Positions 1 to 64,000 of a stretch of DNA of 64,000 nucleotides are shown piece after piece. Numbering within the stretch: the stretch's first letter is position 1; each line of letters begins with the position of its first letter. Source of the stretch: Desulfomonile tiedjei DSM 6799 (lineage in GTDB: Bacteria > Desulfobacterota > Desulfomonilia > Desulfomonilales > Desulfomonilaceae); the NCBI RefSeq assembly GCF_000266945.1, contig NC_018025.1, forward strand, positions 1,116,001-1,180,000, given 5' to 3'. The notes below the pieces were generated by a model that ran no database searches, was not told the origin of the DNA, and was given only the letters and a program-made list of their open reading frames with translations. A program made the position numbers and the translations under genes.

Positions 1-573
1 GACCTCACCGTGAGTGTGGTAGTCTTGATTGTCGCATGGCCGCTTTTGTTCCTGATTGGCGTGGGGATCAGAATCGATTCTCCGGGACCCATAGTGTACC
101 GGGCCAGGAGAGTCGGAGAAAACGGGCGATTATTTGATATGTATAAATTCAGGACCATGATAGTGGGAGCCGACAAGCTCCAGGACCAGGTCACGCAAAT
201 TGATGATCAGGGCAGGACCATATTCAAGATTAAAGGCGATCCTCGTGTGACCCGTCTGGGGAAGTGGTTGCGCCGCACTTCTCTTGACGAGTTGCCGCAG
301 GTATTCAATGTGCTCAAAGGCGAGATGTCTCTTGTGGGCCCCAGACCGGAGCAGCCAAATATCACCCAAACCTACGATCACTGGCAATGGCAGAGGCTTT
401 CCGTTCCGCCCGGTATAACCGGATTCTGGCAAGTTTCGGGCCGGAGCGATTTACCTATGCATCTCAACACACAGTACGATTTGTATTATGTGAGAAATTA
501 TTCCACTATCCTGGATCTCAAGATCCTTTTGAAGACAGTAGGAGTAGTTCTGAAGGGAAAAGGCGCTTACTGA
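1..573 (+). CDS. Initiating sugar-phosphate transferase, C-terminal part (5' end outside window)
   Basis: Bacterial sugar transferase of the WbaP/WcaJ/EpsL class, which moves a hexose-1-phosphate from a UDP-sugar onto undecaprenyl phosphate at the inner membrane and so starts a repeat unit. Visible are the final hydrophobic helix, then RIDSPGPIVYRARRVG, the basic MYKFRTM motif, TSLDELPQ, the hallmark LVGPRPE, and PGITGFWQVSGRSDLP. The frame is open from base 1, so the N-terminal membrane domain lies upstream; GTG at 10 is not a credible start. It heads the polysaccharide locus. The sugar used cannot be read from the sequence. Confidence 0.9.
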   Translation, partial: DLTVSVVVLIVAWPLLFLIGVGIRIDSPGPIVYRARRVGENGRLFDMYKFRTMIVGADKLQDQVTQIDDQGRTIFKIKGDPRVTRLGKWLRRTSLDELPQVFNVLKGEMSLVGPRPEQPNITQTYDHWQWQRLSVPPGITGFWQVSGRSDLPMHLNTQYDLYYVRNYSTILDLKILLKTVGVVLKGKGAY

Positions 574-882
574 GACAGTTTCGTCGTGAAACTTTTATGT
601 CAAAATTCATGAATATACATGAAATCGTGCCACGATTAAATATCTTTGTAGGGGCGGGCCTTGTGCCTGCCCTGACTTTGGGCGGACACTAGGCCCGCCC
701 CTACAATCAGGCCGGTAGGACCATGAGAAATTCGTGCCACCATCAAGGATCAATTTTGGCTTTTAAAACAGCCTCGGGACGTCGGTCCTCACTAATATCT
801 TGTATTCGAGCATGGGATAAACGTCAGAATTTTCGGCAATCGCTCTAATCCTCGCCGTATGCGACTTGGAGACAGAAAAAAC
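574..882. other. Intergenic region holding dispersed repeat F1
   Basis: No gene seen. It contains repeat F1 (about 621-740), which includes a perfect 16-bp inverted repeat at 646-661/691-706 (TTGTAGGGGCGGGCCT and its complement). The GTAGGGGCGG...CCGCCCCTAC type of palindrome recurs at 9027-9083. Confidence 0.6.
621..740. repeat. Dispersed palindromic repeat, family F copy 1
   Basis: The segment is bounded by AAATCGTGCCACGAT on the left and a degenerate AATTCGTGCCACC on the right, with the 16-bp inverted repeat 646-661/691-706 inside. A second element with related ends lies at about 8880-9113. The outer boundaries are estimates. Confidence 0.55.
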
Positions 883-2358
883 ATGGAACCGAAAACTAAA
901 TCTCTCAATCATTGTTCGGTTCAAATCGCCCTTTCTCTCGTGCTGCTAGCGGTAGGTTTTTTCTATGTCACTGCTCTTTCAATGAGCAACAAGTTGCTAA
1001 TAGTTCTCCACGGCGCCAGCATTCTTCTTCTGGGACTGGCAATCTTCATCAGACAGCTCAGGTCATTTTTGATAGCAGTTCTGATATTGTGCATTCCGCT
1101 GCAATTGGACGTACATCTTATCTACGACCCCTTGAAAGACATCGAGAGCACGCCGTTTATGGCGGGCATTACCGTGGATATTACCGATCTGGTCTTGCTC
1201 TTTCTCTATGCCCACTGGTTCGCTGTAGTTTCTTTCAGGAAGCGTTCCGCTGGGATCGGTCTGGGCAGACCTTTCGGAACTCTTCTCCTGCTCTGGATAG
1301 CTTACTTGTTCGCAGCGAGCATTCTTACCGCGACACACTTTCGATACAGCGTATATGAAGTCGTCGCGCTACTAAAAGGATTCATGATCTTTCTGTACCT
1401 GGTAAACAATACCGGCGAGGAAGCCGATCTCAAGCTCATCGTCTATGCCCTGTTCGGAGCGACGGTTCTCCATGCTTTCTATGTAATTGGCCAATTCATC
1501 ACCGGTTGGAACTATACGCTTGACGGTACCTTTCAACAGTACGTGGGTCCCGAGGGTTTTCGTTCCATCGGCTTCTTCGGAAGTCCGGACGCCACTGCCA
1601 CCATGATGTCTTTTGTCTTGCCGATCGTCATTGCATACTTTGCCGTGTTGGCCGGTAAACGTGGGCGTCTGCTCGCGCTCTCGGGCATTCTCGTCATCCT
1701 GATGGCAATTGCATGCACAAAGGTCAGAGCGGCCGGATTCGCCGTGCTGGTATCATCACTGATTGTACTGCTCTTGAGCTATGCGAAAGGCCGAATCTCT
1801 TCGACATTATTCCTGAAGGTTGTTGTTGCCGGTCTGGTGGCGCTCATCTTCACAGGTCCCCTTGTAGTGAAAAGATTCGAGGCCGGCACATGGGGAGAGG
1901 ATCGCGCCCCTCTCATGATGACTGCGGTAGATATGGCGAAAGACCATTGGCTGTTTGGAGTCGGAGCGAACAATTATCCTTTGCGCATCTCTGAATATGT
2001 CCCACCGAAACTGAGGAGCGCATGGGCTTACACTGTGCATAACGAGTACCTTCTGCGCCTTGCAGAGAATGGCCTGGTGGGATTTCTCATGTATTACCTG
2101 CTTAATTTCGTGTTGCTGTTAAAGCTCTGGCGACTGACGTCATCGAGAGATCCTTTAATCTTTGTGGTATCGGTCGGATTATTCGCCGCGATGTTGGGCT
2201 CCATACCTCACCGCCTGGTATCCTACTTTTATTACCTGAACTTCTATCTTCAGTACTGCGTTATCCTAGCCGTTACCGTTCTGATGGAAAAGCTCCAGCG
2301 GCAACGACAAAGCAAAACCCTTGGAAACGAAAGCAGCGGACGGGTAGCGCTGAATTGA
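883..2358 (+). CDS. O-antigen ligase/polymerase-like membrane protein (Wzy_C family)
   Basis: Polytopic inner-membrane protein of about 491 residues with roughly a dozen hydrophobic segments. A large extracytoplasmic stretch comes before HNEYLLRLAENGLVGF, the signature of the Wzy/WaaL (O-antigen_lig) domain. Such proteins polymerise undecaprenyl-linked repeat units or ligate glycan to an acceptor. I prefer ATG 883, with GGAG about 11 bases upstream, over ATG 859. It lies between the initiating transferase and the beta-helix protein and fits as the locus polymerase. Polymerase cannot be told from ligase by sequence alone. Confidence 0.75.
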   Translation: MEPKTKSLNHCSVQIALSLVLLAVGFFYVTALSMSNKLLIVLHGASILLLGLAIFIRQLRSFLIAVLILCIPLQLDVHLIYDPLKDIESTPFMAGITVDITDLVLLFLYAHWFAVVSFRKRSAGIGLGRPFGTLLLLWIAYLFAASILTATHFRYSVYEVVALLKGFMIFLYLVNNTGEEADLKLIVYALFGATVLHAFYVIGQFITGWNYTLDGTFQQYVGPEGFRSIGFFGSPDATATMMSFVLPIVIAYFAVLAGKRGRLLALSGILVILMAIACTKVRAAGFAVLVSSLIVLLLSYAKGRISSTLFLKVVVAGLVALIFTGPLVVKRFEAGTWGEDRAPLMMTAVDMAKDHWLFGVGANNYPLRISEYVPPKLRSAWAYTVHNEYLLRLAENGLVGFLMYYLLNFVLLLKLWRLTSSRDPLIFVVSVGLFAAMLGSIPHRLVSYFYYLNFYLQYCVILAVTVLMEKLQRQRQSKTLGNESSGRVALN

Positions 2359-2439
2359 GGAGAGTGTTGGAAGCATGCAAAGCGGGAATAAAAGCTCCCT
2401 TAAAGCGTGGAATTCAGCGGTGCAGCTTTGGTTTCCGAT

Positions 2440-2684
2440 TTCTTCGTCCCGAAGGGACGGAAGAAAATAGCCCGGCGATTCATCGCCGGGAAAACCGATT
2501 TAACAGATCTCATCGTCCCGGAGGGACCATTGATATGGCCAAGCTCCCTTATCGTCAATCAGCCGTCCCTGCAGGACTCAGGAATTCTTGTGATTTCCAG
2601 TCAACCGGCGAAGAATCGCCGGCCTATTATCAGCTGTTTCTCTGGAACAAATGTCAAAACGAAACTAAGTTGACGCATGTAGGG
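2440..2684 (-). repeat. Dispersed repeat, family A copy 1
   Basis: It contains the palindrome CCCGGCGATTCATCGCCGGG, CGTCCC(G/A)GAGGGAC motifs and the block from 2556 that matches, in reverse orientation, the repeats at 8698-8854 and 49041-49265 (CAGCCGTCCC...CGCCGGCC...CTCTGGAAC...CTAAGT). An open frame runs through it into the downstream beta-helix gene, but this part is repeat-derived. Confidence 0.65.
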
Positions 2685-4343
2685 ATAAGCCAAGTAGCGG
2701 CCCTCTTTTTTGTGCTTTGTGTCCAGCATATCGTTTTATCAGGATTCCTGTATGCGGCCGTGTATCATGTGGACGCAATGAAAGGCAGTCCGCAAGGTTC
2801 CGGAACGGAAGCGGATCCTTTTCTCACGATTCAACAGGCGTCCCTGGTTCTTCAGCCGGGAGACACGGCACTGATTCGCGAAGGCATCTATCACGAGCAG
2901 ATCATGGGGGGTAATTCGGGTACACCGGATGCTCCCGTGATTTATGAAGGTGTGGATCGCGACAAGGTGATTCTCCAGGGGAGTGTACGAGTCAAGGACT
3001 GGGTCCGTCAAGGCGATGTATGGATGAAGAATGGCCTGCATCCCGTCACTCACCAGAATGCTTTCGTTATGGTGGATGAAAAACGCATGCTCAGGAAAGT
3101 GGATGCTCCCGAGCAAATAACTACCGGCACCTTTTATCTTCTGGAAAACGGAACCTACATTATCAAGCTGTGGGACGATGCAGACCCGAACAGGGATCAC
3201 AACGTCGAAGTGTACGAATACGATTTAGCCTTTAATTCCGGAGATCGATGGAACGGCACAGCGAAAAAATGGATTGTCGTCCGCAACATGACTCTGGAAA
3301 AATACGGAGTAAATGCTATATCTACCGACACTGACCATCCGGCGGACAATGCTCACTGGGAACTCGATCGGCTGACCGTTCGATACAACCGGGCAGAAGG
3401 GGTCTTTCATTGTTTGGACGACTGGTACATTCATGATTGTGAATTTGTCAGAAACGGTGTACACGGATGCCAGATAAACGGTGCCCGGGTGAAATTCATC
3501 AATAACTATTGTGCAGAAAACGAGTGGTTCGGAGTTTCCGGTGACGGCGGCTGTGGAGTCCTTATAGGACCGGACGCATCTGCCTATTCCTGCGAAATCC
3601 GAGACAACGTCTTCAAAGCGAACGGCGATCCGCGCGGGTATGGATGTGGAATCTATCTGGAGGGCCGATCCCGGAACAATCTTGTGGAAAACAACCTGAT
3701 TTCGGGAGGAACAGTTGCGGGAATAAGCTTCTTCGGATCGTCATGGAATACTGTAATCAACAACGTGCTTGTGGATATTGCTCCAGACAACGATTGGGAT
3801 ATGGCGGCTGCTTTCGTACTGCATCACAGCTTGGAAGGAGCGCCGACAGAACCGATTGGAAATCTGATTGCCCATAACACGGTGTGGGGATGTCCCGGAC
3901 CTCTTTTCGCGGAGAAGTCCGAAGGATCGGCTTCTTCGAGAGATCGAAATCGCTTTGTCAACAATGTAGTCGTGAGGTGCAGATTCTTGACTCCGCTTCC
4001 GAAATCCGCGCAAGTTGTTCTCGAACACAACGGCTGGTATTCATGCCCGTCAACCGATACAAGCGACTTGAGAGCTCTCAAACATTTGATCAAGAGTTAT
4101 CTTGCCAGTCTCCGACAGAACTCGGATCGAGCTTACACGGCTCACGGGTTGGTAGGAATAGATCCCGGACTCGAGAACCCTGCGGCCGGTAATTTCGGTC
4201 TCAGGGAAGACTCTCCGATTGTCGATGCGGGAATCGCACTGGAAATCGTGACAAAGGATAAGAACGGCACTGAACGACCGCAGGGCAAAGCTCCCGATCT
4301 CGGAGCTTATGAGTATTACCCACGGAATAAGCAAGCCCGATAA
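2670..4343 (+). CDS. Secreted right-handed parallel beta-helix protein
   Basis: After a hydrophobic export segment (VAALFFVLCVQHIVLSGFL) comes DAMKGSPQGSGTEADPF-TIQQA, the typical opening of pectate-lyase-like repeat proteins, then PGDTALIREGIYHE. About ten degenerate coils rich in N, G and V follow, for example NNLVENNLISGGT and NTVINNVLVDIA. The fold is common in polysaccharide lyases, epimerases and glycan-binding proteins. In this locus it may trim or bind the exported glycan. The frame is open from 2355, but residues before about 2670 translate dispersed repeat A1, so the TTG at 2670 is proposed; no good ribosome site is seen and the start is uncertain. Confidence 0.75.
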   Translation: MTHVGISQVAALFFVLCVQHIVLSGFLYAAVYHVDAMKGSPQGSGTEADPFLTIQQASLVLQPGDTALIREGIYHEQIMGGNSGTPDAPVIYEGVDRDKVILQGSVRVKDWVRQGDVWMKNGLHPVTHQNAFVMVDEKRMLRKVDAPEQITTGTFYLLENGTYIIKLWDDADPNRDHNVEVYEYDLAFNSGDRWNGTAKKWIVVRNMTLEKYGVNAISTDTDHPADNAHWELDRLTVRYNRAEGVFHCLDDWYIHDCEFVRNGVHGCQINGARVKFINNYCAENEWFGVSGDGGCGVLIGPDASAYSCEIRDNVFKANGDPRGYGCGIYLEGRSRNNLVENNLISGGTVAGISFFGSSWNTVINNVLVDIAPDNDWDMAAAFVLHHSLEGAPTEPIGNLIAHNTVWGCPGPLFAEKSEGSASSRDRNRFVNNVVVRCRFLTPLPKSAQVVLEHNGWYSCPSTDTSDLRALKHLIKSYLASLRQNSDRAYTAHGLVGIDPGLENPAAGNFGLREDSPIVDAGIALEIVTKDKNGTERPQGKAPDLGAYEYYPRNKQAR

Positions 4344-4423
4344 CCCAAGTAGTAACCGATGAGGCCACCGGCACAGGGAAAAGCGGTGAACTCCCTCAGA
4401 AATCCTACATAAGAGAGGGCAGA

Positions 4424-5911
4424 ATGAAACAAGATGCGACGTTCTCATTGAGGGACACATTAAACGTTTTTTATCGAAAGATTATATGGCTAAAGCTAAC
4501 CGTTCTGATCCTGCCTCTTGGGGTTTTGCTCGCATGCCTTTTTATATCGCCGGTGTACGAATCGACAGCGAAAATTCTGGTGACTGCCAAGAAAGAAAGC
4601 TCATCCTTGCTTCAGCTTCCCAAGGATGCAGCTTCTTCCACGGTGCTCAATCTGAATGTGGATGAAACCGATTTGAACAGTGAAATGGAATTACTCCAAA
4701 GTATCGATCTGTGGGTACGGACCGTCAAGAAATTGGGAATGCCTGCACTCAAGAAACAGGAGAACGGCTTTATTTCCTCAGTGGTTTTCAGAGTCGAAGA
4801 TTCACTGGGTGCCCTTGTCGGTGACAGCCAAGATAAGAAAGCGCAGAGTAAGAAAGAATCCGCGGAAATTCATGAAGAAGCCAGGAAACTGGCCAAAAAA
4901 TTGAAAGTAGTACCTGCTCCCAAATCACGCGTGATCGATCTTTCTTTCAAGTACTCGAATCCTGAGATGGCTTACTCGATTCTATCTGCCCTGTTGGAAG
5001 AATACGTACCCTATCACCTGGAAGTCTATGCAGTTCCCGGTGCGGAAGGGTTTTTCTCGGGCCAGGGAGAGTTGTTTAAAGAAAAGTTGGATACTGCCGA
5101 AAACCAACTGACTCAGTTCAAGAGAAAATGGGGAATCTCTTCTATAGATAAACAGAAGACCGAACTGATTACACTTCTCAAACAAATGGCCGATTCGTTT
5201 GTCGAGCTCGACGCAAATCTCAGCCAATATGAAAATATGCTATCTGCGTTGAAGCAGGACAGGATGCCGACCGGTCAGCTAACCCCCACCATGCAGCGCG
5301 GGAACGAAAACACCGTCCTTAGCGTGATCGCGACTCAACTACTCAGAGCAAAACAAAAACAACTAATTGCTACCCAACACTTTTCGCCCGAGAGCAGGGA
5401 CTATCGGGACGCGGAAGCCACAGTGAAGGAGATTACCGAAAAATTTCGAGAAGCGCTCCAGACGGAAATTGCGCTTCTCAAAGCAAAACGTGCAAGCCTT
5501 GAAGAAAGCCGTAAGGAGAAAGAGCTGCAACTCCAGCAATTGGATGAAAAAGGAGAGGAACTCAGGCGACTTCAGCTCGCTGCGGCAATCGCCAAAGAAC
5601 GATATGTGCAATATTTGACCAAGGAAGAAGAAGCTCGAGTTGAGAATCTTAAGGGAGGCAAGAAACTCGTGAACGTGAGTGTAGTGGAAACTCCCTTTGT
5701 CCCGAAAGATCCCGTTTTTCCTAAAACCCTGCTCATGGTCGTCGGGTCCTTCTTTCTGGCTATTCCACTGGGAATCGGGTTTGTCCTGCTTGCCAACTTC
5801 TTCGACCATACGTTCGATACACCGACTGACGTGGAAAACCAGACCGGTTTGCCCGTGCTTGCATCCATTCGTCGGTTGCAGCTTCCCGATGAACCGAAGG
5901 TAAGTCAGTAA
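4424..5911 (+). CDS. Chain-length determinant / polysaccharide co-polymerase (Wzz/GumC-like)
   Basis: 495 residues. An N-terminal transmembrane helix (about 22-42) is followed by a periplasmic part with long coiled coil (about 210-400, rich in K, E, Q and L), then VPKDPVFPKT, the proline-rich motif, just before the second helix (about 434-458). This is the plan of PCP proteins that set polymer length with Wzy and the outer-membrane exporter. There is no C-terminal BY-kinase domain with Walker motifs, so it is the kinase-less type. The start is ATG 4424 after GAGAGGGC. It is followed 4 bases later by a small secreted protein. Confidence 0.85.
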   Translation: MKQDATFSLRDTLNVFYRKIIWLKLTVLILPLGVLLACLFISPVYESTAKILVTAKKESSSLLQLPKDAASSTVLNLNVDETDLNSEMELLQSIDLWVRTVKKLGMPALKKQENGFISSVVFRVEDSLGALVGDSQDKKAQSKKESAEIHEEARKLAKKLKVVPAPKSRVIDLSFKYSNPEMAYSILSALLEEYVPYHLEVYAVPGAEGFFSGQGELFKEKLDTAENQLTQFKRKWGISSIDKQKTELITLLKQMADSFVELDANLSQYENMLSALKQDRMPTGQLTPTMQRGNENTVLSVIATQLLRAKQKQLIATQHFSPESRDYRDAEATVKEITEKFREALQTEIALLKAKRASLEESRKEKELQLQQLDEKGEELRRLQLAAAIAKERYVQYLTKEEEARVENLKGGKKLVNVSVVETPFVPKDPVFPKTLLMVVGSFFLAIPLGIGFVLLANFFDHTFDTPTDVENQTGLPVLASIRRLQLPDEPKVSQ

Positions 5912-5915
5912 AACG

Positions 5916-6284
5916 ATGTTCAGCTTCGTCACATCGAAAAGAAATGGGTCCTCCCGGGCCTTACGAACAGTCGGCACCAAGTCGCTCATATCTGTTGCGC
6001 TCCTCATCCTTCTGTGCGTCGCTCTGGCTTCTTACGGAACTGAATTCGATAGCGGGCCTATTGAATCGGTCTCAAACAATGTTGTCCTGGTAAGAGGAAA
6101 CAAGGGGATCTACGAACTGGAGCTCATCGGACCCTGCCTGTGGTGCGAAGAAGGTCTCGAAGTGCTCATCACATTCTCCGGGATTCTCCGAGCTACACTC
6201 ACGCCACACGTGAAGTCCCCGGATTCGTTCAGCCCAAGACCCGTTCATGTCCTCATTACCCGCGACGCCCGCTATGAAGAGTGA
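5916..6284 (+). CDS. Small exported protein of unknown function
   Basis: 122 residues with a basic N-terminus and a hydrophobic stretch (SVALLILLCVALAS, about 25-38) that looks like a signal peptide or single anchor. The mature part has two close cysteines (PCLWCEEG) that could form a disulfide. It starts 4 bases after the Wzz-like gene, so it is probably the last gene of that operon. No family recognised. Confidence 0.6.
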   Translation: MFSFVTSKRNGSSRALRTVGTKSLISVALLILLCVALASYGTEFDSGPIESVSNNVVLVRGNKGIYELELIGPCLWCEEGLEVLITFSGILRATLTPHVKSPDSFSPRPVHVLITRDARYEE

Positions 6285-6297
6285 TGTCAGAGTGCTT

Positions 6298-6372
6298 TAA
6301 AGGCAGTAAGATCCGGGAACCTCTTTGTAATTGTAAGAAAGGTTCCCGAACTCTCTTTGAATGCACATTGGT
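6298..6372. repeat. Dispersed repeat, family D copy 1
   Basis: GCAGTAAGATCCGGG...CTCTCTTTGAATGCACATTGG is shared with 34741-34798, 39155-39292 and 49428-49640. It lies between two convergent genes and carries a hairpin. Confidence 0.55.
6314..6348. terminator. Hairpin between convergent genes
   Basis: CGGGAACCTCTTT and AAAGGTTCCCG can pair across a short AT-rich loop. The site lies between the ends of the plus-strand gene at 5916 and the minus-strand gene at 6374, so it may act in both directions. There is no long U-run. Confidence 0.5.
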
Positions 6373-6373
6373 A

Positions 6374-7810
6374 TTACTCTGCTTTTCCGGCAGAAAACAC
6401 GCTGGTGATTGACTTCAGATCTTCCACTGCAATTGCCCTGAGAAGAATCGCCGCAGCGGCGTACACTATCGCAGAGACGCCTACATTAAGAAAGACGTTG
6501 AAGTCCTTCAATGCGTAGGTCACACAGCCCATAATTCCGGCGGCAATCAAAGGCCGCATGTAAACGTCTCCGAACGGAATATGAAACAACCGCTTCCTGA
6601 TGTAAAGGTTTTGGAGCGAGTTAAAAACGATTATCGTTAACAGAGTGGCCAGAACCGCCCCAATCTCAGCCAGGTACGGTATGAGGATCAGATTCAAGAC
6701 AAAATTCATCACAGCAGCGACTATGTTTATTGTCAAATCCACAGCCTGATTGTCTGTGGCAATGAGCACCTGTGCAAGGACAAACACCATACTGAACGGA
6801 ATCAGAGAAAGAATGTGCACTTGCAGAACCGGTCCGGCTCGAACGAATTTTTCACCGAATATGATGTGGATAAAATTGCCGGACAGGATAAATGTCCCCA
6901 CTGTCAAGGGCAAAACAAGCACCAGGATATATCCCAGGGATCTGGTAATCAGCCGGAGCAGTTCATCGGAGCCGTGGGCAAAAGATCTCGTGAAGAACGG
7001 AAGGAGAGCGGAGGCGAACGACACAGGCAAAGTCTTGCAGATACTCAGGAGCCGATCGGCCGCGCTGTAAATACCCACGGATTCTATGCTTTGCAGTTTT
7101 GAAAGAAGAATCTGATCGATGCTGAGATGAATAGTGGAAAAAATTGCAATGCTGGCGAAAGTTGCCGACTGTCGATAAAGCAGCCGCCATGTGTCACGAT
7201 TGAAGTGCCAGATCGGTTTTCCGAATAGTTTCAAATAGAAAGAGAACAGTGCGAAGAACCCGAGCACCCGACTCGCGAGCACTGCGACAAAGAGCATGGT
7301 TATCCCGTAACCTGCGATGAGGAGCAACACAGATACGGCAACTCGTATCGCATTTTCAAACAAGAAGCAGAACGCGACGTATTCCGATTTTTCTTCTGAC
7401 CTGAATATGGCCTCGAGATAGCTGACTGCCGTGGAAACGATCAGTGCCAACGAGCATACGAAAGAAGCGATGACAAGATCTCTTTCATAGCCCATGAGCA
7501 TCACGAGAACATTCATGCCGAAGAGCGATATGGCTGATGAGATAGACCCGAATGCCAGCGCATTGGCAAACAATGAATGGGTTTCGTGAGGTTTTCTCGC
7601 AGCCTCTCTCACCACCAGGTCCGCGAGGCCCAATGACGCGAGTGTGGCGAAAAGTCCGAAATAGGAGAGAACCAGCGAATATGCGCCGAGTCCTTCAACC
7701 CCCATATACCGCGAGATTACGAGAATCAGAGCGAACGAAACGATCGGATTAAGCACATTGGGCACAGCCAATGCCAATGTGTTCTTCAGTATGCTGAATC
7801 CGGATGACAT
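6374..7810 (-). CDS. Polysaccharide flippase, Wzx-like (MOP superfamily)
   Basis: 478 residues with 12-14 predicted transmembrane helices. The N-terminus (MSSGFSILKNTLALAVPNVL..., then RYMGVEGLGAYSLVLSYFG) is typical of Polysacc_synt proteins that flip undecaprenyl-PP-linked repeat units across the inner membrane. Amphipathic GLADLVVREAA and the C-terminal pair of helices also fit. It is opposite in orientation to the preceding genes. It completes the Wzx/Wzy/Wzz set seen here. Confidence 0.85.
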   Translation of the reverse strand: MSSGFSILKNTLALAVPNVLNPIVSFALILVISRYMGVEGLGAYSLVLSYFGLFATLASLGLADLVVREAARKPHETHSLFANALAFGSISSAISLFGMNVLVMLMGYERDLVIASFVCSLALIVSTAVSYLEAIFRSEEKSEYVAFCFLFENAIRVAVSVLLLIAGYGITMLFVAVLASRVLGFFALFSFYLKLFGKPIWHFNRDTWRLLYRQSATFASIAIFSTIHLSIDQILLSKLQSIESVGIYSAADRLLSICKTLPVSFASALLPFFTRSFAHGSDELLRLITRSLGYILVLVLPLTVGTFILSGNFIHIIFGEKFVRAGPVLQVHILSLIPFSMVFVLAQVLIATDNQAVDLTINIVAAVMNFVLNLILIPYLAEIGAVLATLLTIIVFNSLQNLYIRKRLFHIPFGDVYMRPLIAAGIMGCVTYALKDFNVFLNVGVSAIVYAAAAILLRAIAVEDLKSITSVFSAGKAE

Positions 7811-8005
7811 ACGGTCGCGCGGCTGACCCCTCTCGATTAAATGTCGAAACAGTTCATCTGGAGTATCTTACATGAAGGCTCGATGCGTTTGGGAGATTTT
7901 TTCATAGGGCAAGGGAACGGTTCATTCGGCCGATTCCGCAAGGTGGTCGGACGGTCTCGCAGGAAGCCTACAAGTGTAACGATTCTCGGATATTATTTAA
8001 TCGGG

Positions 8006-8554
8006 TCAGTTGATCGGCCTGCCCGACGGTGGTTGGATAGGACCGACATCTACACCTTCGGGAAACTTTCGCAAGGGGTCGACCTCGGGCTCGAAATCAG
8101 GCAGACGAACAGGAATATTCCCTATCTCGTACAGATCGAGCGTTCCCCCCAGCTCGCCGTTGGGTAGTTCCGGTGTGACGGGTCTTCCTCCAAGGGCAGC
8201 AATGAAAACACCTTTATAGCGATTGTCACGATCATAGTACAGGTACTGTGTGAAATGGGGAGGCCTGGTATCGCCCACCGTAGCCTGCAGAAATCCCTGA
8301 TATTCGGAGTTTAACGAAAAGAGAGTCCACCGTCTCTTAAGTGGGTCCCACGGAGCGTATCCGATAATCTTATTGTTACTCTGATCGACGACCCAGAAAG
8401 AACCGGCGTAATTGGCTCTCGGGATGACGTAGAAATCCGCTCCTGCAAACACTTCTTCAGGTGTGGAATCTACCAGTGGATCGGCGAAACATTGACTCGA
8501 AACAAACAACAACATCACAAACAATAACAACGTCTTGAATTGCAAGGTCCCCAT
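8006..8554 (-). CDS. Secreted protein of unknown function
   Basis: With ATG 8554 (GAGGGAAGG 7-8 bases upstream) the product has 182 residues and a clear signal peptide: MGTLQFK, then LLLFVMLLFVSSQCFA. The mature part has aromatic-rich motifs (YAGSFWVVDQSNNKIIGYAPWDP, QYLYYDRDNRYKGVF) and a proline-rich C-terminus. It is probably periplasmic or outer-surface. No family recognised. Its place inside the polysaccharide locus is the only hint of role. Confidence 0.6.
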   Translation of the reverse strand: MGTLQFKTLLLFVMLLFVSSQCFADPLVDSTPEEVFAGADFYVIPRANYAGSFWVVDQSNNKIIGYAPWDPLKRRWTLFSLNSEYQGFLQATVGDTRPPHFTQYLYYDRDNRYKGVFIAALGGRPVTPELPNGELGGTLDLYEIGNIPVRLPDFEPEVDPLRKFPEGVDVGPIQPPSGRPIN

Positions 8555-8697
8555 AGAACACCTTCCCTCTTGTATCGAGCTTAACAATACGTTGTAAATT
8601 GTCAATCGACTTTTGCTGCTTCAAAAGAAGAAAAGGTGTATTCTTTAGTGAGGGGGTACGGCATTGGCATCATTTTGCATTCAGAAGAGCAATATTG

Positions 8698-8854
8698 GAG
8701 CATTCGCGCTAACTTAGAGTGTCTTTGGTTGGTTGTTCCGGAGGAATCCCGCGAAACGCGGGAAAAACAGGCCGACGATTCATCGTCGGTTAAGGAAAAA
8801 ACCAATGATTTTCGAGTTCCGGAGGGACGGCTGATACAAAATTCCCGGCAATGA
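8698..8854 (+). repeat. Dispersed repeat, family A copy 2 (interrupted)
   Basis: TCCCGCGAAACGCGGGA hairpin, GCCGACGATTCATCGTCGG palindrome and GGAGGGACGGCTGATAC match 49041-49200. The rest of the unit (GAATTACCGGGCTATT...TTTAGTC) resumes only at 9143, after about 290 bases of other sequence. Confidence 0.65.
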
Positions 8855-8879
8855 AGAAACTGTCGCGGAATTCAAAAAA

Positions 8880-9113
8880 TCGGAAAAATCGTGCTACTAT
8901 GGCACGGTTTCGCGCCATCTGAATTCCCAGCTCACGTAGGATGTGATGAGCGAAGCGAATCGCATCGGTCGCGAAAGACCTCGACTGATGCGGTTCCCGC
9001 TGGTCACCGCATCCTACGCTGGCTGTAGGGGCGGACCAGAGCGTCCGCCCCAATAAGGGCAGACACATTGGTCTGCCCCTACCCGGATGGAGAATCGTGG
9101 CACGATTTCGTTG
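8880..9113. repeat. MITE-like dispersed element, family F copy 2, inside repeat A
   Basis: The ends AAAATCGTGC and GCACGATTT are inverted repeats. Inside is a GTAGGATG/CATCCTAC palindromic unit and GTAGGGGCGGACCAGAGCGTCCGCC. It separates two halves of a repeat that is continuous at 49041-49265, so it looks like an insertion. No target duplication could be assigned. Confidence 0.5.
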
Positions 9114-9309
9114 CTCCATACAGTTTTGCGACAGGCTCTGAATTACCGGGCTATTTTCTTTAGTCGCTGCGCGACAAAGAATGACAACAAAGTTAGCGCA
9201 TATGGGGGTTCGCTGAATCCCGCTAAAGCAGGATTACAAGAAGTTCCTCCCCGATTCTTTTTTCTCGGTTGAAATTGCATCGAAATCAGCTTTGAGGGTA
9301 TTTCAGCGC

Positions 9310-10443
9310 ATGATCAAAGTTCTCCTGGCGTTCGGCACGCGACCTGAGGCGATCAAACTCGCTCCCTTGTACAAGGAACTGAGAAATCGAACGAACAACA
9401 TACAACTTGTCTGTTGTATTACCGGGCAGCACCGGGAGCTTCTCCTTCCATTCCTTGATTTCTTCGGGATACAGGCGGATTACGACTTAAATATCTTGAA
9501 AGAAAACCAAGGGCTCGTCCACATTACTTCCGCTGTTCTCGGCGGTATGGAAAAGATCCTGTCCAAAGAAAAACCTGATATGGTAATCGTCCAGGGCGAC
9601 ACTTCTTCCGCGTTCGCTGCGTCTCTCGCAGCGTTTTATGCAAAGATTCCCGTCGGCCACGTCGAAGCGGGTCTCAGATCGTACGACCGTTTTCAGCCGT
9701 TTCCCGAGGAAGTCAACCGCGTCTTTATCTCTCACATGGCGGATCTGAATTTTTGCCCCACCCAAAGAGCCGCGGATAACCTCATCAAGGAGCAGGTTTC
9801 GCTCTCCAGCATCTTTATAACAGGAAACACGGTTATCGATGCATTGTATTTCACGTTGAAGCGACTTCACGACAGGGGAGAAGACAAACCGGATCTGGAG
9901 AATCTTTCTTCCGGTCGCGTCATTCTCGTGACAGCTCACAGAAGAGAGAGCTTCGGGGAGGGGCTAAGAAACCTGTCCCTTGCATTGCGGGACTTGGCCG
10001 ATACCTACGATGATGTGGTAGTTGTCTATTCGGTCCACCCTAATCCGAATGTTCGTCAGGCGGTGGAAAGTATTCTCAAAGGTCACGATCGTATCAGGGT
10101 TATCCCTCCTCCGGGATACTTGAGTTTCGTGAAGCTCATGAAAGCGTCTTACCTGATTATTACGGATTCGGGCGGCATTCAGGAAGAAGCCCCATCATTG
10201 AACAAACCGGTCCTGATTGCTCGGAACGTCACCGAAAGGCCCGAAGCGGTCGAATGCGGAGCTGCACGCGTTGTGGGCACAGACAGAACCCAAATGGTAC
10301 AGGAGGCGTCAAAATTGCTCAACGATCCGGCACATTACCGATTCATGACGACCGTTTCAAATCCCTTCGGAGACGGCCACGCATCGGAGAGAATTGCGGA
10401 CGCTATAGAGGCATTTTTTGGGGTACATTTGAAGGACAAATGA
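9310..10443 (+). CDS. wecB: UDP-N-acetylglucosamine 2-epimerase (non-hydrolysing)
   Basis: 377 residues, normal length. Interconverts UDP-GlcNAc and UDP-ManNAc for surface polysaccharide. Family motifs seen: FGTRPEAIKLAPL, GDTSSAFAASLAAF, HVEAGLRS, FPEEVNR, TAHRRESFG, SVHPNP and ITDSGGIQEEAP. ATG 9310, with GAGGGT about 10 bases before, is preferred over the in-frame TTG at 9292. A second, divergent epimerase gene lies at 13354. Confidence 0.92.
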   Translation: MIKVLLAFGTRPEAIKLAPLYKELRNRTNNIQLVCCITGQHRELLLPFLDFFGIQADYDLNILKENQGLVHITSAVLGGMEKILSKEKPDMVIVQGDTSSAFAASLAAFYAKIPVGHVEAGLRSYDRFQPFPEEVNRVFISHMADLNFCPTQRAADNLIKEQVSLSSIFITGNTVIDALYFTLKRLHDRGEDKPDLENLSSGRVILVTAHRRESFGEGLRNLSLALRDLADTYDDVVVVYSVHPNPNVRQAVESILKGHDRIRVIPPPGYLSFVKLMKASYLIITDSGGIQEEAPSLNKPVLIARNVTERPEAVECGAARVVGTDRTQMVQEASKLLNDPAHYRFMTTVSNPFGDGHASERIADAIEAFFGVHLKDK

Positions 10444-10495
10444 CCTTTTCCGCGAAAAGGCTTTCCTGAATCTTATTGTTGTGAAAGCGCATTTC

Positions 10496-11608
10496 ATGGA
10501 TCCCAGAATACTCGTGATTTCCGCTGCTGATAAAAACGATCGTTCGGCGTACACCCATCGCATACTCAAATTGGCAGAATGCCTCGAAGAACGATCCGTC
10601 CGATGCGATTTCTTTTTCATGCCAAATAATCCCCCTTTGGACACGGAAACCACTGCATCGCTCTTCATGCCTTTTTGGCTCCGCAAGCTCAACCAATACG
10701 ATCTGATCTACTGCGGAGCACAAGAAGCAGGGCAGACATTATTCTTCTGCGGACATTTCGTGAGGCCCCCGAAACTCCTGGATATTCACGGGGACGTAAT
10801 TGCGCAATCCGCCCTGGCAAATGAGCTTGAGACAGGTGGAAAGAAGCGCACTGCTTCACTCCGGGTAGAAATGATAGATCGCTTGGCCATGGCCTGCGCA
10901 GATCACTTTTTGACCGTGTCCACATTTCAGACCGAAGTGTTTCTCAAACGTGGTATTCCTCCCGAACGTATCAGCCTGATCCGCAACGGTGTGGATTTGG
11001 ATCTGTTCCAGCCTCTGCCTCAGCCGAAGGAACCTCTCTATACGTTCGCGTACATTGGCGAGTTTCAATCGTGGCAAGGCATAGACAATCTCATCAAATC
11101 TTTCCAGCTTGTGCAGACCCCCTCAATCAAAATGCTAGTTGTGGGATTCAGAGAATGTGATAGACCCATCAAAGAAGTGTTCCGCGAGAAATTCGGTTCC
11201 AGAGTGGAACTTGTGGACAGGACGGATCGCAACACGCTTGTCGATCTTGTACGATCGGTTTCCATTCTCATGATTCCACGCGTAGAGCACAATGCTATCA
11301 AACATGCTTTTCCCACGAAATTCGCGGAATACGCGGCAATGGGGAGGCCTGTGCTGGTCAATGACGTGGACGAGACCGCGAGATTCGTGCAGAAATACGC
11401 CTGCGGATTCGTCTCCAAGCCTACTCCGGAAGGGATGGCGGCGGTCATGCATCGTGCATCGGAAGTTCCCTATGAGAAACTTGCAGAAATGGGACAACGC
11501 AGCCGAAAAATGGCTGAAGAGAATTTCTCCTGGCCGAAAATCGGCGATGAATATTTCCGAGTGGTCATGAAACTCATATCCGCATTTCGTAAAGGGCAAC
11601 GCTTATGA
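10496..11608 (+). CDS. Glycosyltransferase family 4 (GT-B)
   Basis: About 370 residues (a GTG start at 10481 would add five). Rossmann-type halves with RISLIRNGVDLDLFQP, FAYIGEFQSWQGIDNLIKSF and a C-terminal FPTKFAEYAAMGRPVLV segment, the nucleotide-sugar-binding region of retaining GT4 enzymes. Expected to add a sugar to the lipid-linked repeat unit on the cytoplasmic face. The stop overlaps the next gene start (ATGA), indicating coupled translation. Donor and acceptor are unknown. Confidence 0.8.
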   Translation: MDPRILVISAADKNDRSAYTHRILKLAECLEERSVRCDFFFMPNNPPLDTETTASLFMPFWLRKLNQYDLIYCGAQEAGQTLFFCGHFVRPPKLLDIHGDVIAQSALANELETGGKKRTASLRVEMIDRLAMACADHFLTVSTFQTEVFLKRGIPPERISLIRNGVDLDLFQPLPQPKEPLYTFAYIGEFQSWQGIDNLIKSFQLVQTPSIKMLVVGFRECDRPIKEVFREKFGSRVELVDRTDRNTLVDLVRSVSILMIPRVEHNAIKHAFPTKFAEYAAMGRPVLVNDVDETARFVQKYACGFVSKPTPEGMAAVMHRASEVPYEKLAEMGQRSRKMAEENFSWPKIGDEYFRVVMKLISAFRKGQRL

Positions 11609-13134
11609 GCGTCGATTGGGATCGCGTGCTTGTCCTCATGGATCCCGCGGATGAGGAGCAATTCGGATTCACCTCCAAGGACTTTGAATCAGCAGGTTTG
11701 CACGTTCTCGTGGCTTCGTACGATCGGATCGGAAGAGATGAATCTCTTGTGCAAGAGATTGCAGCGACCGGATGCGAAGCAATCATCTTTACGAGAAACG
11801 ACGACATGCATGGCCATCCGCGGATTGCCGATCTCCTGCGGGCATCCCGCAAAGGATACACCGCAGTTTCTGCCATCGACAGACAACACTGGCACGAGCA
11901 GACACGGGAATGCATAAAGGATTTGTTGAACCGTCACGGAGAAGTCGCTGTCCCGACGTGCTCCGAAAAGATTGCCCGGTCCGAAGGCAAAACGGACGGC
12001 ACATTCAGTCTTGTCTTCGATTTCGAACAACTGGGCGGTGCTCGCTTTGGAATACCGAGACTTGTGCCCATGCTGGAATCCCTCGGAATACATGCTACGT
12101 TCTTTATAACGGGATTCATTGCTGAGATTTATCCGCCGCTCGTGCAGTTGCTCGTTGATTTAGGTCACGAAATAGCGGTCCACGGAGCCATGCATGAGTT
12201 TCTTCAGGGCAGGACTATAAGCGATCAGACTGCTCGCATCAGTCGCCACAAAGAGTCTCTGGTCTCCTTTGGCGATGTGCGTGGCGCCAATTTCATATTC
12301 CGCATGGATGCTCATTCTCCTCAGGCAATCTGCGAGGCAGGCCTGCGCTACTTCGTGCTTTTCAGGAAACATTTGTTTTACCGGACAAGATTTATAGAAT
12401 CCTCGGGTCGGGTCCGCTCCTTTCGTACTCCGGAAGGAGATTTGGTCCTTATTCCTGTCGGCGTTGAAACGTACGGCATGCCTCTCCATGAAGTGAAAGC
12501 AATGATAAGGAGTTCTCTTCGCACAGCACGGAAAGAAGGGCACAATCATGTCAGTGTGTTGATGCATCCGTTCAAGGACGGTGCTCTGGAGAGAATTCAA
12601 AACACTCGCAGTCTCATGGAGTATCTTTTACACGATCTGAATCTTCGTCCCGTAACCTTGAGAGAGTTGCCTGCTCCGGAACCTGCGCGGTCTACGGCTG
12701 CCGAGATCCTGTACAGATGGGACGAGAATGAAGCACAGGTGTCCAAAGAATCGTCTGCATTGGATTACGGGGTGTCATGGTGGAAGCCCCCGCTTTATCA
12801 TAGTCGAAGGGTTGAAGATCTGGCTGATGCTTTGGAAAACGGAGGAACTCCGGTTGTGCTCACATCAGATGTGCGAGACGGGAAAAAGAAAATAGCGGTG
12901 TATCCGGATGGTTGGCAATGTGGATCCGAAAATGTGAGGTTGGACCCTATCGTCAGCCCCGATGCGACAGCAGAAAAAGTCTCCCGACTATTGCATGAGA
13001 AGGGAGGTATCAGTATTTCGCCACCAGCGAAATACATGGATACGATTCATCGCATCATGTTCCATGTTCCGAGGACCTTGGATGATTTCAATATGTTGAT
13101 CCGACGACTGTTAAAACGAGCTTTCAAGCAGTAA
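11605..13134 (+). CDS. NodB-type polysaccharide deacetylase with extra N- and C-terminal domains
   Basis: 509 residues. Residues about 130-340 form a NodB-homology domain: LVFDFEQ in place of the usual TFDD, TFFITGF, and the metal-binding HxxxH as HGAMH, then RFRTPEG-like SFRTPEGD and HPFKDG. The N-terminal ~110 residues (VLVLMDPADEEQFGF...) and a C-terminal ~150-residue domain with WWKPPLYHS were not recognised. Likely deacetylates N-acetyl sugars of the glycan. Start codon ATG 11605 overlaps the previous stop by 4 bases. Confidence 0.7.
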   Translation: MSVDWDRVLVLMDPADEEQFGFTSKDFESAGLHVLVASYDRIGRDESLVQEIAATGCEAIIFTRNDDMHGHPRIADLLRASRKGYTAVSAIDRQHWHEQTRECIKDLLNRHGEVAVPTCSEKIARSEGKTDGTFSLVFDFEQLGGARFGIPRLVPMLESLGIHATFFITGFIAEIYPPLVQLLVDLGHEIAVHGAMHEFLQGRTISDQTARISRHKESLVSFGDVRGANFIFRMDAHSPQAICEAGLRYFVLFRKHLFYRTRFIESSGRVRSFRTPEGDLVLIPVGVETYGMPLHEVKAMIRSSLRTARKEGHNHVSVLMHPFKDGALERIQNTRSLMEYLLHDLNLRPVTLRELPAPEPARSTAAEILYRWDENEAQVSKESSALDYGVSWWKPPLYHSRRVEDLADALENGGTPVVLTSDVRDGKKKIAVYPDGWQCGSENVRLDPIVSPDATAEKVSRLLHEKGGISISPPAKYMDTIHRIMFHVPRTLDDFNMLIRRLLKRAFKQ

Positions 13135-13172
13135 ACACTGGGGAAATCCTTCTTGTGACCCCGCGTAGCGTT

Positions 13173-13220
13173 TGGTTTAAGTCATGGTTTTTTCCATCGA
13201 AAAAACCATGACTTAAACCA
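13173..13220. terminator. Perfect 21-bp inverted repeat
   Basis: TGGTTTAAGTCATGGTTTTTT (13173-13193) pairs exactly with 13200-13220 across the 6-base loop CCATCG. The stem has a T/A-rich top. It lies 39 bases after the deacetylase stop. Terminator or structured RNA element. Confidence 0.6.
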
Positions 13221-13245
13221 GCGTCAAAAGTTTTTTGGAGCAGTA

Positions 13246-13276
13246 TGAGGAACCTTTTTCCAAAAAAGGTTCCTCA
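13246..13276. terminator. Second hairpin downstream of the deacetylase
   Basis: TGAGGAACCTTTTT (13246-13259) pairs with 13263-13276 across a 3-base loop. It follows the 21-bp stem by 25 bases and resembles the hairpins of repeat family D (6314, 49511). Confidence 0.5.
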
Positions 13277-13353
13277 AATATTACTTCTTTGAAGCGCTCA
13301 AACCGGTTCACCGGCCAATTTGGATTAGTTGATTAGTAAGGAGGAAATTAAGT

Positions 13354-14451
13354 ATGCAGAAAAAGATCGTCAGCGTCGTAGGGGCACGCCCCAATTTCAT
13401 GAAAATTGCGCCGCTGGAGAGAGAATTTAAAAAATATCCTGATATTCGTCACATGGTCGTTCATACAGGCCAACATTACGACCGGGAGATGAGCGGAGTA
13501 TTCTTCGAACAATTGGGGCTTTCCCATCCCGAAAGAGATCTTGGCGTCGGTTCGGGCGGGCACGGAGAGATGACCGGGAAGATCATGATCGAGTTCGAAA
13601 AGGCGTGCCTTGAGTTACAGCCCGACATGGTGGTTGTGGTGGGAGACGTGAATTCGACGATTGCAGCTTCATTGGTAGCCAGAAAGCTCTCCATTCCCGT
13701 TGCGCACGTGGAATCAGGCCTGAGATCGTTTGATGAAACCATGCCCGAAGAACTCAATCGACGCCTGACGGACTGTCTCTCCAATCTTTTATTCGTCTCG
13801 GAACCGGCAGGGATGCAAAACCTGGAGAGAGAAGGCATCGACATGATCAGGGCTCATCTCGTCGGTGACATCATGTTAGAAACGATTCAAATGTTTTTCC
13901 CGGCTATTTCCAACAGGAAACGATGGGAAGATTTCAACCTGCAGCCGGGTAAGTACGCATTGATCACGCTGCACAGGCCTTCCAATGTCGATTCTGAACA
14001 AGCGCTGAGGGAAGTGGTTGACATCCTCAGTGTCATTGATATGCCCATCCTGTTTCCAATCCACCCTCGCACGCTGAAGCGATTGCGTGAGGCTGGATTG
14101 GAAAGCACACTCACTTCCAAAGCCGGGCTTATCATAACTGAACCCCAGCCTTACATAGAATTTCTGTCTCTTTTGCAAGGAGCAACTCTGGCGCTTTCAG
14201 ATTCGGGCTCGGTTCAGTCCGAAGCTGCATTCTTCGACGTGCCGTGTCTTGTGGCCAGAGAGAATACGGAACGCCCCATCTACTTGGAACAGGGCACAAC
14301 AACTCTCGTGGGGAGAAATAAAGAACGCATCGGAGAACTCGTGACTGACGTTCTGGAGAAACATTATCCTCACGCAACGGAGATCGTAAAAGAATTAAGT
14401 ACAGACGTGGGAGCCAAGACGGTGAAAATTATCGCTGAGAATCTCATCTAA
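13354..14451 (+). CDS. Second UDP-N-acetylglucosamine 2-epimerase family protein
   Basis: 365 residues with the same fold as the protein at 9310 but a different subclass: VGARPNFMKIAPLER, HTGQHYDREMSGVFFEQL, GDVNSTIAASL, HVESGLRSF, MPEELNRRLTD, TLHRPSNVD, FPIHPRT, SDSGSVQSEA and ARENTERP. The catalytic acids and histidines of non-hydrolysing epimerases are present. Strong ribosome site AAGGAGGAAATTAAGT before ATG 13354. It may use UDP-GlcNAc or a UDP-diacetamido sugar. Two hairpins upstream set it apart from the GT4/deacetylase unit. Confidence 0.88.
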   Translation: MQKKIVSVVGARPNFMKIAPLEREFKKYPDIRHMVVHTGQHYDREMSGVFFEQLGLSHPERDLGVGSGGHGEMTGKIMIEFEKACLELQPDMVVVVGDVNSTIAASLVARKLSIPVAHVESGLRSFDETMPEELNRRLTDCLSNLLFVSEPAGMQNLEREGIDMIRAHLVGDIMLETIQMFFPAISNRKRWEDFNLQPGKYALITLHRPSNVDSEQALREVVDILSVIDMPILFPIHPRTLKRLREAGLESTLTSKAGLIITEPQPYIEFLSLLQGATLALSDSGSVQSEAAFFDVPCLVARENTERPIYLEQGTTTLVGRNKERIGELVTDVLEKHYPHATEIVKELSTDVGAKTVKIIAENLI

Positions 14452-14471
14452 TGTCGATTACATTTCTTTTC

Positions 14472-14568
14472 AGAATCTGGGAGGCTGGAGGTATCCTTCG
14501 CTCCGGACGACGCAAGGCCGTCTTATCACTCCGCTCAGGACACATTCCAGCCTTTGTTGTCTTATAGC
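14472..14568 (+). repeat. Dispersed repeat, family C copy 1
   Basis: CAGAATCTGGGAGGCTGGAGGTATCCTTCGCTCCGGACGAC... matches, in the opposite orientation, 20757-20905 and, in the same orientation, 33283-33418. Confidence 0.7.
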
Positions 14569-14757
14569 TGTTATCGAAAGTCTTGACGGAATCCAATGCC
14601 TGCAATGGGAAGAATCAGTAGCGCCGGCGTCCCTGCCGGCGATAACTTATTGCTTTGTTTGGTGAATTGTTCGCCGGCACGGAGGCCGGCGCTACCAATT
14701 GCTGGGAACTGCTCTTCACAATCCGTGATTACTTTCGAGAATCGGTATATGCGAATG
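14569..14757 (+). repeat. Dispersed repeat, family B copy 1 (uninterrupted)
   Basis: TTATCGAAAGTCTTGACGG...CGCCGGCGTCCCTGCCGGCG...GCCGGCACGGAGGCCGGC...CTTTCGAGAATCGGTAT is nearly identical to the two halves at 19052-19174 and 20700-20757. It contains two GC-rich palindromic blocks. Confidence 0.75.
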
Positions 14758-14803
14758 ACTGAGAAATAGTATTGGAGAAAAGCTCCCCTGATTTTAAGGA
14801 TTC

Positions 14804-16237
14804 CTACTTCGTCTCTGTATCTGGGGTATAAGGCGGCTTCATGGTGAGTCCAAGAAGCTTGGCCATCTTCTTCGCGATATCGGTATTGTCATAAGCCCCT
14901 TGAAATTCTTTCTCTCCGGGACCTGATGCAAAGGTAATTACCGGTTGTGCAGTGTGTACGTATGACGTCCATCCAATTTTGGCACGGTTGCTTTCCAAGT
15001 TGCCAAGGGCAACGACGATCCAGGCGGGAATGTACGTGTCAATTTTGGGACAATGGGAAAATTCCGGTATTTGACTGGGTTTCATGTCCGGCGGATACTT
15101 TGAGAGCAAGGCATGCTCTTTTTCCGTGTATTCATATCCTGCTGCTTTGAGAAGCTCGTTTGCATTGGCCGGATCTTTGCTCATTTTTTTTGTGAGAAAT
15201 TCCAGACTGTTTCTGATAGGTTCAAGTGCTTTAAAATCGACGGCATAAATCGATCCTGTCCCAAGTCCCAATCCACCGGTTTCATGATCTGCCGTAACTA
15301 TCACCAACACATCCGGGTGAGTCTTCTGGAAATCGAGCGCAACCTTTACGGCGTCATCAAAGGCAAGTGTCTCATAGATAGACCCTTTGATATCATGTAA
15401 GTGACATGCATGGTCGATTCGTCCGCCTTCCACCATGAGAAAGAATCCTCTAGGATTCTTGGCCAATATCGCCAGCGCGGTTCGCGTCATGTCCGAGAGT
15501 GTGGGCTCGGATTTCAATTCCTCGACGTTTTGGCGGTCCAAATCGTAACTCAGGTGCGACCCGGCGAACAGACCAAGGAGCTTCCTGGTGGCATCAGGAT
15601 CGACAGCCTGCAGCTCGCTATTGTTGGCAACGTACGTATATCCGTCTTTCTTCATCATCTCGATGAGGTTCTTGTCATCTTTTCTTTTGCTGCTCTTTTC
15701 ACTCTGAGGCAAGAAATTGCCCCGGCCACCTGCCATTGCCACTTCAGGAGCAAATGTGAGGAGCTGCTCGGCAATAAAGTTTTCATCATTACGTTTGAGA
15801 GAGTGACTGTATACCCCTGCAGGGGTAGCATGAGTCAAGCGGGTGGTGCTCACAACGCCCACGGACAACTGAGCATCCTTGGCGGCTTGCGCAACGTTGG
15901 ACACGTATTTTCCGTCGGGCAAGATATTGAGCACGCCATTATCGGTTTTGTAACCGGAATAGATGGCTGTTGCAGCAGCCGCAGAATCGGTTACTTCTGC
16001 ATTGGCGGAATAGGTCGTAGTCGTGCCTCGTGTAACCATTGAATTTATGGCCAGGGGCCTATTGAGGACTTCCTTTGCATAAATCTCGGCGGATCTAATT
16101 TGGTTCAGTCCCATCCCATCGCCGATCAGGAGTATGATACCTTTCACATCTTCCGCATAAGCACTGACATTCAAGGTCAAGACAATAATGACAGCAAGTA
16201 CGCTGACGAATCTCCGGATACTATTCGTTTCTTTCAC
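14804..16237 (-). CDS. phoA: Alkaline phosphatase (PhoA family), exported
   Basis: Hydrolyses phosphate monoesters in the periplasm. With GTG 16237 (AGGAG 7 bases upstream) the product has 477 residues and a signal peptide (RRFVSVLAVIIVLTLNVSAYA). Catalytic and metal motifs present: LIGDGMG, VTDSAAAATA with the nucleophilic serine, VEGGRIDHACH, TADHETGG and a C-terminal SYVHTAQPV. A longer frame to 16372 exists but would bury the signal peptide. No Pho box was looked for with confidence. It may act with the PstS-like protein at 33429, although the two are far apart. Confidence 0.9.
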   Translation of the reverse strand: MKETNSIRRFVSVLAVIIVLTLNVSAYAEDVKGIILLIGDGMGLNQIRSAEIYAKEVLNRPLAINSMVTRGTTTTYSANAEVTDSAAAATAIYSGYKTDNGVLNILPDGKYVSNVAQAAKDAQLSVGVVSTTRLTHATPAGVYSHSLKRNDENFIAEQLLTFAPEVAMAGGRGNFLPQSEKSSKRKDDKNLIEMMKKDGYTYVANNSELQAVDPDATRKLLGLFAGSHLSYDLDRQNVEELKSEPTLSDMTRTALAILAKNPRGFFLMVEGGRIDHACHLHDIKGSIYETLAFDDAVKVALDFQKTHPDVLVIVTADHETGGLGLGTGSIYAVDFKALEPIRNSLEFLTKKMSKDPANANELLKAAGYEYTEKEHALLSKYPPDMKPSQIPEFSHCPKIDTYIPAWIVVALGNLESNRAKIGWTSYVHTAQPVITFASGPGEKEFQGAYDNTDIAKKMAKLLGLTMKPPYTPDTETK

Positions 16238-16532
16238 GATCCTTCTCCTGTTGTTGCAGTCGTTCACAAAACACTTATAGAATTGGCACGTTCGGTTGAC
16301 GAAAAACTCGGTTCTCCACGGCGAATATCCTTGTGTGACCTCATTCGAGCCAATTATCAAGCCACGAAACAAAAAACTATCCCAAGACCCACGGAAAAAA
16401 GCGCGGAATGTGAGGTTGATGCAGTGACAACTTTAGAAATGGAGTCAAACAAATCCTTCTTAGACTCTATTGATGCGAGTGTCACAATGCCATCTTTAAA
16501 TAAGACGGCAAGAATAAGGATGATCCCTCACA

Positions 16533-17279
16533 TCACCGCGACATTAGCGCGAACACACCCCAGCCTAGGTATTCACGGGTGTACGTGGCGTAGCGTTCAG
16601 GTGCCGAGGTCAGTTCGGCTCGAACATCTTTCGCGAAGTCATCGTCGGGATTCGTTTCGAGCCATCGGCGCATCGTGAGCCACTTGGCTGCCTCGTACCT
16701 GTCCCAACTGTCATGGTCTGCCAGAACCATTTCCACGACGTCGTAGTCGAGGTTGCCGAAAGACGCGAGAAGTTCTGGAAGCAAGAGAAAGTCTGAGATG
16801 GAACCGGCGCGGCATCCCTTGGCGACCTCTTCTGTCGGCGGCAATTGCAGCCAGTATGGCTCGCCGATGAGGATGATCCCTCCCGTGCGGAGACTCTTAG
16901 CCAGAAGCTCGATGGCGCCGACGACTCCCCCACCGATCCAAGTGGCGCCGATACAGGCTGCCACACCGACCTTTTCGTCGGCGACGTAGCCGGCAGCGTC
17001 TCCGTGGATGAACTCGACCCGATCGGCGACGCCTAGTTCGTCAGCGCGGAGTTTCGCTTGTTCGGTGAACAACTGGCTCATGTCGATACCAGCGCCGCTG
17101 ATTCCGTAATCGCGTGCCCAGGTACACAGCATCTCGCCCGAACCGCTGCCGAGGTCGAGCACACGGGTCCCCGGTTCTAAACGCAACGCCGCGCCGAGAG
17201 TGGCGAGCTTTTCTGGTGTGAATGGATTATGGATGCGATGAGCACTTTCGGTAATGTTGAATATCCGTGGAATGTCCAC
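16533..17279 (-). CDS. Class I SAM-dependent methyltransferase
   Basis: 248 residues from GTG 17279 (AAAGGAG 8 bases upstream). Motif I VLDLGSGSGEML binds S-adenosylmethionine; GIDMSQLF and VEFIHGDAAG follow, then a C-terminal half rich in W and Y. UbiE/small-molecule type; the substrate is unknown. Base composition is visibly richer in GC than the neighbours, and the gene abuts a broken GNAT gene, which suggests acquisition. Reading upstream in frame to 17402 crosses that remnant and is not part of the gene. Confidence 0.8.
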   Translation of the reverse strand: MDIPRIFNITESAHRIHNPFTPEKLATLGAALRLEPGTRVLDLGSGSGEMLCTWARDYGISGAGIDMSQLFTEQAKLRADELGVADRVEFIHGDAAGYVADEKVGVAACIGATWIGGGVVGAIELLAKSLRTGGIILIGEPYWLQLPPTEEVAKGCRAGSISDFLLLPELLASFGNLDYDVVEMVLADHDSWDRYEAAKWLTMRRWLETNPDDDFAKDVRAELTSAPERYATYTREYLGWGVFALMSR

Positions 17280-17313
17280 TGCAGAAACTCCTTTGTATGC
17301 ATGGCATTGCGCA

Positions 17314-17415
17314 TTGCGCCTCGGTTCCGCTGGAATGGGGCGCGGTGCGAAAGGCTTCGGTGACGAGTTTGCCGATTGCCGGGATGTCGCCAGGGTTTTC
17401 ATCGCGTATCAGCAT
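17314..17415 (-). pseudogene. N-terminal stump of a GNAT acetyltransferase gene
   Basis: The frame from ATG 17415 reads MLIRDENPGDIPAIGKLV then TEAFRTAPHSSGTEAQ. This is the characteristic first 34 residues of a GNAT N-acetyltransferase family (RxExPxDxxAIxxLVxxAF, HSSGTEAxI). After Q34 the similarity stops and unrelated residues run to a stop at 17227, overlapping the methyltransferase gene. The remaining ~130 residues of the family are absent, so a deletion or insertion joined the two genes. Confidence 0.65.
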
Positions 17416-17437
17416 GTCAAGCTACCTTGGTCCACTT

Positions 17438-17758
17438 CTATTTCTTTCTCAATTTTACTGCAGTCCCATACGCGAGAATTTCTGCAGCAGTCTGACCTGC
17501 TGTGGAAGTGACCATACGCATTGCCACTATACCGTCGGCCCCCAGCTTTCTTGCCTCTGCAATCATTCTGTCGAGCGATTGTTCGCGGGCTTCAGCAAGC
17601 ATTTTTGTGTATTCAACGATTTCGCCGCCGACTATATTTCTGAGACCTGCCATAATGTCTTTACCGATGTGGCGGGCGCGTACCGTGTTCCCCTTGACGA
17701 TCCCAAGTGTCTGCACAATCTCGTGATCTGCAAAATTGTCCTGTGTTGTGATGAACAT
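17438..17758 (-). CDS. YbjQ/UPF0145 family protein
   Basis: 106 residues, the usual length. Family features: FADHEIVQTLGIVKGNTVRA, GLRNIVGGEIVEYTKM, ARxxALxRM-like AREQSLDRMIAEA, LGADGIVAMRM and a final ILAYGTAVKL. YbjQ proteins form ring-like oligomers; their function is not settled. A small two-helix membrane protein gene lies 11 bases upstream in the same direction. A second family member is at 36355. Confidence 0.85.
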   Translation of the reverse strand: MFITTQDNFADHEIVQTLGIVKGNTVRARHIGKDIMAGLRNIVGGEIVEYTKMLAEAREQSLDRMIAEARKLGADGIVAMRMVTSTAGQTAAEILAYGTAVKLRKK

Positions 17759-17769
17759 CCGGCTTACCT

Positions 17770-17973
17770 TTACTTGTCTATGTTCTTGGAATAATACCGA
17801 TCTTCTTTACTGGTCAGGTGTTCCCGAAAAACCTTTATGAGGAGGAGACCGATTCCCACAAGTGCGACCAGCCCGAGCAATCCGAATGGAAATGCCGCAA
17901 CCATCCCCACAATCATGGCAATCAACCAGGCTCCTGCCACAATGATAAGAAGCGCATAACCCGCTTTTTCCAT
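17770..17973 (-). CDS. Small membrane protein, two helices
   Basis: 67 residues from ATG 17973 (GGAG 7 bases upstream): MEKAGYALLIIVAGAWLIA, then IVGMVAAFPFGLLGLVALVGIGLLLI in two helices and a charged tail. A longer frame starts at 18060 without a ribosome site. Probably cotranscribed with the YbjQ gene, which starts 11 bases after its stop. Function unknown. Confidence 0.65.
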   Translation of the reverse strand: MEKAGYALLIIVAGAWLIAMIVGMVAAFPFGLLGLVALVGIGLLLIKVFREHLTSKEDRYYSKNIDK

Positions 17974-18526
17974 GTTGGTCTCCAAGGAAGCCGACCTGCC
18001 CGGCTCTGTTCGACAAGCGTCGGCAGAAACGATCGACAGACAAAACGATTTAGTTTTCATCCTGCTATTTCTGGCGGTTGCAACCGCATAGCGAACAATG
18101 CTCGGGCATTCTATTCCAATCAGCCTAAAGGGACAACATTTAGAACGTGTTTTGATTTCGTACAGGAAAAGTCAGAAAACTCAGTGTCAGAGCGTTATCG
18201 AAAAATGTAAGCTGGTGCAGGCGAAAGTTGAAGACCGAAAAGCCCTTCGTTCAAGCTTCATTGGGCTTGTACCAATGCGCCATCAAAGAAGTGGCAATGC
18301 TGAAGCCGGTTCCGGTGGGTCTCCGAAGCGAAGTCAGGCTGCGCCGTCAGTAGCGGAGGAGATCCGCCAGAGCCGGCAACAGATCGGCTTCTCGATATTA
18401 CTCGTATGAAAGCGCATTGGCATTAATGGTTCCGAAAGATCGCGCTGAATCTCGTATTGACAGCTTTTGACGCACAGGCTTACTCTATTATCTAACCTAC
18501 ACTGTAAACAGGAGGACAAGAAAACA
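17974..18526. other. Intergenic region, nothing recognised
   Basis: About 550 bases separating divergent transcription units. Short open frames here have no ribosome sites or family features. A GC-rich stretch with several small dyads lies at 18300-18395, but it matches no RNA family I know. Confidence 0.5.
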
Positions 18527-19018
18527 ATGGCGACAAATCCCGATTTTCTTTCTCCGTGCGGTCTTTATTGCGGTGTCTGCGCAATTTACATCGCTTACCG
18601 CGACAATAATATCAAACTGAAAGAGCGGCTGGTAAATCTCTACAGGGGAGGAACTCCCGGGAAAGGAACACTGCCGAATAGCGAAGGCCTGTCCGTAGAA
18701 GATATTCGGTGCAATGGCTGTTTGTCGGACGACCGTTTTATGCACTGTCGTCAGTGTGACATCAGGAACTGCACGGAAGAGAAGGGATACTCCGGTTGTC
18801 ACGAATGCAGTGAGTTCCCCTGTCGCCATATCGACGATTTCTCCATGACGGTGGGAAAGAAAGTCATTCTCAGGGCCGTACCTTACCGGCGGCAATATGG
18901 TACCGAAAAATGGGTCCGAGATGAAGAGGCGCGCTATATATGTCCTGAATGTGACAATAAAGTTTTTCGCGGTGCAATGAAATGTAATCAATGCAAAGTT
19001 GAATTGGATTTAGATTGA
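18527..19018 (+). CDS. DUF3795-like cysteine-rich protein
   Basis: 163 residues from ATG 18527 with GGAGG 11 bases upstream. It opens with FLSPCGLYCGVCAIY, the hallmark of this family, and continues with CNGCLSDD, CRQCDIRNC, GCHECSEFPCRH and a C-terminal zinc-ribbon-like pair CPECDNK...CNQCKVEL. At least 14 cysteines suggest metal or Fe-S binding. The family is frequent in anaerobes; the function is unknown. Confidence 0.8.
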   Translation: MATNPDFLSPCGLYCGVCAIYIAYRDNNIKLKERLVNLYRGGTPGKGTLPNSEGLSVEDIRCNGCLSDDRFMHCRQCDIRNCTEEKGYSGCHECSEFPCRHIDDFSMTVGKKVILRAVPYRRQYGTEKWVRDEEARYICPECDNKVFRGAMKCNQCKVELDLD

Positions 19019-19051
19019 TCAGTGTTGCATTTGAATCTCGGCCTCTATGGC

Positions 19052-19174
19052 GGTTATCGAAAGTCTTGACGGGATCCAATGCCTGCAATGGGAAGAATCA
19101 GTAGCGCCGGCGTCTCTGCCGGCGAGAACTTATTGATTTGTTTGGTGAATTGTTCACCGGCACGGAGGCCGGTG
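19052..19174 (+). repeat. Dispersed repeat, family B copy 2, left half
   Basis: Near-identical to 14569-14690. It breaks off exactly at the left end of the IS4 element and continues at 20689 after the target duplication. Confidence 0.75.
19164..19174. repeat. Left target-site duplication of the IS4 element
   Basis: GGAGGCCGGTG is repeated exactly at 20689-20699. An 11-bp duplication is normal for the IS4 family. Confidence 0.85.
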
Positions 19175-20688
19175 CAATGCTGTTGAATTAAGGAAAGGGT
19201 TCTTGATTTTTCACGTTTAACCTCCGAGAATTCAGAAGGAATTGTGTTGACATGCGGGTAGTTACGCGCGATAAATTCTTTCAAAACAAGCTGCTGAAAG
19301 GATTTTATTATGGCACGCATTATGCTTTGAAGAACCATGCCAACTTAGCGCGTACGCTGAAAAATTTCTTCACATTATTCCCGGACAAATCGACCCTTCC
19401 AAGAAACGCTCGCCTCAGGACTTTACTCGAAACAGAAAACTCGCCTTTGGAAAGCTTATCACCTTCATCTTGTCCATTGCCGCCAGTGGAAAGGGTAAAG
19501 GAGTGGACATGAAATCCGGTGAATTCTTTCGACATGCCAGAATTCTTGGCCTTTGGCCTGACGCCGAGGCGATCCATCGAAGCGCGCTCACCAAGGCGCG
19601 CAAAAAGGTGGATTGGAGGATCTTTCGGCAAATACTCGATGATGCGGTTGGTCTGGCTTATGAGTGTTGGCCTAAGAGCCCGAAGGACGAGTGGCATGGT
19701 ATGTCCACTCATGCGATAGATGGCTCCGACTATACGCTTCCAGCCGCCGATGAGCTCAGGGCCGAGTTTGATCCTGAGAGCGGACTTGGGCAAGCGGGCA
19801 AAGGACATTATCCTCAGTGTCTTGTATGCACGCTCTATGACGTCTTCAGACGTCTGCCCATCGCAAGAACTGTGGTCCCGGTGAATTCTTCGGAGCGGGA
19901 CCAAGCCAAACATCTCCTGCCCCTCGTGCCTGAGGGAAGTGTCTTGCTCCTGGATCGAGGTTACCCAGGATATGAATTTCTCAGCTACCTTTTGGACAAG
20001 TTCAAAGGCTATTTCGTGATACGTTGCCCCGCAACGTCCACCTTCGCCACAGTAAAGGAATTCATTCGGAGCGGGAAGAGCGAAGCCGAAATCGTGATTC
20101 CTCCGACATCGAACTATCTCAGCCAGGTGACGGCTGAACAACGAAAGGCCGCCAAGCCCATCAGAGTGAGAGTCATCAGACTGTCCAATCCTGACGGAAC
20201 CCTCTCGGTTCTCCTGACGAATCTTTACGACAAGGTGGAGTTTCCGAGACAGGAGATCACTGACCTCTATTTCAGGCGATGGGAAATCGAGAGCTATTTC
20301 CGGGATGAAAAGATTGGGCTCGAAATCGAAAAATTTCATGGCAAAACCTGCAACAGCGTCCTGCAAGAACTCTTTGCAGCTGCGATCATGGCTGTGATCT
20401 CAAGAACTCTCATGGCCATTTCCACCCAGTTACTCGGTGGAGAGCTCGGAGAACCTCAGTTCAAGAATGCGGTCATGACGCTCGCGTCTGAAGCCGCCGT
20501 GCTCGCCGCAGACGATCCTGAAAGAGCCATCGAAATCTTTCAGGATATTCTCAAAGAAATCTATCGTGTCAAATACTATCGACCAAACAGTCAGCGACCA
20601 CCCCAACCAAGGGTGAACAAGCAAAGCAAAAACAAATGGCTTTACCGCAGGTACAAAAATGTCCCCGCAGCTTAAGTCAACAGCATTG
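19175..20688 (+). mobile_element. IS4-family insertion sequence, 1514 bp
   Basis: The ends are imperfect inverted repeats: CAATGCTGTTGAATTAAG at 19175-19192 and its partner at 20671-20688 (17 of 18 match). An 11-bp direct duplication flanks the element. The uninterrupted target sequence exists at 14569-14757, so both borders are set by comparison. It encodes one transposase, whose 5' end appears frameshifted. Confidence 0.9.
19470..20675 (+). CDS. IS4-family transposase, probably frameshifted near its start
   Basis: DDE transposase. The IS4 signature Y-x2-R-x3-E-x6-K is met exactly in YFRRWEIESYFRDEK; DGSDYTLP and LLLDRGYPGYEF hold the two aspartates. TTG 19470 is only the first usable codon. 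Family-like sequence (RSPQDFTRNRKLAFGKLITF) is encoded in the same frame back to 19275, with no ATG, GTG or TTG. ATG 19310, with AAAGGA 7 bases before, is in another frame and would join this frame if one T of 19326-19328 were removed. The copy is therefore likely inactive, or needs frameshifting. Confidence 0.85.
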   Translation: MSIAASGKGKGVDMKSGEFFRHARILGLWPDAEAIHRSALTKARKKVDWRIFRQILDDAVGLAYECWPKSPKDEWHGMSTHAIDGSDYTLPAADELRAEFDPESGLGQAGKGHYPQCLVCTLYDVFRRLPIARTVVPVNSSERDQAKHLLPLVPEGSVLLLDRGYPGYEFLSYLLDKFKGYFVIRCPATSTFATVKEFIRSGKSEAEIVIPPTSNYLSQVTAEQRKAAKPIRVRVIRLSNPDGTLSVLLTNLYDKVEFPRQEITDLYFRRWEIESYFRDEKIGLEIEKFHGKTCNSVLQELFAAAIMAVISRTLMAISTQLLGGELGEPQFKNAVMTLASEAAVLAADDPERAIEIFQDILKEIYRVKYYRPNSQRPPQPRVNKQSKNKWLYRRYKNVPAA

Positions 20689-20757
20689 GGAGGCCGGTGC
20701 TACCAATTGCTGGGAACTGCTCTTCACAATCCATGATTACTTTCGAGAATCGGTATA
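20689..20757 (+). repeat. Right target duplication and right half of repeat B copy 2
   Basis: It begins with GGAGGCCGGTG (20689-20699), the second copy of the target duplication. It continues with CTACCAATTGCTGGGAAC to TCGGTAT as in 14691-14757. Confidence 0.8.
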
Positions 20758-20905
20758 ATACCTTTTCGCAGTTATTCACATGAGACAGCGACGGCTGGAG
20801 TGTGTCCTGAGCGGAGTGATTAGACGGCTTTGCGTCGTCCGGAGCGAAGGATACACTACAGCCTCCCAGATTATGAAAAGAAAAGCACATCGGTATAATT
20901 TTGCA
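20757..20905 (-). repeat. Dispersed repeat, family C copy 2
   Basis: About 150 bases bounded by ATACCTTTTCGCAGTT and CACATCGGTATA. It matches 33283-33418 in reverse orientation over its whole length. Short terminal inverted repeats (TATACC/GGTATA) give it a MITE-like shape. Confidence 0.7.
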
Positions 20906-20914
20906 AAAAAAAGC

Positions 20915-20941
20915 GGGGAAGAACTCCAAGAAGTTCTCCCC
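20915..20941. terminator. Hairpin downstream of the repeats
   Basis: GGGGAAGAACT and AGAAGTTCTCCCC can pair over a short loop. It lies between the IS region and the convergent PRC-barrel gene end. No clear U-run, so the role is tentative. Confidence 0.4.
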
Positions 20942-21036
20942 GGATTTCACCAGTTGGTAGAGGAATTGCGCAAATAGAAGAATGACATACGGAATGGCCC
21001 GGCGTTCGGACCACTCCCTGTTGATTTCGTCAAAAA

Positions 21037-21855
21037 TTACAGACGCCTACTTTCTTCGTCAAAACTGGCTTCCTTGTGCTCCAACCAGCCGGGTTCCCGA
21101 TAATGACCATAGAACTTCTGTTCGTAATCCATACCGGGCAGATTGTCTTGATCGTATTCGGGAGAGTTCTTGATTTGCTCGCGGGTCAATTGTACGAAGA
21201 CTCTCTTGTCATCCCATCCGATTTCATCGATCCAGTCCGGCGACACGAGCACTTTTTTGCCGGGCCACCAATTTCTGGTGTCGATCACGATGAATGCCAC
21301 AGTCCACTTTTCATCGTCTATCACAAAGTCTTCGACATGACCGATATCGCCGTCATCTGCTTCTATATAAAAACCCATTACTTCCTGGGTCCCTCGTAAC
21401 TCAAGATCTTCATCAGCAAATTCGGATTCTTCTCCGAATTCAGTTACTCCCTCATATAGGGACGCTTCAGTCAGCCCCATATCGGAATAGCCTGCTGCTT
21501 TTTCTCCAAATCCGCTCTCAGGTCTAAGCCCTTCCTTTCTGCCTCCGCGCCAACCGTAATAAGCATTGAGATCGTCCATAGTAGCTGATAGTGGCGCATC
21601 CTCCTCAATTGCCGGGCTGTTTTGAATCTGATCCTGCGTGAGATTCACTGACAGAAACTTGTTATCGACATCGATCTTCTGAATTTCCACCGGGGAAATC
21701 AGAACTTTTCTGCCAGGCAACCATTTGCTCGTATCTACGAGAAGATAGTGTATTTCCCAGGTGTCACTATCAAAGTAGAATCCTCTCACTTTTCCGATGT
21801 GTCCATCCGTAGCAACAATTTCATAATCCTGTAACTTATCTACACTGTGGAGCAT
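21037..21855 (-). CDS. Tandem PRC-barrel domain protein
   Basis: 272 residues with two PRC-barrel units. The first (about 1-75) has DYEIVATDGHIGKVRGFYFDSDTW and WLPGRKVLISPVEI. The second (about 155-235) has EVMGFYIEADDGDIGHVEDFVIDDEKW and WWPGKKVLVSPDWI. Both end with a V(N/Q)LTxxQIxNSP segment. The PRC fold is shared by photosynthetic reaction-centre H subunits and RimM; in proteins of this layout the role is unknown, perhaps a soluble scaffold. Transcribed away from the nar operon. Confidence 0.85.
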   Translation of the reverse strand: MLHSVDKLQDYEIVATDGHIGKVRGFYFDSDTWEIHYLLVDTSKWLPGRKVLISPVEIQKIDVDNKFLSVNLTQDQIQNSPAIEEDAPLSATMDDLNAYYGWRGGRKEGLRPESGFGEKAAGYSDMGLTEASLYEGVTEFGEESEFADEDLELRGTQEVMGFYIEADDGDIGHVEDFVIDDEKWTVAFIVIDTRNWWPGKKVLVSPDWIDEIGWDDKRVFVQLTREQIKNSPEYDQDNLPGMDYEQKFYGHYREPGWLEHKEASFDEESRRL

Positions 21856-22225
21856 TGCTGATTCTCCTTTATGGCCGCATCAATTCGAACCTATATGCAG
21901 AATTAAGTCATTCTCTCCGGTACAGTCAATCGACCGTCACAGCGTTAGAAAAGTCAATCCTACATACCAATTGACACGTGGACAACATGGCGGCGGCCAT
22001 CATTGGCATTGAGCTGTCTTGACTTAAAACCGAAATTGTCCAATCATGAATGTAGATGATCTGCCTGGTAAGGGATGAGACAGTCGGAGGAAAAGGAAGA
22101 ATTCGGCGAGACAATTGTGTGTTGGGAAGTCAATAATTAAGTGAATGAAAGGCATGTTCTTTATGCCCAATTTATGAAAATATCATTTGAGTTTCAACAC
22201 TTGGACACATTTTTAGGGGAGTTAG
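21856..22225. other. Divergent regulatory region between PRC-barrel gene and nar operon
   Basis: 370 bases, AT-rich near narG. I see no standard FNR site (TTGAT-N4-ATCAA) and no NarL heptamer pair that I would defend. TTTGAGTTTCAAC at 22185-22197 is a small dyad about 30 bases before narG. Confidence 0.4.
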
Positions 22226-25200
22226 ATGTCCGGAAGTAATCTTCTGTCACGATTGAGATGGCTCCGAACTAGAAGCAGCAATACCGCGTGCAAAGAAGAG
22301 CAGATCGCTGAAAATTGGGCTGAAATAAGATGCGGTCAGCGGGAATGGGAAGACTTTTATCGGAGAAGATGGCAATTCGATAAGAAAGTCCGATCCACTC
22401 ATGGGGTCAATTGTACAGGATCTTGTTCCTGGGATGTTTTCGTCAAAGACGGCATCATAGTGTGGGAGGTTCAAAACGTAGATTACCCCGGGTGTGGGCC
22501 TGATTCTCCCGATCACGAACCTCGCGGGTGTCCTCGAGGAGCAACTTATTCCTGGTACACCTACAGCCCGGTCAGAGTCAAATACCCGTACATTCGATCC
22601 AACCTTCTGGAAATGTGGAGAGAAGCACTAAAGAATTCCGGCGATCCTGTGGCGGCATGGCAGAGCATTGTCGAGGATCCACTAAAAAGACAAGCATACC
22701 AGAAGGCGAGAGGCAAAGGAGGATTCGTAAGAGTCGCCAGAGATGAGGCAATAACACTCATATCTGCTTCTCTTATCCATACCATCAAAAAGTACGGCCC
22801 AGATCGAATCTTCGGCTTTAGCCCCATACCAGCCATGTCTATGGTGGCCCATGCATCTGGAGCCAGATTTATGGGTTTGCTAGGTGGCGCGATGGTGAGT
22901 TTTTACGATTGGTATTGTGATTTGCCGCCATCTTCGCCCCAGATGTGGGGCGAGCAAACAGATGTTCCTGAAAGTGCCGACTGGTATGAATCCACTTACA
23001 TTATTGTTTGGGGGACCAATATACCCATGACGCGAACGCCTGACGCTCATTTCTTTGTGGAAGCCAGGTACAGGGGCGCAAAGGTCGTGGGCATTGCTCC
23101 TGATTATTCAGAATACATAAAATTCTCCGACATGTGGTTGCCCGCTAGAGCAGGCACAGATTCTGCGTTGGCGATGGCAATGACGTTTGTTGTGCTCAAA
23201 GAGTTTTATATCGATCGACAATCCGAATATTTTACTTCATATGCAAAACAATATACCGATCTTCCTTTTGCGGTCACGCTTAAGCGGCACGGGGATCATT
23301 ATGTCTCCGACAGGTTTATGCGAGCTTCGGATCTCTCTCTCGACGTAAATAACGCTGATTGGAAAATTGTCTACTTTGACGAAAACAGTAATAGTTTTGT
23401 GGTTCCCAACGGCAGCATAGGTTTTCGATGGAATGAACAAGGCTCCTGGAATTTGAACCCGATTGACTCTATAACGGGCGCCAAAGTCAATCCAGTATTG
23501 AGCTTTGCCGAAATAGGCGATGAATGGGCAACCGTGGCATTTCCTTTTTTCGAACTAGAGAGTTCAAGGGTAAAGTTCGGCACTGTTCCTGTCAAGCGCA
23601 TTACAGTGAAGGATGAAGAAATACTGGTGACTACTGTCTTTGATCTTATGATAGCCAATATTGGTATCGATCGCGGCAAAGGAGGAGACGTATCCAAAAC
23701 GTACGACGATCCTAACCCTTGTACGCCCGCCTGGCAAGAGACAATAACCGGAGTAGCTCGAGAGGACGCTATCCGAGTAGCCCGGGAGTTTGCGGAAAAT
23801 GCTGAAAAAACCAGGGGCAAGTCTATGATCATCATGGGAGCGGGCACTAATCACTGGTTCCATTGTGATATGAACTACAGGGCAATGCTTAATCTTACAA
23901 GGCTTTGCGGGTGTGAGGGAGTTAACGGGGGAGGATGGGCTCATTATGTTGGGCAGGAGAAGGTTCGACCTTTAGCCGGCTGGTCAACTCTGGCATTTGC
24001 CTTGGACTGGAGACGACCGCCGCGTTGGCAAAATGGAACGTCGTTTTTCTATTTTGCTTCCGGACAATGGCGATATGACACTTTGGACGCGCGGAAAATA
24101 GCTTCTCCGCTTGCTCCGGAAGACCTTCCTTCCCATCCGGCCGATTATAATGTGATAGCAGCCAGACTTGGATGGCTGCCTGCTTACCCGCAATTTAATG
24201 TAAATTCTCTCAGTTTGTGCTCGGAAGCTGAAGATAAAGGTGCAAAATCGAATGAAGAGATTGTCCAATCGGTTGTAGACAAGCTCAAGAGTGGAGAGAT
24301 AGAGTTCGCAATACAGGATCCGGATAGACCTGAAAACTTTCCCCGTAATCTCTTCTTATGGCGATCGAACTTGCTGGGATCGAGCGGAAAAGGACATGAG
24401 TATTTTCTTAAACATCTGTTGGGGACTCACAACGCTGTTCTTGGTCCTGAAAGTCCCCTTCGGCCAAGGGAAGCCGAATGGAGAGAACCTGCGCCTGAGG
24501 GAAAGCTCGATCTATTGGTAACACTGGATTTTCGTATGTCCACGAGCGCTTTGTACTCAGACGTGGTGCTTCCCGCGTCAAGCTGGTATGAAATCCATGA
24601 TCTCAGTACAACAGACATGCATCCGTTCATTCATCCATTTAATCCAGCTATAGAATCACCGTGGGAAGCAAAGAGCGATTGGTTTCATTTCTGTGCGATA
24701 GCGGAAAAATTTTCGGAATTGGCAGCCGTTCACCTCGGCTCAAGAAAAGACTTGGTGGCCACACCGCTCTTTCATGATTCACCAGGGGAAATCGCACAGC
24801 CGGAAGTAAGAGACTGGCTGAAAGGGGAAGTCGAACCTATTCCGGGTAAGACTATGCCCAATTTGGCTGTGGTTGTGCGTGACTACCCCAATTTGCATAA
24901 AATGATGACTTCAGTGGGCCCTCTGGTGGAAGAGGAAACGATCGGTGCAAAGGGAGTCCTCTGGAAGGCCAAAGAAGAGTACGCCGAGTTAAAAAGAAGG
25001 CTTGGAACTGTCAAAAGGCCTGGGATAAGCTTTGGCAGACCTCAATTGTCCACAAATCTGGAAGTAGCTGAAGCCATTCTAACTCTTGCGCCTGAGACCA
25101 ATGGAGATGTGGCGGTTAAATCATGGTCGGGAGTTGAAGAATTAACAGGATTGAGTCTGAAGCACATGAGCTCCAGTAGGCAGGGCGAGAAACTGACTTT

Positions 25201-25915
25201 TCACGATATAACCAAGCAGCCAAGGAAGATAATCACTTCTCCCACTTGGAGCGGTATCGAATCTATGGAGCGTCCGTATTCCTCCTTTGTAATAAATAAA
25301 GAGCAACGAATTCCTTTCCGAACTCTGACCGGAAGAGCTCATTTCTACTTGGATCACAAATGGATGTTGATGTTTGGCGATTCGTTGCCAATCTTTCGAC
25401 CTCCTTTAAATATGGAAGCTATGGGGTCCACTAAGGTAGAGAAGGGGAAAGGCAAAACAATTGTGCTGAATTATCTTACCCCCCATTCGAAATGGTCAAT
25501 TCATACTACTTACGCCGAAACCCTCATTATGATGACTCTTTTCCGAGGAGGTCTTCACGTCTGGATAAATAATGAAGACGCAGATTCCATTGATATTAGA
25601 GACAACGACTGGATCGAAGCTTTTAATATTAACGGGGTGGTGACTGCCAGAGCTGTGGTGAGTCACAGGATCCCCAGAGGAAAGGCATTTATGTATCATG
25701 CTCAGGAGAGACTCATCACGCCGGTTTCCAACATTTCCAATTTGCGCGGGGGCACACACAATAGTGTCACTAGAGTGCTGGTTAAGCCGACGATGATGAT
25801 CGGTGGATACGGTCAGCTAAGCTATGGTTTCAATTACTATGGTCCTACAGGTTCCCAACGTGATGAAGTAATCATTGTGCGAAAAGCCGGAGAGGTGAAT
25901 TGGCATGAAGATTAA
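22226..25915 (+). CDS. narG: Respiratory nitrate reductase, alpha subunit
   Basis: 1229 residues, full length for NarG. Binds Mo-bis-MGD and the FS0 [4Fe-4S] cluster and reduces nitrate on the cytoplasmic side. The FS0 ligands are visible as H59-x3-C63-x3-C67-x34-C102 (HGVNCTGSCSW, EPRGCPRGA). The YDWYCDLPP segment contains the aspartate region that ligates Mo, followed by GEQTDVPESADWY. No intact twin-arginine signal, as expected for cytoplasmic NarG. ATG 22226 follows AGGGGAG. It overlaps narH by 11 bases. An NxrA-type nitrite-oxidising role is unlikely, since narJ and narI follow. Confidence 0.95.
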   Translation: MSGSNLLSRLRWLRTRSSNTACKEEQIAENWAEIRCGQREWEDFYRRRWQFDKKVRSTHGVNCTGSCSWDVFVKDGIIVWEVQNVDYPGCGPDSPDHEPRGCPRGATYSWYTYSPVRVKYPYIRSNLLEMWREALKNSGDPVAAWQSIVEDPLKRQAYQKARGKGGFVRVARDEAITLISASLIHTIKKYGPDRIFGFSPIPAMSMVAHASGARFMGLLGGAMVSFYDWYCDLPPSSPQMWGEQTDVPESADWYESTYIIVWGTNIPMTRTPDAHFFVEARYRGAKVVGIAPDYSEYIKFSDMWLPARAGTDSALAMAMTFVVLKEFYIDRQSEYFTSYAKQYTDLPFAVTLKRHGDHYVSDRFMRASDLSLDVNNADWKIVYFDENSNSFVVPNGSIGFRWNEQGSWNLNPIDSITGAKVNPVLSFAEIGDEWATVAFPFFELESSRVKFGTVPVKRITVKDEEILVTTVFDLMIANIGIDRGKGGDVSKTYDDPNPCTPAWQETITGVAREDAIRVAREFAENAEKTRGKSMIIMGAGTNHWFHCDMNYRAMLNLTRLCGCEGVNGGGWAHYVGQEKVRPLAGWSTLAFALDWRRPPRWQNGTSFFYFASGQWRYDTLDARKIASPLAPEDLPSHPADYNVIAARLGWLPAYPQFNVNSLSLCSEAEDKGAKSNEEIVQSVVDKLKSGEIEFAIQDPDRPENFPRNLFLWRSNLLGSSGKGHEYFLKHLLGTHNAVLGPESPLRPREAEWREPAPEGKLDLLVTLDFRMSTSALYSDVVLPASSWYEIHDLSTTDMHPFIHPFNPAIESPWEAKSDWFHFCAIAEKFSELAAVHLGSRKDLVATPLFHDSPGEIAQPEVRDWLKGEVEPIPGKTMPNLAVVVRDYPNLHKMMTSVGPLVEEETIGAKGVLWKAKEEYAELKRRLGTVKRPGISFGRPQLSTNLEVAEAILTLAPETNGDVAVKSWSGVEELTGLSLKHMSSSRQGEKLTFHDITKQPRKIITSPTWSGIESMERPYSSFVINKEQRIPFRTLTGRAHFYLDHKWMLMFGDSLPIFRPPLNMEAMGSTKVEKGKGKTIVLNYLTPHSKWSIHTTYAETLIMMTLFRGGLHVWINNEDADSIDIRDNDWIEAFNINGVVTARAVVSHRIPRGKAFMYHAQERLITPVSNISNLRGGTHNSVTRVLVKPTMMIGGYGQLSYGFNYYGPTGSQRDEVIIVRKAGEVNWHED

Positions 25916-27341
25916 AGCTCAAATGGCCATGATTATGAATCTGGATAAATGCATTGGCTGCCACACGTGCAGTATTCCATGCAAAAACGTCTGGACCAAC
26001 CGCATTGGAGCTGAATACATTTGGTATAATAATGTCGAAACCAAACCGGGGATAGGATACCCGAAAATATGGGAAAATCAGAATATATACAACGGTGGCT
26101 GGGAAGTGGCAAATGGATCGCTTCAACTGAAAGCTGGCGGTAAGATCTCGAAATTTGTCAAAATATTTCATAACCCGGACCTTCCCAAGATTGACGATTA
26201 CTACGAACCGTGGACCTATGATTATGCAAAGTTGATTTCTCGAGCGCCGGGAAAGCATCAACCCACAGCCAGACCCAAGTCTCTTATAACCGGAGAGAAT
26301 ATTGAAATAAAGTGGGGACCGAGTTGGGAGGATGATCTGGCCGGTGCAAGCACCACAGCGGTTGACGATGTGAACTTCAAAGACTTGCAGGATTCACTGT
26401 ATTTAAATTTTCAGAATGTGTTTATGTTCTATCTTCCCAGAATTTGTGAACACTGCCTGAATCCCGCGTGTGTGGCTTCGTGTCCTTCGGGAGCGCTGTA
26501 CAAAAGAGATGAAGATGGGATTGTGCTTGTGGATCAAGAGCGATGTCGCGGATGGCGCTATTGCGTTTCAGGATGCCCCTATAAGAAGGTGTATTTCAAC
26601 TGGAAAGCCGGCAGATCCGAGAAGTGTATTCTTTGCTATCCCAGAATGGAAGCCGGAATGCCGACACTTTGCGCTGAATCGTGCGTCGGACGTATAAGAT
26701 ATATTGGTGCCGTTCTGTATGATGCGGATCGAATCAAAGATGTGGCCGGCATTGCAGACGATCGGAAGGTCTATTCGGCCCATCTCAATATCTTGTTAAA
26801 CCCTGACGATCCGGAAATCATCTCTCATGCAATTGAACAAGGAATCCCCGAGACATTTATTCATGCAGCCCAGCGATCCCCAATCTACAAATTGGCGGTT
26901 GAATGGAAATTGGCGTTTCCACCTCATCCGGAATTCCGAACTCTGCCCATGGTGTGGTACATCCCACCTTTAAGCCCTGTGGCGAACAGTTTGGAATACG
27001 AAGATGAAACAGGTGACGTATTGGACAATATGCGAATACCTGTAAAATATTTAGCGAATTTGCTTACAGCGGGAGACGAGCCGCCGATCCGATCTGCTCT
27101 CAGGCGGATGATTGCCTTGCGGATCTATATGCGATCGTTGCGGGTCGACGGATCGCCGAATCTGGAAGTACTTGAGGCCGTTGGGATGAACGAGATCATG
27201 GCTCGGGAAATGCACGAGTTGTTTGCCATAGCCAAATATCGTAACCGCTATGTGATTCCTACCGTGAGACGCGAAACGGCCGGCAATCTCTATTCGGTAC
27301 AGGGAAACACCGGTTTTCCATTGCCGGACAAAGAAGAATAG
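25905..27341 (+). CDS. narH: Respiratory nitrate reductase, beta subunit
   Basis: 478 residues. Carries four Fe-S clusters that pass electrons from NarI haem to NarG. Cysteine sets: CIGCHTCSIPCKNVW; CEHCLNPACVASCP; CRGWRYCVSGCPYKKVYF; CILCYPRMEAGMPTLCAESC. Tryptophan in CRGWRYC replaces a cysteine, the known mark of the [3Fe-4S] cluster of NarH. The C-terminal part (LTAGDEPPIRSALRRMIALR, REMHELFAIAKYRNRYVIP) is typical. The start lies inside the narG end, so translation is coupled. Confidence 0.95.
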   Translation: MKIKAQMAMIMNLDKCIGCHTCSIPCKNVWTNRIGAEYIWYNNVETKPGIGYPKIWENQNIYNGGWEVANGSLQLKAGGKISKFVKIFHNPDLPKIDDYYEPWTYDYAKLISRAPGKHQPTARPKSLITGENIEIKWGPSWEDDLAGASTTAVDDVNFKDLQDSLYLNFQNVFMFYLPRICEHCLNPACVASCPSGALYKRDEDGIVLVDQERCRGWRYCVSGCPYKKVYFNWKAGRSEKCILCYPRMEAGMPTLCAESCVGRIRYIGAVLYDADRIKDVAGIADDRKVYSAHLNILLNPDDPEIISHAIEQGIPETFIHAAQRSPIYKLAVEWKLAFPPHPEFRTLPMVWYIPPLSPVANSLEYEDETGDVLDNMRIPVKYLANLLTAGDEPPIRSALRRMIALRIYMRSLRVDGSPNLEVLEAVGMNEIMAREMHELFAIAKYRNRYVIPTVRRETAGNLYSVQGNTGFPLPDKEE

Positions 27342-27401
27342 GCACTACTGAAATGAATGCAAAAGCCATTCGTTTATCCGATGTGAAGAGGCAGCCTTAC
27401 T

Positions 27402-27950
27402 ATGCGCGAAATAATTGAAAAGTCAGAAAATAACCGGATGGTGTTCAGATTGTTTGCCACACTGTTGGCCTATCCGGATGAAGAATTCGTCAGTTCAGTG
27501 CATGAACTGCGGGAAGCAGCAGAATCAGTCTGTAAGAATGGGGTCTTCAGCGCATGCAAAGAATTTTTGACCCAACTGGAACATCGTCCGCTGATTTCTC
27601 TTCAAGCAGAGTACACTGAATTATTCGATCTCTATCCTTCGACTTGTCTCAATTTGACATTCCATGATTGTGGCGAAGGCAAAGATCGGGGGAGTGCATT
27701 AGTACGGTTGAATTCGCTTTTCAAACAAGAAGGTTATGAGCTATCCAATAGCGAGCTGCCCGATTTTCTCCCTGTTATCTTGGAATTTCTTTCTATAGGA
27801 GGTCCGGAAAGCTGCTCCCTGATTTGCAAACAATATAGGCATCATATTTGCCAACTTGCACGGCGTGTAATCGAGAAATCCGATCTGTACAAGAATTTAT
27901 TTGAAGCTATTCTAATGCTGTTTCAGGAAGACAGACCCCTAGGAGAATAG
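27402..27950 (+). CDS. narJ: Nitrate reductase molybdenum cofactor assembly chaperone
   Basis: 182 residues, all-helical TorD/NarJ family. RLFATLLAYPDEEFVSSVHEL at the N-terminus and QAEYTELFDLYPSTCLNLTFHDCGEGKDRGSALVRL match the conserved NarJ segments, followed by ELPDFLPVILEFLS. It acts in the cytoplasm, holding apo-NarG until Mo-bis-MGD is inserted. It sits 60 bases after narH and 2 bases before narI. Confidence 0.9.
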   Translation: MREIIEKSENNRMVFRLFATLLAYPDEEFVSSVHELREAAESVCKNGVFSACKEFLTQLEHRPLISLQAEYTELFDLYPSTCLNLTFHDCGEGKDRGSALVRLNSLFKQEGYELSNSELPDFLPVILEFLSIGGPESCSLICKQYRHHICQLARRVIEKSDLYKNLFEAILMLFQEDRPLGE

Positions 27951-27952
27951 GA

Positions 27953-28636
27953 ATGGATACTAAGCTGCTGAATACATTAGCCTTCCTTGTGTTTCCCTAT
28001 TTGGCGTTGACAATCTTTTTCGTGGGACATCCATATCGATATTTTACAGATCAATATAGATGGAATTCAAAATCAAGCGAGTTATTAGAAAAAGAAAACA
28101 TGAAATATGGGATTATATTCTTCCACTGGGGAATCATTTTTACTCTGCTTGGCCATTTGTCCGGCTTGATGACTCCGCAATGGTTTCTCGATCGGATAGG
28201 GATTTCTGCCCATGCTCATGATATTATCGCACTATATACCGGGATGCTTTTTGGTGCAGCAACAGTAATAGGACTTCTCCTTTTGTTGTGGCGCAGACTG
28301 AGTTATCCCAGATTACGAGCGACATCTTCAGCAAACGATGTATTTGTCTTGATTCTTTTGCTTATAGTCGCTGGACTCGGAACATATCTGCCCTTTTTTG
28401 AACGTTATGATGTCCTTTATACGATTGCGCCGTGGATTCGGAGTATTGTTACATTCACTCCGAATCCAGATCTCATGCTCCAAGTTCCTTGGCCATATAA
28501 GATCCATATTCTTGCTGCATTGGGTTTGCTGGGGTATTCCCCCTTTACTCGTTTGGTGCACATTTGGAGTGTTCCGTTCACCTATTTTCTGCGACCGTAT
28601 ATTTCATATCGTCGCAGAGTTACTCGGATAGCATAA
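27953..28636 (+). CDS. narI: Respiratory nitrate reductase, gamma subunit (cytochrome b)
   Basis: 227 residues with five transmembrane helices. It oxidises quinol and carries two haems b. Histidines H58 and H68 (FFHWGIIFTLLGHLSG) and H185 and H203 (YKIHILAALGLLGYSPF...LVHIWSVP) keep the spacing of the four haem ligands of the E. coli protein (10 and 18). C-terminal FLRPYISYRRR is basic and cytoplasmic. A downstream channel-type gene starts 13 bases later. Confidence 0.93.
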   Translation: MDTKLLNTLAFLVFPYLALTIFFVGHPYRYFTDQYRWNSKSSELLEKENMKYGIIFFHWGIIFTLLGHLSGLMTPQWFLDRIGISAHAHDIIALYTGMLFGAATVIGLLLLLWRRLSYPRLRATSSANDVFVLILLLIVAGLGTYLPFFERYDVLYTIAPWIRSIVTFTPNPDLMLQVPWPYKIHILAALGLLGYSPFTRLVHIWSVPFTYFLRPYISYRRRVTRIA

Positions 28637-28649
28637 TACCGGCTAAGAT

Positions 28650-29708
28650 ATGAATTCAGTTAAGAATAGACTGGAAAATATGATTCGTGATCTCTCACCG
28701 GCTTATTTTGCCATGGTTATGGCGACAGGGATAATTTCAATAGCATTGGAGCTCAGAGGATTCAGGCAAATTGCTTTTTATTTGTTTTTTCTAAATAATC
28801 TACTCTACGTCATCTTGTGGTTGCTTACGATTATCCGCTTCATATTATTTCCTGAAAATGTTGTTGCGGATTTAGCCAACTTCACCAAAGGTGCAGGTTT
28901 TTTAACGGTAGTGGCAGGAACATGTATTCTGGGAAGCCAATTTGTGATCTTCTCAACCGCTTATTGGATAGCAATATTTCTCCTCATAGTTGGATTTAGC
29001 ATTTGGTTCGTCCTGATGTATTCCATGCTTACCACGTTCATAATTAGCGAAAACAAGCCGGTGATTCAAGATGGAATTTCCGGAACGTGGTTACTGTTTA
29101 TCGTCAGCACACAATCAGTATCGATACTGGTGGCCAGACTCGTTCCACAGTTTAGTTCCTATGTCGAGATTCTGTTATTGTTTGCAGTCTGCATGTTTTT
29201 CTTGGGATCGTTTTTGTACATTTTGATAATAACATTGATTTTATACAGGCTGCTATTCTTTTCAGTGACTCCCCAACAGCTCAATCCGCCATACTGGATA
29301 AATATGGGAGCCATAGCAATTACAACATTGGCCGGCACAATACTAATTCCATATGCATCTCAGACGAGATTCCTTGAGCCTTTAGCATCTTTCATTACTG
29401 GAATTACTGTCTTATTTTGGGCAACCGCAACCTGGTGGATACCGCTACTTATGGTGTTAACAGTGTGGCGACATGTGATTGGGCATGTAAAATTGTCCTA
29501 TAATCCGGAATACTGGAGTTTAGTATTTCCGTTAGGAATGTATACCACGTGTACAGTTCACCTCGGACAGGTATTAGACCTTAGAATATTAACTGAAATT
29601 GCCGGTTACTTCAGTTACATAGCTTTCTTGGCATGGTTGACTACTTTCGCGGGGATTCTCAATTCGTCAATTCAGTTTGTTTTTGAAACGAAATCGCCTC
29701 TCAAATAG
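28650..29708 (+). CDS. TDT/SLAC1-family transporter or anion channel in the nar operon
   Basis: 352 residues and about ten transmembrane helices, with LSPAYFAMVMATGIISIALE at the N-terminus, the usual opening of the tellurite-resistance/dicarboxylate transporter family (TehA, Mae1, plant SLAC1). Further family traits are VVAGTCILGSQFVI, LVPLMVLTVWRH-like WIPLLMVLTVWRHVIGH, and YWSLVFPLGMYTTCT near the C-terminus. Known members conduct nitrate, chloride or dicarboxylates. It starts 13 bases after narI, so nitrate uptake or nitrite export is the natural inference; no NarK-type gene is seen here. Confidence 0.85.
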   Translation: MNSVKNRLENMIRDLSPAYFAMVMATGIISIALELRGFRQIAFYLFFLNNLLYVILWLLTIIRFILFPENVVADLANFTKGAGFLTVVAGTCILGSQFVIFSTAYWIAIFLLIVGFSIWFVLMYSMLTTFIISENKPVIQDGISGTWLLFIVSTQSVSILVARLVPQFSSYVEILLLFAVCMFFLGSFLYILIITLILYRLLFFSVTPQQLNPPYWINMGAIAITTLAGTILIPYASQTRFLEPLASFITGITVLFWATATWWIPLLMVLTVWRHVIGHVKLSYNPEYWSLVFPLGMYTTCTVHLGQVLDLRILTEIAGYFSYIAFLAWLTTFAGILNSSIQFVFETKSPLK

Positions 29709-29745
29709 TTCACTGCCGCCACAGGCGAAACAATTAGTCATATGG

Positions 29746-30636
29746 TCAGATCGTCTTCAGCACTCTTCTCGTTGTCTCCATAAAGGCTGCCAGTGTCGGT
29801 GAGAGCCATCTGCCCTTATTCCAGACCATGAGCACTGCAACATCAAGCGAACCCTCTTCCCAGTTCAGCGGGACTAACGTCCTCTCTGCGATTTCGTCAG
29901 CAATTGCCATTTCCGGCAGCACTGTTACTCCCATGCCTTCGATCACGCAGCGCTTGAGGGTCTCCACACTGTGAAAAATGGGCGTGCTTCCCGGCACCAC
30001 ACGCTGTTCTTGCATTATCGCCTCAAATTGTCGCCTGTAGCTGCAATCGACTGTGGATAACAGCACCGTCTCCCCTTGCAGATCACGTGTTCGGACGAGC
30101 TTCTTCTTGGCAAGGCGATGAGTTGGTGATGCCACGAGCAGTATTGGCTCAAATCCAAGAGTCTCCGCTTCCACATCGGCTGAATAGGTGAATTCAGTGA
30201 GCAGAAACGCCAGATCGATTCCTCCTTTTTGCAAGTCCTTTACGACACTCTCGTGGGCACAAGAAGTCAGATGTAGCCTGACTGTGGGAAATCGTTCGTG
30301 GAACTCTTTGAGAACAGGCGTCAGCCTGTACGCGCCCAGAGATTGCGGAATCCTGATCACAAGCGATCCCCTCGGCTCCTTTTCGCCGCCGATTTCCGCG
30401 CGGGTTTCATCGGCCAGATCGATTATTTTCTCTGCGTACTGGATCAGGTGTTCCCCTGCCTCTGTGAGCAGAATATACCTTCCCATCCTGTCAAAGAGTT
30501 GCACACCAAGCTCGTCTTCAAGTGCCTGGACTTGGGCTGATATGCTGGATTGAGCGTAATTGAGGCGTTCAGCGGCCTTGTTGAAGCTCAGCAGTCCGGC
30601 AACTGTGAGAAAGGTCCGAAGGTGGCGAATCTCCAT
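29746..30636 (-). CDS. LysR-family transcriptional regulator
   Basis: 296 residues from ATG 30636 with GGAGG 5 bases upstream. N-terminal winged helix: MEIRHLRTFLTVAGLLSF, KAAERLNYAQSSISAQVQAL, ELGVQLFDR. The remaining part is the periplasmic-binding-like effector domain (RIPQSLGAYRLTPVLKEF, HLTSCAHE). Divergent from the gene at 30762, which it probably controls; a T-N11-A dyad lies between them. Effector unknown. Confidence 0.9.
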   Translation of the reverse strand: MEIRHLRTFLTVAGLLSFNKAAERLNYAQSSISAQVQALEDELGVQLFDRMGRYILLTEAGEHLIQYAEKIIDLADETRAEIGGEKEPRGSLVIRIPQSLGAYRLTPVLKEFHERFPTVRLHLTSCAHESVVKDLQKGGIDLAFLLTEFTYSADVEAETLGFEPILLVASPTHRLAKKKLVRTRDLQGETVLLSTVDCSYRRQFEAIMQEQRVVPGSTPIFHSVETLKRCVIEGMGVTVLPEMAIADEIAERTLVPLNWEEGSLDVAVLMVWNKGRWLSPTLAAFMETTRRVLKTI

Positions 30637-30682
30637 AAGTGCCTCCACTGATCGCAAGATCCGATCCGTGCCATCGAAACAA

Positions 30683-30697
30683 ATCGTTTGAATCGAT
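30683..30697. promoter_or_regulatory. Candidate LysR-type operator
   Basis: ATCGTTTGAATCGAT is a 15-bp dyad (ATCG-N7-CGAT) containing T-N11-A, the standard LysR box. It lies in the 125-bp gap between the LysR gene and its divergent neighbour. Confidence 0.55.
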
Positions 30698-30761
30698 AAT
30701 TAAAGAGCAATAATCTGCTTACCAGATAGATCTGAAATGTCAAGATAAGTGAGGAAACAAA

Positions 30762-31196
30762 ATGGATAATGCAGCACGGACCGTGGATCTTTTCTTGAAC
30801 GGAAGGATATGCTCTCAGGCCGTCCTCACCGTGTTCGGCGAACCATACGGATTGGACTCGGAGTTGGCCCAAAAGCTGGGACGACCGCTGGGAGGCGGCA
30901 TGGGTAGGCTCGGTCGGACCTGTGGTGCGGTTACCGCGGCCATCCTGATTCTTGGTCTGGCGAAGGACCATGCGGACAAAAACGAGGCAAAACGTATCGC
31001 ATTCGCTTCTGTTCAAGAGTTCGTTCGACGCTTTGAAGCGCTTCACGGGACAGTCGAATGCAAGAATCTACTCGGCGCGGACGTGAGCACTAAGGAAGGA
31101 TTGAAGCAGATCCAGGAAGAGAAGCTGTTCGCCACGGTGTGTCCGAATTTCGTGGGAGATGCGGCAAATATACTCGATGAACTGCTGGCGATCTAA
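30762..31196 (+). CDS. C_GCAxxG_C_C family protein
   Basis: 144 residues. The family pattern can be seen: GRICSQAVLTVFGEPYGL, then GGGMGRLGRTCGAVTAAILILGL, and two later cysteines (ECKNLLG, TVCPNFV). Four cysteines in all may bind a metal or redox cofactor. The family is widespread in anaerobes, often beside redox genes; its function is not established. Likely regulated by the divergent LysR protein. Confidence 0.85.
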   Translation: MDNAARTVDLFLNGRICSQAVLTVFGEPYGLDSELAQKLGRPLGGGMGRLGRTCGAVTAAILILGLAKDHADKNEAKRIAFASVQEFVRRFEALHGTVECKNLLGADVSTKEGLKQIQEEKLFATVCPNFVGDAANILDELLAI

Positions 31197-31321
31197 CCCA
31201 TTGCGAAAGGGTTCGGCACATAAAGTGCCTTTTCCTTGCGAAATCGCTTCTTTTCCTTTCTTGGAGAGAGAGCAGCACATGTGCACTGACTTTGATTTAG
31301 TTCTGCTCGTCGTAAGTGCAT

Positions 31322-31424
31322 CGGGGGATTCAAAATCCCCCTTTTATAAAGGGAGATTAGGGTGTATTTTCAATAGCTTAGCCCCAACTCCCGCTTAGCC
31401 CCCTTTACGAAAGAGGGGAAAACC
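31322..31424. repeat. Dispersed repeat, family E copy 1
   Basis: GGGGGATTCAAAATCCCCC, AGCCCCCTTTACGAAAGAGGGG and similar G-run/C-run hairpins. Related copies lie at 40138-40227 and 46160-46248. Confidence 0.65.
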
Positions 31425-31657
31425 CAAATATGTTGCCGCCTGCGCGGCTGGAGAATTTGGCTCGACCCTCTATGCCATTAGTTCTGATTTCGCCATCCAC
31501 TAGATCCCGTGGATGACCGTTGCAGGAGACCGGAATGTCTGTTTCCCTGCAGGCCGGTCATGTTGAGATTGCGTTCAATCTCTGTTTGTGGTAGAGTAAA
31601 AATTATTGTGCTGCTTTTTAATGGCTGATTTCGGTCGGCCCCAACGAAAGGAGCATT

Positions 31658-31696
31658 ATGACGGAAGAACGAATAACGAGTAGAGTTTCGAAGTAG
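31658..31696 (+). other. Possible 12-codon micro-ORF or leader peptide
   Basis: ATG 31658 is preceded by AAAGGAG at 6 bases and reads MTEERITSRVSK before TAG. It is followed by T7 at about 31700 and then the stem at 31723-31749. The ribosome site is good, but the length allows chance. Confidence 0.3.
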
Positions 31697-31722
31697 ACTT
31701 TTTTTAACACTAGCCAGCCTGA

Positions 31723-31749
31723 AGCGGAACCGAAGGAATCGGTTCCGCT
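31723..31749. terminator. Perfect 11-bp stem, 5-base loop
   Basis: AGCGGAACCGA pairs exactly with TCGGTTCCGCT over AGGAA. CTTCATTTT follows on the plus strand. It lies 27 bases beyond the end of the minus-strand MFS gene, so it may serve either direction. Confidence 0.65.
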
Positions 31750-31775
31750 CTTCATTTTCGAACCCTGCTATAGGA

Positions 31776-33014
31776 CTAACCCGTAATCTTCGCCTGAGGC
31801 TGTAACACCAGCCCTGATTGCTCTCTTGAACGGTTAGTCCACCAGATGAGCGCAACAGCCACGCACACAATGGCTATGGATGTGAATCCAAGCACCACAA
31901 ATACGGCTTCGTTCCCCCAGTTTGCATTAATCCAGCCAGCGATCTTGACTCCAATAGAACCGACGCCGAAGGCCAGGATGAATTTCAAACCATACGCCGA
32001 ATGCCTGAATTTTGAAGGGGTAAAGCGTGCGACCAGCGTGTTCTCCAGAGGCTGCATTCCCAGGAGGCAGAAGAAGTATAAGGATGAGGATGCAACCAGG
32101 CCGAAATTTGTTGTAAATGCCATGAGAAATGCCGCAGGAATGCACGTTGCATGAAAGACAAGGTAAGCATATCTCGTCTCGTACCGTGCTCCGGCAATTC
32201 CACCGCAATACTGACCTACCGCGCCGATAGTATAAACCAGGGCAGTTACCAGACTGGCCAAAAGATTCGGTGAAATATTTCCGCTCTGAGCACCGGGAAG
32301 CATATCCAGCAGTCCTTTAGCCTTTAGCTCAAGATACGCGTTCAAAATGACGGTCGAACCGCTGTACGCCAAGCCGGCAAGTAACATTCCGACGAGGAGA
32401 ATGACAAATCCACCGATCATGCCATTCGAACCTGATTGCTTAACCGGTTCTCGGCTTACGCCCTCGGGAACCGTCAAGGACAACATCAGTGCTGCTCCCG
32501 CAAAATTTACCACGGCAACTGCCAAATACCCCGCCGTGGGACCCCAAAGCCAATTGAGAATCCCTGTGAGCAGAGGTCCCATGACTTGTCCGACACCGCC
32601 GGCCACCGCGTTCTGTCCCATTCCGCGGCTGATATTGCTCACTCCCTTTGATATCAATCCCATGCCTATGGGATGATAAATCCCGGAGAACAATCCCAGA
32701 CTTGCAAGGGAAATGCTCAATAAAAACGGTGAGGTCATGGAAGCTGCGACTGCAATGCCGCTCAATCCGGATCCCACAAATAAAAGCATCATGAGCTTGC
32801 GGCCACCCAGACGATCGCCGAGCAATCCCCAGGGCAGAGCGCTTAGCCCGAAAAAGAGATAATGCAAAAACGATAATTCCACTACCTGAGCCATGGAGAG
32901 GCCCAATCGATCTGCAAGAGGCAGCACGAGAGCGGGAAAAACCATCATATTGTAATGAATAGCGAAGTGTCCTGCATTGGTGACGGCAAGTATCTTGCCC
33001 TCTGACGGATTCAT
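31776..33014 (-). CDS. Major facilitator superfamily transporter
   Basis: 412 residues, 12 transmembrane helices. The loop 2-3 motif GDRLGGRKLMMLLF is the MFS signature; GIYHPIGMGLISKG and FGVGSIGVKIAGWINANWG resemble the fosmidomycin-resistance/Fsr-like branch. GGAGATTATAGA lies before ATG 33014. Substrate not predictable. It has no close operon partner; repeat C3 and a PstS-like gene lie upstream. Confidence 0.85.
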   Translation of the reverse strand: MNPSEGKILAVTNAGHFAIHYNMMVFPALVLPLADRLGLSMAQVVELSFLHYLFFGLSALPWGLLGDRLGGRKLMMLLFVGSGLSGIAVAASMTSPFLLSISLASLGLFSGIYHPIGMGLISKGVSNISRGMGQNAVAGGVGQVMGPLLTGILNWLWGPTAGYLAVAVVNFAGAALMLSLTVPEGVSREPVKQSGSNGMIGGFVILLVGMLLAGLAYSGSTVILNAYLELKAKGLLDMLPGAQSGNISPNLLASLVTALVYTIGAVGQYCGGIAGARYETRYAYLVFHATCIPAAFLMAFTTNFGLVASSSLYFFCLLGMQPLENTLVARFTPSKFRHSAYGLKFILAFGVGSIGVKIAGWINANWGNEAVFVVLGFTSIAIVCVAVALIWWTNRSREQSGLVLQPQAKITG

Positions 33015-33428
33015 TCTATAATCTCCAAATGTTGTGTATTCTCTTATTGATAATCCCTACATACGACAACCGGTTGGACTTGGATGGCGGGATTTCCAAT
33101 CCGGCATTCTTAATTTATACAATCAATTATATTGGTTTAACAATAGAATGGTTCAGTGCGGCAGAATGTTTATAGAATATGATGGAATCAGGCATGTTCT
33201 CAGAGGATTGTTGAAAAAAAGCGTGAGAGGAACCTATTCCGGGTAGGAATCCTCCCACATAACTGGATGGAACTGGAAACTAATACCGATTCGCTTTTTT
33301 TCATAATCTGGGTGGCTGAAGTATCCTTCGCTTCGGACGATGCAAAGCCGTCTGATCACTCCACTCAGGACACCCCAGCCTTCGCGATCTTATGTGCACA
33401 ACTGCGAAATGGTATGAGATACTCTTTG
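33015..33428. other. Intergenic region with repeat C3
   Basis: Repeat C copy 3 fills 33283-33418. Nothing else recognised. Confidence 0.55.
33283..33418 (+). repeat. Dispersed repeat, family C copy 3
   Basis: ACCGATTCGC...CATAATCTGGGTGGCTGAAGTATCCTTCGC...CTCAGGACACCCCAGCC...ACTGCGAAATGGTAT is the reverse complement of the element at 20757-20905 with scattered substitutions. The conserved ends fix the element at about 140-150 bases. Confidence 0.7.
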
Positions 33429-34397
33429 TTATTTGGTAATTCCGGCTTTCTTCATATCTTCTGCAGCCAATGTGCCGGAAACAGGATAGAAGCCGTCTTT
33501 AATAACTATCTGCTGGCCTTCTTTTGAGAAAATATACTTGATGAATTCTGCCATGAGGGGGTTCAAAGGTTCTTGTGGTTTGTGGTTGAAGTAGATGAAC
33601 AGGAACCGCGCGAGCGGATAATCACCCGAATAAGCATTGTCGGCAGTGGCCTCGTAACATTTTTGTTCTTTTATAGCCAAAGGCACGGCTTTTACGTCGG
33701 CAGTCTTGTATCCGATACCGGAATAGCCGATAGCATACTTATCGGTAGCTATGGCCTGAACCACTGCAGATGAACCGGGCTGTTCTTTCACGGTATCTTT
33801 GTAATCGCCGTGAAACAGTGCAACATCCTTAAAGAAACCATATGTTCCGGAGGCAGAGTTACGGCCATACAGAGAAATCGGCTTGTCAGCCCATTCACCT
33901 GTGAGCCCCAAATCTCCCCAGGTCTTAATTTCTTTCTCGAGGCCGCCTTTGCGAGTTTTGGAGAAAATCGCATCAAGCTGTTTCAGAGTAAGACATTTGA
34001 TGGGATTATCTTTGTTTACGAATACTGCCAGAGAGTCCACCCCAACTCTGATCAGAGATGGTTTGTAACCGAATTTCTTCTCAAAATCGTCAATTTCCTT
34101 TGACTTCATCGCTCTGGACATGGGGCCGAACTGAGCTGTTCCCTCGATAAGAGCGGGAGGTGCCGTGGATGAACCTTTGCCTTCAACAGAAATCTTGACA
34201 GACGGGTACTTGGCTCTAAAACCTTCGGACCATAGTGCCATAAGATTGTTCAGAGTGTCTGAACCGACAGATTTGAGATTCCCAGAGATTCCACTGACCG
34301 TCTGATATGCCTGCAGTTTAGGATCAAGATCTACTGCAAGAGCAGTCCCGGCCAGAACAAGCACTGCAATACAAGCCAAAAAATAAGATTTTCTCAA
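33429..34397 (-). CDS. PstS-like phosphate-binding protein
   Basis: 322 residues from TTG 34397 (GAGGAGG 7 bases upstream) with signal peptide KSYFLACIAVLVLAGTALA. Periplasmic binding protein of the phosphate type: KSVGSDTLNNLMALWSEGF, VEGKGSSTAPPALIEG, FGPMSRAMKSKEI, YGRNSASGTYGFFK and IGYSGIGYKT. Those serine/threonine-rich loops form the phosphate site in PstS. No pstCAB or phoU follows, so it is an orphan here. It may serve a transporter encoded elsewhere. Confidence 0.85.
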   Translation of the reverse strand: MRKSYFLACIAVLVLAGTALAVDLDPKLQAYQTVSGISGNLKSVGSDTLNNLMALWSEGFRAKYPSVKISVEGKGSSTAPPALIEGTAQFGPMSRAMKSKEIDDFEKKFGYKPSLIRVGVDSLAVFVNKDNPIKCLTLKQLDAIFSKTRKGGLEKEIKTWGDLGLTGEWADKPISLYGRNSASGTYGFFKDVALFHGDYKDTVKEQPGSSAVVQAIATDKYAIGYSGIGYKTADVKAVPLAIKEQKCYEATADNAYSGDYPLARFLFIYFNHKPQEPLNPLMAEFIKYIFSKEGQQIVIKDGFYPVSGTLAAEDMKKAGITK

Positions 34398-35002
34398 AGC
34401 CTTGCCTCCTCGTATGAGATGATTAGCACTCAACAAAGTGCTCTTAACGTGTTAGGAATCTGTGAGCATTGGAATAGAAAATAGTGAGATGTGTGGCGTC
34501 TTGTCATTAAAACATGTTTCTAATAGTACTTCTCATGTATGCCGCTGGACGAATGCGAGAATCTCTGCTATCGAACTCGAGAATTGTTGCATGCCTCTAA
34601 GTCAAAATGCGCTAATATTTTGTAATGTTCAGATCGGATGTAGGGTTTTTCCTTCAGTTTGATCTGATTTGCGCAATTCTCTATCAGGAGTAGCAGAAAT
34701 ATGTGTAAATGACTGGTCTTCTCGGTATAAATCGAATTTCGTATTCACTTCTTACAAGAAGGGCTTCCCAGATGTTCGCTCTTTGAATGCGAATGCGTAT
34801 TATTGTATTATGCAGAGCGACATCATTTTTCTCCTTTACAACCGATTGTCTATTTCCAGGACGGTTTCAATGATTATCTTTTATGCAAGCGTTTCGTTTG
34901 AGTATCACCCTTTAGGTGAGCCGTCGTGACCTGAATGGTCCCAGATAAAAGGCAAGGGAAAAAAAAGCGCAACATAGCAGAAAGATTGAAGAGGAAATGC
35001 AG
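34398..35002. other. Intergenic region, one repeat D copy
   Basis: AT-rich, without credible genes. Repeat D copy 2 lies at 34741-34798. The rest shows no recognised element. Confidence 0.5.
34741..34798. repeat. Dispersed repeat, family D copy 2
   Basis: CACTTCTTACAAGAAGGGCTTCCCAGAT followed by GCTCTTTGAATGCGAATGCG. Matches parts of 39155-39292 and 49428-49640. Confidence 0.6.
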
Positions 35003-35221
35003 ATGACACATGAAGGAACAGCGGCTGTGTTGAGCCTGATTATTCCGGGAATCGGTCAAATTTATAATGGAGATTATCTACGGGGCATCTTCTGGTTAAT
35101 TATTACGCCCGGTTTCTGGATAGGTACGGGCGGAATTTTGGGATGGATATGCCATCTCATTGCATCATATACAGCTTACAATAGAGCAAGAAGATACGTT
35201 ACCGGTTTGATTGTCCGTTAG
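35003..35221 (+). CDS. Small membrane protein, TM2-like
   Basis: 72 residues from ATG 35003 (AGAGGA about 9 bases upstream; ATG 34997 is also possible). AAVLSLIIPGIGQIYNGDYLRGIFWLI is the pattern of TM2-like proteins (PGxGQxYxG), with a second helix GTGGILGWICHLIASY. Function unknown. Confidence 0.7.
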   Translation: MTHEGTAAVLSLIIPGIGQIYNGDYLRGIFWLIITPGFWIGTGGILGWICHLIASYTAYNRARRYVTGLIVR

Positions 35222-35424
35222 TCTCGACTTAGTCCGCCGGGGTGGCTCGTGCACTTCGGCGTCACTGCACATTTGTTCTCTGCGATTTGCTGAGGCTGTT
35301 TCCTTGTAATTGTGGAGTTACGGGGTGGAAAAAATCTTCTTCCGCAATTGTGGTGTCTGTGACATGCTGGATCATTCCAACCCTGATTTACAATATCCAA
35401 AGATTTCATATATCGGAGAATGTT

Positions 35425-35880
35425 ATGGACGAAAAAATCGGGTCAAATTCTTCTGACAAATTAGCGTGCCGCCCCCCCGCCATTCGGGAGGACGATCGCA
35501 TATTCCTCGCGTGGCAGCGGAGTCACATGGCGAATGAAAGAACGTTTCTTGCGTGGTCCAGGACAAGTGTTTCGCTCTTAGCTTTCGGGTTCGTAATCGA
35601 ACGTCTCGATCTGTTTCTCAAATATCAGATCCTTTTGGCAGGTGGACACCCACATGTTCCACAATCCCACGAAGTCATGTTCTTAAGTCTTGTTTCGTTC
35701 GGTCTTGCTGGGGTGCTGACTTTTATTTCCGGCCTACGATTCCTTCGTGTGAGAAGACATATCAATATGGGTGAGCCGGAGTACTCCGTAGCACCGGATA
35801 TACTTGTAGTACTCTCTGTGATCGTAATCATAATCATCGCTATTGTTCTCTCAGTCCAGCGGTTAGCTCATGTAGTGTAG
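35425..35880 (+). CDS. DUF202 (YidH-like) membrane protein
   Basis: 151 residues from ATG 35425 with GGAG 7 bases upstream. HMANERTFLAWSRTSVSLLAFGFVIE is the DUF202 signature, then two more helices and a GLRFLRVRRHIN-type loop. Inner-membrane protein of unknown function. A longer frame to 35242 has no ribosome site. Confidence 0.85.
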   Translation: MDEKIGSNSSDKLACRPPAIREDDRIFLAWQRSHMANERTFLAWSRTSVSLLAFGFVIERLDLFLKYQILLAGGHPHVPQSHEVMFLSLVSFGLAGVLTFISGLRFLRVRRHINMGEPEYSVAPDILVVLSVIVIIIIAIVLSVQRLAHVV

Positions 35881-35964
35881 AAGCTAATACACGTATTCTT
35901 AACTTGACTTTTCTTTATAAATTCGATACCGTGGCGGAAATCTTGCATTCAGGAGAAAGCAGTT

Positions 35965-36354
35965 ATGTCAAGGTCAGTGGGATTAGTGGTGGTTTTGGTT
36001 TTGAGTTCCATCCTGTTCGTGTTTGGCCAGGTTTTGGCCGGAACTCCATTCAACGACAAACAAAAAATAGGTCCGACTGAAGGGCTGGCAAAAGCTTTCA
36101 AAGCTGCCGACCAGTTGGCGGCATTGGAAAAAGGGTCAAGCAAACATACTGGAATAACTTCGTCAAAGAAAAGCAAATCAGCATCGAAATATTCCGGAAA
36201 GAAGAGTGCAACCAAAAAGTCTGCATTCTCCAAAGTAAAGAATTCTAAAAAGCACTCTTTCATCAAGAACAAGTACAGCAAGAAACCGGCTACGTCCAAG
36301 AAACGTTCTCACAAACACGATCGTAAGATCAAAACTGCAAAACGGTTTTCATAA
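35965..36354 (+). CDS. Secreted lysine-rich basic protein
   Basis: 129 residues. Signal peptide SVGLVVVLVLSSILFVFGQVLA, then an acid-poor mature protein with about thirty lysines in K-S-K repeats (SSKKSKSASKYSGKKS, KKRSHKHDRKIKTAK), probably disordered. GGAG lies 10 bases before ATG. Such a polycation could bind polyanionic polymer or nucleic acid outside the membrane. No family recognised. The stop is followed at once by the YbjQ-like frame. Confidence 0.65.
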   Translation: MSRSVGLVVVLVLSSILFVFGQVLAGTPFNDKQKIGPTEGLAKAFKAADQLAALEKGSSKHTGITSSKKSKSASKYSGKKSATKKSAFSKVKNSKKHSFIKNKYSKKPATSKKRSHKHDRKIKTAKRFS

Positions 36355-36687
36355 TTGCCTCAAGGGAATCTCCTGCTGAGCACCGCTGCAGTTGCACCGG
36401 ACAACACCGAGATTCTGGGAATTGTCCAGGGTATTTGCGTTTTGAGTCGATCCATAGTCAGCGATATGGGGGCTGCTTTTCGGAATACCACCGGAGGAGA
36501 ACTCAAAACATACACGGCCCTGCTGGACCAGGCGCTGAATGCAGCACGCGAACGGCTTCAGAAGAATGCCGCGGATATGGGAGCTGACGGAGTCTTCGGT
36601 ATCAATCTCGCCTGCTCGAATGTAGCTACAGGAACCGCGGAAGTTGTGCTCATAGGTACCGCATTCAAGTTCATTTCCCAAATATAG
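36355..36687 (+). CDS. Second YbjQ/UPF0145 family protein
   Basis: Up to 110 residues. TEILGIVQGICVLSRSIVSDM, FRNTTGGELKTYTALLDQAL, ARERLQKNAADMGADGVFGI and the C-terminal AEVVLIGTAF follow the family plan, close to the protein at 17438. The first possible start is TTG 36355, immediately after the previous stop. GTGxAV replacement by IGTAF is minor. Start uncertain. Confidence 0.8.
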   Translation: MPQGNLLLSTAAVAPDNTEILGIVQGICVLSRSIVSDMGAAFRNTTGGELKTYTALLDQALNAARERLQKNAADMGADGVFGINLACSNVATGTAEVVLIGTAFKFISQI

Positions 36688-36817
36688 CCTTATGGACGGG
36701 GAAATTCGGCATTTCCCTGTCCTTTCACATTAAAAGGGGGAAGGGCCTTTTGCATGAAGGGATCAACTTTCGATTGCCTGCACTGTGACATGGGGCCTAT
36801 TATGTAAGAGAATTAAC

Positions 36818-36847
36818 TTGACGTTATTCGTCTGAATTCCTTATTGT
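36818..36847 (+). promoter_or_regulatory. Candidate sigma-70 promoter
   Basis: TTGACG (36818-36823), an 18-base spacer and TATTGT (36842-36847). It would start transcription about 25 bases before TTG 36880, supporting that start for the next gene. Confidence 0.4.
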
Positions 36848-36879
36848 TAATCATTCTACCAAATAATGGAGTCAAGCTA

Positions 36880-37185
36880 TTGCGACGGCTGCTGTATTCC
36901 GTTCTGCTGATCCTGATCGCTGCTTCTTTCGTTCACGCTTCTGACGCGTGTCCTCCCGGAGGCTGCGGGAGTGGCACGAACACTTCACAAGAATCCCAGT
37001 CCTATGGCCCGGTTATTCCGGCTGTGAAATCTTCGGTGTTCCGTGTCTGCTTCAGAGGCGTAGGAAAATCCTCTTGTAAGATCTGCCAACTCAAGGCTGC
37101 GAGCAATGTTCCAGAGGCAAATTGTTACGATTTTCCGTCGTCTCCGGAAGCACTTCGATTTTGGGATGCCAACTGCTGCGAATAG
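36880..37185 (+). CDS. Small secreted cysteine-rich protein
   Basis: 101 residues from TTG 36880 (GGAG 8 bases upstream). Signal peptide RRLLYSVLLILIAASFVHA, then DACPPGGCGSGT and CFRGVGKSSCKICQLKAASNVPEANC and CC near the end: eight cysteines in a short mature chain, so disulfides or metal binding are likely. No family recognised. Confidence 0.6.
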   Translation: MRRLLYSVLLILIAASFVHASDACPPGGCGSGTNTSQESQSYGPVIPAVKSSVFRVCFRGVGKSSCKICQLKAASNVPEANCYDFPSSPEALRFWDANCCE

Positions 37186-37665
37186 AATCGTCGCATTTCA
37201 AAAAAATGAATGTCCCATTCGTTTTCCGCTGGTCAGCTTACTGATCGGATATAATACGATATTGCCAAAATATGAAAAAGCCGAGTACCCTCGGAGTTAA
37301 GAACGACGAGTACCTCGTGAGACATGCGGGCAACCCTCGTGCCGTGTAGTTTCATAGCGTATAGTTAGTGCCAAAAATTTGGTCGTTTATCCCGCGTGTG
37401 GAATTACAGGATATTGGTAGGGACCGGCGTCCCTGCCGGTCCATTTTATGGATATCATTGATCATATTGAAGACGTGCCGGCACGGAGGCACGGCACCTA
37501 CCAGTACCCCTGTCCTCAATCGGACATTAGTTTTGGCATTTCCTATAATACCAACTCCCATGGCGAAGAGCGCCACAACGAAGGATGAAAGTCCCTTGAA
37601 CTGAGATGAGAGCATGGCTACCTGCCTAGTATGAGATGAAATCAAACAACACTAGGAGGCGTGTC
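37186..37665. other. Intergenic region: B-like repeat, then IS110 left flank
   Basis: 37417-37505 is a palindromic repeat (GGTAGGGACCGGCG...CACGGCACCTACC) related to family B. 37506-37665 is non-coding sequence before the IS110-type transposase and could hold its bridge RNA. Confidence 0.5.
37417..37505. repeat. B-like dispersed palindromic repeat
   Basis: GGTAGGGACCGGCGTCCCTGCCGGTCC on the left and GTGCCGGCACGGAGGCACGGCACCTACC on the right. Partial relatives lie at 51972-51995 and, more distantly, 14618-14697. Confidence 0.6.
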
Positions 37666-38961
37666 ATGCCCTCAAGAAACCAGAATAACACTACCATATC
37701 AGTCGTGCACGAGATATCGTGCGGATTGGACGTCCACAAAAATTCCGTGTCAGCGTGTCTGTTGTATTCAGACAGTTCCGGTACAGAGCAATCCGAAATG
37801 CGTGAGTTCCAAACATTCACAGATGACCTTATCAAACTCAAGGAATGGCTCCTGGAACGAGAGTGTCCTGTAATTGCGATGGAGAGTACAGGACCATATT
37901 GGACTCCTGTTCATAACGTCCTTGAAGATTCCGTCAAGGTTATCTTGGTGAATGCCCGACACATGAGAAATGTTCCAGGCCATAAGACCGACATCAGCGA
38001 CAGCAGATGGCTAGCCGGACTCTTGCGTCACGGCCTGCTCAAGGCCGCCTTTATTCCTCCGAAACATCAAAGACAGTGGCGTGATTTGACCCGAATGAGA
38101 AGAAACTACAAAGAAGACCTCGGGGATTTCCAACGCCGCGTTCACAAGCTCTTTCAACAGTCAAACATTAAAATCGATTCCGTGGTATCCGACCTGTTCG
38201 GCGCAACGGGCCGCAACCTCATGAAACTCTTAATCTCAGGCGACAATTCCCCTACGATTTCCGAGGTTGAAAATTGTCTGAGAGGATCGCTGCAAGACAA
38301 GGCAGCGGAGCTCCATCGCTCTGTCCAAGGCTTCTTCGAGGCCCATCACCGGTTCCTGTTGTCTCTTTTGCTCAACACGATCGAAAACCTAGAGACCCAA
38401 ATCTCTATCCTTGAATCCCGTATCAAGGAAGTAATGAGAGACGCTCAGGAAGCGATCCGGCGGCTCGAAGAGATTCCCGGTGTAGGCGCGGTTTCCTCCC
38501 ATGCCATATTGGCCGAGATAGGCCCAACCCTGACTGAGTTCCCCACCGCCCATGCCCTCGCTTCCTGGTGTGGCCTCTCTCCCGGAAACAACCAAAGCGG
38601 TGGCAAGCGATTCAGTGGCAAGAGCCCTGTCAAAAAGAACCACCTAAAAACCATCATGGTTGAAGTAGCCTGGCCGGCAATCAAGGCACGAGGATCCTAC
38701 TACCGGGCCAAATATTACGCCCTGAAAGCGCGCTTGGGGGCCAAAAAGGCCATAATCGCAGTAGCCCACAAAATCCTTAAAACCATTTACCATGTACTCA
38801 AATACGGAGTACATTTCAAAGATCTCGGAGAGACTTACCTGCTCGAAAGAAACCGAGAGGCCAAGATAAAATACCTTACCTGGCAAGCGTCTCTCATTGG
38901 GTACGAACTCGTACCCCTGGATCAACCGGCAGCAACAGCCCAAGCACCTATATTCACTTAG
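37666..38961 (+). CDS. IS110-family transposase (DEDD recombinase)
   Basis: 431 residues from ATG 37666 (AGGAGG 8 bases upstream). The N-terminal RuvC-like domain has GLDVHKNSVSACLL, AMESTGPYWTP and KTDISDSRWLAGLLRHGLL, which hold the DEDD acids. The C-terminal Transposase_20 part has EEIPGVGAVSSHAILAEIG and LASWCGLSPGNNQSGGKR, the region of the conserved serine. Members of this family use a bridge RNA from the element's own non-coding ends. About 160 bases upstream and 200 downstream are free for it; exact element ends could not be set. Confidence 0.92.
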   Translation: MPSRNQNNTTISVVHEISCGLDVHKNSVSACLLYSDSSGTEQSEMREFQTFTDDLIKLKEWLLERECPVIAMESTGPYWTPVHNVLEDSVKVILVNARHMRNVPGHKTDISDSRWLAGLLRHGLLKAAFIPPKHQRQWRDLTRMRRNYKEDLGDFQRRVHKLFQQSNIKIDSVVSDLFGATGRNLMKLLISGDNSPTISEVENCLRGSLQDKAAELHRSVQGFFEAHHRFLLSLLLNTIENLETQISILESRIKEVMRDAQEAIRRLEEIPGVGAVSSHAILAEIGPTLTEFPTAHALASWCGLSPGNNQSGGKRFSGKSPVKKNHLKTIMVEVAWPAIKARGSYYRAKYYALKARLGAKKAIIAVAHKILKTIYHVLKYGVHFKDLGETYLLERNREAKIKYLTWQASLIGYELVPLDQPAATAQAPIFT

Positions 38962-39304
38962 AAGCGCATCAAAGTCGAAACGCAAACTGAAGCCGTGAGC
39001 TCGAATACCAACATGACCAATCGCCGGCTGGCACAACAAACTGTCGGCTCCTTTCGGAGACCACGCATGGGAATCTTCTTAAACTTGCCGGCTTTCTCGA
39101 ATGGAGATCAACCATGAACATAAGAAAACCTCAAACCCTTGCTGTGTAGCTCGGGACTTTCATGGGAATTGCTTTCAAAGCCGTAAAAGTTCTTGGGAAG
39201 GGTCTGCCCAGCCAGACCCTGGGTCACAAGAAGGGTTTCCCAGATTTTATCTCTTTGAATGCAAATCAGCATAGAAGTTGCCGTTATGCTTGCCATCCTA
39301 TCTG
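38962..39304. other. Right flank of the IS110-type element and repeat D3
   Basis: 38962-39154 is non-coding and probably belongs to the element. A GCCGGCTGGC...GCCGGC dyad occurs within it. Repeat D copy 3 follows at 39155-39292. Confidence 0.45.
39155..39292. repeat. Dispersed repeat, family D copy 3
   Basis: AATTGCTTTCAAAGCCGTAAAAGTTCTTGGGAAGGG, GTCTGCCCAGCCAGAC, then CACAAGAAGGGTTTCCCAGATTTTATCTCTTTGAATGC. Same order of blocks as 49428-49640. Confidence 0.6.
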
Positions 39305-40021
39305 TCAGTAATCAGTTTCGTTCAATAGCGAGTTCTTAATTAATGTTCTCAAGTTGGCGAGATCGTCCTCGGAAATTTCTTCTATGGAAAAACCCGAAAC
39401 GCAGTCACCTTCTACTTGAATGTCGCTCCAACGACACTCGGCCCTGAGCAGGAACGGATCAACACCGAGGGATTGTTCAGGCGTGATCACGAAGGTCTTC
39501 AACTCCCCGGGTGAGCAGCTAATGCCCAAAATGCCGATGCCTTTTTCGGTAATATCCCGTATAGTTCCCTTATTTCCCGGACGTGAGGCATCGAATACGT
39601 CCACCTGAAAATCCAGATAATACCGCTCGAGCTCACGCACATTCAGCGGAGAAACACTGCCCGATTTGATGTCCAGGTCACCGAATAATTCGTCGGGTCT
39701 CAGGGCTCGCATGTTCATAAGTTTTTGGAGAAGAATGTAAAGTGCGTCATGGGAAAGGTCGTACTTTCTTGTCAGTTCAGCATCCGATAGACCGGCTCTA
39801 AAATCCTTGATAAACTCTTTCACCTTGACGCGTTTCCTGGGGCTTGCAGCCTTTCCCCCTGTGGGATCGGCAATCAGACCGAGTTCGGCAAGCTCTTGCA
39901 TGAGATGCTTGAGTCCTTGTGGTGAAAGCCTATACTTCTTCATCAACTCCGATTCGTTCATCCCCGACTTGATGTCCCGGACGGCATCACGCGCGCTTAT
40001 GTCTCTACCAGACAAGGTCAC
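39305..40021 (-). CDS. PilZ-like domain protein with two N-terminal helical repeats
   Basis: 238 residues. Two similar units of about 45 residues, SARDAVRDIKSGMNESELMKKYRLSPQGLKHLMQEL and KVKEFIKDFRAGLSDAELTRKYDLSHDALYILLQKL, look like helix-turn-helix modules. Residues about 140-235 resemble PilZ: ...RPGNKGTIRDITEKGIGI followed by beta strands. PilZ domains bind cyclic di-GMP via RxxxR and D/NxSxxG; here the second motif is D-ITEKG and the first is degenerate, so binding is uncertain. Possible signal-dependent regulator. Confidence 0.65.
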   Translation of the reverse strand: MTLSGRDISARDAVRDIKSGMNESELMKKYRLSPQGLKHLMQELAELGLIADPTGGKAASPRKRVKVKEFIKDFRAGLSDAELTRKYDLSHDALYILLQKLMNMRALRPDELFGDLDIKSGSVSPLNVRELERYYLDFQVDVFDASRPGNKGTIRDITEKGIGILGISCSPGELKTFVITPEQSLGVDPFLLRAECRWSDIQVEGDCVSGFSIEEISEDDLANLRTLIKNSLLNETDY

Positions 40022-40137
40022 CTCACGTCATCATGTACTCTCTGTCCTAAAAATACTTTAATTCCAAGGATACCACAAATATATCGATAAACAAGAATAA
40101 TCATCCGTCCTAAGTAACCATTCAGTTCTTGGTGGGT

Positions 40138-40227
40138 AAAATCCCCCCCGCCCCCCTTTACAAAAGGGGGGTAAAGAAGCAACGTACAATTCCCTCCTTA
40201 ATAAAGGGGGGTTAGGAGGGTTTATAA
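40138..40227. repeat. Dispersed repeat, family E copy 2
   Basis: CCCCCCCGCCCCCCTTTACAAAAGGGGGG and CCTCCTTAATAAAGGGGGGTTAGGAGGG. Hairpins of this kind may also stop transcription of the methyltransferase operon that ends at 40299. Confidence 0.7.
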
Positions 40228-40298
40228 AGTCGGAGGGTGCGTGATCGCAGGAGAAGATCTTCTCTATCCCGCATAACAGTGGATCGATTTGATTGAGT

Positions 40299-41099
40299 TT
40301 ACACTTTCAACTTGCCGCTATTGTATGCACCTATATAGTTCATACAAAAACGATCCTTGTTTACCAGAGCCTCCGAAGCGTAAATAAGGGCTATCAGTTG
40401 GGCATCCAGAGGATCGGTAATCACTGCATCGAGCCCGTTCGCAACGCTCATTACCACAAAAGCCCGGTTGAGATGACGCCGCTCGGGAAGTCCGTAAGAC
40501 ACGTTGCTCAATCCGCTCACGAAGTGTAACCCGGGAAATCTGCGTGATAATTCCCGCATGACCTCCAACGTGTCGACAACCGTCTCGGGGCTCGTTGCAA
40601 GAGTGCGCACGAGGGGGTCCAGATAAATGTCCTCAACAGGAACACCGTCCTTTATGAGGCGGTTGATGAGCGAATCGCCGACTTCCAAAGCCATTTCCTT
40701 GGTAGACGGTAATCCGCGGTCATCATTGCACAGAGCAACAATTCCGGCATTATACTGTTTTATCAGCGGCAACACACTCCTATAACGATTCGTTTCGCCG
40801 CTGATGGAATTGATCAAAGGTTTTCCTTTGTGTTCCGCAAGTCCTGCCGCCAGTGCCTCTGAATTGGCGCTGTCGATGCACAACGGAAGCTCGGTCGCCT
40901 CCTGGACGATCTTCACCATCCATCTCATGGTCTCCGGCTCTTCAGATGCCGGAACGGTGCCGCAGTTGACGTCCAGAGCATGGGCACCCGCCTGCTCTTG
41001 TGCCCTCGCGACCTCCTGAATGTGGGAAACATCTTTCCCTTTTATTGCCGCGTCTATGCTTTTGCGAGTGGCGTTTATTTTTTCACCTATGATGAACAT
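40299..41099 (-). CDS. Methyltetrahydrofolate:corrinoid methyltransferase (pterin-binding family)
   Basis: 266 residues, a TIM barrel of the dihydropteroate-synthase/MeTr fold (AcsE, MtgA, MtvA type). FIIGEKINATRKSI, AHALDVNCGTV, PLCIDSANSEAL, INSISGE, YLDPLVRTLATSPE and SGLSNVSYGLPERR follow the conserved barrel strands. It should pass the methyl group from the corrinoid protein at 41126 to tetrahydrofolate. GAGGAAAAA lies right before ATG 41099. Last gene of the five-gene operon. Confidence 0.9.
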   Translation of the reverse strand: MFIIGEKINATRKSIDAAIKGKDVSHIQEVARAQEQAGAHALDVNCGTVPASEEPETMRWMVKIVQEATELPLCIDSANSEALAAGLAEHKGKPLINSISGETNRYRSVLPLIKQYNAGIVALCNDDRGLPSTKEMALEVGDSLINRLIKDGVPVEDIYLDPLVRTLATSPETVVDTLEVMRELSRRFPGLHFVSGLSNVSYGLPERRHLNRAFVVMSVANGLDAVITDPLDAQLIALIYASEALVNKDRFCMNYIGAYNSGKLKV

Positions 41100-41125
41100 T
41101 TTTTCCTCACTGGACCAGGAGACCG

Positions 41126-41752
41126 TTAACTGTAGATTTCCTTGCAGATGCGAACACCTGCCACCGCATCCAGGGCGTAGTAGTCTGCACCTGCATATTC
41201 CCGGACCTGCTCGTTAACGGGTGTTCCGCCGACGATTATCTTCACCTTGTCCCTCAGTCCGGCAGCGCTCACAGCATCCACTACTTCTTTCATGACAGGA
41301 TACGTGAAATTCAGAAGCGCACTTAATCCTAAGGCTTTCGCGCCGGAATTCTTTACTGCTTCCACAAATTTCTCCGTCGGAACATCCACACCGAGATCGA
41401 TAACGTCAAAACCGGAACCCTTCAACAGGGTAATAACAATATTCTTCCCTATATCGTGAATGTCTCCTTTGACGGTTCCAATGATGACTTTTTCGCCGGA
41501 CCCCCCTGAGGTTTGAATTCCGGCAAGGAGAGGATCAAGCTTCTTCATCACCTGCTTGAGGATCTCTGCCGAATAAATAAGCTGACTTATGAAGTACTTT
41601 TGTTCTGAAAAGAGTTCTCCGACTTTGATCATTCCGTCATTGCATTCCTGTATGATCTCCAGAGGGTTGACTCCTTCGGCTATTTGCTTGTCAATAAGCT
41701 CATATACCTTCTTTTCTTCCAGATTGGCCAATGCCTGAGCAAGATCTCCCAT
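41126..41752 (-). CDS. Corrinoid protein of a methyltransferase system
   Basis: 208 residues, MtaC/MtvC type. An N-terminal four-helix cap (residues 1-85) precedes a Rossmann B12-binding domain with the cobalt-ligand motif GDIHDIGKNIV (DxHxxG), then GLSALLNFTYPVMKEVVDA and KIIVGGTPVNEQVREY-GADYYA. It carries methyl-Co(III) between the two methyltransferases encoded on either side. GGAGACAACAACA precedes ATG 41752. Confidence 0.95.
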   Translation of the reverse strand: MGDLAQALANLEEKKVYELIDKQIAEGVNPLEIIQECNDGMIKVGELFSEQKYFISQLIYSAEILKQVMKKLDPLLAGIQTSGGSGEKVIIGTVKGDIHDIGKNIVITLLKGSGFDVIDLGVDVPTEKFVEAVKNSGAKALGLSALLNFTYPVMKEVVDAVSAAGLRDKVKIIVGGTPVNEQVREYAGADYYALDAVAGVRICKEIYS

Positions 41753-41769
41753 TGTTGTTGTCTCCTATC

Positions 41770-43137
41770 TTAAAGAGTCCACTGCCACATGAAGGTGTGG
41801 GCCATGGATTCGAGTTGTTCCCAGTTTTTCTTGATGAGGTTTTCATCTCCCTGGATTGTTCCCAATTCCGCTTTCTTGGTTTCCCAGGGAGTGAGAACTC
41901 TGCGGGGCTTCAGCGCTTCAAGCTTACCGGCAGGTGGAGCAGTTTTGGGTTTCGCCTTGACAGTCTTGTCGTGCCATCCATATTCCATGACTGCTTCGAC
42001 CATTGCTCGGAAATTCTCCGGCTTTGCATCGTAAGGGAACGAACATCCTCCGCTTATGATGTATCCTCCTCCCTGTCCTACAGTCTGGCACAGCTCTCGC
42101 ACATGTTCCCGCACTTGATCGGGTGTCCCCAGGATCAACATGGAATCCTGAACACCTCCGGCAATGCACTGATAACCTCCCAGATCCTTCTTTGCCTGAT
42201 ATATGTCTCCCTGATTGTCAATATCGCAGAGAACTCTGCCTTTCGGCATTTCGCGCATGTGGTGCCAAAACTTTCCCCAGTCCCCTTCAAGGTAGGCTCG
42301 AATGTTGTATCCGGCGTCGATAATGATCTCCATCACCTTCTTAAAGGAAGGCCAATAGAAGGTGTCAAACTGATCGGGAGACATGAAGATCGCTTTGTGA
42401 AGTGGTACGAAAATGGGATATCGCTTCAGCGGATCTGCCATAGAAAGCGCCAGATGAGCCATTTCCTGAACGAGCACATCACATGCGGCCAGTACTTTGT
42501 CAGGCTGCCGGAACATATCCATAAACGTGCCTGTCATGCCTCTCATTGCATCCGCAAGGGCATCAAAAGGTGTAAGGAAGAATCCCGACATAGGTTGTGG
42601 CATTCCGCATTGCTGTTCCAGGACCATGCCGCGAGTGCGCATGACACCGCCAAACATGACCTGAGCCATTCCTGCCTTCAGCATTGCCACGTACGAACGG
42701 CCGGTGCCCTTGTTTCCGAGCTCTCCGAGGATCCTGGGTAAGAGTATGTCTATCATGAACCCCGGGGGGTCATTGATGAGATCGTCATACTCGTCTTCCT
42801 TCATGTAGTCTGTTTCTACGAACTGAAACTGAGTATCTGGCGCAAGATCTCTTCCGGGAAGCCGGTACGTCTTGACGTCGAGAGCATCAAACAACGGTCC
42901 GTACACCCGATTGTCTCTGAGCACATCCACTTCCGGAAAATCCTGGCAGAATTTTACTTCCGCTTGCAGCCATTTTTCAGGGTCGTAAATGGTTTCTTGC
43001 TTCGTGTTTCCGGAATAGACTTCTGCAAAGTAGTTGCTCCCGGAAGCAATGGGGATGCGATCGTGGGGTTCCAGGGCAATTGCAGCGTGGTATCGCCCCA
43101 ATCTTTCTTCAAAAAGCTTCTTCATCTCTTCGGACAT
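41770..43137 (-). CDS. Uroporphyrinogen decarboxylase-family methyltransferase
   Basis: 455 residues from ATG 43137 (GAGGAGG 7 bases upstream). UroD-fold methyltransferase of the MtaA/CmuA/vanillate-demethylase class, longer than MtaA. RIPIASGSNYFAEVYSG at the N-terminus, YLEGDWGKFWHHMREMPKGRVLCDID (substrate/zinc region) and GGGYIISGGCSFPYDAKPENF near the C-terminus with a likely metal-ligand cysteine. It would demethylate the imported substrate and methylate the corrinoid protein 17 bases downstream. Substrate (methoxylated aromatic, methylamine or other) cannot be read from sequence. Confidence 0.82.
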   Translation of the reverse strand: MSEEMKKLFEERLGRYHAAIALEPHDRIPIASGSNYFAEVYSGNTKQETIYDPEKWLQAEVKFCQDFPEVDVLRDNRVYGPLFDALDVKTYRLPGRDLAPDTQFQFVETDYMKEDEYDDLINDPPGFMIDILLPRILGELGNKGTGRSYVAMLKAGMAQVMFGGVMRTRGMVLEQQCGMPQPMSGFFLTPFDALADAMRGMTGTFMDMFRQPDKVLAACDVLVQEMAHLALSMADPLKRYPIFVPLHKAIFMSPDQFDTFYWPSFKKVMEIIIDAGYNIRAYLEGDWGKFWHHMREMPKGRVLCDIDNQGDIYQAKKDLGGYQCIAGGVQDSMLILGTPDQVREHVRELCQTVGQGGGYIISGGCSFPYDAKPENFRAMVEAVMEYGWHDKTVKAKPKTAPPAGKLEALKPRRVLTPWETKKAELGTIQGDENLIKKNWEQLESMAHTFMWQWTL

Positions 43138-43225
43138 CTGTGTCCTCCTCAAAGATATTCTTAGTTTTATGTGAGCAGCATGTTCTCGCCTGGTGTTAAT
43201 GCCGTCCCTCCTTGAGAAGGGTTGT

Positions 43226-44446
43226 CTATGCAATCCTCATCGCTTCATCCTGTCGTACGGGCAGCATTAGCAGAATCCCCACAAGAGGACCGGCGGCCAT
43301 CATCCACCAAACGATCGAAAAACTCTGAGTAACGTCAATGGACCATCCCAAAATGAACGGCCCGATCATGGAGGCAAATTGGAACACAAAATTCGATGTT
43401 CCATTGGCAGTTGCAGCCCATTCTCTTCCCGCGAATTGGGAAATGAGAACTGTGAGCTGAGGGTTTGCAATATAGGATGTGAATCCCAGAATAAAGCCTG
43501 TCACGGATAAGAGACCAAGGGTGTCCTGATATCCGAAAACTACGCAGAGAGGTGCGGACACCAAGTACGCACCTACCACCAGCCACTTTCTCTGCCCCGT
43601 CCAGTCGGAAACAAACCCGGACAAAAGCGGAGCGATAATTCCACCCACTCCATACGACATCATCACGTAGCCTGCTTCAGCAACTGAAAAGCCCAGCTTC
43701 TTAATATGTGCATTGGCCCATGTTGCAGTCCCGAGTTCCAACCACATGAGACAGAAACCCGATAATGCAGTGAGAATGAGTCCTCTGCTCCTTGCTATGA
43801 CTTTGAACCCGCCCAGAAGAGTCTTTTCCTGGGATTTTATGAGACCGCTCGATCGCATAAGCAGCAGAACCAAGATGCCTGCGGTAAGTGTGAGAAATCC
43901 CACAGACTTGAAAGCACCTTGCCAACCCACGAGAGCATTCAATGAGGGAACGAACAGGTTTGTCATTAAGATGCCACCCGATGGAGCGGCCAGGAATACC
44001 CCGAAAGCTCTTCCTCGTTCATTGGGAGGGAACCATTCCATGAGCGCGAGTGAACAAGAGGCGTACACTGCACCAGCTCCGAGACCTGCAATCACCCTGA
44101 GAATGAAACCTGTTTCATACGAATTCATGAACCCCATCGAACTGGTGGAAATGCCTTCGAGGATAAGACTGACCCCCAGGATAACCCTTACTCCGAAGCG
44201 GTCAGAAAGCACTCCGGCAGGTATCTGGGTGACTATGTATCCCATGTAAAAAGCACTCATGTATGCACCGGCCTGACTCATGCTGATGCCCAGTACAGGA
44301 ACTACAACGGGAATGAGTGGAGGCCAGGTAAATCGCGTGATGAATGTGAAGAGAAAACAGCAAACGCACAATCCGAGAATTACCCACCTGTACGGCATTG
44401 CAGGTGAAAGCTCGGCACTATCAATATGTTGCACTACGTTTGTCAT
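43226..44446 (-). CDS. MFS transporter, second of a tandem pair
   Basis: 406 residues and 12 helices of the ACS (anion:cation symporter) type. TRFTWPPLIPVVVPVLG, QIPAGVLSDRFGVRVILG, GLGAGAVYASCSLALMEWFPPNERGRAFG and GWQGAFKSVG are nearly shared with the protein at 44453, its paralogue 6 bases upstream. It lies in the methyltransferase operon and probably imports the methylated substrate or exports the demethylated product. Confidence 0.88.
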   Translation of the reverse strand: MTNVVQHIDSAELSPAMPYRWVILGLCVCCFLFTFITRFTWPPLIPVVVPVLGISMSQAGAYMSAFYMGYIVTQIPAGVLSDRFGVRVILGVSLILEGISTSSMGFMNSYETGFILRVIAGLGAGAVYASCSLALMEWFPPNERGRAFGVFLAAPSGGILMTNLFVPSLNALVGWQGAFKSVGFLTLTAGILVLLLMRSSGLIKSQEKTLLGGFKVIARSRGLILTALSGFCLMWLELGTATWANAHIKKLGFSVAEAGYVMMSYGVGGIIAPLLSGFVSDWTGQRKWLVVGAYLVSAPLCVVFGYQDTLGLLSVTGFILGFTSYIANPQLTVLISQFAGREWAATANGTSNFVFQFASMIGPFILGWSIDVTQSFSIVWWMMAAGPLVGILLMLPVRQDEAMRIA

Positions 44447-44452
44447 GTGCTG

Positions 44453-45661
44453 CTAGTCTCTTCTGTTTTCGGGGTTTACGGGAAGCATGCAGAGTATACC
44501 TACCACCGGGCCTGCAGCCATGATCCACCACACGGTAGAGAAGACTCCAGTCACGTCGATAGCCCATCCCATAATGATAGGGCCGATTGTGGGAGCCAGT
44601 TGGAACAGGACGTTCGAGCTTCCATTGGCAAGCGCAGCAAATTGCTTACCCGCAAATTCCGAAACAAAAATAGTGAGATGGGGATTGGCGAAGTAGGAAC
44701 AGAATCCGAACAAAAATCCCGTAACGCACAGCATCGTCAGGTCGGTTTGATAGCCGAATATGACTGTCATCGGTGCAATCACGGCAAGAGAACCCAGGTA
44801 GATCCACTTCCTGTGGCCGATCTTATCCGAGAGCCAACCCGATATGGCTGGAGAAATCAAACCTCCTATACCGTAAAACATCATCACCGATCCTGATGCG
44901 GCAAGGGTGTGACCGAGTTTCTTGATGTGAGCAATGGCCCATGTAGCGGTGCCGAGTTCCACCCACATAAGGCAAAAGCCTGAGAGTGCCGTCAAGAGGA
45001 TGTCTCTGTTTCCGAAGACGACTTTAAAACCTGCAAACATGTTCGCTGAAGTCGTTGTGGTCTCGGAGGATCGAACGAGAAAGAAAATGACAACACCAAT
45101 GAGGATTGTGGCCACACCGACTGTTTGAAAAGCACCTTGCCAGCCAATCCAGGAGTTTAATGGAGGGACAATGACGCTTGATAGAAGAATCCCGCCGGAG
45201 GGGCCGGCTAACATGATCCCGAAAGCAATTCCTCTTTCCTTCGGCTGAAACCATTCCATCAACGAACGGGCGCATGCTCCATATACTGCTCCAGCTCCGA
45301 GGCCGGTGATGAAGCGGAGTGCGAAACCAGCATCATAGGTGGTGATGTAGCCCATCCCGAAAGTGGTAAGACCTTCGATGATGAGGCTGGCAGCGAGTAT
45401 GAAGCGGACTCCAAAACGGTCCGCCAGGAGTCCGGCAGGAATCTGGGTAATAATGTACCCGAAATAAAAGGCCCCCATGAAAGCTCCAGCCTGAGCCATT
45501 TTCATGTTCAGAACCGGAACGACTACAGGGATCAACGGAGGCCAGGTGAATCGCACGATAAACGTGAACAAGAAACATGCAAACATCATGGCGAGAATAA
45601 CCCACCGATAGGGAACCGACTCAACAGATTGTGTAGCTGAACTTTGCACGGCATCCTCCAT
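44453..45661 (-). CDS. MFS transporter, first of a tandem pair
   Basis: 402 residues, 12 helices, paralogous to the downstream protein over its whole length: VRFTWPPLIPVVVPVL, QIPAGLLADRFGVRFILA, GLGAGAVYGACARSLMEWFQPKERG. First gene after the sigma-54 promoter at 45865-45879, with a leader of about 190 bases. The two copies may have split roles such as import and export. Confidence 0.88.
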   Translation of the reverse strand: MEDAVQSSATQSVESVPYRWVILAMMFACFLFTFIVRFTWPPLIPVVVPVLNMKMAQAGAFMGAFYFGYIITQIPAGLLADRFGVRFILAASLIIEGLTTFGMGYITTYDAGFALRFITGLGAGAVYGACARSLMEWFQPKERGIAFGIMLAGPSGGILLSSVIVPPLNSWIGWQGAFQTVGVATILIGVVIFFLVRSSETTTTSANMFAGFKVVFGNRDILLTALSGFCLMWVELGTATWAIAHIKKLGHTLAASGSVMMFYGIGGLISPAISGWLSDKIGHRKWIYLGSLAVIAPMTVIFGYQTDLTMLCVTGFLFGFCSYFANPHLTIFVSEFAGKQFAALANGSSNVLFQLAPTIGPIIMGWAIDVTGVFSTVWWIMAAGPVVGILCMLPVNPENRRD

Positions 45662-45864
45662 TGCGTTTGCAGGTACCTGAACCCATGAACCGATTCAGAT
45701 CCTGCGTTTTGGACAAACGTGTACGGCTAACCGGTTACCGAAATGTACAGGAGACCGGCTATGTTAATGGCAGCAAGTCTTTTTCAGTTCGTGCACGGAA
45801 CTATGCTGCATTCAATCTGTGGGGATCTCATGAATGTCGATCGAAGCACCTGCAATCACGGAAA

Positions 45865-45879
45865 GCAAAAGGAGTGCCA
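45865..45879 (-). promoter_or_regulatory. Sigma-54 (-24/-12) promoter of the methyltransferase operon
   Basis: On the minus strand TGGCACTCCTTTTGC, i.e. TGGCAC-N5-TTGC with the invariant GG and GC ten bases apart. It points at the first MFS gene. A sigma-54 activator gene is adjacent. Confidence 0.75.
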
Positions 45880-45986
45880 TCGAAAACCTGGAAGGCTAGA
45901 ATAACTATTGCACCATTAAACCGGGAAGTTAGGACGGGAGGTTAGACAAGGAACCGCAAGCCGTTGATGGGGTTTCCTGGAGAGCC

Positions 45987-46007
45987 AATGTGCTGTACCC
46001 GCACATT
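45987..46007. promoter_or_regulatory. Candidate upstream activating sequence
   Basis: AATGTGC-N7-GCACATT, a perfect 7-bp dyad about 110 bases upstream of the sigma-54 promoter, the usual distance for an enhancer-binding protein. Confidence 0.5.
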
Positions 46008-46053
46008 CCGGCAAGCTCGAAGCTGACAAGTTGAAATCAGATGTGATTACCGC

Positions 46054-46099
46054 GTGCCGAAGTAGCCCATGTACAATTTTGAATGGGCTACTTCGGCAC
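46054..46099. terminator. Perfect 17-bp inverted repeat
   Basis: GTGCCGAAGTAGCCCAT (46054-46070) pairs with 46083-46099 over a 12-base loop. It separates the activator gene end from the operon promoter and may isolate the two units. Confidence 0.6.
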
Positions 46100-46159
46100 A
46101 TTCTGTTTTCTGCACTCTCGAAATAGGAGATCTTTGGACAAGAAAGGGCTCTGTCCGAT

Positions 46160-46248
46160 TCAAATCCCCCCAGCCCCCCTTTACGAAAGGGGGGTAAGAG
46201 GCAATATCTTAATTCCCCCTTTATTAAAGGGGGTTAGGGGGATTTTTC
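46160..46248. repeat. Dispersed repeat, family E copy 3
   Basis: CCCCCCAGCCCCCCTTTACGAAAGGGGGG and CCCCCTTTATTAAAGGGGGTTAGGGGG. Very close to the copy at 40138; the two bracket the methyltransferase operon. Confidence 0.7.
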
Positions 46249-46310
46249 GACTAACATCTGGCCTGAGGTCCGGTCATTTGTTTTGGCAATGACTATATTT
46301 CCGATAGCTA

Positions 46311-48887
46311 TCAGAGCTGCAGAGTTTTCATCTGTCGTCGTAAGGTGTACCGCGATACTCCCAGCAAACGCGACGCTTCCTGCTTGTTCCCGCCGGATCT
46401 TGACAGGGCTTCCAGGACAAGGTTTCGGCGAATGTCGGTCACCACTTCTACAAGGGACGGCATCGGAGGAAAATGGATCGTCCAGGACCGCAGCGATTTT
46501 TCGGGAGCTTCGCAATTGAGGAAATCGAATTTCAGCTCTCGTCCCTCTGAGACTATGACAGCTCGCTCGAGAACATTTCGGAGTTCTCGAACATTCCCCG
46601 GCCACTTGTATGCACAAAGCTTGACCATATCGTCATGGGTAATTGCAGGCGTTCCCGGCAACTGAAGCTCCTGGGCCAAATGAGAGATGATGCGACTGAC
46701 CAGGTTGGGAATATCGTCTATACGTTCCTTCAGAGAAGGCACTCGTATGGAAAGCACATTGAGTCGATAATAGAGATCGTGGCGAAAGCGGCCCTTTGCC
46801 ACTTCTTCTTCCAGGTGGCGATTCGTGGCTGCAATGAGTCGCGCACTGACGATTACGGATTTTTCGCCGCCCACACGGGTGAATGAACGGGTGTCGAGAA
46901 ACGTGAGCAGTTTTGCCTGAAGATGCAGGGGCAGCTCTCCTATTTCATTCAAGAGCAGGGTTCCGCCTTCCGCAAGTTCAAGGAGACCTCGTTTTCTCCG
47001 TTTTGCTCCGGTGAATGCACCTGCCTCGTGACCGAAGAGTTCCGATTCAGCCAGTTCCGGCGGAATTGCAGCACAGTTTATGGCATAGAACGGGCCGCTT
47101 GCGCGGCGGGAATTATCGTGGATAAAGCGAGCCAGATGGTCTTTGCCTGCTCCACTTTCACCGGTAAGCAGGATGATGATGTCAGTTTTTGCAGCCATAC
47201 GAGCTTCGGCAAGAGTCCACCGCATAGCTGACGAAGGTCCTTCTTCCACGGTGACGGTTTTCACGGGACCCGTCTTCGTTCTCTCGGTAATATTTCGCGA
47301 AATGCCGCAAATTCCCACGATGCTGCCGTGCTCATTGCGCATGGGAGCCCTGATATCGAGGAATGTCATGGGGATTCCTCTGACAGGTCTGGTATGCTCC
47401 GCCTCGATTATCTCTCCCGCCAAGACACGGAGATCCAATTGGTTCAGATGATCCGCGGGTTCAGGGCCGAACAAGTTCTCGTCTGTACTCTTCATAATCA
47501 CGGAGGCCGGTAATTCCAGGAGGTTCTCCATGGATGGATTGACCAGAGTGTACCTGAGATTTCTATCTTTGATGAAGACACAGTCCTTGGCAGTCTCGAA
47601 AATGGCTCGGAAGCGCTCTTCACTTTCCTTCAGAGCTTCTTGCGTGCGTGCCCGTTCGGCAATTTCGCTTTTCAGCCTTTCATTGGCTTCGGCAAGTTCC
47701 GCTGTACGATCCAGAACCCGCTGCTCCAGCTCGTCGTTCGCCTTCTGCAATGCCTCCTCAGCTTTTTTCCGATCGGAAATGTCAACGATAATTGCTACCG
47801 ACTGCACTCGATTATCAGGGTGTGGGATGCCGGCAATGGAAACGTCTCCCCAGAACATGGAACCATCCTTACGGAAATAACGTTTCTCGAGTCGGTATGA
47901 GTCCAATTCCCTACGAAAAAGCGACGCTGCCTTATCTCTGGAAACGTCGAAAAATTCAGGGACCGTTATATCCAGATGGGTCAATTCCAGAGCTTCACTC
48001 CTGCTGTATCCGAACATCCGTTCGAATGCGGGATTGACTTCAACGAATTTTCCCTGGTGATCGGTGGATGCAATGGCTTGTGCTGCTTTGTTATACAAAG
48101 CGCTGATGAGTGCATCCCTCTCTTTGAGAGCTTCCTGGGCTTTCTTTGCTTCCGTTATATCCGATATGATGCCTACGGCGGCTCCAATCTGGCGATCCAG
48201 ACCTCGCACAGGGCTGACGCTCAGGTCGCCCCAGAAGGAAGTGCCGTCCTTGCGAACGTACAGTTTTTCCATGCGGTAAAAATCGAGATCTCCTCTGATC
48301 AGTGCAGTAAGTTTCTCTTCCGATATGGTGAGAAAATCGGGGTGAGTTACATCCAGGTGCGACATTCCAAGCGCTTCTTCGGCTGTGTACCCGAACATTC
48401 TCTCCCACGCCGGATTCACCTGGGCATAGTGACCCTTATCATCGGTAAGCACAATTGCCTGAGCAGCATTATCAAGAGTAGCTCGAAAGCGGGCTTCCAG
48501 CTCATGCAAAGCCTCTTCCAATCGGCTGGTGTGCGTGACATCCCGAGCAATGGTTACCTGAGCTTTTCTCCCATCCAGCCAATCTATATCAAGCTCTTGG
48601 ACTGCAAATTTCCGGCCGGCTTTCGTGATCCGATATTCGGAATCACCTTCCAATGGGGGAACAAGTGACTCAGGTTTCTTCCACAGACTACCCGGCGCAG
48701 AAGACGAGTATTCGTGTGCGATGCTTTCCGATTCTGCCAAAATCTTTTCTGCCCGAGAATTTGCGAACAGAAGCTGCTTGTTTTCCGCATCAACTACCCA
48801 CACGGCAGCGTCGAGATTTTCCAGGAGAAGTATGAAGGACGGGGAGACCGGATCGGAAAATTCTGATTTTGAGGCGAGTACTTTCAT
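46311..48887 (-). CDS. Sigma-54-dependent activator with four PAS domains
   Basis: About 858 residues. PAS units start near residues 15, 125, 250 and 430 (WVVDAENKQLLFANSRA; DDKGHYAQVNPAWERMFGY; DHQGKFVEVNPAFERMFGY; KDRNLRYTLVNPSMENLL); a coiled coil precedes the last. The AAA+ domain has Walker A GESGAGKD, GAFTGAKRR (sigma-54 contact), GGTLLLNEIGELP and the R-finger region FRHDLYYRLNVL. The C-terminal Fis helix-turn-helix is NKQEASRLLGVSRYTLRRQM. The second and third PAS are near duplicates with KDGTSFWGD-type PAC motifs. It probably switches on the operon behind the sigma-54 promoter at 45865. Start ATG 48887 has only a weak ribosome site. Confidence 0.92.
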   Translation of the reverse strand: MKVLASKSEFSDPVSPSFILLLENLDAAVWVVDAENKQLLFANSRAEKILAESESIAHEYSSSAPGSLWKKPESLVPPLEGDSEYRITKAGRKFAVQELDIDWLDGRKAQVTIARDVTHTSRLEEALHELEARFRATLDNAAQAIVLTDDKGHYAQVNPAWERMFGYTAEEALGMSHLDVTHPDFLTISEEKLTALIRGDLDFYRMEKLYVRKDGTSFWGDLSVSPVRGLDRQIGAAVGIISDITEAKKAQEALKERDALISALYNKAAQAIASTDHQGKFVEVNPAFERMFGYSRSEALELTHLDITVPEFFDVSRDKAASLFRRELDSYRLEKRYFRKDGSMFWGDVSIAGIPHPDNRVQSVAIIVDISDRKKAEEALQKANDELEQRVLDRTAELAEANERLKSEIAERARTQEALKESEERFRAIFETAKDCVFIKDRNLRYTLVNPSMENLLELPASVIMKSTDENLFGPEPADHLNQLDLRVLAGEIIEAEHTRPVRGIPMTFLDIRAPMRNEHGSIVGICGISRNITERTKTGPVKTVTVEEGPSSAMRWTLAEARMAAKTDIIILLTGESGAGKDHLARFIHDNSRRASGPFYAINCAAIPPELAESELFGHEAGAFTGAKRRKRGLLELAEGGTLLLNEIGELPLHLQAKLLTFLDTRSFTRVGGEKSVIVSARLIAATNRHLEEEVAKGRFRHDLYYRLNVLSIRVPSLKERIDDIPNLVSRIISHLAQELQLPGTPAITHDDMVKLCAYKWPGNVRELRNVLERAVIVSEGRELKFDFLNCEAPEKSLRSWTIHFPPMPSLVEVVTDIRRNLVLEALSRSGGNKQEASRLLGVSRYTLRRQMKTLQL

Positions 48888-49040
48888 TTTCTTTCTTTTC
48901 AGTTGCGACAACGTATTGCAAAAGGGTGCGACTTTCGGAACCAATCAGCCGCTTTTTCAGTATATCGAAAAGTGCTATGGCTTCAAAGTGTCCATGATTT
49001 CATTTGAGATGAAGTTGAAGTGAAGTATAAACGGGGGAGG

Positions 49041-49265
49041 CACATCTTGTGCGCTGACTTAGAGTGTTTTCGCTTTGTTATTCAGGGGAATCCGCGAGAA
49101 GCGGGAAAAATAGGCCGACGATTTATCGCCGATTAAGGAAAAAACTCATGATTTTAGAGCTATGTAGGGACGGCTGACACACAAATTCGGCAATGAATTA
49201 CCGGGCTATTGTCTTTAGTCCCTGAGGGACAAAGAACTGCAGCAAAATTAGCACCTATGATTGGG
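49041..49265 (+). repeat. Dispersed repeat, family A copy 3 (uninterrupted)
   Basis: CACATCTTGTGCGCTGACTTAGAGTG, TCCGCGAGAAGCGGGA, GCCGACGATTTATCGCCG, AGGGACGGCTGACAC and GAATTACCGGGCTATTGTCTTTAGTC run without a break, unlike copy 2. Confidence 0.65.
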
Positions 49266-49427
49266 TGGGCGAACTGAAGCTTAAACGGCAAGAAGGGTGA
49301 CGCAAATCGCTTCGTTTGAGCAAACGGATATGAGCCCAAGAGGTCTCCTCGTTATAGTACTTTACGCAGGACTACTTTATCCGGTCAATTTGAGGAGCGG
49401 CTCGGCATCCCGCCATGGCATTTTCTC

Positions 49428-49640
49428 ATACGGATTTGCTTTCAAAGCAGTAAAATCCGGGGACCTTTTTATAAGAAAGGTCTCCAAATCCTTCAAAAAA
49501 CTTTTAGCACTCACCCAATTCCGTAGTTTTTCTATGAAAAACCACGGAATTGGGTGAATATTAAAAGTTCTTGGGAAGGGACTGGGAAACACTTCTTACA
49601 AGAAGGGTTTCCCAGATCTTCTCTCTTTGAAAGCATATTG
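49428..49640. repeat. Dispersed repeat, family D copy 4
   Basis: The longest copy: TTGCTTTCAAAGCAGTAAAATCCGGGGACC, a long hairpin, AAAAGTTCTTGGGAAGGGACTGGG, then CTTCTTACAAGAAGGGTTTCCCAGATC and CTCTTTGAAAGCATATTGG. Confidence 0.65.
49511..49557. terminator. Long hairpin inside repeat D4
   Basis: TCACCCAATTCCGTAGTTTTT pairs with the complementary arm ending at 49557 with one mismatch. The stem is T/A-rich at the top. It lies beyond the end of the minus-strand TrpD-like gene. Confidence 0.5.
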
Positions 49641-49643
49641 GTC

Positions 49644-50711
49644 TCAGGCCGTTCCCTGGAATTCCCTGAGTTGCTGGAGTTTCTCAAGTGCCTTTCCCGA
49701 AGCCAGAGCTTGCCTCGCCATATCCGTGCCTTGCCGATAGCTTTCTGCGTAGCCTGAGATGTACAGGGCAGCTCCGGCATTCATGCAGAAGAACAGGGCT
49801 TCGGGTTCGTCGTACGCCTGAGACAGCACATGAAGAATGGCTTTTGCATTGGCCTCGGCGGTCTTGCGACTGGCAATCTTCTCAAAGGGAATTGTTTTGA
49901 TGCCGAAATCCTCAGGGGTGACTTCATAGGTCTCCACGCGACCGTCCTTCAGTTCGACCACCCTTGTGGGGCCACAGGGGGAGTATTCATCCATGCCGAG
50001 ACCGACGTCCATGCCTTCGGCAGTGCCGAAGGGCGATACCGCTGCGGGCATACCGATTTCCTTAAGTACCGCGATGAGCTGGTCGCAGACGTGGGGTGCA
50101 TACGCTCCGATGACTATGGCGTTGTTCTGCTCACACGGACGGGTGATCGGGCCGATAATGTTGAACGCGGACGTAAATCGCATGGACCTGATCAATCGTG
50201 CCCAACCTGACTTCAGAAATGCTTCTCCGGGCAGGTAGCAGATGCCGTACTTGTCGAGACAGTCCTGTGCCTGGGACAATGGAGCATTCAGATCGATGCC
50301 CAGGATTTCGAGAATGTCCGATGCTCCGGCAACTCCGGTGACCAGACGGGCTCCTTTCTTAGCTATGGGCAACCCGCAGGCTGAAGCAATGAAAGTGGCC
50401 GGAGTAGACCCGTTGACCGTCTTCAATGAATCAGAGCCGGTGCCCACGATATCGCAGATGACGCCGCTCCGGGTAGTGTAGACCTTGGCTGTGTCGTGGC
50501 GATCGAGCGCATCCCAGGCACCTCCCAGTTCCTCGATGGTGGGGCCGCGGGAAATGTGGGCCATGAGGAATGCCCCCTGTTGAAGTTCCGGTTGTTCATT
50601 AAGAATGATCTGTCGGTACGCTTCACGGGCTTCGTCTCGGCTGAGTGTACGTCCCAGAGCAACGGCCGACGTCAGCCGTCCGAATTCCCGCAATTGCAGT
50701 TCGGTCGCCAT
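49644..50711 (-). CDS. TrpD-like phosphoribosyltransferase under cobalamin control
   Basis: 355 residues from ATG 50711 (AAAGGAG 5 bases upstream). Glycosyltransferase family 3 plan: N-terminal helical domain (LSRDEAREAYRQI, QQGAFLMAHISRGPTIEEL), PRPP loop DIVGTGSDSLKTVNGST, then ASDILEILGIDL, SAFNIIGP and MDEYSPCGPTRVVEL. In true TrpD the acceptor loop reads KHGNR; here it is KKGAR, and HPA(L/M)K before the conserved Arg is changed to KSGWA. The acceptor is therefore probably not anthranilate. No trp genes are nearby. It lies behind a cobalamin riboswitch and a dehydrogenase gene, so a link with corrinoid metabolism is inferred. Confidence 0.75.
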   Translation of the reverse strand: MATELQLREFGRLTSAVALGRTLSRDEAREAYRQIILNEQPELQQGAFLMAHISRGPTIEELGGAWDALDRHDTAKVYTTRSGVICDIVGTGSDSLKTVNGSTPATFIASACGLPIAKKGARLVTGVAGASDILEILGIDLNAPLSQAQDCLDKYGICYLPGEAFLKSGWARLIRSMRFTSAFNIIGPITRPCEQNNAIVIGAYAPHVCDQLIAVLKEIGMPAAVSPFGTAEGMDVGLGMDEYSPCGPTRVVELKDGRVETYEVTPEDFGIKTIPFEKIASRKTAEANAKAILHVLSQAYDEPEALFFCMNAGAALYISGYAESYRQGTDMARQALASGKALEKLQQLREFQGTA

Positions 50712-50830
50712 GGTGTCTCCTTTCACAGTAGTAAAACCGGCATGACGGCAAGGAATGGCAGGACTCTCGAAAGCCCCCACATCCCAGGTCATACGGACTT
50801 TCAGTCCAGATAGTTCTCGTTAAAGCCGAA

Positions 50831-50858
50831 GCACTGACCTGCGGAGCCAGGTCAGTGC
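50831..50858 (-). terminator. Perfect 11-bp stem between the two genes of the operon
   Basis: GCACTGACCTG pairs exactly with CAGGTCAGTGC over 6 bases. On the minus strand it is followed by TTCGGCTTT. It may lower expression of the TrpD-like gene relative to the dehydrogenase. Confidence 0.5.
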
Positions 50859-50887
50859 AGTAAGCACATCTTGAATGCAAAATGGCA

Positions 50888-51856
50888 TCATTCGATTCGA
50901 ACCAAAATCTTGAGCGCCTGACCGTCAGCGATTCGAGGGAGATGGCCGGTCACTTCTTCAAGGGTGATCTCCCCTTCTACTAAAAGCTCGATGTCCCGAT
51001 CATGCTGCCTGATAATGTCGAGTGCTTCATGAAACTGTGCTCGCGTGCAACCGTACGCTCCAGTGACACGAAGTTGTCGATAGTGGATTTCGTTGACAAC
51101 GTCGGAAGTGATGGTGTCCTCATGAGGCAATCCGCTGAACAGGCAGAAGCTTCCTCCCGCGCGGGTCGAACGAAGTCCCGAGAAAAGGGTGTCCGTGGCA
51201 GCACAGACATTGATCGCAGCATCAAAACCCTTGGCGGAAGGTTGGGTGCCGGCTGGGATGCCGAGGCGATCCAAATAGACCTGGCTCTGTTCAAGCCTCG
51301 CCGGTTCTTTTTCCACGACGAAAGCCCGCGCGGAAAAAGACCGAGCTGCGAGTCCCATCAAAAGACCCACAGGCCCGGCCCCGAAGACCAGTATCCGATC
51401 ACCGGGCCGGGTCTGGATTTGATGCAGCGCATTGAGACAACACGCCAACGGTTCGGCCAAGCAGGCGAGCCGCAATGAGACGCCGGCAGGTACGGGAATC
51501 AGCGATTCCTTCGGCACAACCATGGCCTGCGCGAGTCCGCCGTCCCGGTTGAACCCCATAATGTGGATGTCGGGACAGAGGTTTTCCGATCCCTGGATGC
51601 AGAAACTGCAACTACCGCAGGTCGCACCGGGCCAGACGACCACTTCACGCCCGGAGGTCAGATCGATTCCAGAGACCTCATGACCCAACACCCGCGGCAA
51701 GACGAGGTCTCGTTGGCCCTTCTGCCACATCTTGGCGTCCGTGCGGCATAGTGCGCAGTAACGCACGCGGACCACGGTTTCTTCAGGAGAGGGCTCGGGC
51801 AGTGTCACCTCATCGAGCCTCAGTTCACCCACCTGGTGAAGTCGAAGTGCTTTCAC
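50888..51856 (-). CDS. Zinc-dependent medium-chain dehydrogenase under cobalamin control
   Basis: 322 residues, MDR/alcohol dehydrogenase family. Catalytic zinc residues in CALCRTDAKMW and GHEVSG; structural zinc cysteines in CGSCSFCIQGSENLC; nucleotide loop VFGAGPVGLLMG. Closest in style to threonine/sorbitol dehydrogenase-like members, somewhat shorter than usual. First gene after the riboswitch at 52085-52235, whose terminator lies at 52040-52065. Substrate unknown. Confidence 0.85.
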   Translation of the reverse strand: MKALRLHQVGELRLDEVTLPEPSPEETVVRVRYCALCRTDAKMWQKGQRDLVLPRVLGHEVSGIDLTSGREVVVWPGATCGSCSFCIQGSENLCPDIHIMGFNRDGGLAQAMVVPKESLIPVPAGVSLRLACLAEPLACCLNALHQIQTRPGDRILVFGAGPVGLLMGLAARSFSARAFVVEKEPARLEQSQVYLDRLGIPAGTQPSAKGFDAAINVCAATDTLFSGLRSTRAGGSFCLFSGLPHEDTITSDVVNEIHYRQLRVTGAYGCTRAQFHEALDIIRQHDRDIELLVEGEITLEEVTGHLPRIADGQALKILVRIE

Positions 51857-52039
51857 ATCAGAACCTTTCTAAGCAGGCGCTTTGGTCTGTAAGGCGATTC
51901 GAGACGATAGGTTTCTCCTATAGCAGATGTCAGAATTATTGCCGATTGCGAAAAGAGCTCGAAAATCGGTAGGTGCCGTGCCTCCGTGCCGGCACATATC
52001 TCTGCATTTGTCGCTGTGAACCATCACAGAAAATAAAAA

Positions 52040-52065
52040 GCCCTGCCGCGTTTCAGCAGCAGGGC
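52040..52065 (-). terminator. Intrinsic terminator of the riboswitch
   Basis: On the minus strand GCCCTGC...GCAGGGC stem followed by TTTTTATTTT. It lies about 20 bases after the riboswitch, the usual position for transcriptional control. Confidence 0.85.
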
Positions 52066-52084
52066 GTTCCTTTACCATCGGTTA

Positions 52085-52235
52085 CCCTCGTCGGAGCGCT
52101 CGTCTTCCGGCTTCCGGGTCTCTCTCCACGTGCCCTTCCCATTCGGCTGAAGCCGGACAGTGGTTTTGCACGTTTCGTCTCCGGTTACGGCGGCGGGACC
52201 GCCACGGTTTTTACCGTGTTCCGTTGGCGCCTCGA
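52085..52235 (-). ncRNA. Cobalamin riboswitch
   Basis: Read on the minus strand: P1 arm CGTCGAGGCGC closing with GCGCTCCGACG; CGGAACACGGT; the conserved GGTCCCGCCGCCGTAA; GGAGACGAAA; ACCACTG...ATGGGAAGG with flanking pairing CGTGC/GCACG; and the B12-box-like AAGCCGGAAGACGAGCGC. Order and spacing fit the class I cobalamin riboswitch. Binding of cobalamin should favour the terminator that follows, switching off the dehydrogenase/TrpD-like operon. Confidence 0.9.
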
Positions 52236-52430
52236 CGTATGTTCTTAAAGATTCTCAGAAGAAGGGTAAGGTGTCAAGAAAAAGGTGAGACCGGACTCGC
52301 GCTGACATCATTGATCAGCCATAAATAAGGCCTGTTCTCAGGACAAGTACATATAATGGGCACAGTAGTGATTCTGAGAAAGAAAAAGGATGTAGGACAA
52401 ACGGCCAATAGCTTGGTTACGATTCATCTG

Positions 52431-52488
52431 TGGTGCCCCCGGCAAGGATCGAACTTGCGACCTGCGGATTAGGAATCCCTTTTTACTT
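52431..52488 (-). other. 3' fragment of tRNA-Arg(CCT): attachment site of the integrative element
   Basis: On the minus strand the sequence reads as anticodon loop TTCCTAA with 3' stem TCCGC, variable loop, T arm GCAAG-TTCGATC-CTTGC, acceptor strand CGGGGGC and ACCA. The D arm and 5' acceptor are missing: to the right the sequence is AT-rich and unrelated. An integrase gene starts 157 bases away. This is the classic displaced tRNA 3' end left by integration. Confidence 0.8.
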
Positions 52489-52644
52489 ACCTAGACACGA
52501 AAAGACACCTATCGACTAAACATCACAATAATGGCTTGACAAGAGGACTTTAAGGGATTAGATATGTGTCCCACATAGACACAAATGCACCGCAGATTCC
52601 GCATTCATGTTGACTCTCAGTTGACTAAAATTTGAAACACGAGA

Positions 52645-53847
52645 ATGAGGACTGAAATATTGAAAACGACAAAAGACAATTCTCGGAGAAGAGCCGTGAA
52701 GAAATTCGCGGGAGTCTACGTTACTGAAAGCGCAATGCGTCAATGGCGGGAACGGCCGGATCGATGCTATTCCGTGATGTTTCGGGACTTGGAAACAGGA
52801 AAACTAAGATTCGAGCGCTGCGGATGGGCAAGTGAAGGATGGACGCCCGAGGCCGCTCAACGCCGTCGTACGGAATTACTAGAGCAAGACCGGGTAGGAG
52901 AATACAAGTCAAAGGCGCAACGAAAGCAGGACGAGCTAACCTTTGGGAGATTCATGGAAGATCGTTTCCTTCCGTGGTCAGACGACAATACCCGGCATCC
53001 CCGTGATTATCGCGGTCTGTATAAGAATTGGCTGAAGCCTGAATTTGAGACCAAAACGCTGGGCGGAATCGATCCTCTCTCCATCGAAAGATTGCGAAAG
53101 AAGATGCGTGATGCCGGCCGGTCTGATGCACGAATCATCCATGCTCTCGGACTCCTCCGGAATGCCCTCAACAAAGCAATACAATGGCGTTTGTGGTCCG
53201 GAGAAAATCCGATCAAAGCTGTGAGGCTCCCCAAGTTGAACAATGCCCGGCAACGATTTCTCAGCACAGACGAGGCTGAACGCTTATTGACGGCTTTACG
53301 AAAGAAGAGCAAGCAAATTGAACGCATGGCAAGAATGAGCTTATACGGTGGCTTCCGACTTGGAGAACTGTTCAAGCTGACATGGGGTAACGTGGATCTG
53401 AAAAACGGAATCATCATGATCCAGGATACTAAGAATTCCGAAAGCAGGCCGATTTTTACTACCTCCAAAATTCGGGCCGTCTTGGACGAACTCACACCGG
53501 GTGAACCTGATGAATTGGTGTTCACGACAAAGCAGGGGCGCTCGATTCAATGGCTCTCCAAAACCTTCGGCGTCGTTTTACAGGAGCTTGGATTAAACCG
53601 GAACGTGACTGATCGCAGAGAAAAAGTTTGCTTTCACACGCTTCGGCACACGTTCGCAAGTTGGGCAGTTATGGCCGGAATCCCTATTTACACTCTTGCA
53701 AAGACATTAGGGCATCGAACCACGACCATGACGGTCCGGTACAGCCACCTTTCCCCGGACAGTCAAAAAACGGCTTTCGAGGCTGTGAGTCGATTTGCTG
53801 AAGAATCAAAAGGCACGGAAGCGGAGGCAGCAAACAATGACGGATGA
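52645..53847 (+). CDS. Tyrosine recombinase / integrase
   Basis: 400 residues. An N-terminal arm-type and core-binding region is followed by the catalytic domain with the first Arg in SLYGGFRLGELFKLTW, HTLRHTFASWAVMAGI (H-x-x-R), LGHRTTTMTVRY with the last His and the nucleophile Tyr. All catalytic residues are present. It should recombine the tRNA-Arg site 157 bases upstream. The next gene starts inside its 3' end. Confidence 0.95.
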   Translation: MRTEILKTTKDNSRRRAVKKFAGVYVTESAMRQWRERPDRCYSVMFRDLETGKLRFERCGWASEGWTPEAAQRRRTELLEQDRVGEYKSKAQRKQDELTFGRFMEDRFLPWSDDNTRHPRDYRGLYKNWLKPEFETKTLGGIDPLSIERLRKKMRDAGRSDARIIHALGLLRNALNKAIQWRLWSGENPIKAVRLPKLNNARQRFLSTDEAERLLTALRKKSKQIERMARMSLYGGFRLGELFKLTWGNVDLKNGIIMIQDTKNSESRPIFTTSKIRAVLDELTPGEPDELVFTTKQGRSIQWLSKTFGVVLQELGLNRNVTDRREKVCFHTLRHTFASWAVMAGIPIYTLAKTLGHRTTTMTVRYSHLSPDSQKTAFEAVSRFAEESKGTEAEAANNDG

Positions 53848-54925
53848 TTCACTACCCCCCGAGTGGACAAGGATAATAGAAGAGGACAAAATCAAGACCG
53901 AAATGGATTTTCGTGAAGCGAGTAAACAATATCAGCTTGGCAAATGTCCAGGTAGTTCGCGCTATTGGATAAACGGCGAGACTCTGAGAGGGCACTTTCA
54001 AGAAAACTTTCCTGACTTCAAGAACTTGAACTCTGATTTTAAGTGCTGGATTCCGCTTCAATTACCGATCTTCATGGTTGCTAACGACGGGAGCGTAAGA
54101 CAGATCAATGACTATTTGAATAATGCGGCCAGCGATCATACTATTCCGAAAATGGGTAAAGCGAGCGATCCCACTCTTGACAGTGTTTTTGGTGCGGCGA
54201 ATCGTGCTCTCACATGGCCTAATTTCTGGTGGTTTAAGAAGCTCGACGTAATAATTTTTGAAAAGCTGCATAGTGTTCCGAAGCCTATGTTTCCCCTTCT
54301 TTCCTTACTCTGGCTCACTGAAGACGAATTGGAAGCGCGCTGGAAAAACAAGAAAATCTCCCAAATGGTCAAAGATGGTTTAACAGCGTATACACTTTCA
54401 CTAACCGGAGTTACATCCAGAAGCGAAACCACGGATGAAAACGATGAAAGAGACGAATCTCCGCTTGGGCCTAGATACAATATATGTCCTGAATTTGTTC
54501 CTCATGTCCGCAAGTATTCACCCTACATATTCAGATTGCGAGATGTGAGGAAATTCGAGCGAGAAAATTATGACCTCCTTGAGATGAAAACCAAGGACGT
54601 CTGGTCTCTGCGTGTTGCCGATTCTGTAAAATCTTGGATTCGTTTTCGACCGGATCTGCTGAACGATTGCCTAAAAGAACGACTTTACTCTCGTTGTTCA
54701 GCGCAAATCCGAGAGCCACTCTGGGGGTATTATAGCGGAGGCCCCAAGAGTAAATCGGCTAATCTTATGAAAGCACTTGCTGCAGCTGATGCATTAAGAG
54801 AACGGGACCGTCACTCCGGCGGAAGCCCAGGAAGCAAGTTCAGATGTCCATGGAGATCTTGTAAGAATATCAACTGTGCCCACATTGAAACCTCGCTGAA
54901 GCGATCATTGATGTCTCAGTCGTAA
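53837..54925 (+). CDS. Hypothetical protein overlapping the integrase gene
   Basis: 362 residues from ATG 53837 (GGAGG 9 bases upstream), overlapping the integrase stop by 11 bases, so expression is coupled. A charged N-terminus is followed by a W/F-rich middle (RALTWPNFWWFKKLDVIIFEKLH, FPLLSLLWLTEDELEARWK), an acidic stretch ETTDENDERDE, and a C-terminal CPWRSCKNINCAH cluster that could bind zinc. No family recognised. Position suggests a role in integration control or a cargo function. Confidence 0.55.
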   Translation: MTDDSLPPEWTRIIEEDKIKTEMDFREASKQYQLGKCPGSSRYWINGETLRGHFQENFPDFKNLNSDFKCWIPLQLPIFMVANDGSVRQINDYLNNAASDHTIPKMGKASDPTLDSVFGAANRALTWPNFWWFKKLDVIIFEKLHSVPKPMFPLLSLLWLTEDELEARWKNKKISQMVKDGLTAYTLSLTGVTSRSETTDENDERDESPLGPRYNICPEFVPHVRKYSPYIFRLRDVRKFERENYDLLEMKTKDVWSLRVADSVKSWIRFRPDLLNDCLKERLYSRCSAQIREPLWGYYSGGPKSKSANLMKALAAADALRERDRHSGGSPGSKFRCPWRSCKNINCAHIETSLKRSLMSQS

Positions 54926-55110
54926 CGTATCGATTTCACTATATCCATAATTTATTTTTTGATCTACTCAAAATATTTCCCCCATAATGCCAGTCCATTA
55001 AAAACCTCGCGCCTCAAAAGCGCTTGTTTTCGATCCTGCGGTGGATAGTTAACCAACTGTAATAATTGTAGATTGTCTCCAATGTCCATGAACGAAAAGG
55101 AGACAACGTG

Positions 55111-55335
55111 ATGGAACTTGAACGATATTCGAGAGTTAAACTGGCGGAACGGTGGGGGGTGTCCCCCCGAACTATCGACCGTATGCGCATAGATGGGCGC
55201 TTGCCTTGGCTCGATCTAAGCGGGGGGAAAGGGGCAAGGCCGATTGTGCGATTTAAGCTGAGTGACATTCTGGCCTATGAGGAAAAATTCCGTCAAGCCC
55301 CCTGTGATTTGACCCCTGATCGGGGGCCGAGATGA
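55111..55335 (+). CDS. Excisionase/AlpA-like helix-turn-helix protein
   Basis: 74 residues (GTG 55108 is an alternative; AAAAGGAG precedes). RYSRVKLAERWGVSPRTIDRMRIDGRLPWLDL is a MerR-type winged helix as in excisionases, with PIVRFKLSDILAYEEKF closing the wing. Probable recombination directionality factor or regulator. Overlaps the next gene by 4 bases. Confidence 0.75.
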   Translation: MELERYSRVKLAERWGVSPRTIDRMRIDGRLPWLDLSGGKGARPIVRFKLSDILAYEEKFRQAPCDLTPDRGPR

Positions 55336-55709
55336 AACTTGCCAGAAATGAAGAACCCGAGAAAGTTGGAGCTTGCCTCGGGTCCAAATCAAAACAAACA
55401 TCTGATCTAACTGAGATAATAGAGCCTTACGCTACTACAGTCAATTCATTTTCTGCTTCAGGAACCTGTAACGACTCAACAGGCTGTGACTTTGTTTGTA
55501 TCTGCGAAATCATCCAACAGCTTCATGTTCCTGCTAAAATTATGTGGGATACGGTCAGATACGATAAGTTTATTGCCTATTCCCTTCGCAAAACTCGCCC
55601 ATGCCCGGAACATATGCGCGATTGCCCCGATTACTGGAATTTATATGGTTGCCGATATTGGCGGTGGCCGGACGTGATTGAGTGGTGGGAGGGACAGCGG
55701 AATGCTTGA
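55332..55709 (+). CDS. Hypothetical cysteine- and tryptophan-rich protein
   Basis: 125 residues starting in the stop of the previous gene (ATGA). The second half has CDFVCICEIIQQL, RPCPEHMRDCPDYWNLYGCRYWRWPDVIEWWE: seven cysteines and many tryptophans, suggesting metal binding. It overlaps the primase start by 8 bases. No family recognised. Confidence 0.5.
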   Translation: MKLARNEEPEKVGACLGSKSKQTSDLTEIIEPYATTVNSFSASGTCNDSTGCDFVCICEIIQQLHVPAKIMWDTVRYDKFIAYSLRKTRPCPEHMRDCPDYWNLYGCRYWRWPDVIEWWEGQRNA

Positions 55710-58155
55710 TCTCGCACTATATAGGACCGCATTCGACATGCCGACGGTTTTAACTCGCTTCGGAATCTCTCTCAATGGATCAAGGCACACTCCTTGCTTT
55801 CTTCACGGAGACAGGAACCCAAGCCTTAAAGTCTATCCCGATCATGTCTTTTGTTACGGATGTGGAAAACACCTGGACGTTATTGGCGCTGTCCAATACT
55901 TTCAGAATTGCGACTTCTGGGGCGCTTTGGAATGGATTGCAGCCGAGACAGGCTTACCGCAACCCCGCCGAGATCCCGAGGCGCAGAAGCGGTATGAGAT
56001 CGCGAAAGGGATTTCTGATGCTTATGCGTGCGTCTTTGCGGATGCCTTGAAGAATCCGGAACGCGCCTTACTTTACCTGGAAGGCAGGGGAATCAACCGC
56101 AACATCATTGAAGGACTGGCGGGATATCTCCCGAACAATTACGAACCGCCCGACCGGGCCGCCGCGGAAAGAGCCGGGCTATACTCCCGAAACGGAAACT
56201 TCCTGTTTTCGGACCGAGTAGTCATACCGATCTATAGGCAAGGCCGCATCATAAATCTCTATGGCCGGGCCTTGGATCCGAAGCGAGAGCCAAGACACAT
56301 CTATTGCGCTTCGACCGATCCCCCTCAAGAGCAAACCTTGTTCGGTCTGGACCGCTACAGGAAAGAGCAAAGATTGTTCGTAACGGAAGCGATCATTGAT
56401 TGCCTCACGCTATGGACGAATGGCTATCCAGCGATATCGACTTACGGAACACAAGGGCTCACAGATCAAAGAATAGCGGCTCTCAAGAAAACCGACATAC
56501 AGAAAGTGGTTCTCGTTTTCGACTCTGACGAAAACGAGAGCGGACAGAAGGGCGCATTAAAAGCCGGTGAAAAGCTTTTCCGGGCCGGGATGGACGTGGA
56601 GATTATCCCTCTACCCATCGGGTCTGGTGAAGAGAAGGTGGACGTCAACAGCTATTTCCAAAACCATACACCTGAAGACTTCGACAGACTTCCGCGCCAA
56701 GAATTCTTTGATGTCTGCTTAGCCGGGATACCCGATCAGGGAACCCCGCGAGAGAAATACCGAGCCCTTGAACCTGTTATCAAGCTTGTTGCAGATCAAC
56801 CGGACTTGTTGTGGCGTGAATATGTTGACGAGATCAGCAAGCGCTTTCCAGGATACGATAAACGAAAGCTTGAGAAGGCTATCGCCGGTCTGGTCAAAGA
56901 CACCTCTCTCGGAGCTTCAAAAAGAGAGAAATTCCTGCCACTGGATTACGTGGAAAAGATCCGTTCAGAAGCCCCTGTGATCTTCTTTGATGGGAGATTC
57001 TATCGGTATGAGCATGGGGTATACCGGCCTTGGTTTGAGCAGGAAATCGATCAGCAGACTATTTCTCTGTTTGGGCCTGAAGTGGAGCCAAAGCACCTCA
57101 ACGCTGTCCGTGATGTCCTGGAAAGTGTTTGCTTTGTTCGGCCTGAGAAGGTCAATCCAAAAGGCTTCTTGAACCTGAAGAACGGTATCCTGAATCTCTC
57201 ATCCGGCGAGTTTATGGACCATTCGCCTAAGATAATAAGCACTGTTCAGTCGGAAGCTGCTTGCGATCCTAAAGCCGAATGTCCTTTATGGCTCGAGACT
57301 ATCGGGCAAATACACCCTGACCCTCAAATGCGGCATATTCACGCACAAATGTTCGGGTATTGTCTCACCCCTGACAATTCTCAGCAGAAAGGATTCATCC
57401 TCACCGGTGAAGGGGCAAACGGTAAGAGCGTTATCACGGATATTCTGGAAGCTCTCGCCGGCCGGGAAAATTGCAGCGCTCTTCACCTGTCCGACTTCAA
57501 AGAGCGGTTCCGGCTTGCTGAGCTGCAAAACAAATTGATCAACTTCACGACTGAAGTCGAAGCTAAGGGCCTTGTCAGTGATGCGCGGCTGAAGGGGGTT
57601 ATTACCGGCGATCCCATTACCGCTGAGAGAAAGCAGCAAGACCCCTTCGTTTTCAGGCCCTTTGTGAAATTGGTCATCTCGTGCAATTCCCTTCCGGTCA
57701 CAGCGGACAAGACGCATGGATACTTTCGCCGCTGGATCATTCTCCCTTTCAGGCAAACATTCAGTGAGAAGCTGGGGAATCTTGACCGTTCCAGAGCAAA
57801 AAGAATTATCGAGAAAGAGCTGCCGGGAGTGCTGAATTGGGCAATAGGTGGCTATAAGTCTCTTATGGACTCCGGGAATTTCAGCGAACCGACAATAAGC
57901 AAGGCAGCCCTGGAGCAATACAAGCGTGATACGGATTCGGCCATTATGTTTGTAGAGGAACGCATCCAAAAAATGTCCGGAGCGGCCACTCCGTACAAAG
58001 ACATCTATGCCGCATATACATCGTGGATTAAAGCTTGTGGGCTTGAGGCGATGGGAATCATTAACTTCCGAAAGTCTCTGGAGAGGGCAGTTGAGAAAGA
58101 GGCGAGGAAGACAGACAAAGGGCTCGTCTTTGACGACCTGACAATTCGACCATAA
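55702..58155 (+). CDS. Phage/plasmid primase-helicase (CHC2 zinc finger, Toprim, D5/SF3)
   Basis: 817 residues from ATG 55702. Zinc finger C-x2-H...C-x2-C at residues 31-54 (CFLHGD, VFCYGCGKHLDV), Toprim about 210-300 with LFVTEAIIDCLTLW and VVLVFDSDENESG, then a D5-N-like region and SF3 helicase with Walker A TGEGANGKSV near 567, Walker B-like KLINFTTEVEA and sensor region VKLVISCNSLPV. It synthesises primers and unwinds the element's own origin, as in P4-type satellites. A candidate origin lies right after it. Confidence 0.92.
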   Translation: MLDLALYRTAFDMPTVLTRFGISLNGSRHTPCFLHGDRNPSLKVYPDHVFCYGCGKHLDVIGAVQYFQNCDFWGALEWIAAETGLPQPRRDPEAQKRYEIAKGISDAYACVFADALKNPERALLYLEGRGINRNIIEGLAGYLPNNYEPPDRAAAERAGLYSRNGNFLFSDRVVIPIYRQGRIINLYGRALDPKREPRHIYCASTDPPQEQTLFGLDRYRKEQRLFVTEAIIDCLTLWTNGYPAISTYGTQGLTDQRIAALKKTDIQKVVLVFDSDENESGQKGALKAGEKLFRAGMDVEIIPLPIGSGEEKVDVNSYFQNHTPEDFDRLPRQEFFDVCLAGIPDQGTPREKYRALEPVIKLVADQPDLLWREYVDEISKRFPGYDKRKLEKAIAGLVKDTSLGASKREKFLPLDYVEKIRSEAPVIFFDGRFYRYEHGVYRPWFEQEIDQQTISLFGPEVEPKHLNAVRDVLESVCFVRPEKVNPKGFLNLKNGILNLSSGEFMDHSPKIISTVQSEAACDPKAECPLWLETIGQIHPDPQMRHIHAQMFGYCLTPDNSQQKGFILTGEGANGKSVITDILEALAGRENCSALHLSDFKERFRLAELQNKLINFTTEVEAKGLVSDARLKGVITGDPITAERKQQDPFVFRPFVKLVISCNSLPVTADKTHGYFRRWIILPFRQTFSEKLGNLDRSRAKRIIEKELPGVLNWAIGGYKSLMDSGNFSEPTISKAALEQYKRDTDSAIMFVEERIQKMSGAATPYKDIYAAYTSWIKACGLEAMGIINFRKSLERAVEKEARKTDKGLVFDDLTIRP

Positions 58156-58419
58156 TTCCTGACGACTTGGCTGACGACTTTTAAGAGGCATGTTCCGAAT
58201 ATCACAAGGAAACTGATGAGATGATGACTTTGAGAGCAGCATACTCTTATCCGTTTTTATATCTCTCTTCTCTTTATTATTTCTTTTTATTTTTCTTCTT
58301 CATAAAAAAGTAAAAAAGAAAGAAAGTCATCAGTTATTTAATGATAACAGCGAAGTAGCTTTACGAACTCGTCAGAAAGTCGTCAGAAACTCAGCAGAAC
58401 TCGTCAGGATGGAGCGACC
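58156..58419. other. Candidate replication origin: iterons and AT-rich tract
   Basis: CTGACGAC occurs at 58159-58166 and 58171-58178; its complement type GTCATCAG at 58326-58333; and four tandem 10-11-bp units (consensus AACTCGTCAGA) at 58366-58408. Between them is an A/T-only-like stretch (about 58245-58325). Iterons flanking an AT-rich tract beside a primase-helicase gene are the plan of P4-like and plasmid origins. Confidence 0.6.
58366..58408 (+). repeat. Four tandem iterons of about 11 bp
   Basis: AACTCGTCAGA, AAGTCGTCAGA, AACTCAGCAG and AACTCGTCAGG in immediate succession, i.e. one per helical turn. Confidence 0.7.
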
Positions 58420-58677
58420 ATGAACCTTTATGAAGTCCTAGCCGATAATTCATCTTTCGTCCAGGCAGCAACAGCGGAATCTGCTAAGTATGAAGACTCA
58501 TTCGATACAGACTCTTCACCGGATTCCGAACCCGCCTGGATACCGCCCTCATTCGAGGAAGTCGCCGCCGACCTGGGGTGTCATGACTGTGAAGCTTGCT
58601 ATCGAGGATGGTGTCGGGCTGTTTCGTCCAGGGGCTTTTACAACATCAGGCTATTACGAGATTGCCCGAAATCTTAG
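58420..58677 (+). CDS. Hypothetical small protein after the iterons
   Basis: 85 residues, GGAG 8 bases before ATG. An acidic first half (EDSFDTDSSPDSEPAW) is followed by a C-terminal GCHDCEACYRGWC cluster with four cysteines. No family recognised. Confidence 0.5.
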   Translation: MNLYEVLADNSSFVQAATAESAKYEDSFDTDSSPDSEPAWIPPSFEEVAADLGCHDCEACYRGWCRAVSSRGFYNIRLLRDCPKS

Positions 58678-58752
58678 TGTTCGAGAAAGACTTTTCCGAG
58701 ACAATCGTTTTTTTGTTTTACAGGACTGCAATGAACCGGGTAATTTCCCTCT

Positions 58753-59142
58753 ATGTATCAGTGCAAGAGCCAACCTATAACGGCGAGAAAAAACAAGCGC
58801 GTCATCGAAGAGGCAAGACGATTCATCGCGGAATGGCGAGCCGAATCGAGAGCATCAAGACCATGCGTTCGGGTAAGATTATTTGGCAGGAAGGAACGAG
58901 TTTTCATAGACGATTTTCATTATCACATCGAAAAGAAATCTCCGGCCGACATGATTGGTCGATATCGTCTCGTCCCCTGTGTGAAAGAACTTCTGAAACA
59001 TTCTGAAGAAAAGCCCGTCATAAACGAGAAAGGCAATTGGGAACTCGAAGGAGTCACGCCGGACGGAAAGGTTTTTCGGGTTATAATCCGGCCGGAAAAA
59101 CGGGGAGGATGTTTGCAGAGCTTTTATCCAGTTCGAAAATAA
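58753..59142 (+). CDS. Hypothetical protein, possibly nuclease-like
   Basis: 129 residues. RVIEEARRFIAEWRAESRA, FHYHIEKKSPADMIGRYRLVP, KELLKHSEEKPVI and GKVFRVIIRPEKRGGCLQSFYPV. The order I-x-K...helix...F-R-V-I-I-R...L-Q-S-F-Y-P resembles small BECR/RelE-like nuclease domains of phages, but this is a pattern impression only. Start uncertain, no strong ribosome site. Confidence 0.45.
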   Translation: MYQCKSQPITARKNKRVIEEARRFIAEWRAESRASRPCVRVRLFGRKERVFIDDFHYHIEKKSPADMIGRYRLVPCVKELLKHSEEKPVINEKGNWELEGVTPDGKVFRVIIRPEKRGGCLQSFYPVRK

Positions 59143-59980
59143 GAAAAGCCCATGTGCCCTTATGCCGTGGCTTTTGGCTCTTGGGTTGGCCGCGTCAGGC
59201 TTTTGCCCTTCGACTTACGTTACCCCTATGACGGCAAATTGTGAGGCTCGAGACCTCTACACACGGACCCTTCCCGAACAGTCGACACCCGCTGTCACTT
59301 TCAAGAAGTTGAGGGGTTCGCTGCTCACGATCTATTTTAATGAGACAACAATGCCTGTGTCAAGTTCATTCTCTTCACACCTGCCCACCCCCAGCCCTCC
59401 GGTGGCTTATGGATAAGTTGTCAAAATTATAACTACCCGCAAACGAGATACATCAGCAAAGTGGCTGCAATAGATACTTTTCGCAACATTGCCACTTTTA
59501 AAGAAAAACCCCAAAAGTGAGCAACACTTACCTAATTGAGAGAAAAGACCGGCTATTCCACCATAATGACTTATGTGATCTTTGAAGAATTGGCATGTTA
59601 TCCACATAGGTTAGTTTCATTCGAGGTAAGTGGCGCTTTGCAAGATTACACGGATCTTTCCTGATGTCCTGAATAAAAAGTGGCAATGTGATTCATATGG
59701 CATGATTTTGTATTCTGATACAGTGGCAAAAATCGACCTATGAACGACATCCAAACTTAATCTTAGAAGTTCCATCTAATCGCGCGATATCTCTCCATCA
59801 TCTGAAAATGATTATTATTTTCTTGACAACGATGTACCTGTAACTTTACCCTTGGGGGAATCCAGGCAAAATCTCCTTGCATCAGCCCTTCTTTCTCAGG
59901 TTAGAAAATGGATAACCCTGCCCGAGTTTCCACGCCCAGAGCAGGGTTACGCCACAAAACCAGAAATGGAGGTCTGTGAC
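59143..59980. other. Long region without a confident gene
   Basis: An 84-codon frame at 59162-59416 begins with a signal-like MPWLLALGLAASGFC but has no ribosome site. 59486-59499 and 59676-59689 are perfect inverted copies of ACATTGCCACTTTT, with a third partial AGTGGCAA at about 59720. A reading frame open from 59852 leads into the gene at 59981. Confidence 0.45.
59486..59689. promoter_or_regulatory. Pair of distant 14-bp inverted sites
   Basis: ACATTGCCACTTTT at 59486-59499 and AAAAGTGGCAATGT at 59676-59689, 176 bases apart. They could be operators of the repressor encoded at 60451. Confidence 0.4.
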
Positions 59981-60454
59981 ATGAGCAAAGTCTATCCGTT
60001 GGAAAAATCAGAGTCAATCGTGCTGACGGTTTGTGAGGGGAGAGTCCCCAAGCCTGCCGCCCCTTTCGGAATCCCCGCTGATATCCATGATCATTTGATG
60101 AAGATCAGCAGTCAAAACAATGCCCCCGCATGGGAGCGCTACGCGAATCCTGAAAAATACGGCGATTGGCCGGATACTGTCGAAGTGTTCAATCAGTGGT
60201 GTAAACGGCATTCAGGAATCTTTAAACTGATCGAGGCTGCGGGCCCGAGGCTGCGCTTCGCAGAATGCGATTACAGCGAAGAAAGCATGGAACTACTGGT
60301 CGGAACCCTCAACGCCATTGTCAATCAGCTCGGGCCTGCCTTTGATGATCTGAAGGATTTGATTCAATGGGCAACGGTCGCGTGGGAGCATGACCCAGCG
60401 ATAACTGATTCAGTAGATCACGAGAACAACGAGAATCCAGGGGGTGAGTCATGA
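59981..60454 (+). CDS. Hypothetical protein upstream of the repressor-like gene
   Basis: 157 residues from ATG 59981 with GGAGG 7 bases upstream. The frame is open to 59852, but that part lacks a ribosome site. KPAAPFGIPADIHDHLMKISSQ, RYANPEKYGDWPDTVEVFNQW and an acidic C-terminal half. No family recognised. The stop overlaps the next start by 4 bases. Confidence 0.55.
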   Translation: MSKVYPLEKSESIVLTVCEGRVPKPAAPFGIPADIHDHLMKISSQNNAPAWERYANPEKYGDWPDTVEVFNQWCKRHSGIFKLIEAAGPRLRFAECDYSEESMELLVGTLNAIVNQLGPAFDDLKDLIQWATVAWEHDPAITDSVDHENNENPGGES

Positions 60455-60705
60455 AGAATTCAACGGCAGATTACGATAATACTCACAAAAAATTCGCAGG
60501 GCGGCTGTTGTTGCTCCAGAGACCGGGGGAAACTCGCTCAGCTTTTTGCACACGGGCCGGAATCAAACCCGCGAGACTTCGGACATGGTTAAAGGGCGAA
60601 GGAGTTCTTTACATCCACGAAGGTGCAGAGATCGCAATGCGCCTGAATGTCTCTCCTGGTTGGCTGGTGTGCGGTGAAGGTACGGGAGGCGCATATCAGA
60701 ATTGA
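60451..60705 (+). CDS. Phage repressor-like helix-turn-helix protein
   Basis: 84 residues. ETRSAFCTRAGIKPARLRTWLKGE is a Cro/CI-type helix-turn-helix, followed by AEIAMRLNVSPGWLVCGEG, the typical end of short XRE-type proteins. Coupled to the previous gene (ATGA). Likely controls the element. Confidence 0.7.
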   Translation: MKNSTADYDNTHKKFAGRLLLLQRPGETRSAFCTRAGIKPARLRTWLKGEGVLYIHEGAEIAMRLNVSPGWLVCGEGTGGAYQN

Positions 60706-60860
60706 TGTGCTTCCCTCTGAAATCGGAGCGCCCGGGGTTTATCGCAGATTCCGGGTGCTCCTAAGGGGTGTAAAGAAAGTTGACACACTGTACAATATCC
60801 GACATATCGAACTGGCGGACAACAGATCACAATAACAAGCGAAAACTACGAGAGAATGCA

Positions 60861-61109
60861 ATGCGTAATCATGTCTTCTGTTGGCTTGCCGCAATTCTCG
60901 CCGCAATGACCCTGATGAATGGATGCAGTGAAGGGGAACAATCCCCGGCCACCATTCATGAGCGACCAGTGGAACGATACAAAAGCCTGATGGAAGAATG
61001 GGACACGAAAAAGGAAAGATGGGGCGGATACCGCCTATTAGAAGAAGAGGCTGAAATGTATGAAGGGGAAGGACAGGATCTACAAGAATACGAGCCATGG
61101 CCAAAGTAA
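60861..61109 (+). CDS. Small putative lipoprotein
   Basis: 82 residues from ATG 60861. Signal peptide with lipobox LMNGC (cleavage before Cys 22 or so), then a short, highly charged mature chain (ERYKSLMEEWDTKKERWGGYRLLEEEAEMYEGEG). Entry-exclusion or surface-exclusion lipoproteins of mobile elements look like this, but no family is recognised. Confidence 0.55.
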   Translation: MRNHVFCWLAAILAAMTLMNGCSEGEQSPATIHERPVERYKSLMEEWDTKKERWGGYRLLEEEAEMYEGEGQDLQEYEPWPK

Positions 61110-61493
61110 TGCTTCCCCTTATGGAATAGCGTAAGCCCTCGAGCCATCAACCATAAAGTCTCAAGAAAAATGGAAAAAATTTCTGAGGGCACCCGGAGTC
61201 CCAAACATAATATATATAAGACGAAGCCGTGGGACCCTCCCCCCGGCCTGCCTCCGAAAGAGCAGAGTTAACCGCCAAGGTTAATCATATGTTCAGCATC
61301 CCCAACGGCGCGTCAGCTTTCTTCGGCACCGTGTTAATATCGCAAGGAACCGGGCAAATTTGGACGATCTCTGTCCAGACAAGGTAAGGTAGAGCGGAGC
61401 AGGAAAGCCGCTCGAATGCGCGATGATGTCTGAATATGATGGAGCCTGAATATCACTGTTTTTTGGGAAGCAGCTATTTTTGTGTACCCTTGA
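61110..61493. other. Intergenic region, nothing recognised
   Basis: Several GC-rich short stretches and an AT-rich spot (ATATATATA at 61209), but no gene, repeat or RNA that can be defended. Confidence 0.4.
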
Positions 61494-62075
61494 TCATCGT
61501 CCTCTCATCCACCGCCATTGTTCAAGTTGTCTAATCCGCCGCAGGTCCTCTTCAACCTGGTTACGATGTCGATCTGCTGCAACCCCCTCAGTAAATCTGT
61601 TGAGAGCATCCTGATGAGCTTTTTGAGCGTCAACTTGATTCTTGAAAGCTTGCTGACTATTCATTTGGCGCAATTGATCGAGCATTTCCTCCCGCTGCAT
61701 GAATTCCTGCATACGAGCTTTGATCTCCGCAATTTTGGCACGTGCCGCAGCTTCTGCTTGCTCGCGTTTCATTTGTTCTTCTAATTCGACTTTGGCTCTT
61801 CGTTCCTCCTCAAGCTGAATTGCTGCCTGCTTCAATCTTTCCTGCAACTTCTTCTCTTCAGCCTCTTTTCGTATCTGAGCAGCTTGCAGGGCTCTTTGTG
61901 CTTCGATCTCCTGATCTTTCTCTCGTTGAGCAGCTTCCTCTGTCTGCAACTTTGTCTTATGAGAGTCTATTGCCCGGAGAGCTTCTTGCTCAAGTTGTCT
62001 CGCTATATCATCGTCACTTGCGCAGGCAAGCCCCACACACAACACGACAAAGAGCGCAATCATAACCGTTCTCAT
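61494..62075 (-). CDS. Exported coiled-coil protein
   Basis: 193 residues. Signal peptide MRTVMIALFVVLCVGLACA, then an almost continuous helical coiled coil rich in A, E, K, Q and R (EEAAQREKDQEIEAQRALQA to RMQEFMQREEMLDQL). It is the only minus-strand gene of the element part and stands alone. Function unknown; possibly a cargo gene acting in the periplasm. Confidence 0.65.
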   Translation of the reverse strand: MRTVMIALFVVLCVGLACASDDDIARQLEQEALRAIDSHKTKLQTEEAAQREKDQEIEAQRALQAAQIRKEAEEKKLQERLKQAAIQLEEERRAKVELEEQMKREQAEAAARAKIAEIKARMQEFMQREEMLDQLRQMNSQQAFKNQVDAQKAHQDALNRFTEGVAADRHRNQVEEDLRRIRQLEQWRWMRGR

Positions 62076-62381
62076 AATCCGCCCCCGTAAGTTAATCAGG
62101 TCATTAGGTTAATATGTAAGCCGATGGAAAGGCCAGCGTCAAGAAAAAAACTGCTTGAAAGGACCCTATTTGGTGTCTGTTGCCTCCGAATCCTGGACAC
62201 ACTTCTAAGTGAGTCCGGTTCCCAAAATATTCCCCATATCTTCGCATAATAAAAATGGCGGTAATAGGGCGGTTAAGCACTGGTGACAGATGCGGGGAAG
62301 CCTTTGGGAAGATATTCGCAAAAAAGACTGACAGGCAAGTACTCCTATTGGTAATCTGTTCCCAAGGAAAGGGGAATTACC
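62076..62381. other. Divergent intergenic region
   Basis: 306 bases between the minus-strand coiled-coil gene and the plus-strand recombinase gene. No defended promoter or repeat. Confidence 0.4.
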
Positions 62382-63068
62382 ATGAAAGCCGTAGGATATG
62401 CCAGAGTGAGCAGTCAAGAGCAGATCGAGGGAACAAGCCTCAAAGCACAGGAAGATCAGATCCGGGCCTATGCCATGATGAAAGGACTTGATCTGATAAC
62501 TGTCATGATTGACGCGGGGATCTCGGGTGGAAAGCCTCTTGCGAGCCGTCCAGAAGGTTCCCGTCTGGCTGACATGGTTAATCAGGGGGAAGTTCAGGCC
62601 GTGGTAATTACGAAGCTGGACAGGGGATTTAGGAGCGCTTCCGATTGCCTGAACAATGTCGAAGCATGGGAACAGAGGGGCGTGTCTCTGCATATCCTGA
62701 ACCTCGGGGGGAGCACAATCGATACGAGCACTCCAAGCGGAAAGTTCTTTATCACGGTCATGGCGGGAGCAGCGGAGCTTGAACGCAACTTGATCCGTGA
62801 ACGCTGCAATGAAGGCCGCAAGATCCGCAAAGCACAGGGCTGCCGTATTGGTGAAATCCCGTTTGGCTTTTCTCTGGCCGAAGATGGGAAGACCTTAGTA
62901 AAATGTGGGGAAGAGCAGGAAGCCATAGCTTTGGCGCTCGACTTGAAATCGCAGGGATACTCTGCTTCCGGCATAGCTGGCGAATTGAACCGGAGAGAAA
63001 TCACCACAAAGAAAGGCTCACAATGGACTCACAAGCAAGTGATCCGACTGCTCCAAAGAGCGGCTTAA
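62382..63068 (+). CDS. Serine recombinase (resolvase/invertase family)
   Basis: 228 residues; AAGGGGAATTACC before ATG. Catalytic domain: VGYARVSSQEQ with the nucleophilic serine, IDAGISGGKPLASRPEGSRL, KLDRGFRS and GKFFITVMAGAAELERNLIRER. The C-terminal part (PFGFSLAEDGKTLV, YSASGIAGELNRREITTKKGSQWTHKQVIRLLQ) is a short Recombinase-type DNA-binding domain; the zinc-ribbon/coiled-coil of large integrases is absent. It may resolve element multimers or invert a segment. Confidence 0.9.
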   Translation: MKAVGYARVSSQEQIEGTSLKAQEDQIRAYAMMKGLDLITVMIDAGISGGKPLASRPEGSRLADMVNQGEVQAVVITKLDRGFRSASDCLNNVEAWEQRGVSLHILNLGGSTIDTSTPSGKFFITVMAGAAELERNLIRERCNEGRKIRKAQGCRIGEIPFGFSLAEDGKTLVKCGEEQEAIALALDLKSQGYSASGIAGELNRREITTKKGSQWTHKQVIRLLQRAA

Positions 63069-63190
63069 CTCCACTATCAGAGCACCCGAAAATGGACCGG
63101 CTCGCTGACATTCTGAAAGGAATACCAGCGGATCGGAAAGAAGCTTTCGAGGAATGGCTCCAAGATGCTCATGAGGATGGTGAATCATGA
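63023..63190 (+). CDS. Small hypothetical protein
   Basis: 55 residues from ATG 63023, starting inside the recombinase gene in another frame and ending in ATGA overlap with the next gene. HPKMDRLADILKGIPADRKEAFEEWLQDAHEDG is an acidic two-helix protein. A frame open to 62903 has no ribosome site. Confidence 0.45.
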   Translation: MDSQASDPTAPKSGLTPLSEHPKMDRLADILKGIPADRKEAFEEWLQDAHEDGES

Positions 63191-63744
63191 ACCGGGAAGA
63201 ACTCACTACCAAGATCAACGAATTGAAAAGCGAACATGGCCGTGAATGGAAAACCATTGCTCAGAAGTTGAATGAGCTTGGGATTTCTACATTGAAGGGC
63301 AAGCAATGGAATGATCAAAGTGTGCGTAGTTTTTACAATAGGGCTCACAAAAGCGATCAGGTTGTATCTGAAGCAGAGACCCTTGATGATGATAGCAGTA
63401 TTCAACCAACATCTTCCCAAGAGCTTCCCCAAGCGCTCCCAGAGTGGCTTGACTCTGAGGCATTTCGGGCCTTGCGTGCTGTCCTAGATTGGTGGCGTGA
63501 GCGCCAAGACGAGACCATGATCCTTCCCCCGTCCAGGCCGGTCTTTAAGGGGCCGCGCCGTAATTCGGGTTTTCACATCAATGCAGAGATTCTCAAACGG
63601 GCAACCGAGAAGCTCAAGAAGGATAAAGTCCGCACTGGCGGGAGCATGAGCCTGCTCATGGAGCTTCTACTTTGGGAATACATTGGCCGCCCAGAGGACT
63701 TGCTTGAAGACGCGGGAGAGGAGCCCACGACAGCCTATGTTTGA
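63187..63744 (+). CDS. DNA-binding protein with recombinase-like N-terminus
   Basis: 185 residues. The first ~55 (LTTKINELKSEHGREWKTIAQKLNELGISTLKGKQWNDQSVRSFYNRA) repeat the design of the serine recombinase tail (GIAGELNRREITTKKGSQWTHKQV). The C-terminal ~60 (FHINAEILKRATEKLKKD, SMSLLMELLLWEYIGRPEDLL) look like a ribbon-helix-helix or similar dimerising module. Probably a regulator or partition-type protein. Coupled at both ends. Confidence 0.6.
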   Translation: MNREELTTKINELKSEHGREWKTIAQKLNELGISTLKGKQWNDQSVRSFYNRAHKSDQVVSEAETLDDDSSIQPTSSQELPQALPEWLDSEAFRALRAVLDWWRERQDETMILPPSRPVFKGPRRNSGFHINAEILKRATEKLKKDKVRTGGSMSLLMELLLWEYIGRPEDLLEDAGEEPTTAYV

Positions 63745-63901
63745 CCATGCCTCGGATTGCCCATGCCGTCCTTGCCAGCTTGCCCGGCAATGCGATCTTG
63801 ATTCTGACGCCCTGCTTCCTTCATTGGACGATCTGGATTCGTTGGCCGATGACCTGGGAGCCGTCGAGGAACTCGAGGAGCCGCACATTGAAACAGATTG
63901 A
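63737..63901 (+). CDS. Small acidic hypothetical protein
   Basis: 54 residues, ATG 63737 overlapping the previous stop by 8 bases. N-terminal HASDCPCRPCQLARQC with four cysteines, then a strongly acidic tail (LDDLDSLADDLGAVEELEE). The next gene starts inside its 3' end. Confidence 0.45.
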   Translation: MFDHASDCPCRPCQLARQCDLDSDALLPSLDDLDSLADDLGAVEELEEPHIETD

Positions 63902-64000
63902 TCCCCCGCCGATCCTCGTGGATACGAGAGAGCCCGTCCCGCATCCCTGGGAATCGTTTTTCAATGGGCCGGTGATCCTGGGAACTCTCCAGACAGGGGA
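63888..64000 (+). CDS. ERCC4-type nuclease domain protein, N-terminal fragment
   Basis: From TTG 63888 (GAGGAG 8 bases upstream) the frame reads PPILVDTREPVPHPWESFF, then GPVILGTLQTG at the window edge. ILVDTRE...W.F...GTL.TGDY is the start of the XPF/ERCC4 nuclease fold, where D and E of DTRE are catalytic. Such genes are common in phages and integrative elements. The remainder is outside the window. Confidence 0.65.
   Translation, partial: MKQIDPPPILVDTREPVPHPWESFFNGPVILGTLQTG

Follow-up and report, generated by a model that had tools for sequence, protein, structure and literature searches.

The window (the whole 64,000-nucleotide stretch of the Desulfomonile tiedjei DSM 6799 chromosome that was analysed) contains a cobalamin riboswitch on its minus strand. 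Only two genes lie behind it, the first encoding a zinc MDR dehydrogenase and the second a TrpD homologue, henceforth TrpDL (Table 1). A first-pass annotation made from the sequence alone had described a class I cobalamin riboswitch at 52085-52235, an intrinsic terminator and these two ORFs, and the three elements were found as described. The match to the Rfam Cobalamin model extends over its full length (1-189) and scores 62.8 bits, with E 3.7e-13 over the whole window (gathering score, 31.5 bits). The host genome contains eight cobalamin riboswitches; the best reaches 117 bits, and the one under study scores lowest.

Table 1. Features of the MDR-TrpDL operon, in window coordinates and in order of transcription.
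Feature	Position	Strand	Basis
Cobalamin riboswitch aptamer (RF00174)	52080..52271	(-)	Rfam Cobalamin covariance-model match
Intrinsic terminator, presumed OFF expression platform	52040..52065	(-)	Stem and T-rich tail; folding
Zinc-dependent MDR dehydrogenase, 322 aa	50888..51856	(-)	Domains ADH_N and ADH_zinc_N
TrpD-like phosphoribosyltransferase (TrpDL), 355 aa	49644..50711	(-)	NCBIfam match; own clade; TrpD fold
Long hairpin 3' of TrpDL	about 49507..49560	(-)	-37.6 kcal/mol, z -10.8

The terminator precedes the regulated genes, as an expression platform of RF00174 should. Its stem has 10 bp, eight of them G-C pairs, and ends in the tail TTTTTATTTT; folding gives -22.9 kcal/mol (z -4.3), and none of 200 shuffled sequences was as good. 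Aptamer and terminator together have the anatomy of a transcription-terminating OFF switch, from which cobamide-dependent switching is inferred. The dehydrogenase gene starts at a GTG codon with AGAAAGG upstream. The start listed for the TrpDL ORF (50792) is probably too far upstream, and it was corrected to the ATG at 50711 because relatives and an AAAGGAG motif point there. The hairpin found beyond TrpDL, a probable transcript end as judged by its predicted folding, separates the operon from the next gene on the same strand, a sigma-54 regulator (46311-48944).

A scan of genome contigs, in which loci were fetched through TrpDL, yielded 57 loci from Desulfobacterota, Chlorobi, Bathycorpusculum archaea, Acidobacteriota, Lentisphaeria, Verrucomicrobiota, Dehalococcoidia and Peptococcaceae. 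The MDR family was present in 46 of the 57, and several of the remainder are cut by contig ends. For one order sample, 40 TrpDL loci were compared with 20 TrpD control loci drawn from the same sample: the MDR gene lay within 3 kb of TrpDL in 38/40 and CobT in 19/40, while neither was found within that distance of TrpD at any control locus (Fisher p 6e-14 and 8e-5, respectively). The trp genes flank TrpDL in 1/53 loci and lie beside TrpD in nearly all controls.

Gene orders that include the pair are MDR-TrpDL-cobT (L139), MDR-TrpDL-cobT-cobS (L143, L144 and L145), cobQ-cobU-MDR-TrpDL-cobT-cobS-cobD-cbiB (L015, where an apparent frameshift splits cobS, and cobD falls just under the cut-off) and cbiJ-cbiE-MDR-TrpDL, followed by genes for a CbiZ/CbiS-like amidohydrolase and a BtuF-like protein (L140). 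The pair adjoins cobO in L013, and in L061 hemA, hemC, cobA-hemD, hemB and hemL are found directly upstream (hemC and hemB were recognized by eye, the others by NCBIfam). Ten MDR-CobT fusions were detected in all, eight of them among the 40 order-sample loci; the fusions in L141 and L142 were detected with Pfam, and eight further ones by BLAST. The fused CobTs keep the RLGEGTGA motif and therefore look active, although activity is only inferred. Because CobT attaches the lower-ligand base, its fusion to MDR suggests that both enzymes catalyse adjacent reactions. A module for lower-ligand synthesis is expected to be genetically coupled to CobT, and the pair meets this expectation. We conclude with high confidence that the pair is part of a CobT-coupled module for cobamide synthesis.

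None of the additional genes that recur near the pair has an informative role, and no obvious precursor gene recurs. An ORF of ~90 aa recurs beside TrpDL (L141:9086-9376 and L142:8131-8400, as well as in L235, L246 and L253), and in L141 and L142 it sits between TrpDL and the MDR-CobT fusion. Its search against Pfam gave no match, and it might possibly be a small partner protein.

The first-pass annotation had named, as one outcome that would refute its reading, that conserved homologues of the pair never occur in the neighbourhood of cobalamin genes or riboswitches. In fact, such homologues are found there repeatedly, unlike the TrpD controls (0/14 for riboswitches, besides the 0/20 given above for CobT). 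A cobalamin riboswitch on the same strand stands directly upstream in 22 of the 26 order-sample operons scanned, and further pairs preceded by one were found in two Desulfomonile relatives and in a Peptococcaceae contig. In the 22 operons, the riboswitch ends anywhere from 64 nt inside the called first ORF to 330 nt before it; the overlaps are most likely due to start codons placed too far upstream. Of the four operons that lack a riboswitch, one is truncated 188 nt upstream. Within one subclade, control by the riboswitch is general. At the scanned loci of the window's own subclade, no riboswitch was found outside Desulfomonile, and the link to cobamides therefore rests there on gene neighbourhood. 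A SAM riboswitch on the opposite strand was observed just upstream of the pair in L228, L234 and L237.

Residues C37, E60 and E135, the four structural-zinc cysteines and the GxGxxG motif are present in all 58 aligned MDR sequences, and H59 is aligned in 52 of them. A structure search retrieved threonine/polyol dehydrogenase folds only and gave no clue to the acceptor. The fold and the zinc sites are thus common to the pair's MDR and the threonine 3-dehydrogenase/polyol MDR family; however, the former scores far under every curated cut-off (105 vs 380 for Tdh) and, unlike that family, is always accompanied by TrpDL.

The curated NCBIfam cut-off for TrpD (TIGR01245) fails to separate TrpDL from TrpD: TrpDL passes it with 247.7 vs 199.05 bits. 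A true TrpD is encoded elsewhere in the host genome (4785469, 416.6 bits). When 51 proteins were analysed with IQ-TREE, 34 pair-type proteins and 17 TrpDs formed two clades with support 100/99 and a long stem between them. Length, fold and PRPP/Mg residues are common to both. The AlphaFold2 model of TrpDL is a confident TrpD fold (pLDDT 93.6, TM 0.84 to 4hkm), and a comparison of 72 TrpDL with 36 TrpD sequences indicated that, of the PRPP/Mg motifs GTGxD, NxS and DE, the N and DE residues are present in 72/72 TrpDLs and the Asp of the GTG motif in 71/72, with the GTGGD of TrpD changed to GTG(S/M)D. What distinguishes TrpDL, besides its own clade and its linkage to cob rather than trp genes, is the acceptor site. 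In 72/72 TrpDLs, Ala or Ser takes the place of the Asn of KHGN, and Leu, Ile or Val that of the first Arg of PRR; the Asn and the Arg are kept in 36/36 TrpDs. The reserve of the first-pass annotation, which had written ‘TrpD-like’, was therefore well founded. On the basis of the motifs and of general knowledge (the Mtb sequence is not in the alignment), we take these residues to be the equivalents of Mtb N138 and R193, which are varied in structures 4x58 and 4x5b, and to have a role in anthranilate binding. Because the PRPP/Mg residues and the TrpD fold are kept while two acceptor-site residues are replaced, TrpDL very probably uses PRPP with an acceptor other than anthranilate, an activity inferred from alignment and model. 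A structure search with TrpDL retrieved TrpD folds only, without any hint of the acceptor, and a plasmid search for its relatives detected distant TrpDs only.

Replacement of CobT by the pair can be ruled out because CobT is present in 43/48 genomes that carry the pair, including all 12 of high quality, even if the Bathycorpusculum matches are weak. In the host, cobU and cobT lie behind another cobalamin riboswitch. The best host match to BluB (TIGR02476) reached 47 bits vs a cut-off of 150, and two ThiC homologues scored 515 and 495 vs a BzaB cut-off of 700. They fall into a different clade from the BzaF-like genes found beside CobT; the name BzaF-like was given to that clade because of its gene neighbourhood. 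Since BluB is under the cut-off and the ThiC homologues fall outside the BzaF-like clade, the host is without detectable BluB or BzaF, and none of the known lower-ligand routes was identified there. A segment of several kb that contains a ThiC homologue is present twice in the host, in inverted orientation and with the same ORFs (~5108500-5116500 and 6415500-6423500; L147 and L148), and adjoins a transposase-like gene. The host also has a third ThiC-like match (863998), which contains an in-frame TAG.

BzaF and TrpDL occur together in 11 of the 53 TrpDL genomes of the order sample, with 9.2 expected. A simple replacement of BzaF by the pair is unsupported, as no anti-correlation is seen. BzaF is enriched in the window's subclade (6/14 genomes, p 0.02). 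The comparison is not a clean one, since this sample includes genomes without cobamide synthesis; its genomes are also related to each other. BluB was detected in the four Chlorobi genomes tested (G329-G332; 265-269 bits), 8-15 kb from CobT. These green sulfur bacteria are anaerobes; known BluB needs oxygen. A Chlorobium study found cobT and cobS, and did not find bzaABCDE; its list of genes in low-coverage regions includes trpD and an unnamed dehydrogenase, and some of those regions hold cobalamin genes (PMC8620254).

Our preferred interpretation, which we hold with modest confidence, is that the two genes form a module of cobamide nucleotide-loop assembly, repressed by B12, which provides CobT with a substrate, most likely the lower-ligand base. 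Supply of the base is favoured because of the MDR-CobT fusion, the absence of a known route among the genes found in the host, and the report that, in 42% of predicted cobamide producers, none of the known genes for making or attaching a lower ligand is present (Shelton et al., PMC6461909). The observed riboswitch and terminator would act as follows, the OFF logic being inferred: at low cobamide levels, the riboswitch would keep the terminator from forming and both enzymes would be made; with cobamide bound, transcription would stop at the terminator. The observed change of acceptor site leads us to propose that TrpDL would phosphoribosylate, with PRPP, an aromatic or heteroaromatic acceptor other than anthranilate, or would catalyse the reverse reaction, releasing a base. 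MDR would oxidise or reduce the TrpDL product with NAD(P). Given the conserved pairing and the linkage and fusion to CobT, both of them observed, the two enzymes would thus furnish the substrate that CobT converts to the alpha-ribotide. Direction, chemistry and identity of the base are inferred, and neither acceptor nor product is readable from sequence. The first-pass suggestion of a missing step in cobamide biosynthesis or remodelling is therefore supported, though not for any one step in particular, and generalises through riboswitches and through adjacency and fusion to cobT; in the window's own subclade, riboswitch control was seen only in Desulfomonile.

If base supply is correct, the pair would fill the same slot as BluB, the aerobic 5,6-dimethylbenzimidazole synthase, a flavin-cannibalising enzyme unrelated to it. 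The Bza pathway (BzaA/B/F and BzaC-E, from AIR) provides anaerobic base supply, and BzaF-like genes likewise lie beside cobT; however, it relies on ThiC-like radical SAM chemistry and has no homology to the pair. ArsAB, which activates phenolic lower ligands, resembles TrpDL in being an extra phosphoribosyltransferase activity in nucleotide-loop assembly, but ArsAB are CobT homologues and TrpDL is not. A more specific hypothesis, which we consider slightly more likely to fail than to hold, is a further lower-ligand route unrelated to BluB, Bza and ArsAB: TrpDL would phosphoribosylate or release an aromatic base, and MDR would oxidise it and pass it on to CobT, which in some species is part of the same polypeptide (MDR-CobT). 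Such a route would serve many anaerobes without known lower-ligand genes and may make an undescribed cobamide. The lower ligand reported for the corrinoids of certain sulfate reducers is 5-methylbenzimidazole, as far as the title of the report indicates (Kraeutler 1988, via PMC4303638). No published description of the pair was found in the literature searched, which left out most subscription journals.

Whether an organism can use a given cobamide depends on the lower ligand. A widespread, riboswitch-controlled and CobT-coupled pair hidden as ‘TrpD’ makes part of the 42% gap directly testable. If the interpretation is true, prediction of cobamide type would improve in sulfate reducers, organohalide respirers and Chlorobi, and a systematic misannotation would be exposed, as the curated TrpD model accepts the TrpDL family.

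Several observations stand against base supply: coexistence with BzaF, BluB in Chlorobi, a riboswitch only in Desulfomonile within the window's subclade, and the lack of a recurrent precursor gene. Because the pair coexists with BzaF and BluB, its role may be to make a second base, to provide the ribosyl donor or to process the nucleotide. The donor would be NaMN or another beta-ribotide made or recycled from PRPP for CobT, and usable with any base. Although we regard this as unlikely, it accounts for the coexistence and for the MDR-CobT fusion, and the PRPP site is kept in TrpDL; however, MDR is left with no obvious role, the module's CobT keeps the usual motifs, and other enzymes already produce NaMN for NAD synthesis.

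Action on the nucleotide or on the finished cobamide (remodelling, alpha-ribazole salvage or loop modification) seems to us more doubtful still. The amidohydrolase and the BtuF-like protein that adjoin the pair in a single cluster in L140 would fit, as would the TonB-receptor-like genes that recur near the pair, but the linked genes are mostly for synthesis (cobT, cobS, cobU, cobD and cbiB), and the fusion partner of MDR, CobT, handles the free base.

The first-pass annotation had also considered an enzyme made only when corrinoid is short. Cobalamin riboswitches do control isozymes of this kind, such as metE or nrd (named in PMC8620254), and no cob gene is adjacent at the window locus. The repeated operons and fusions with cobT, cobS and cobU fit poorly with ordinary metabolic enzymes that have no role in cobamide synthesis, so this already disfavoured explanation is improbable. 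Finally, a second TrpD for tryptophan synthesis is hardly tenable and can be ruled out by tree, residues and gene context, in spite of the score above the TrpD cut-off and of a complete trp operon adjoining the pair in L143, which, like the host, has a true TrpD.

Other features were observed around the operon. Two tandem MFS transporter genes (43226-45661, minus strand) lie downstream of the PAS/sigma-54 regulator, near the pair and outside its operon. An Acido-Lenti-1 RNA, of a family of unknown function, was detected at 2445-2490 (minus strand, 56.5 bits). On the other side, a ~12-kb stretch (window 52420-64000) lies between two identical copies of a 48-bp repeat that resembles the 3' end of a tRNA; the second copy is at 1180485-1180532 of the host chromosome, equivalent to window 64485-64532. 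The stretch carries a tyrosine integrase (52645-53847) and a primase/D5-type helicase (55678-58155), and an integrative element is thus located immediately upstream of the riboswitch.
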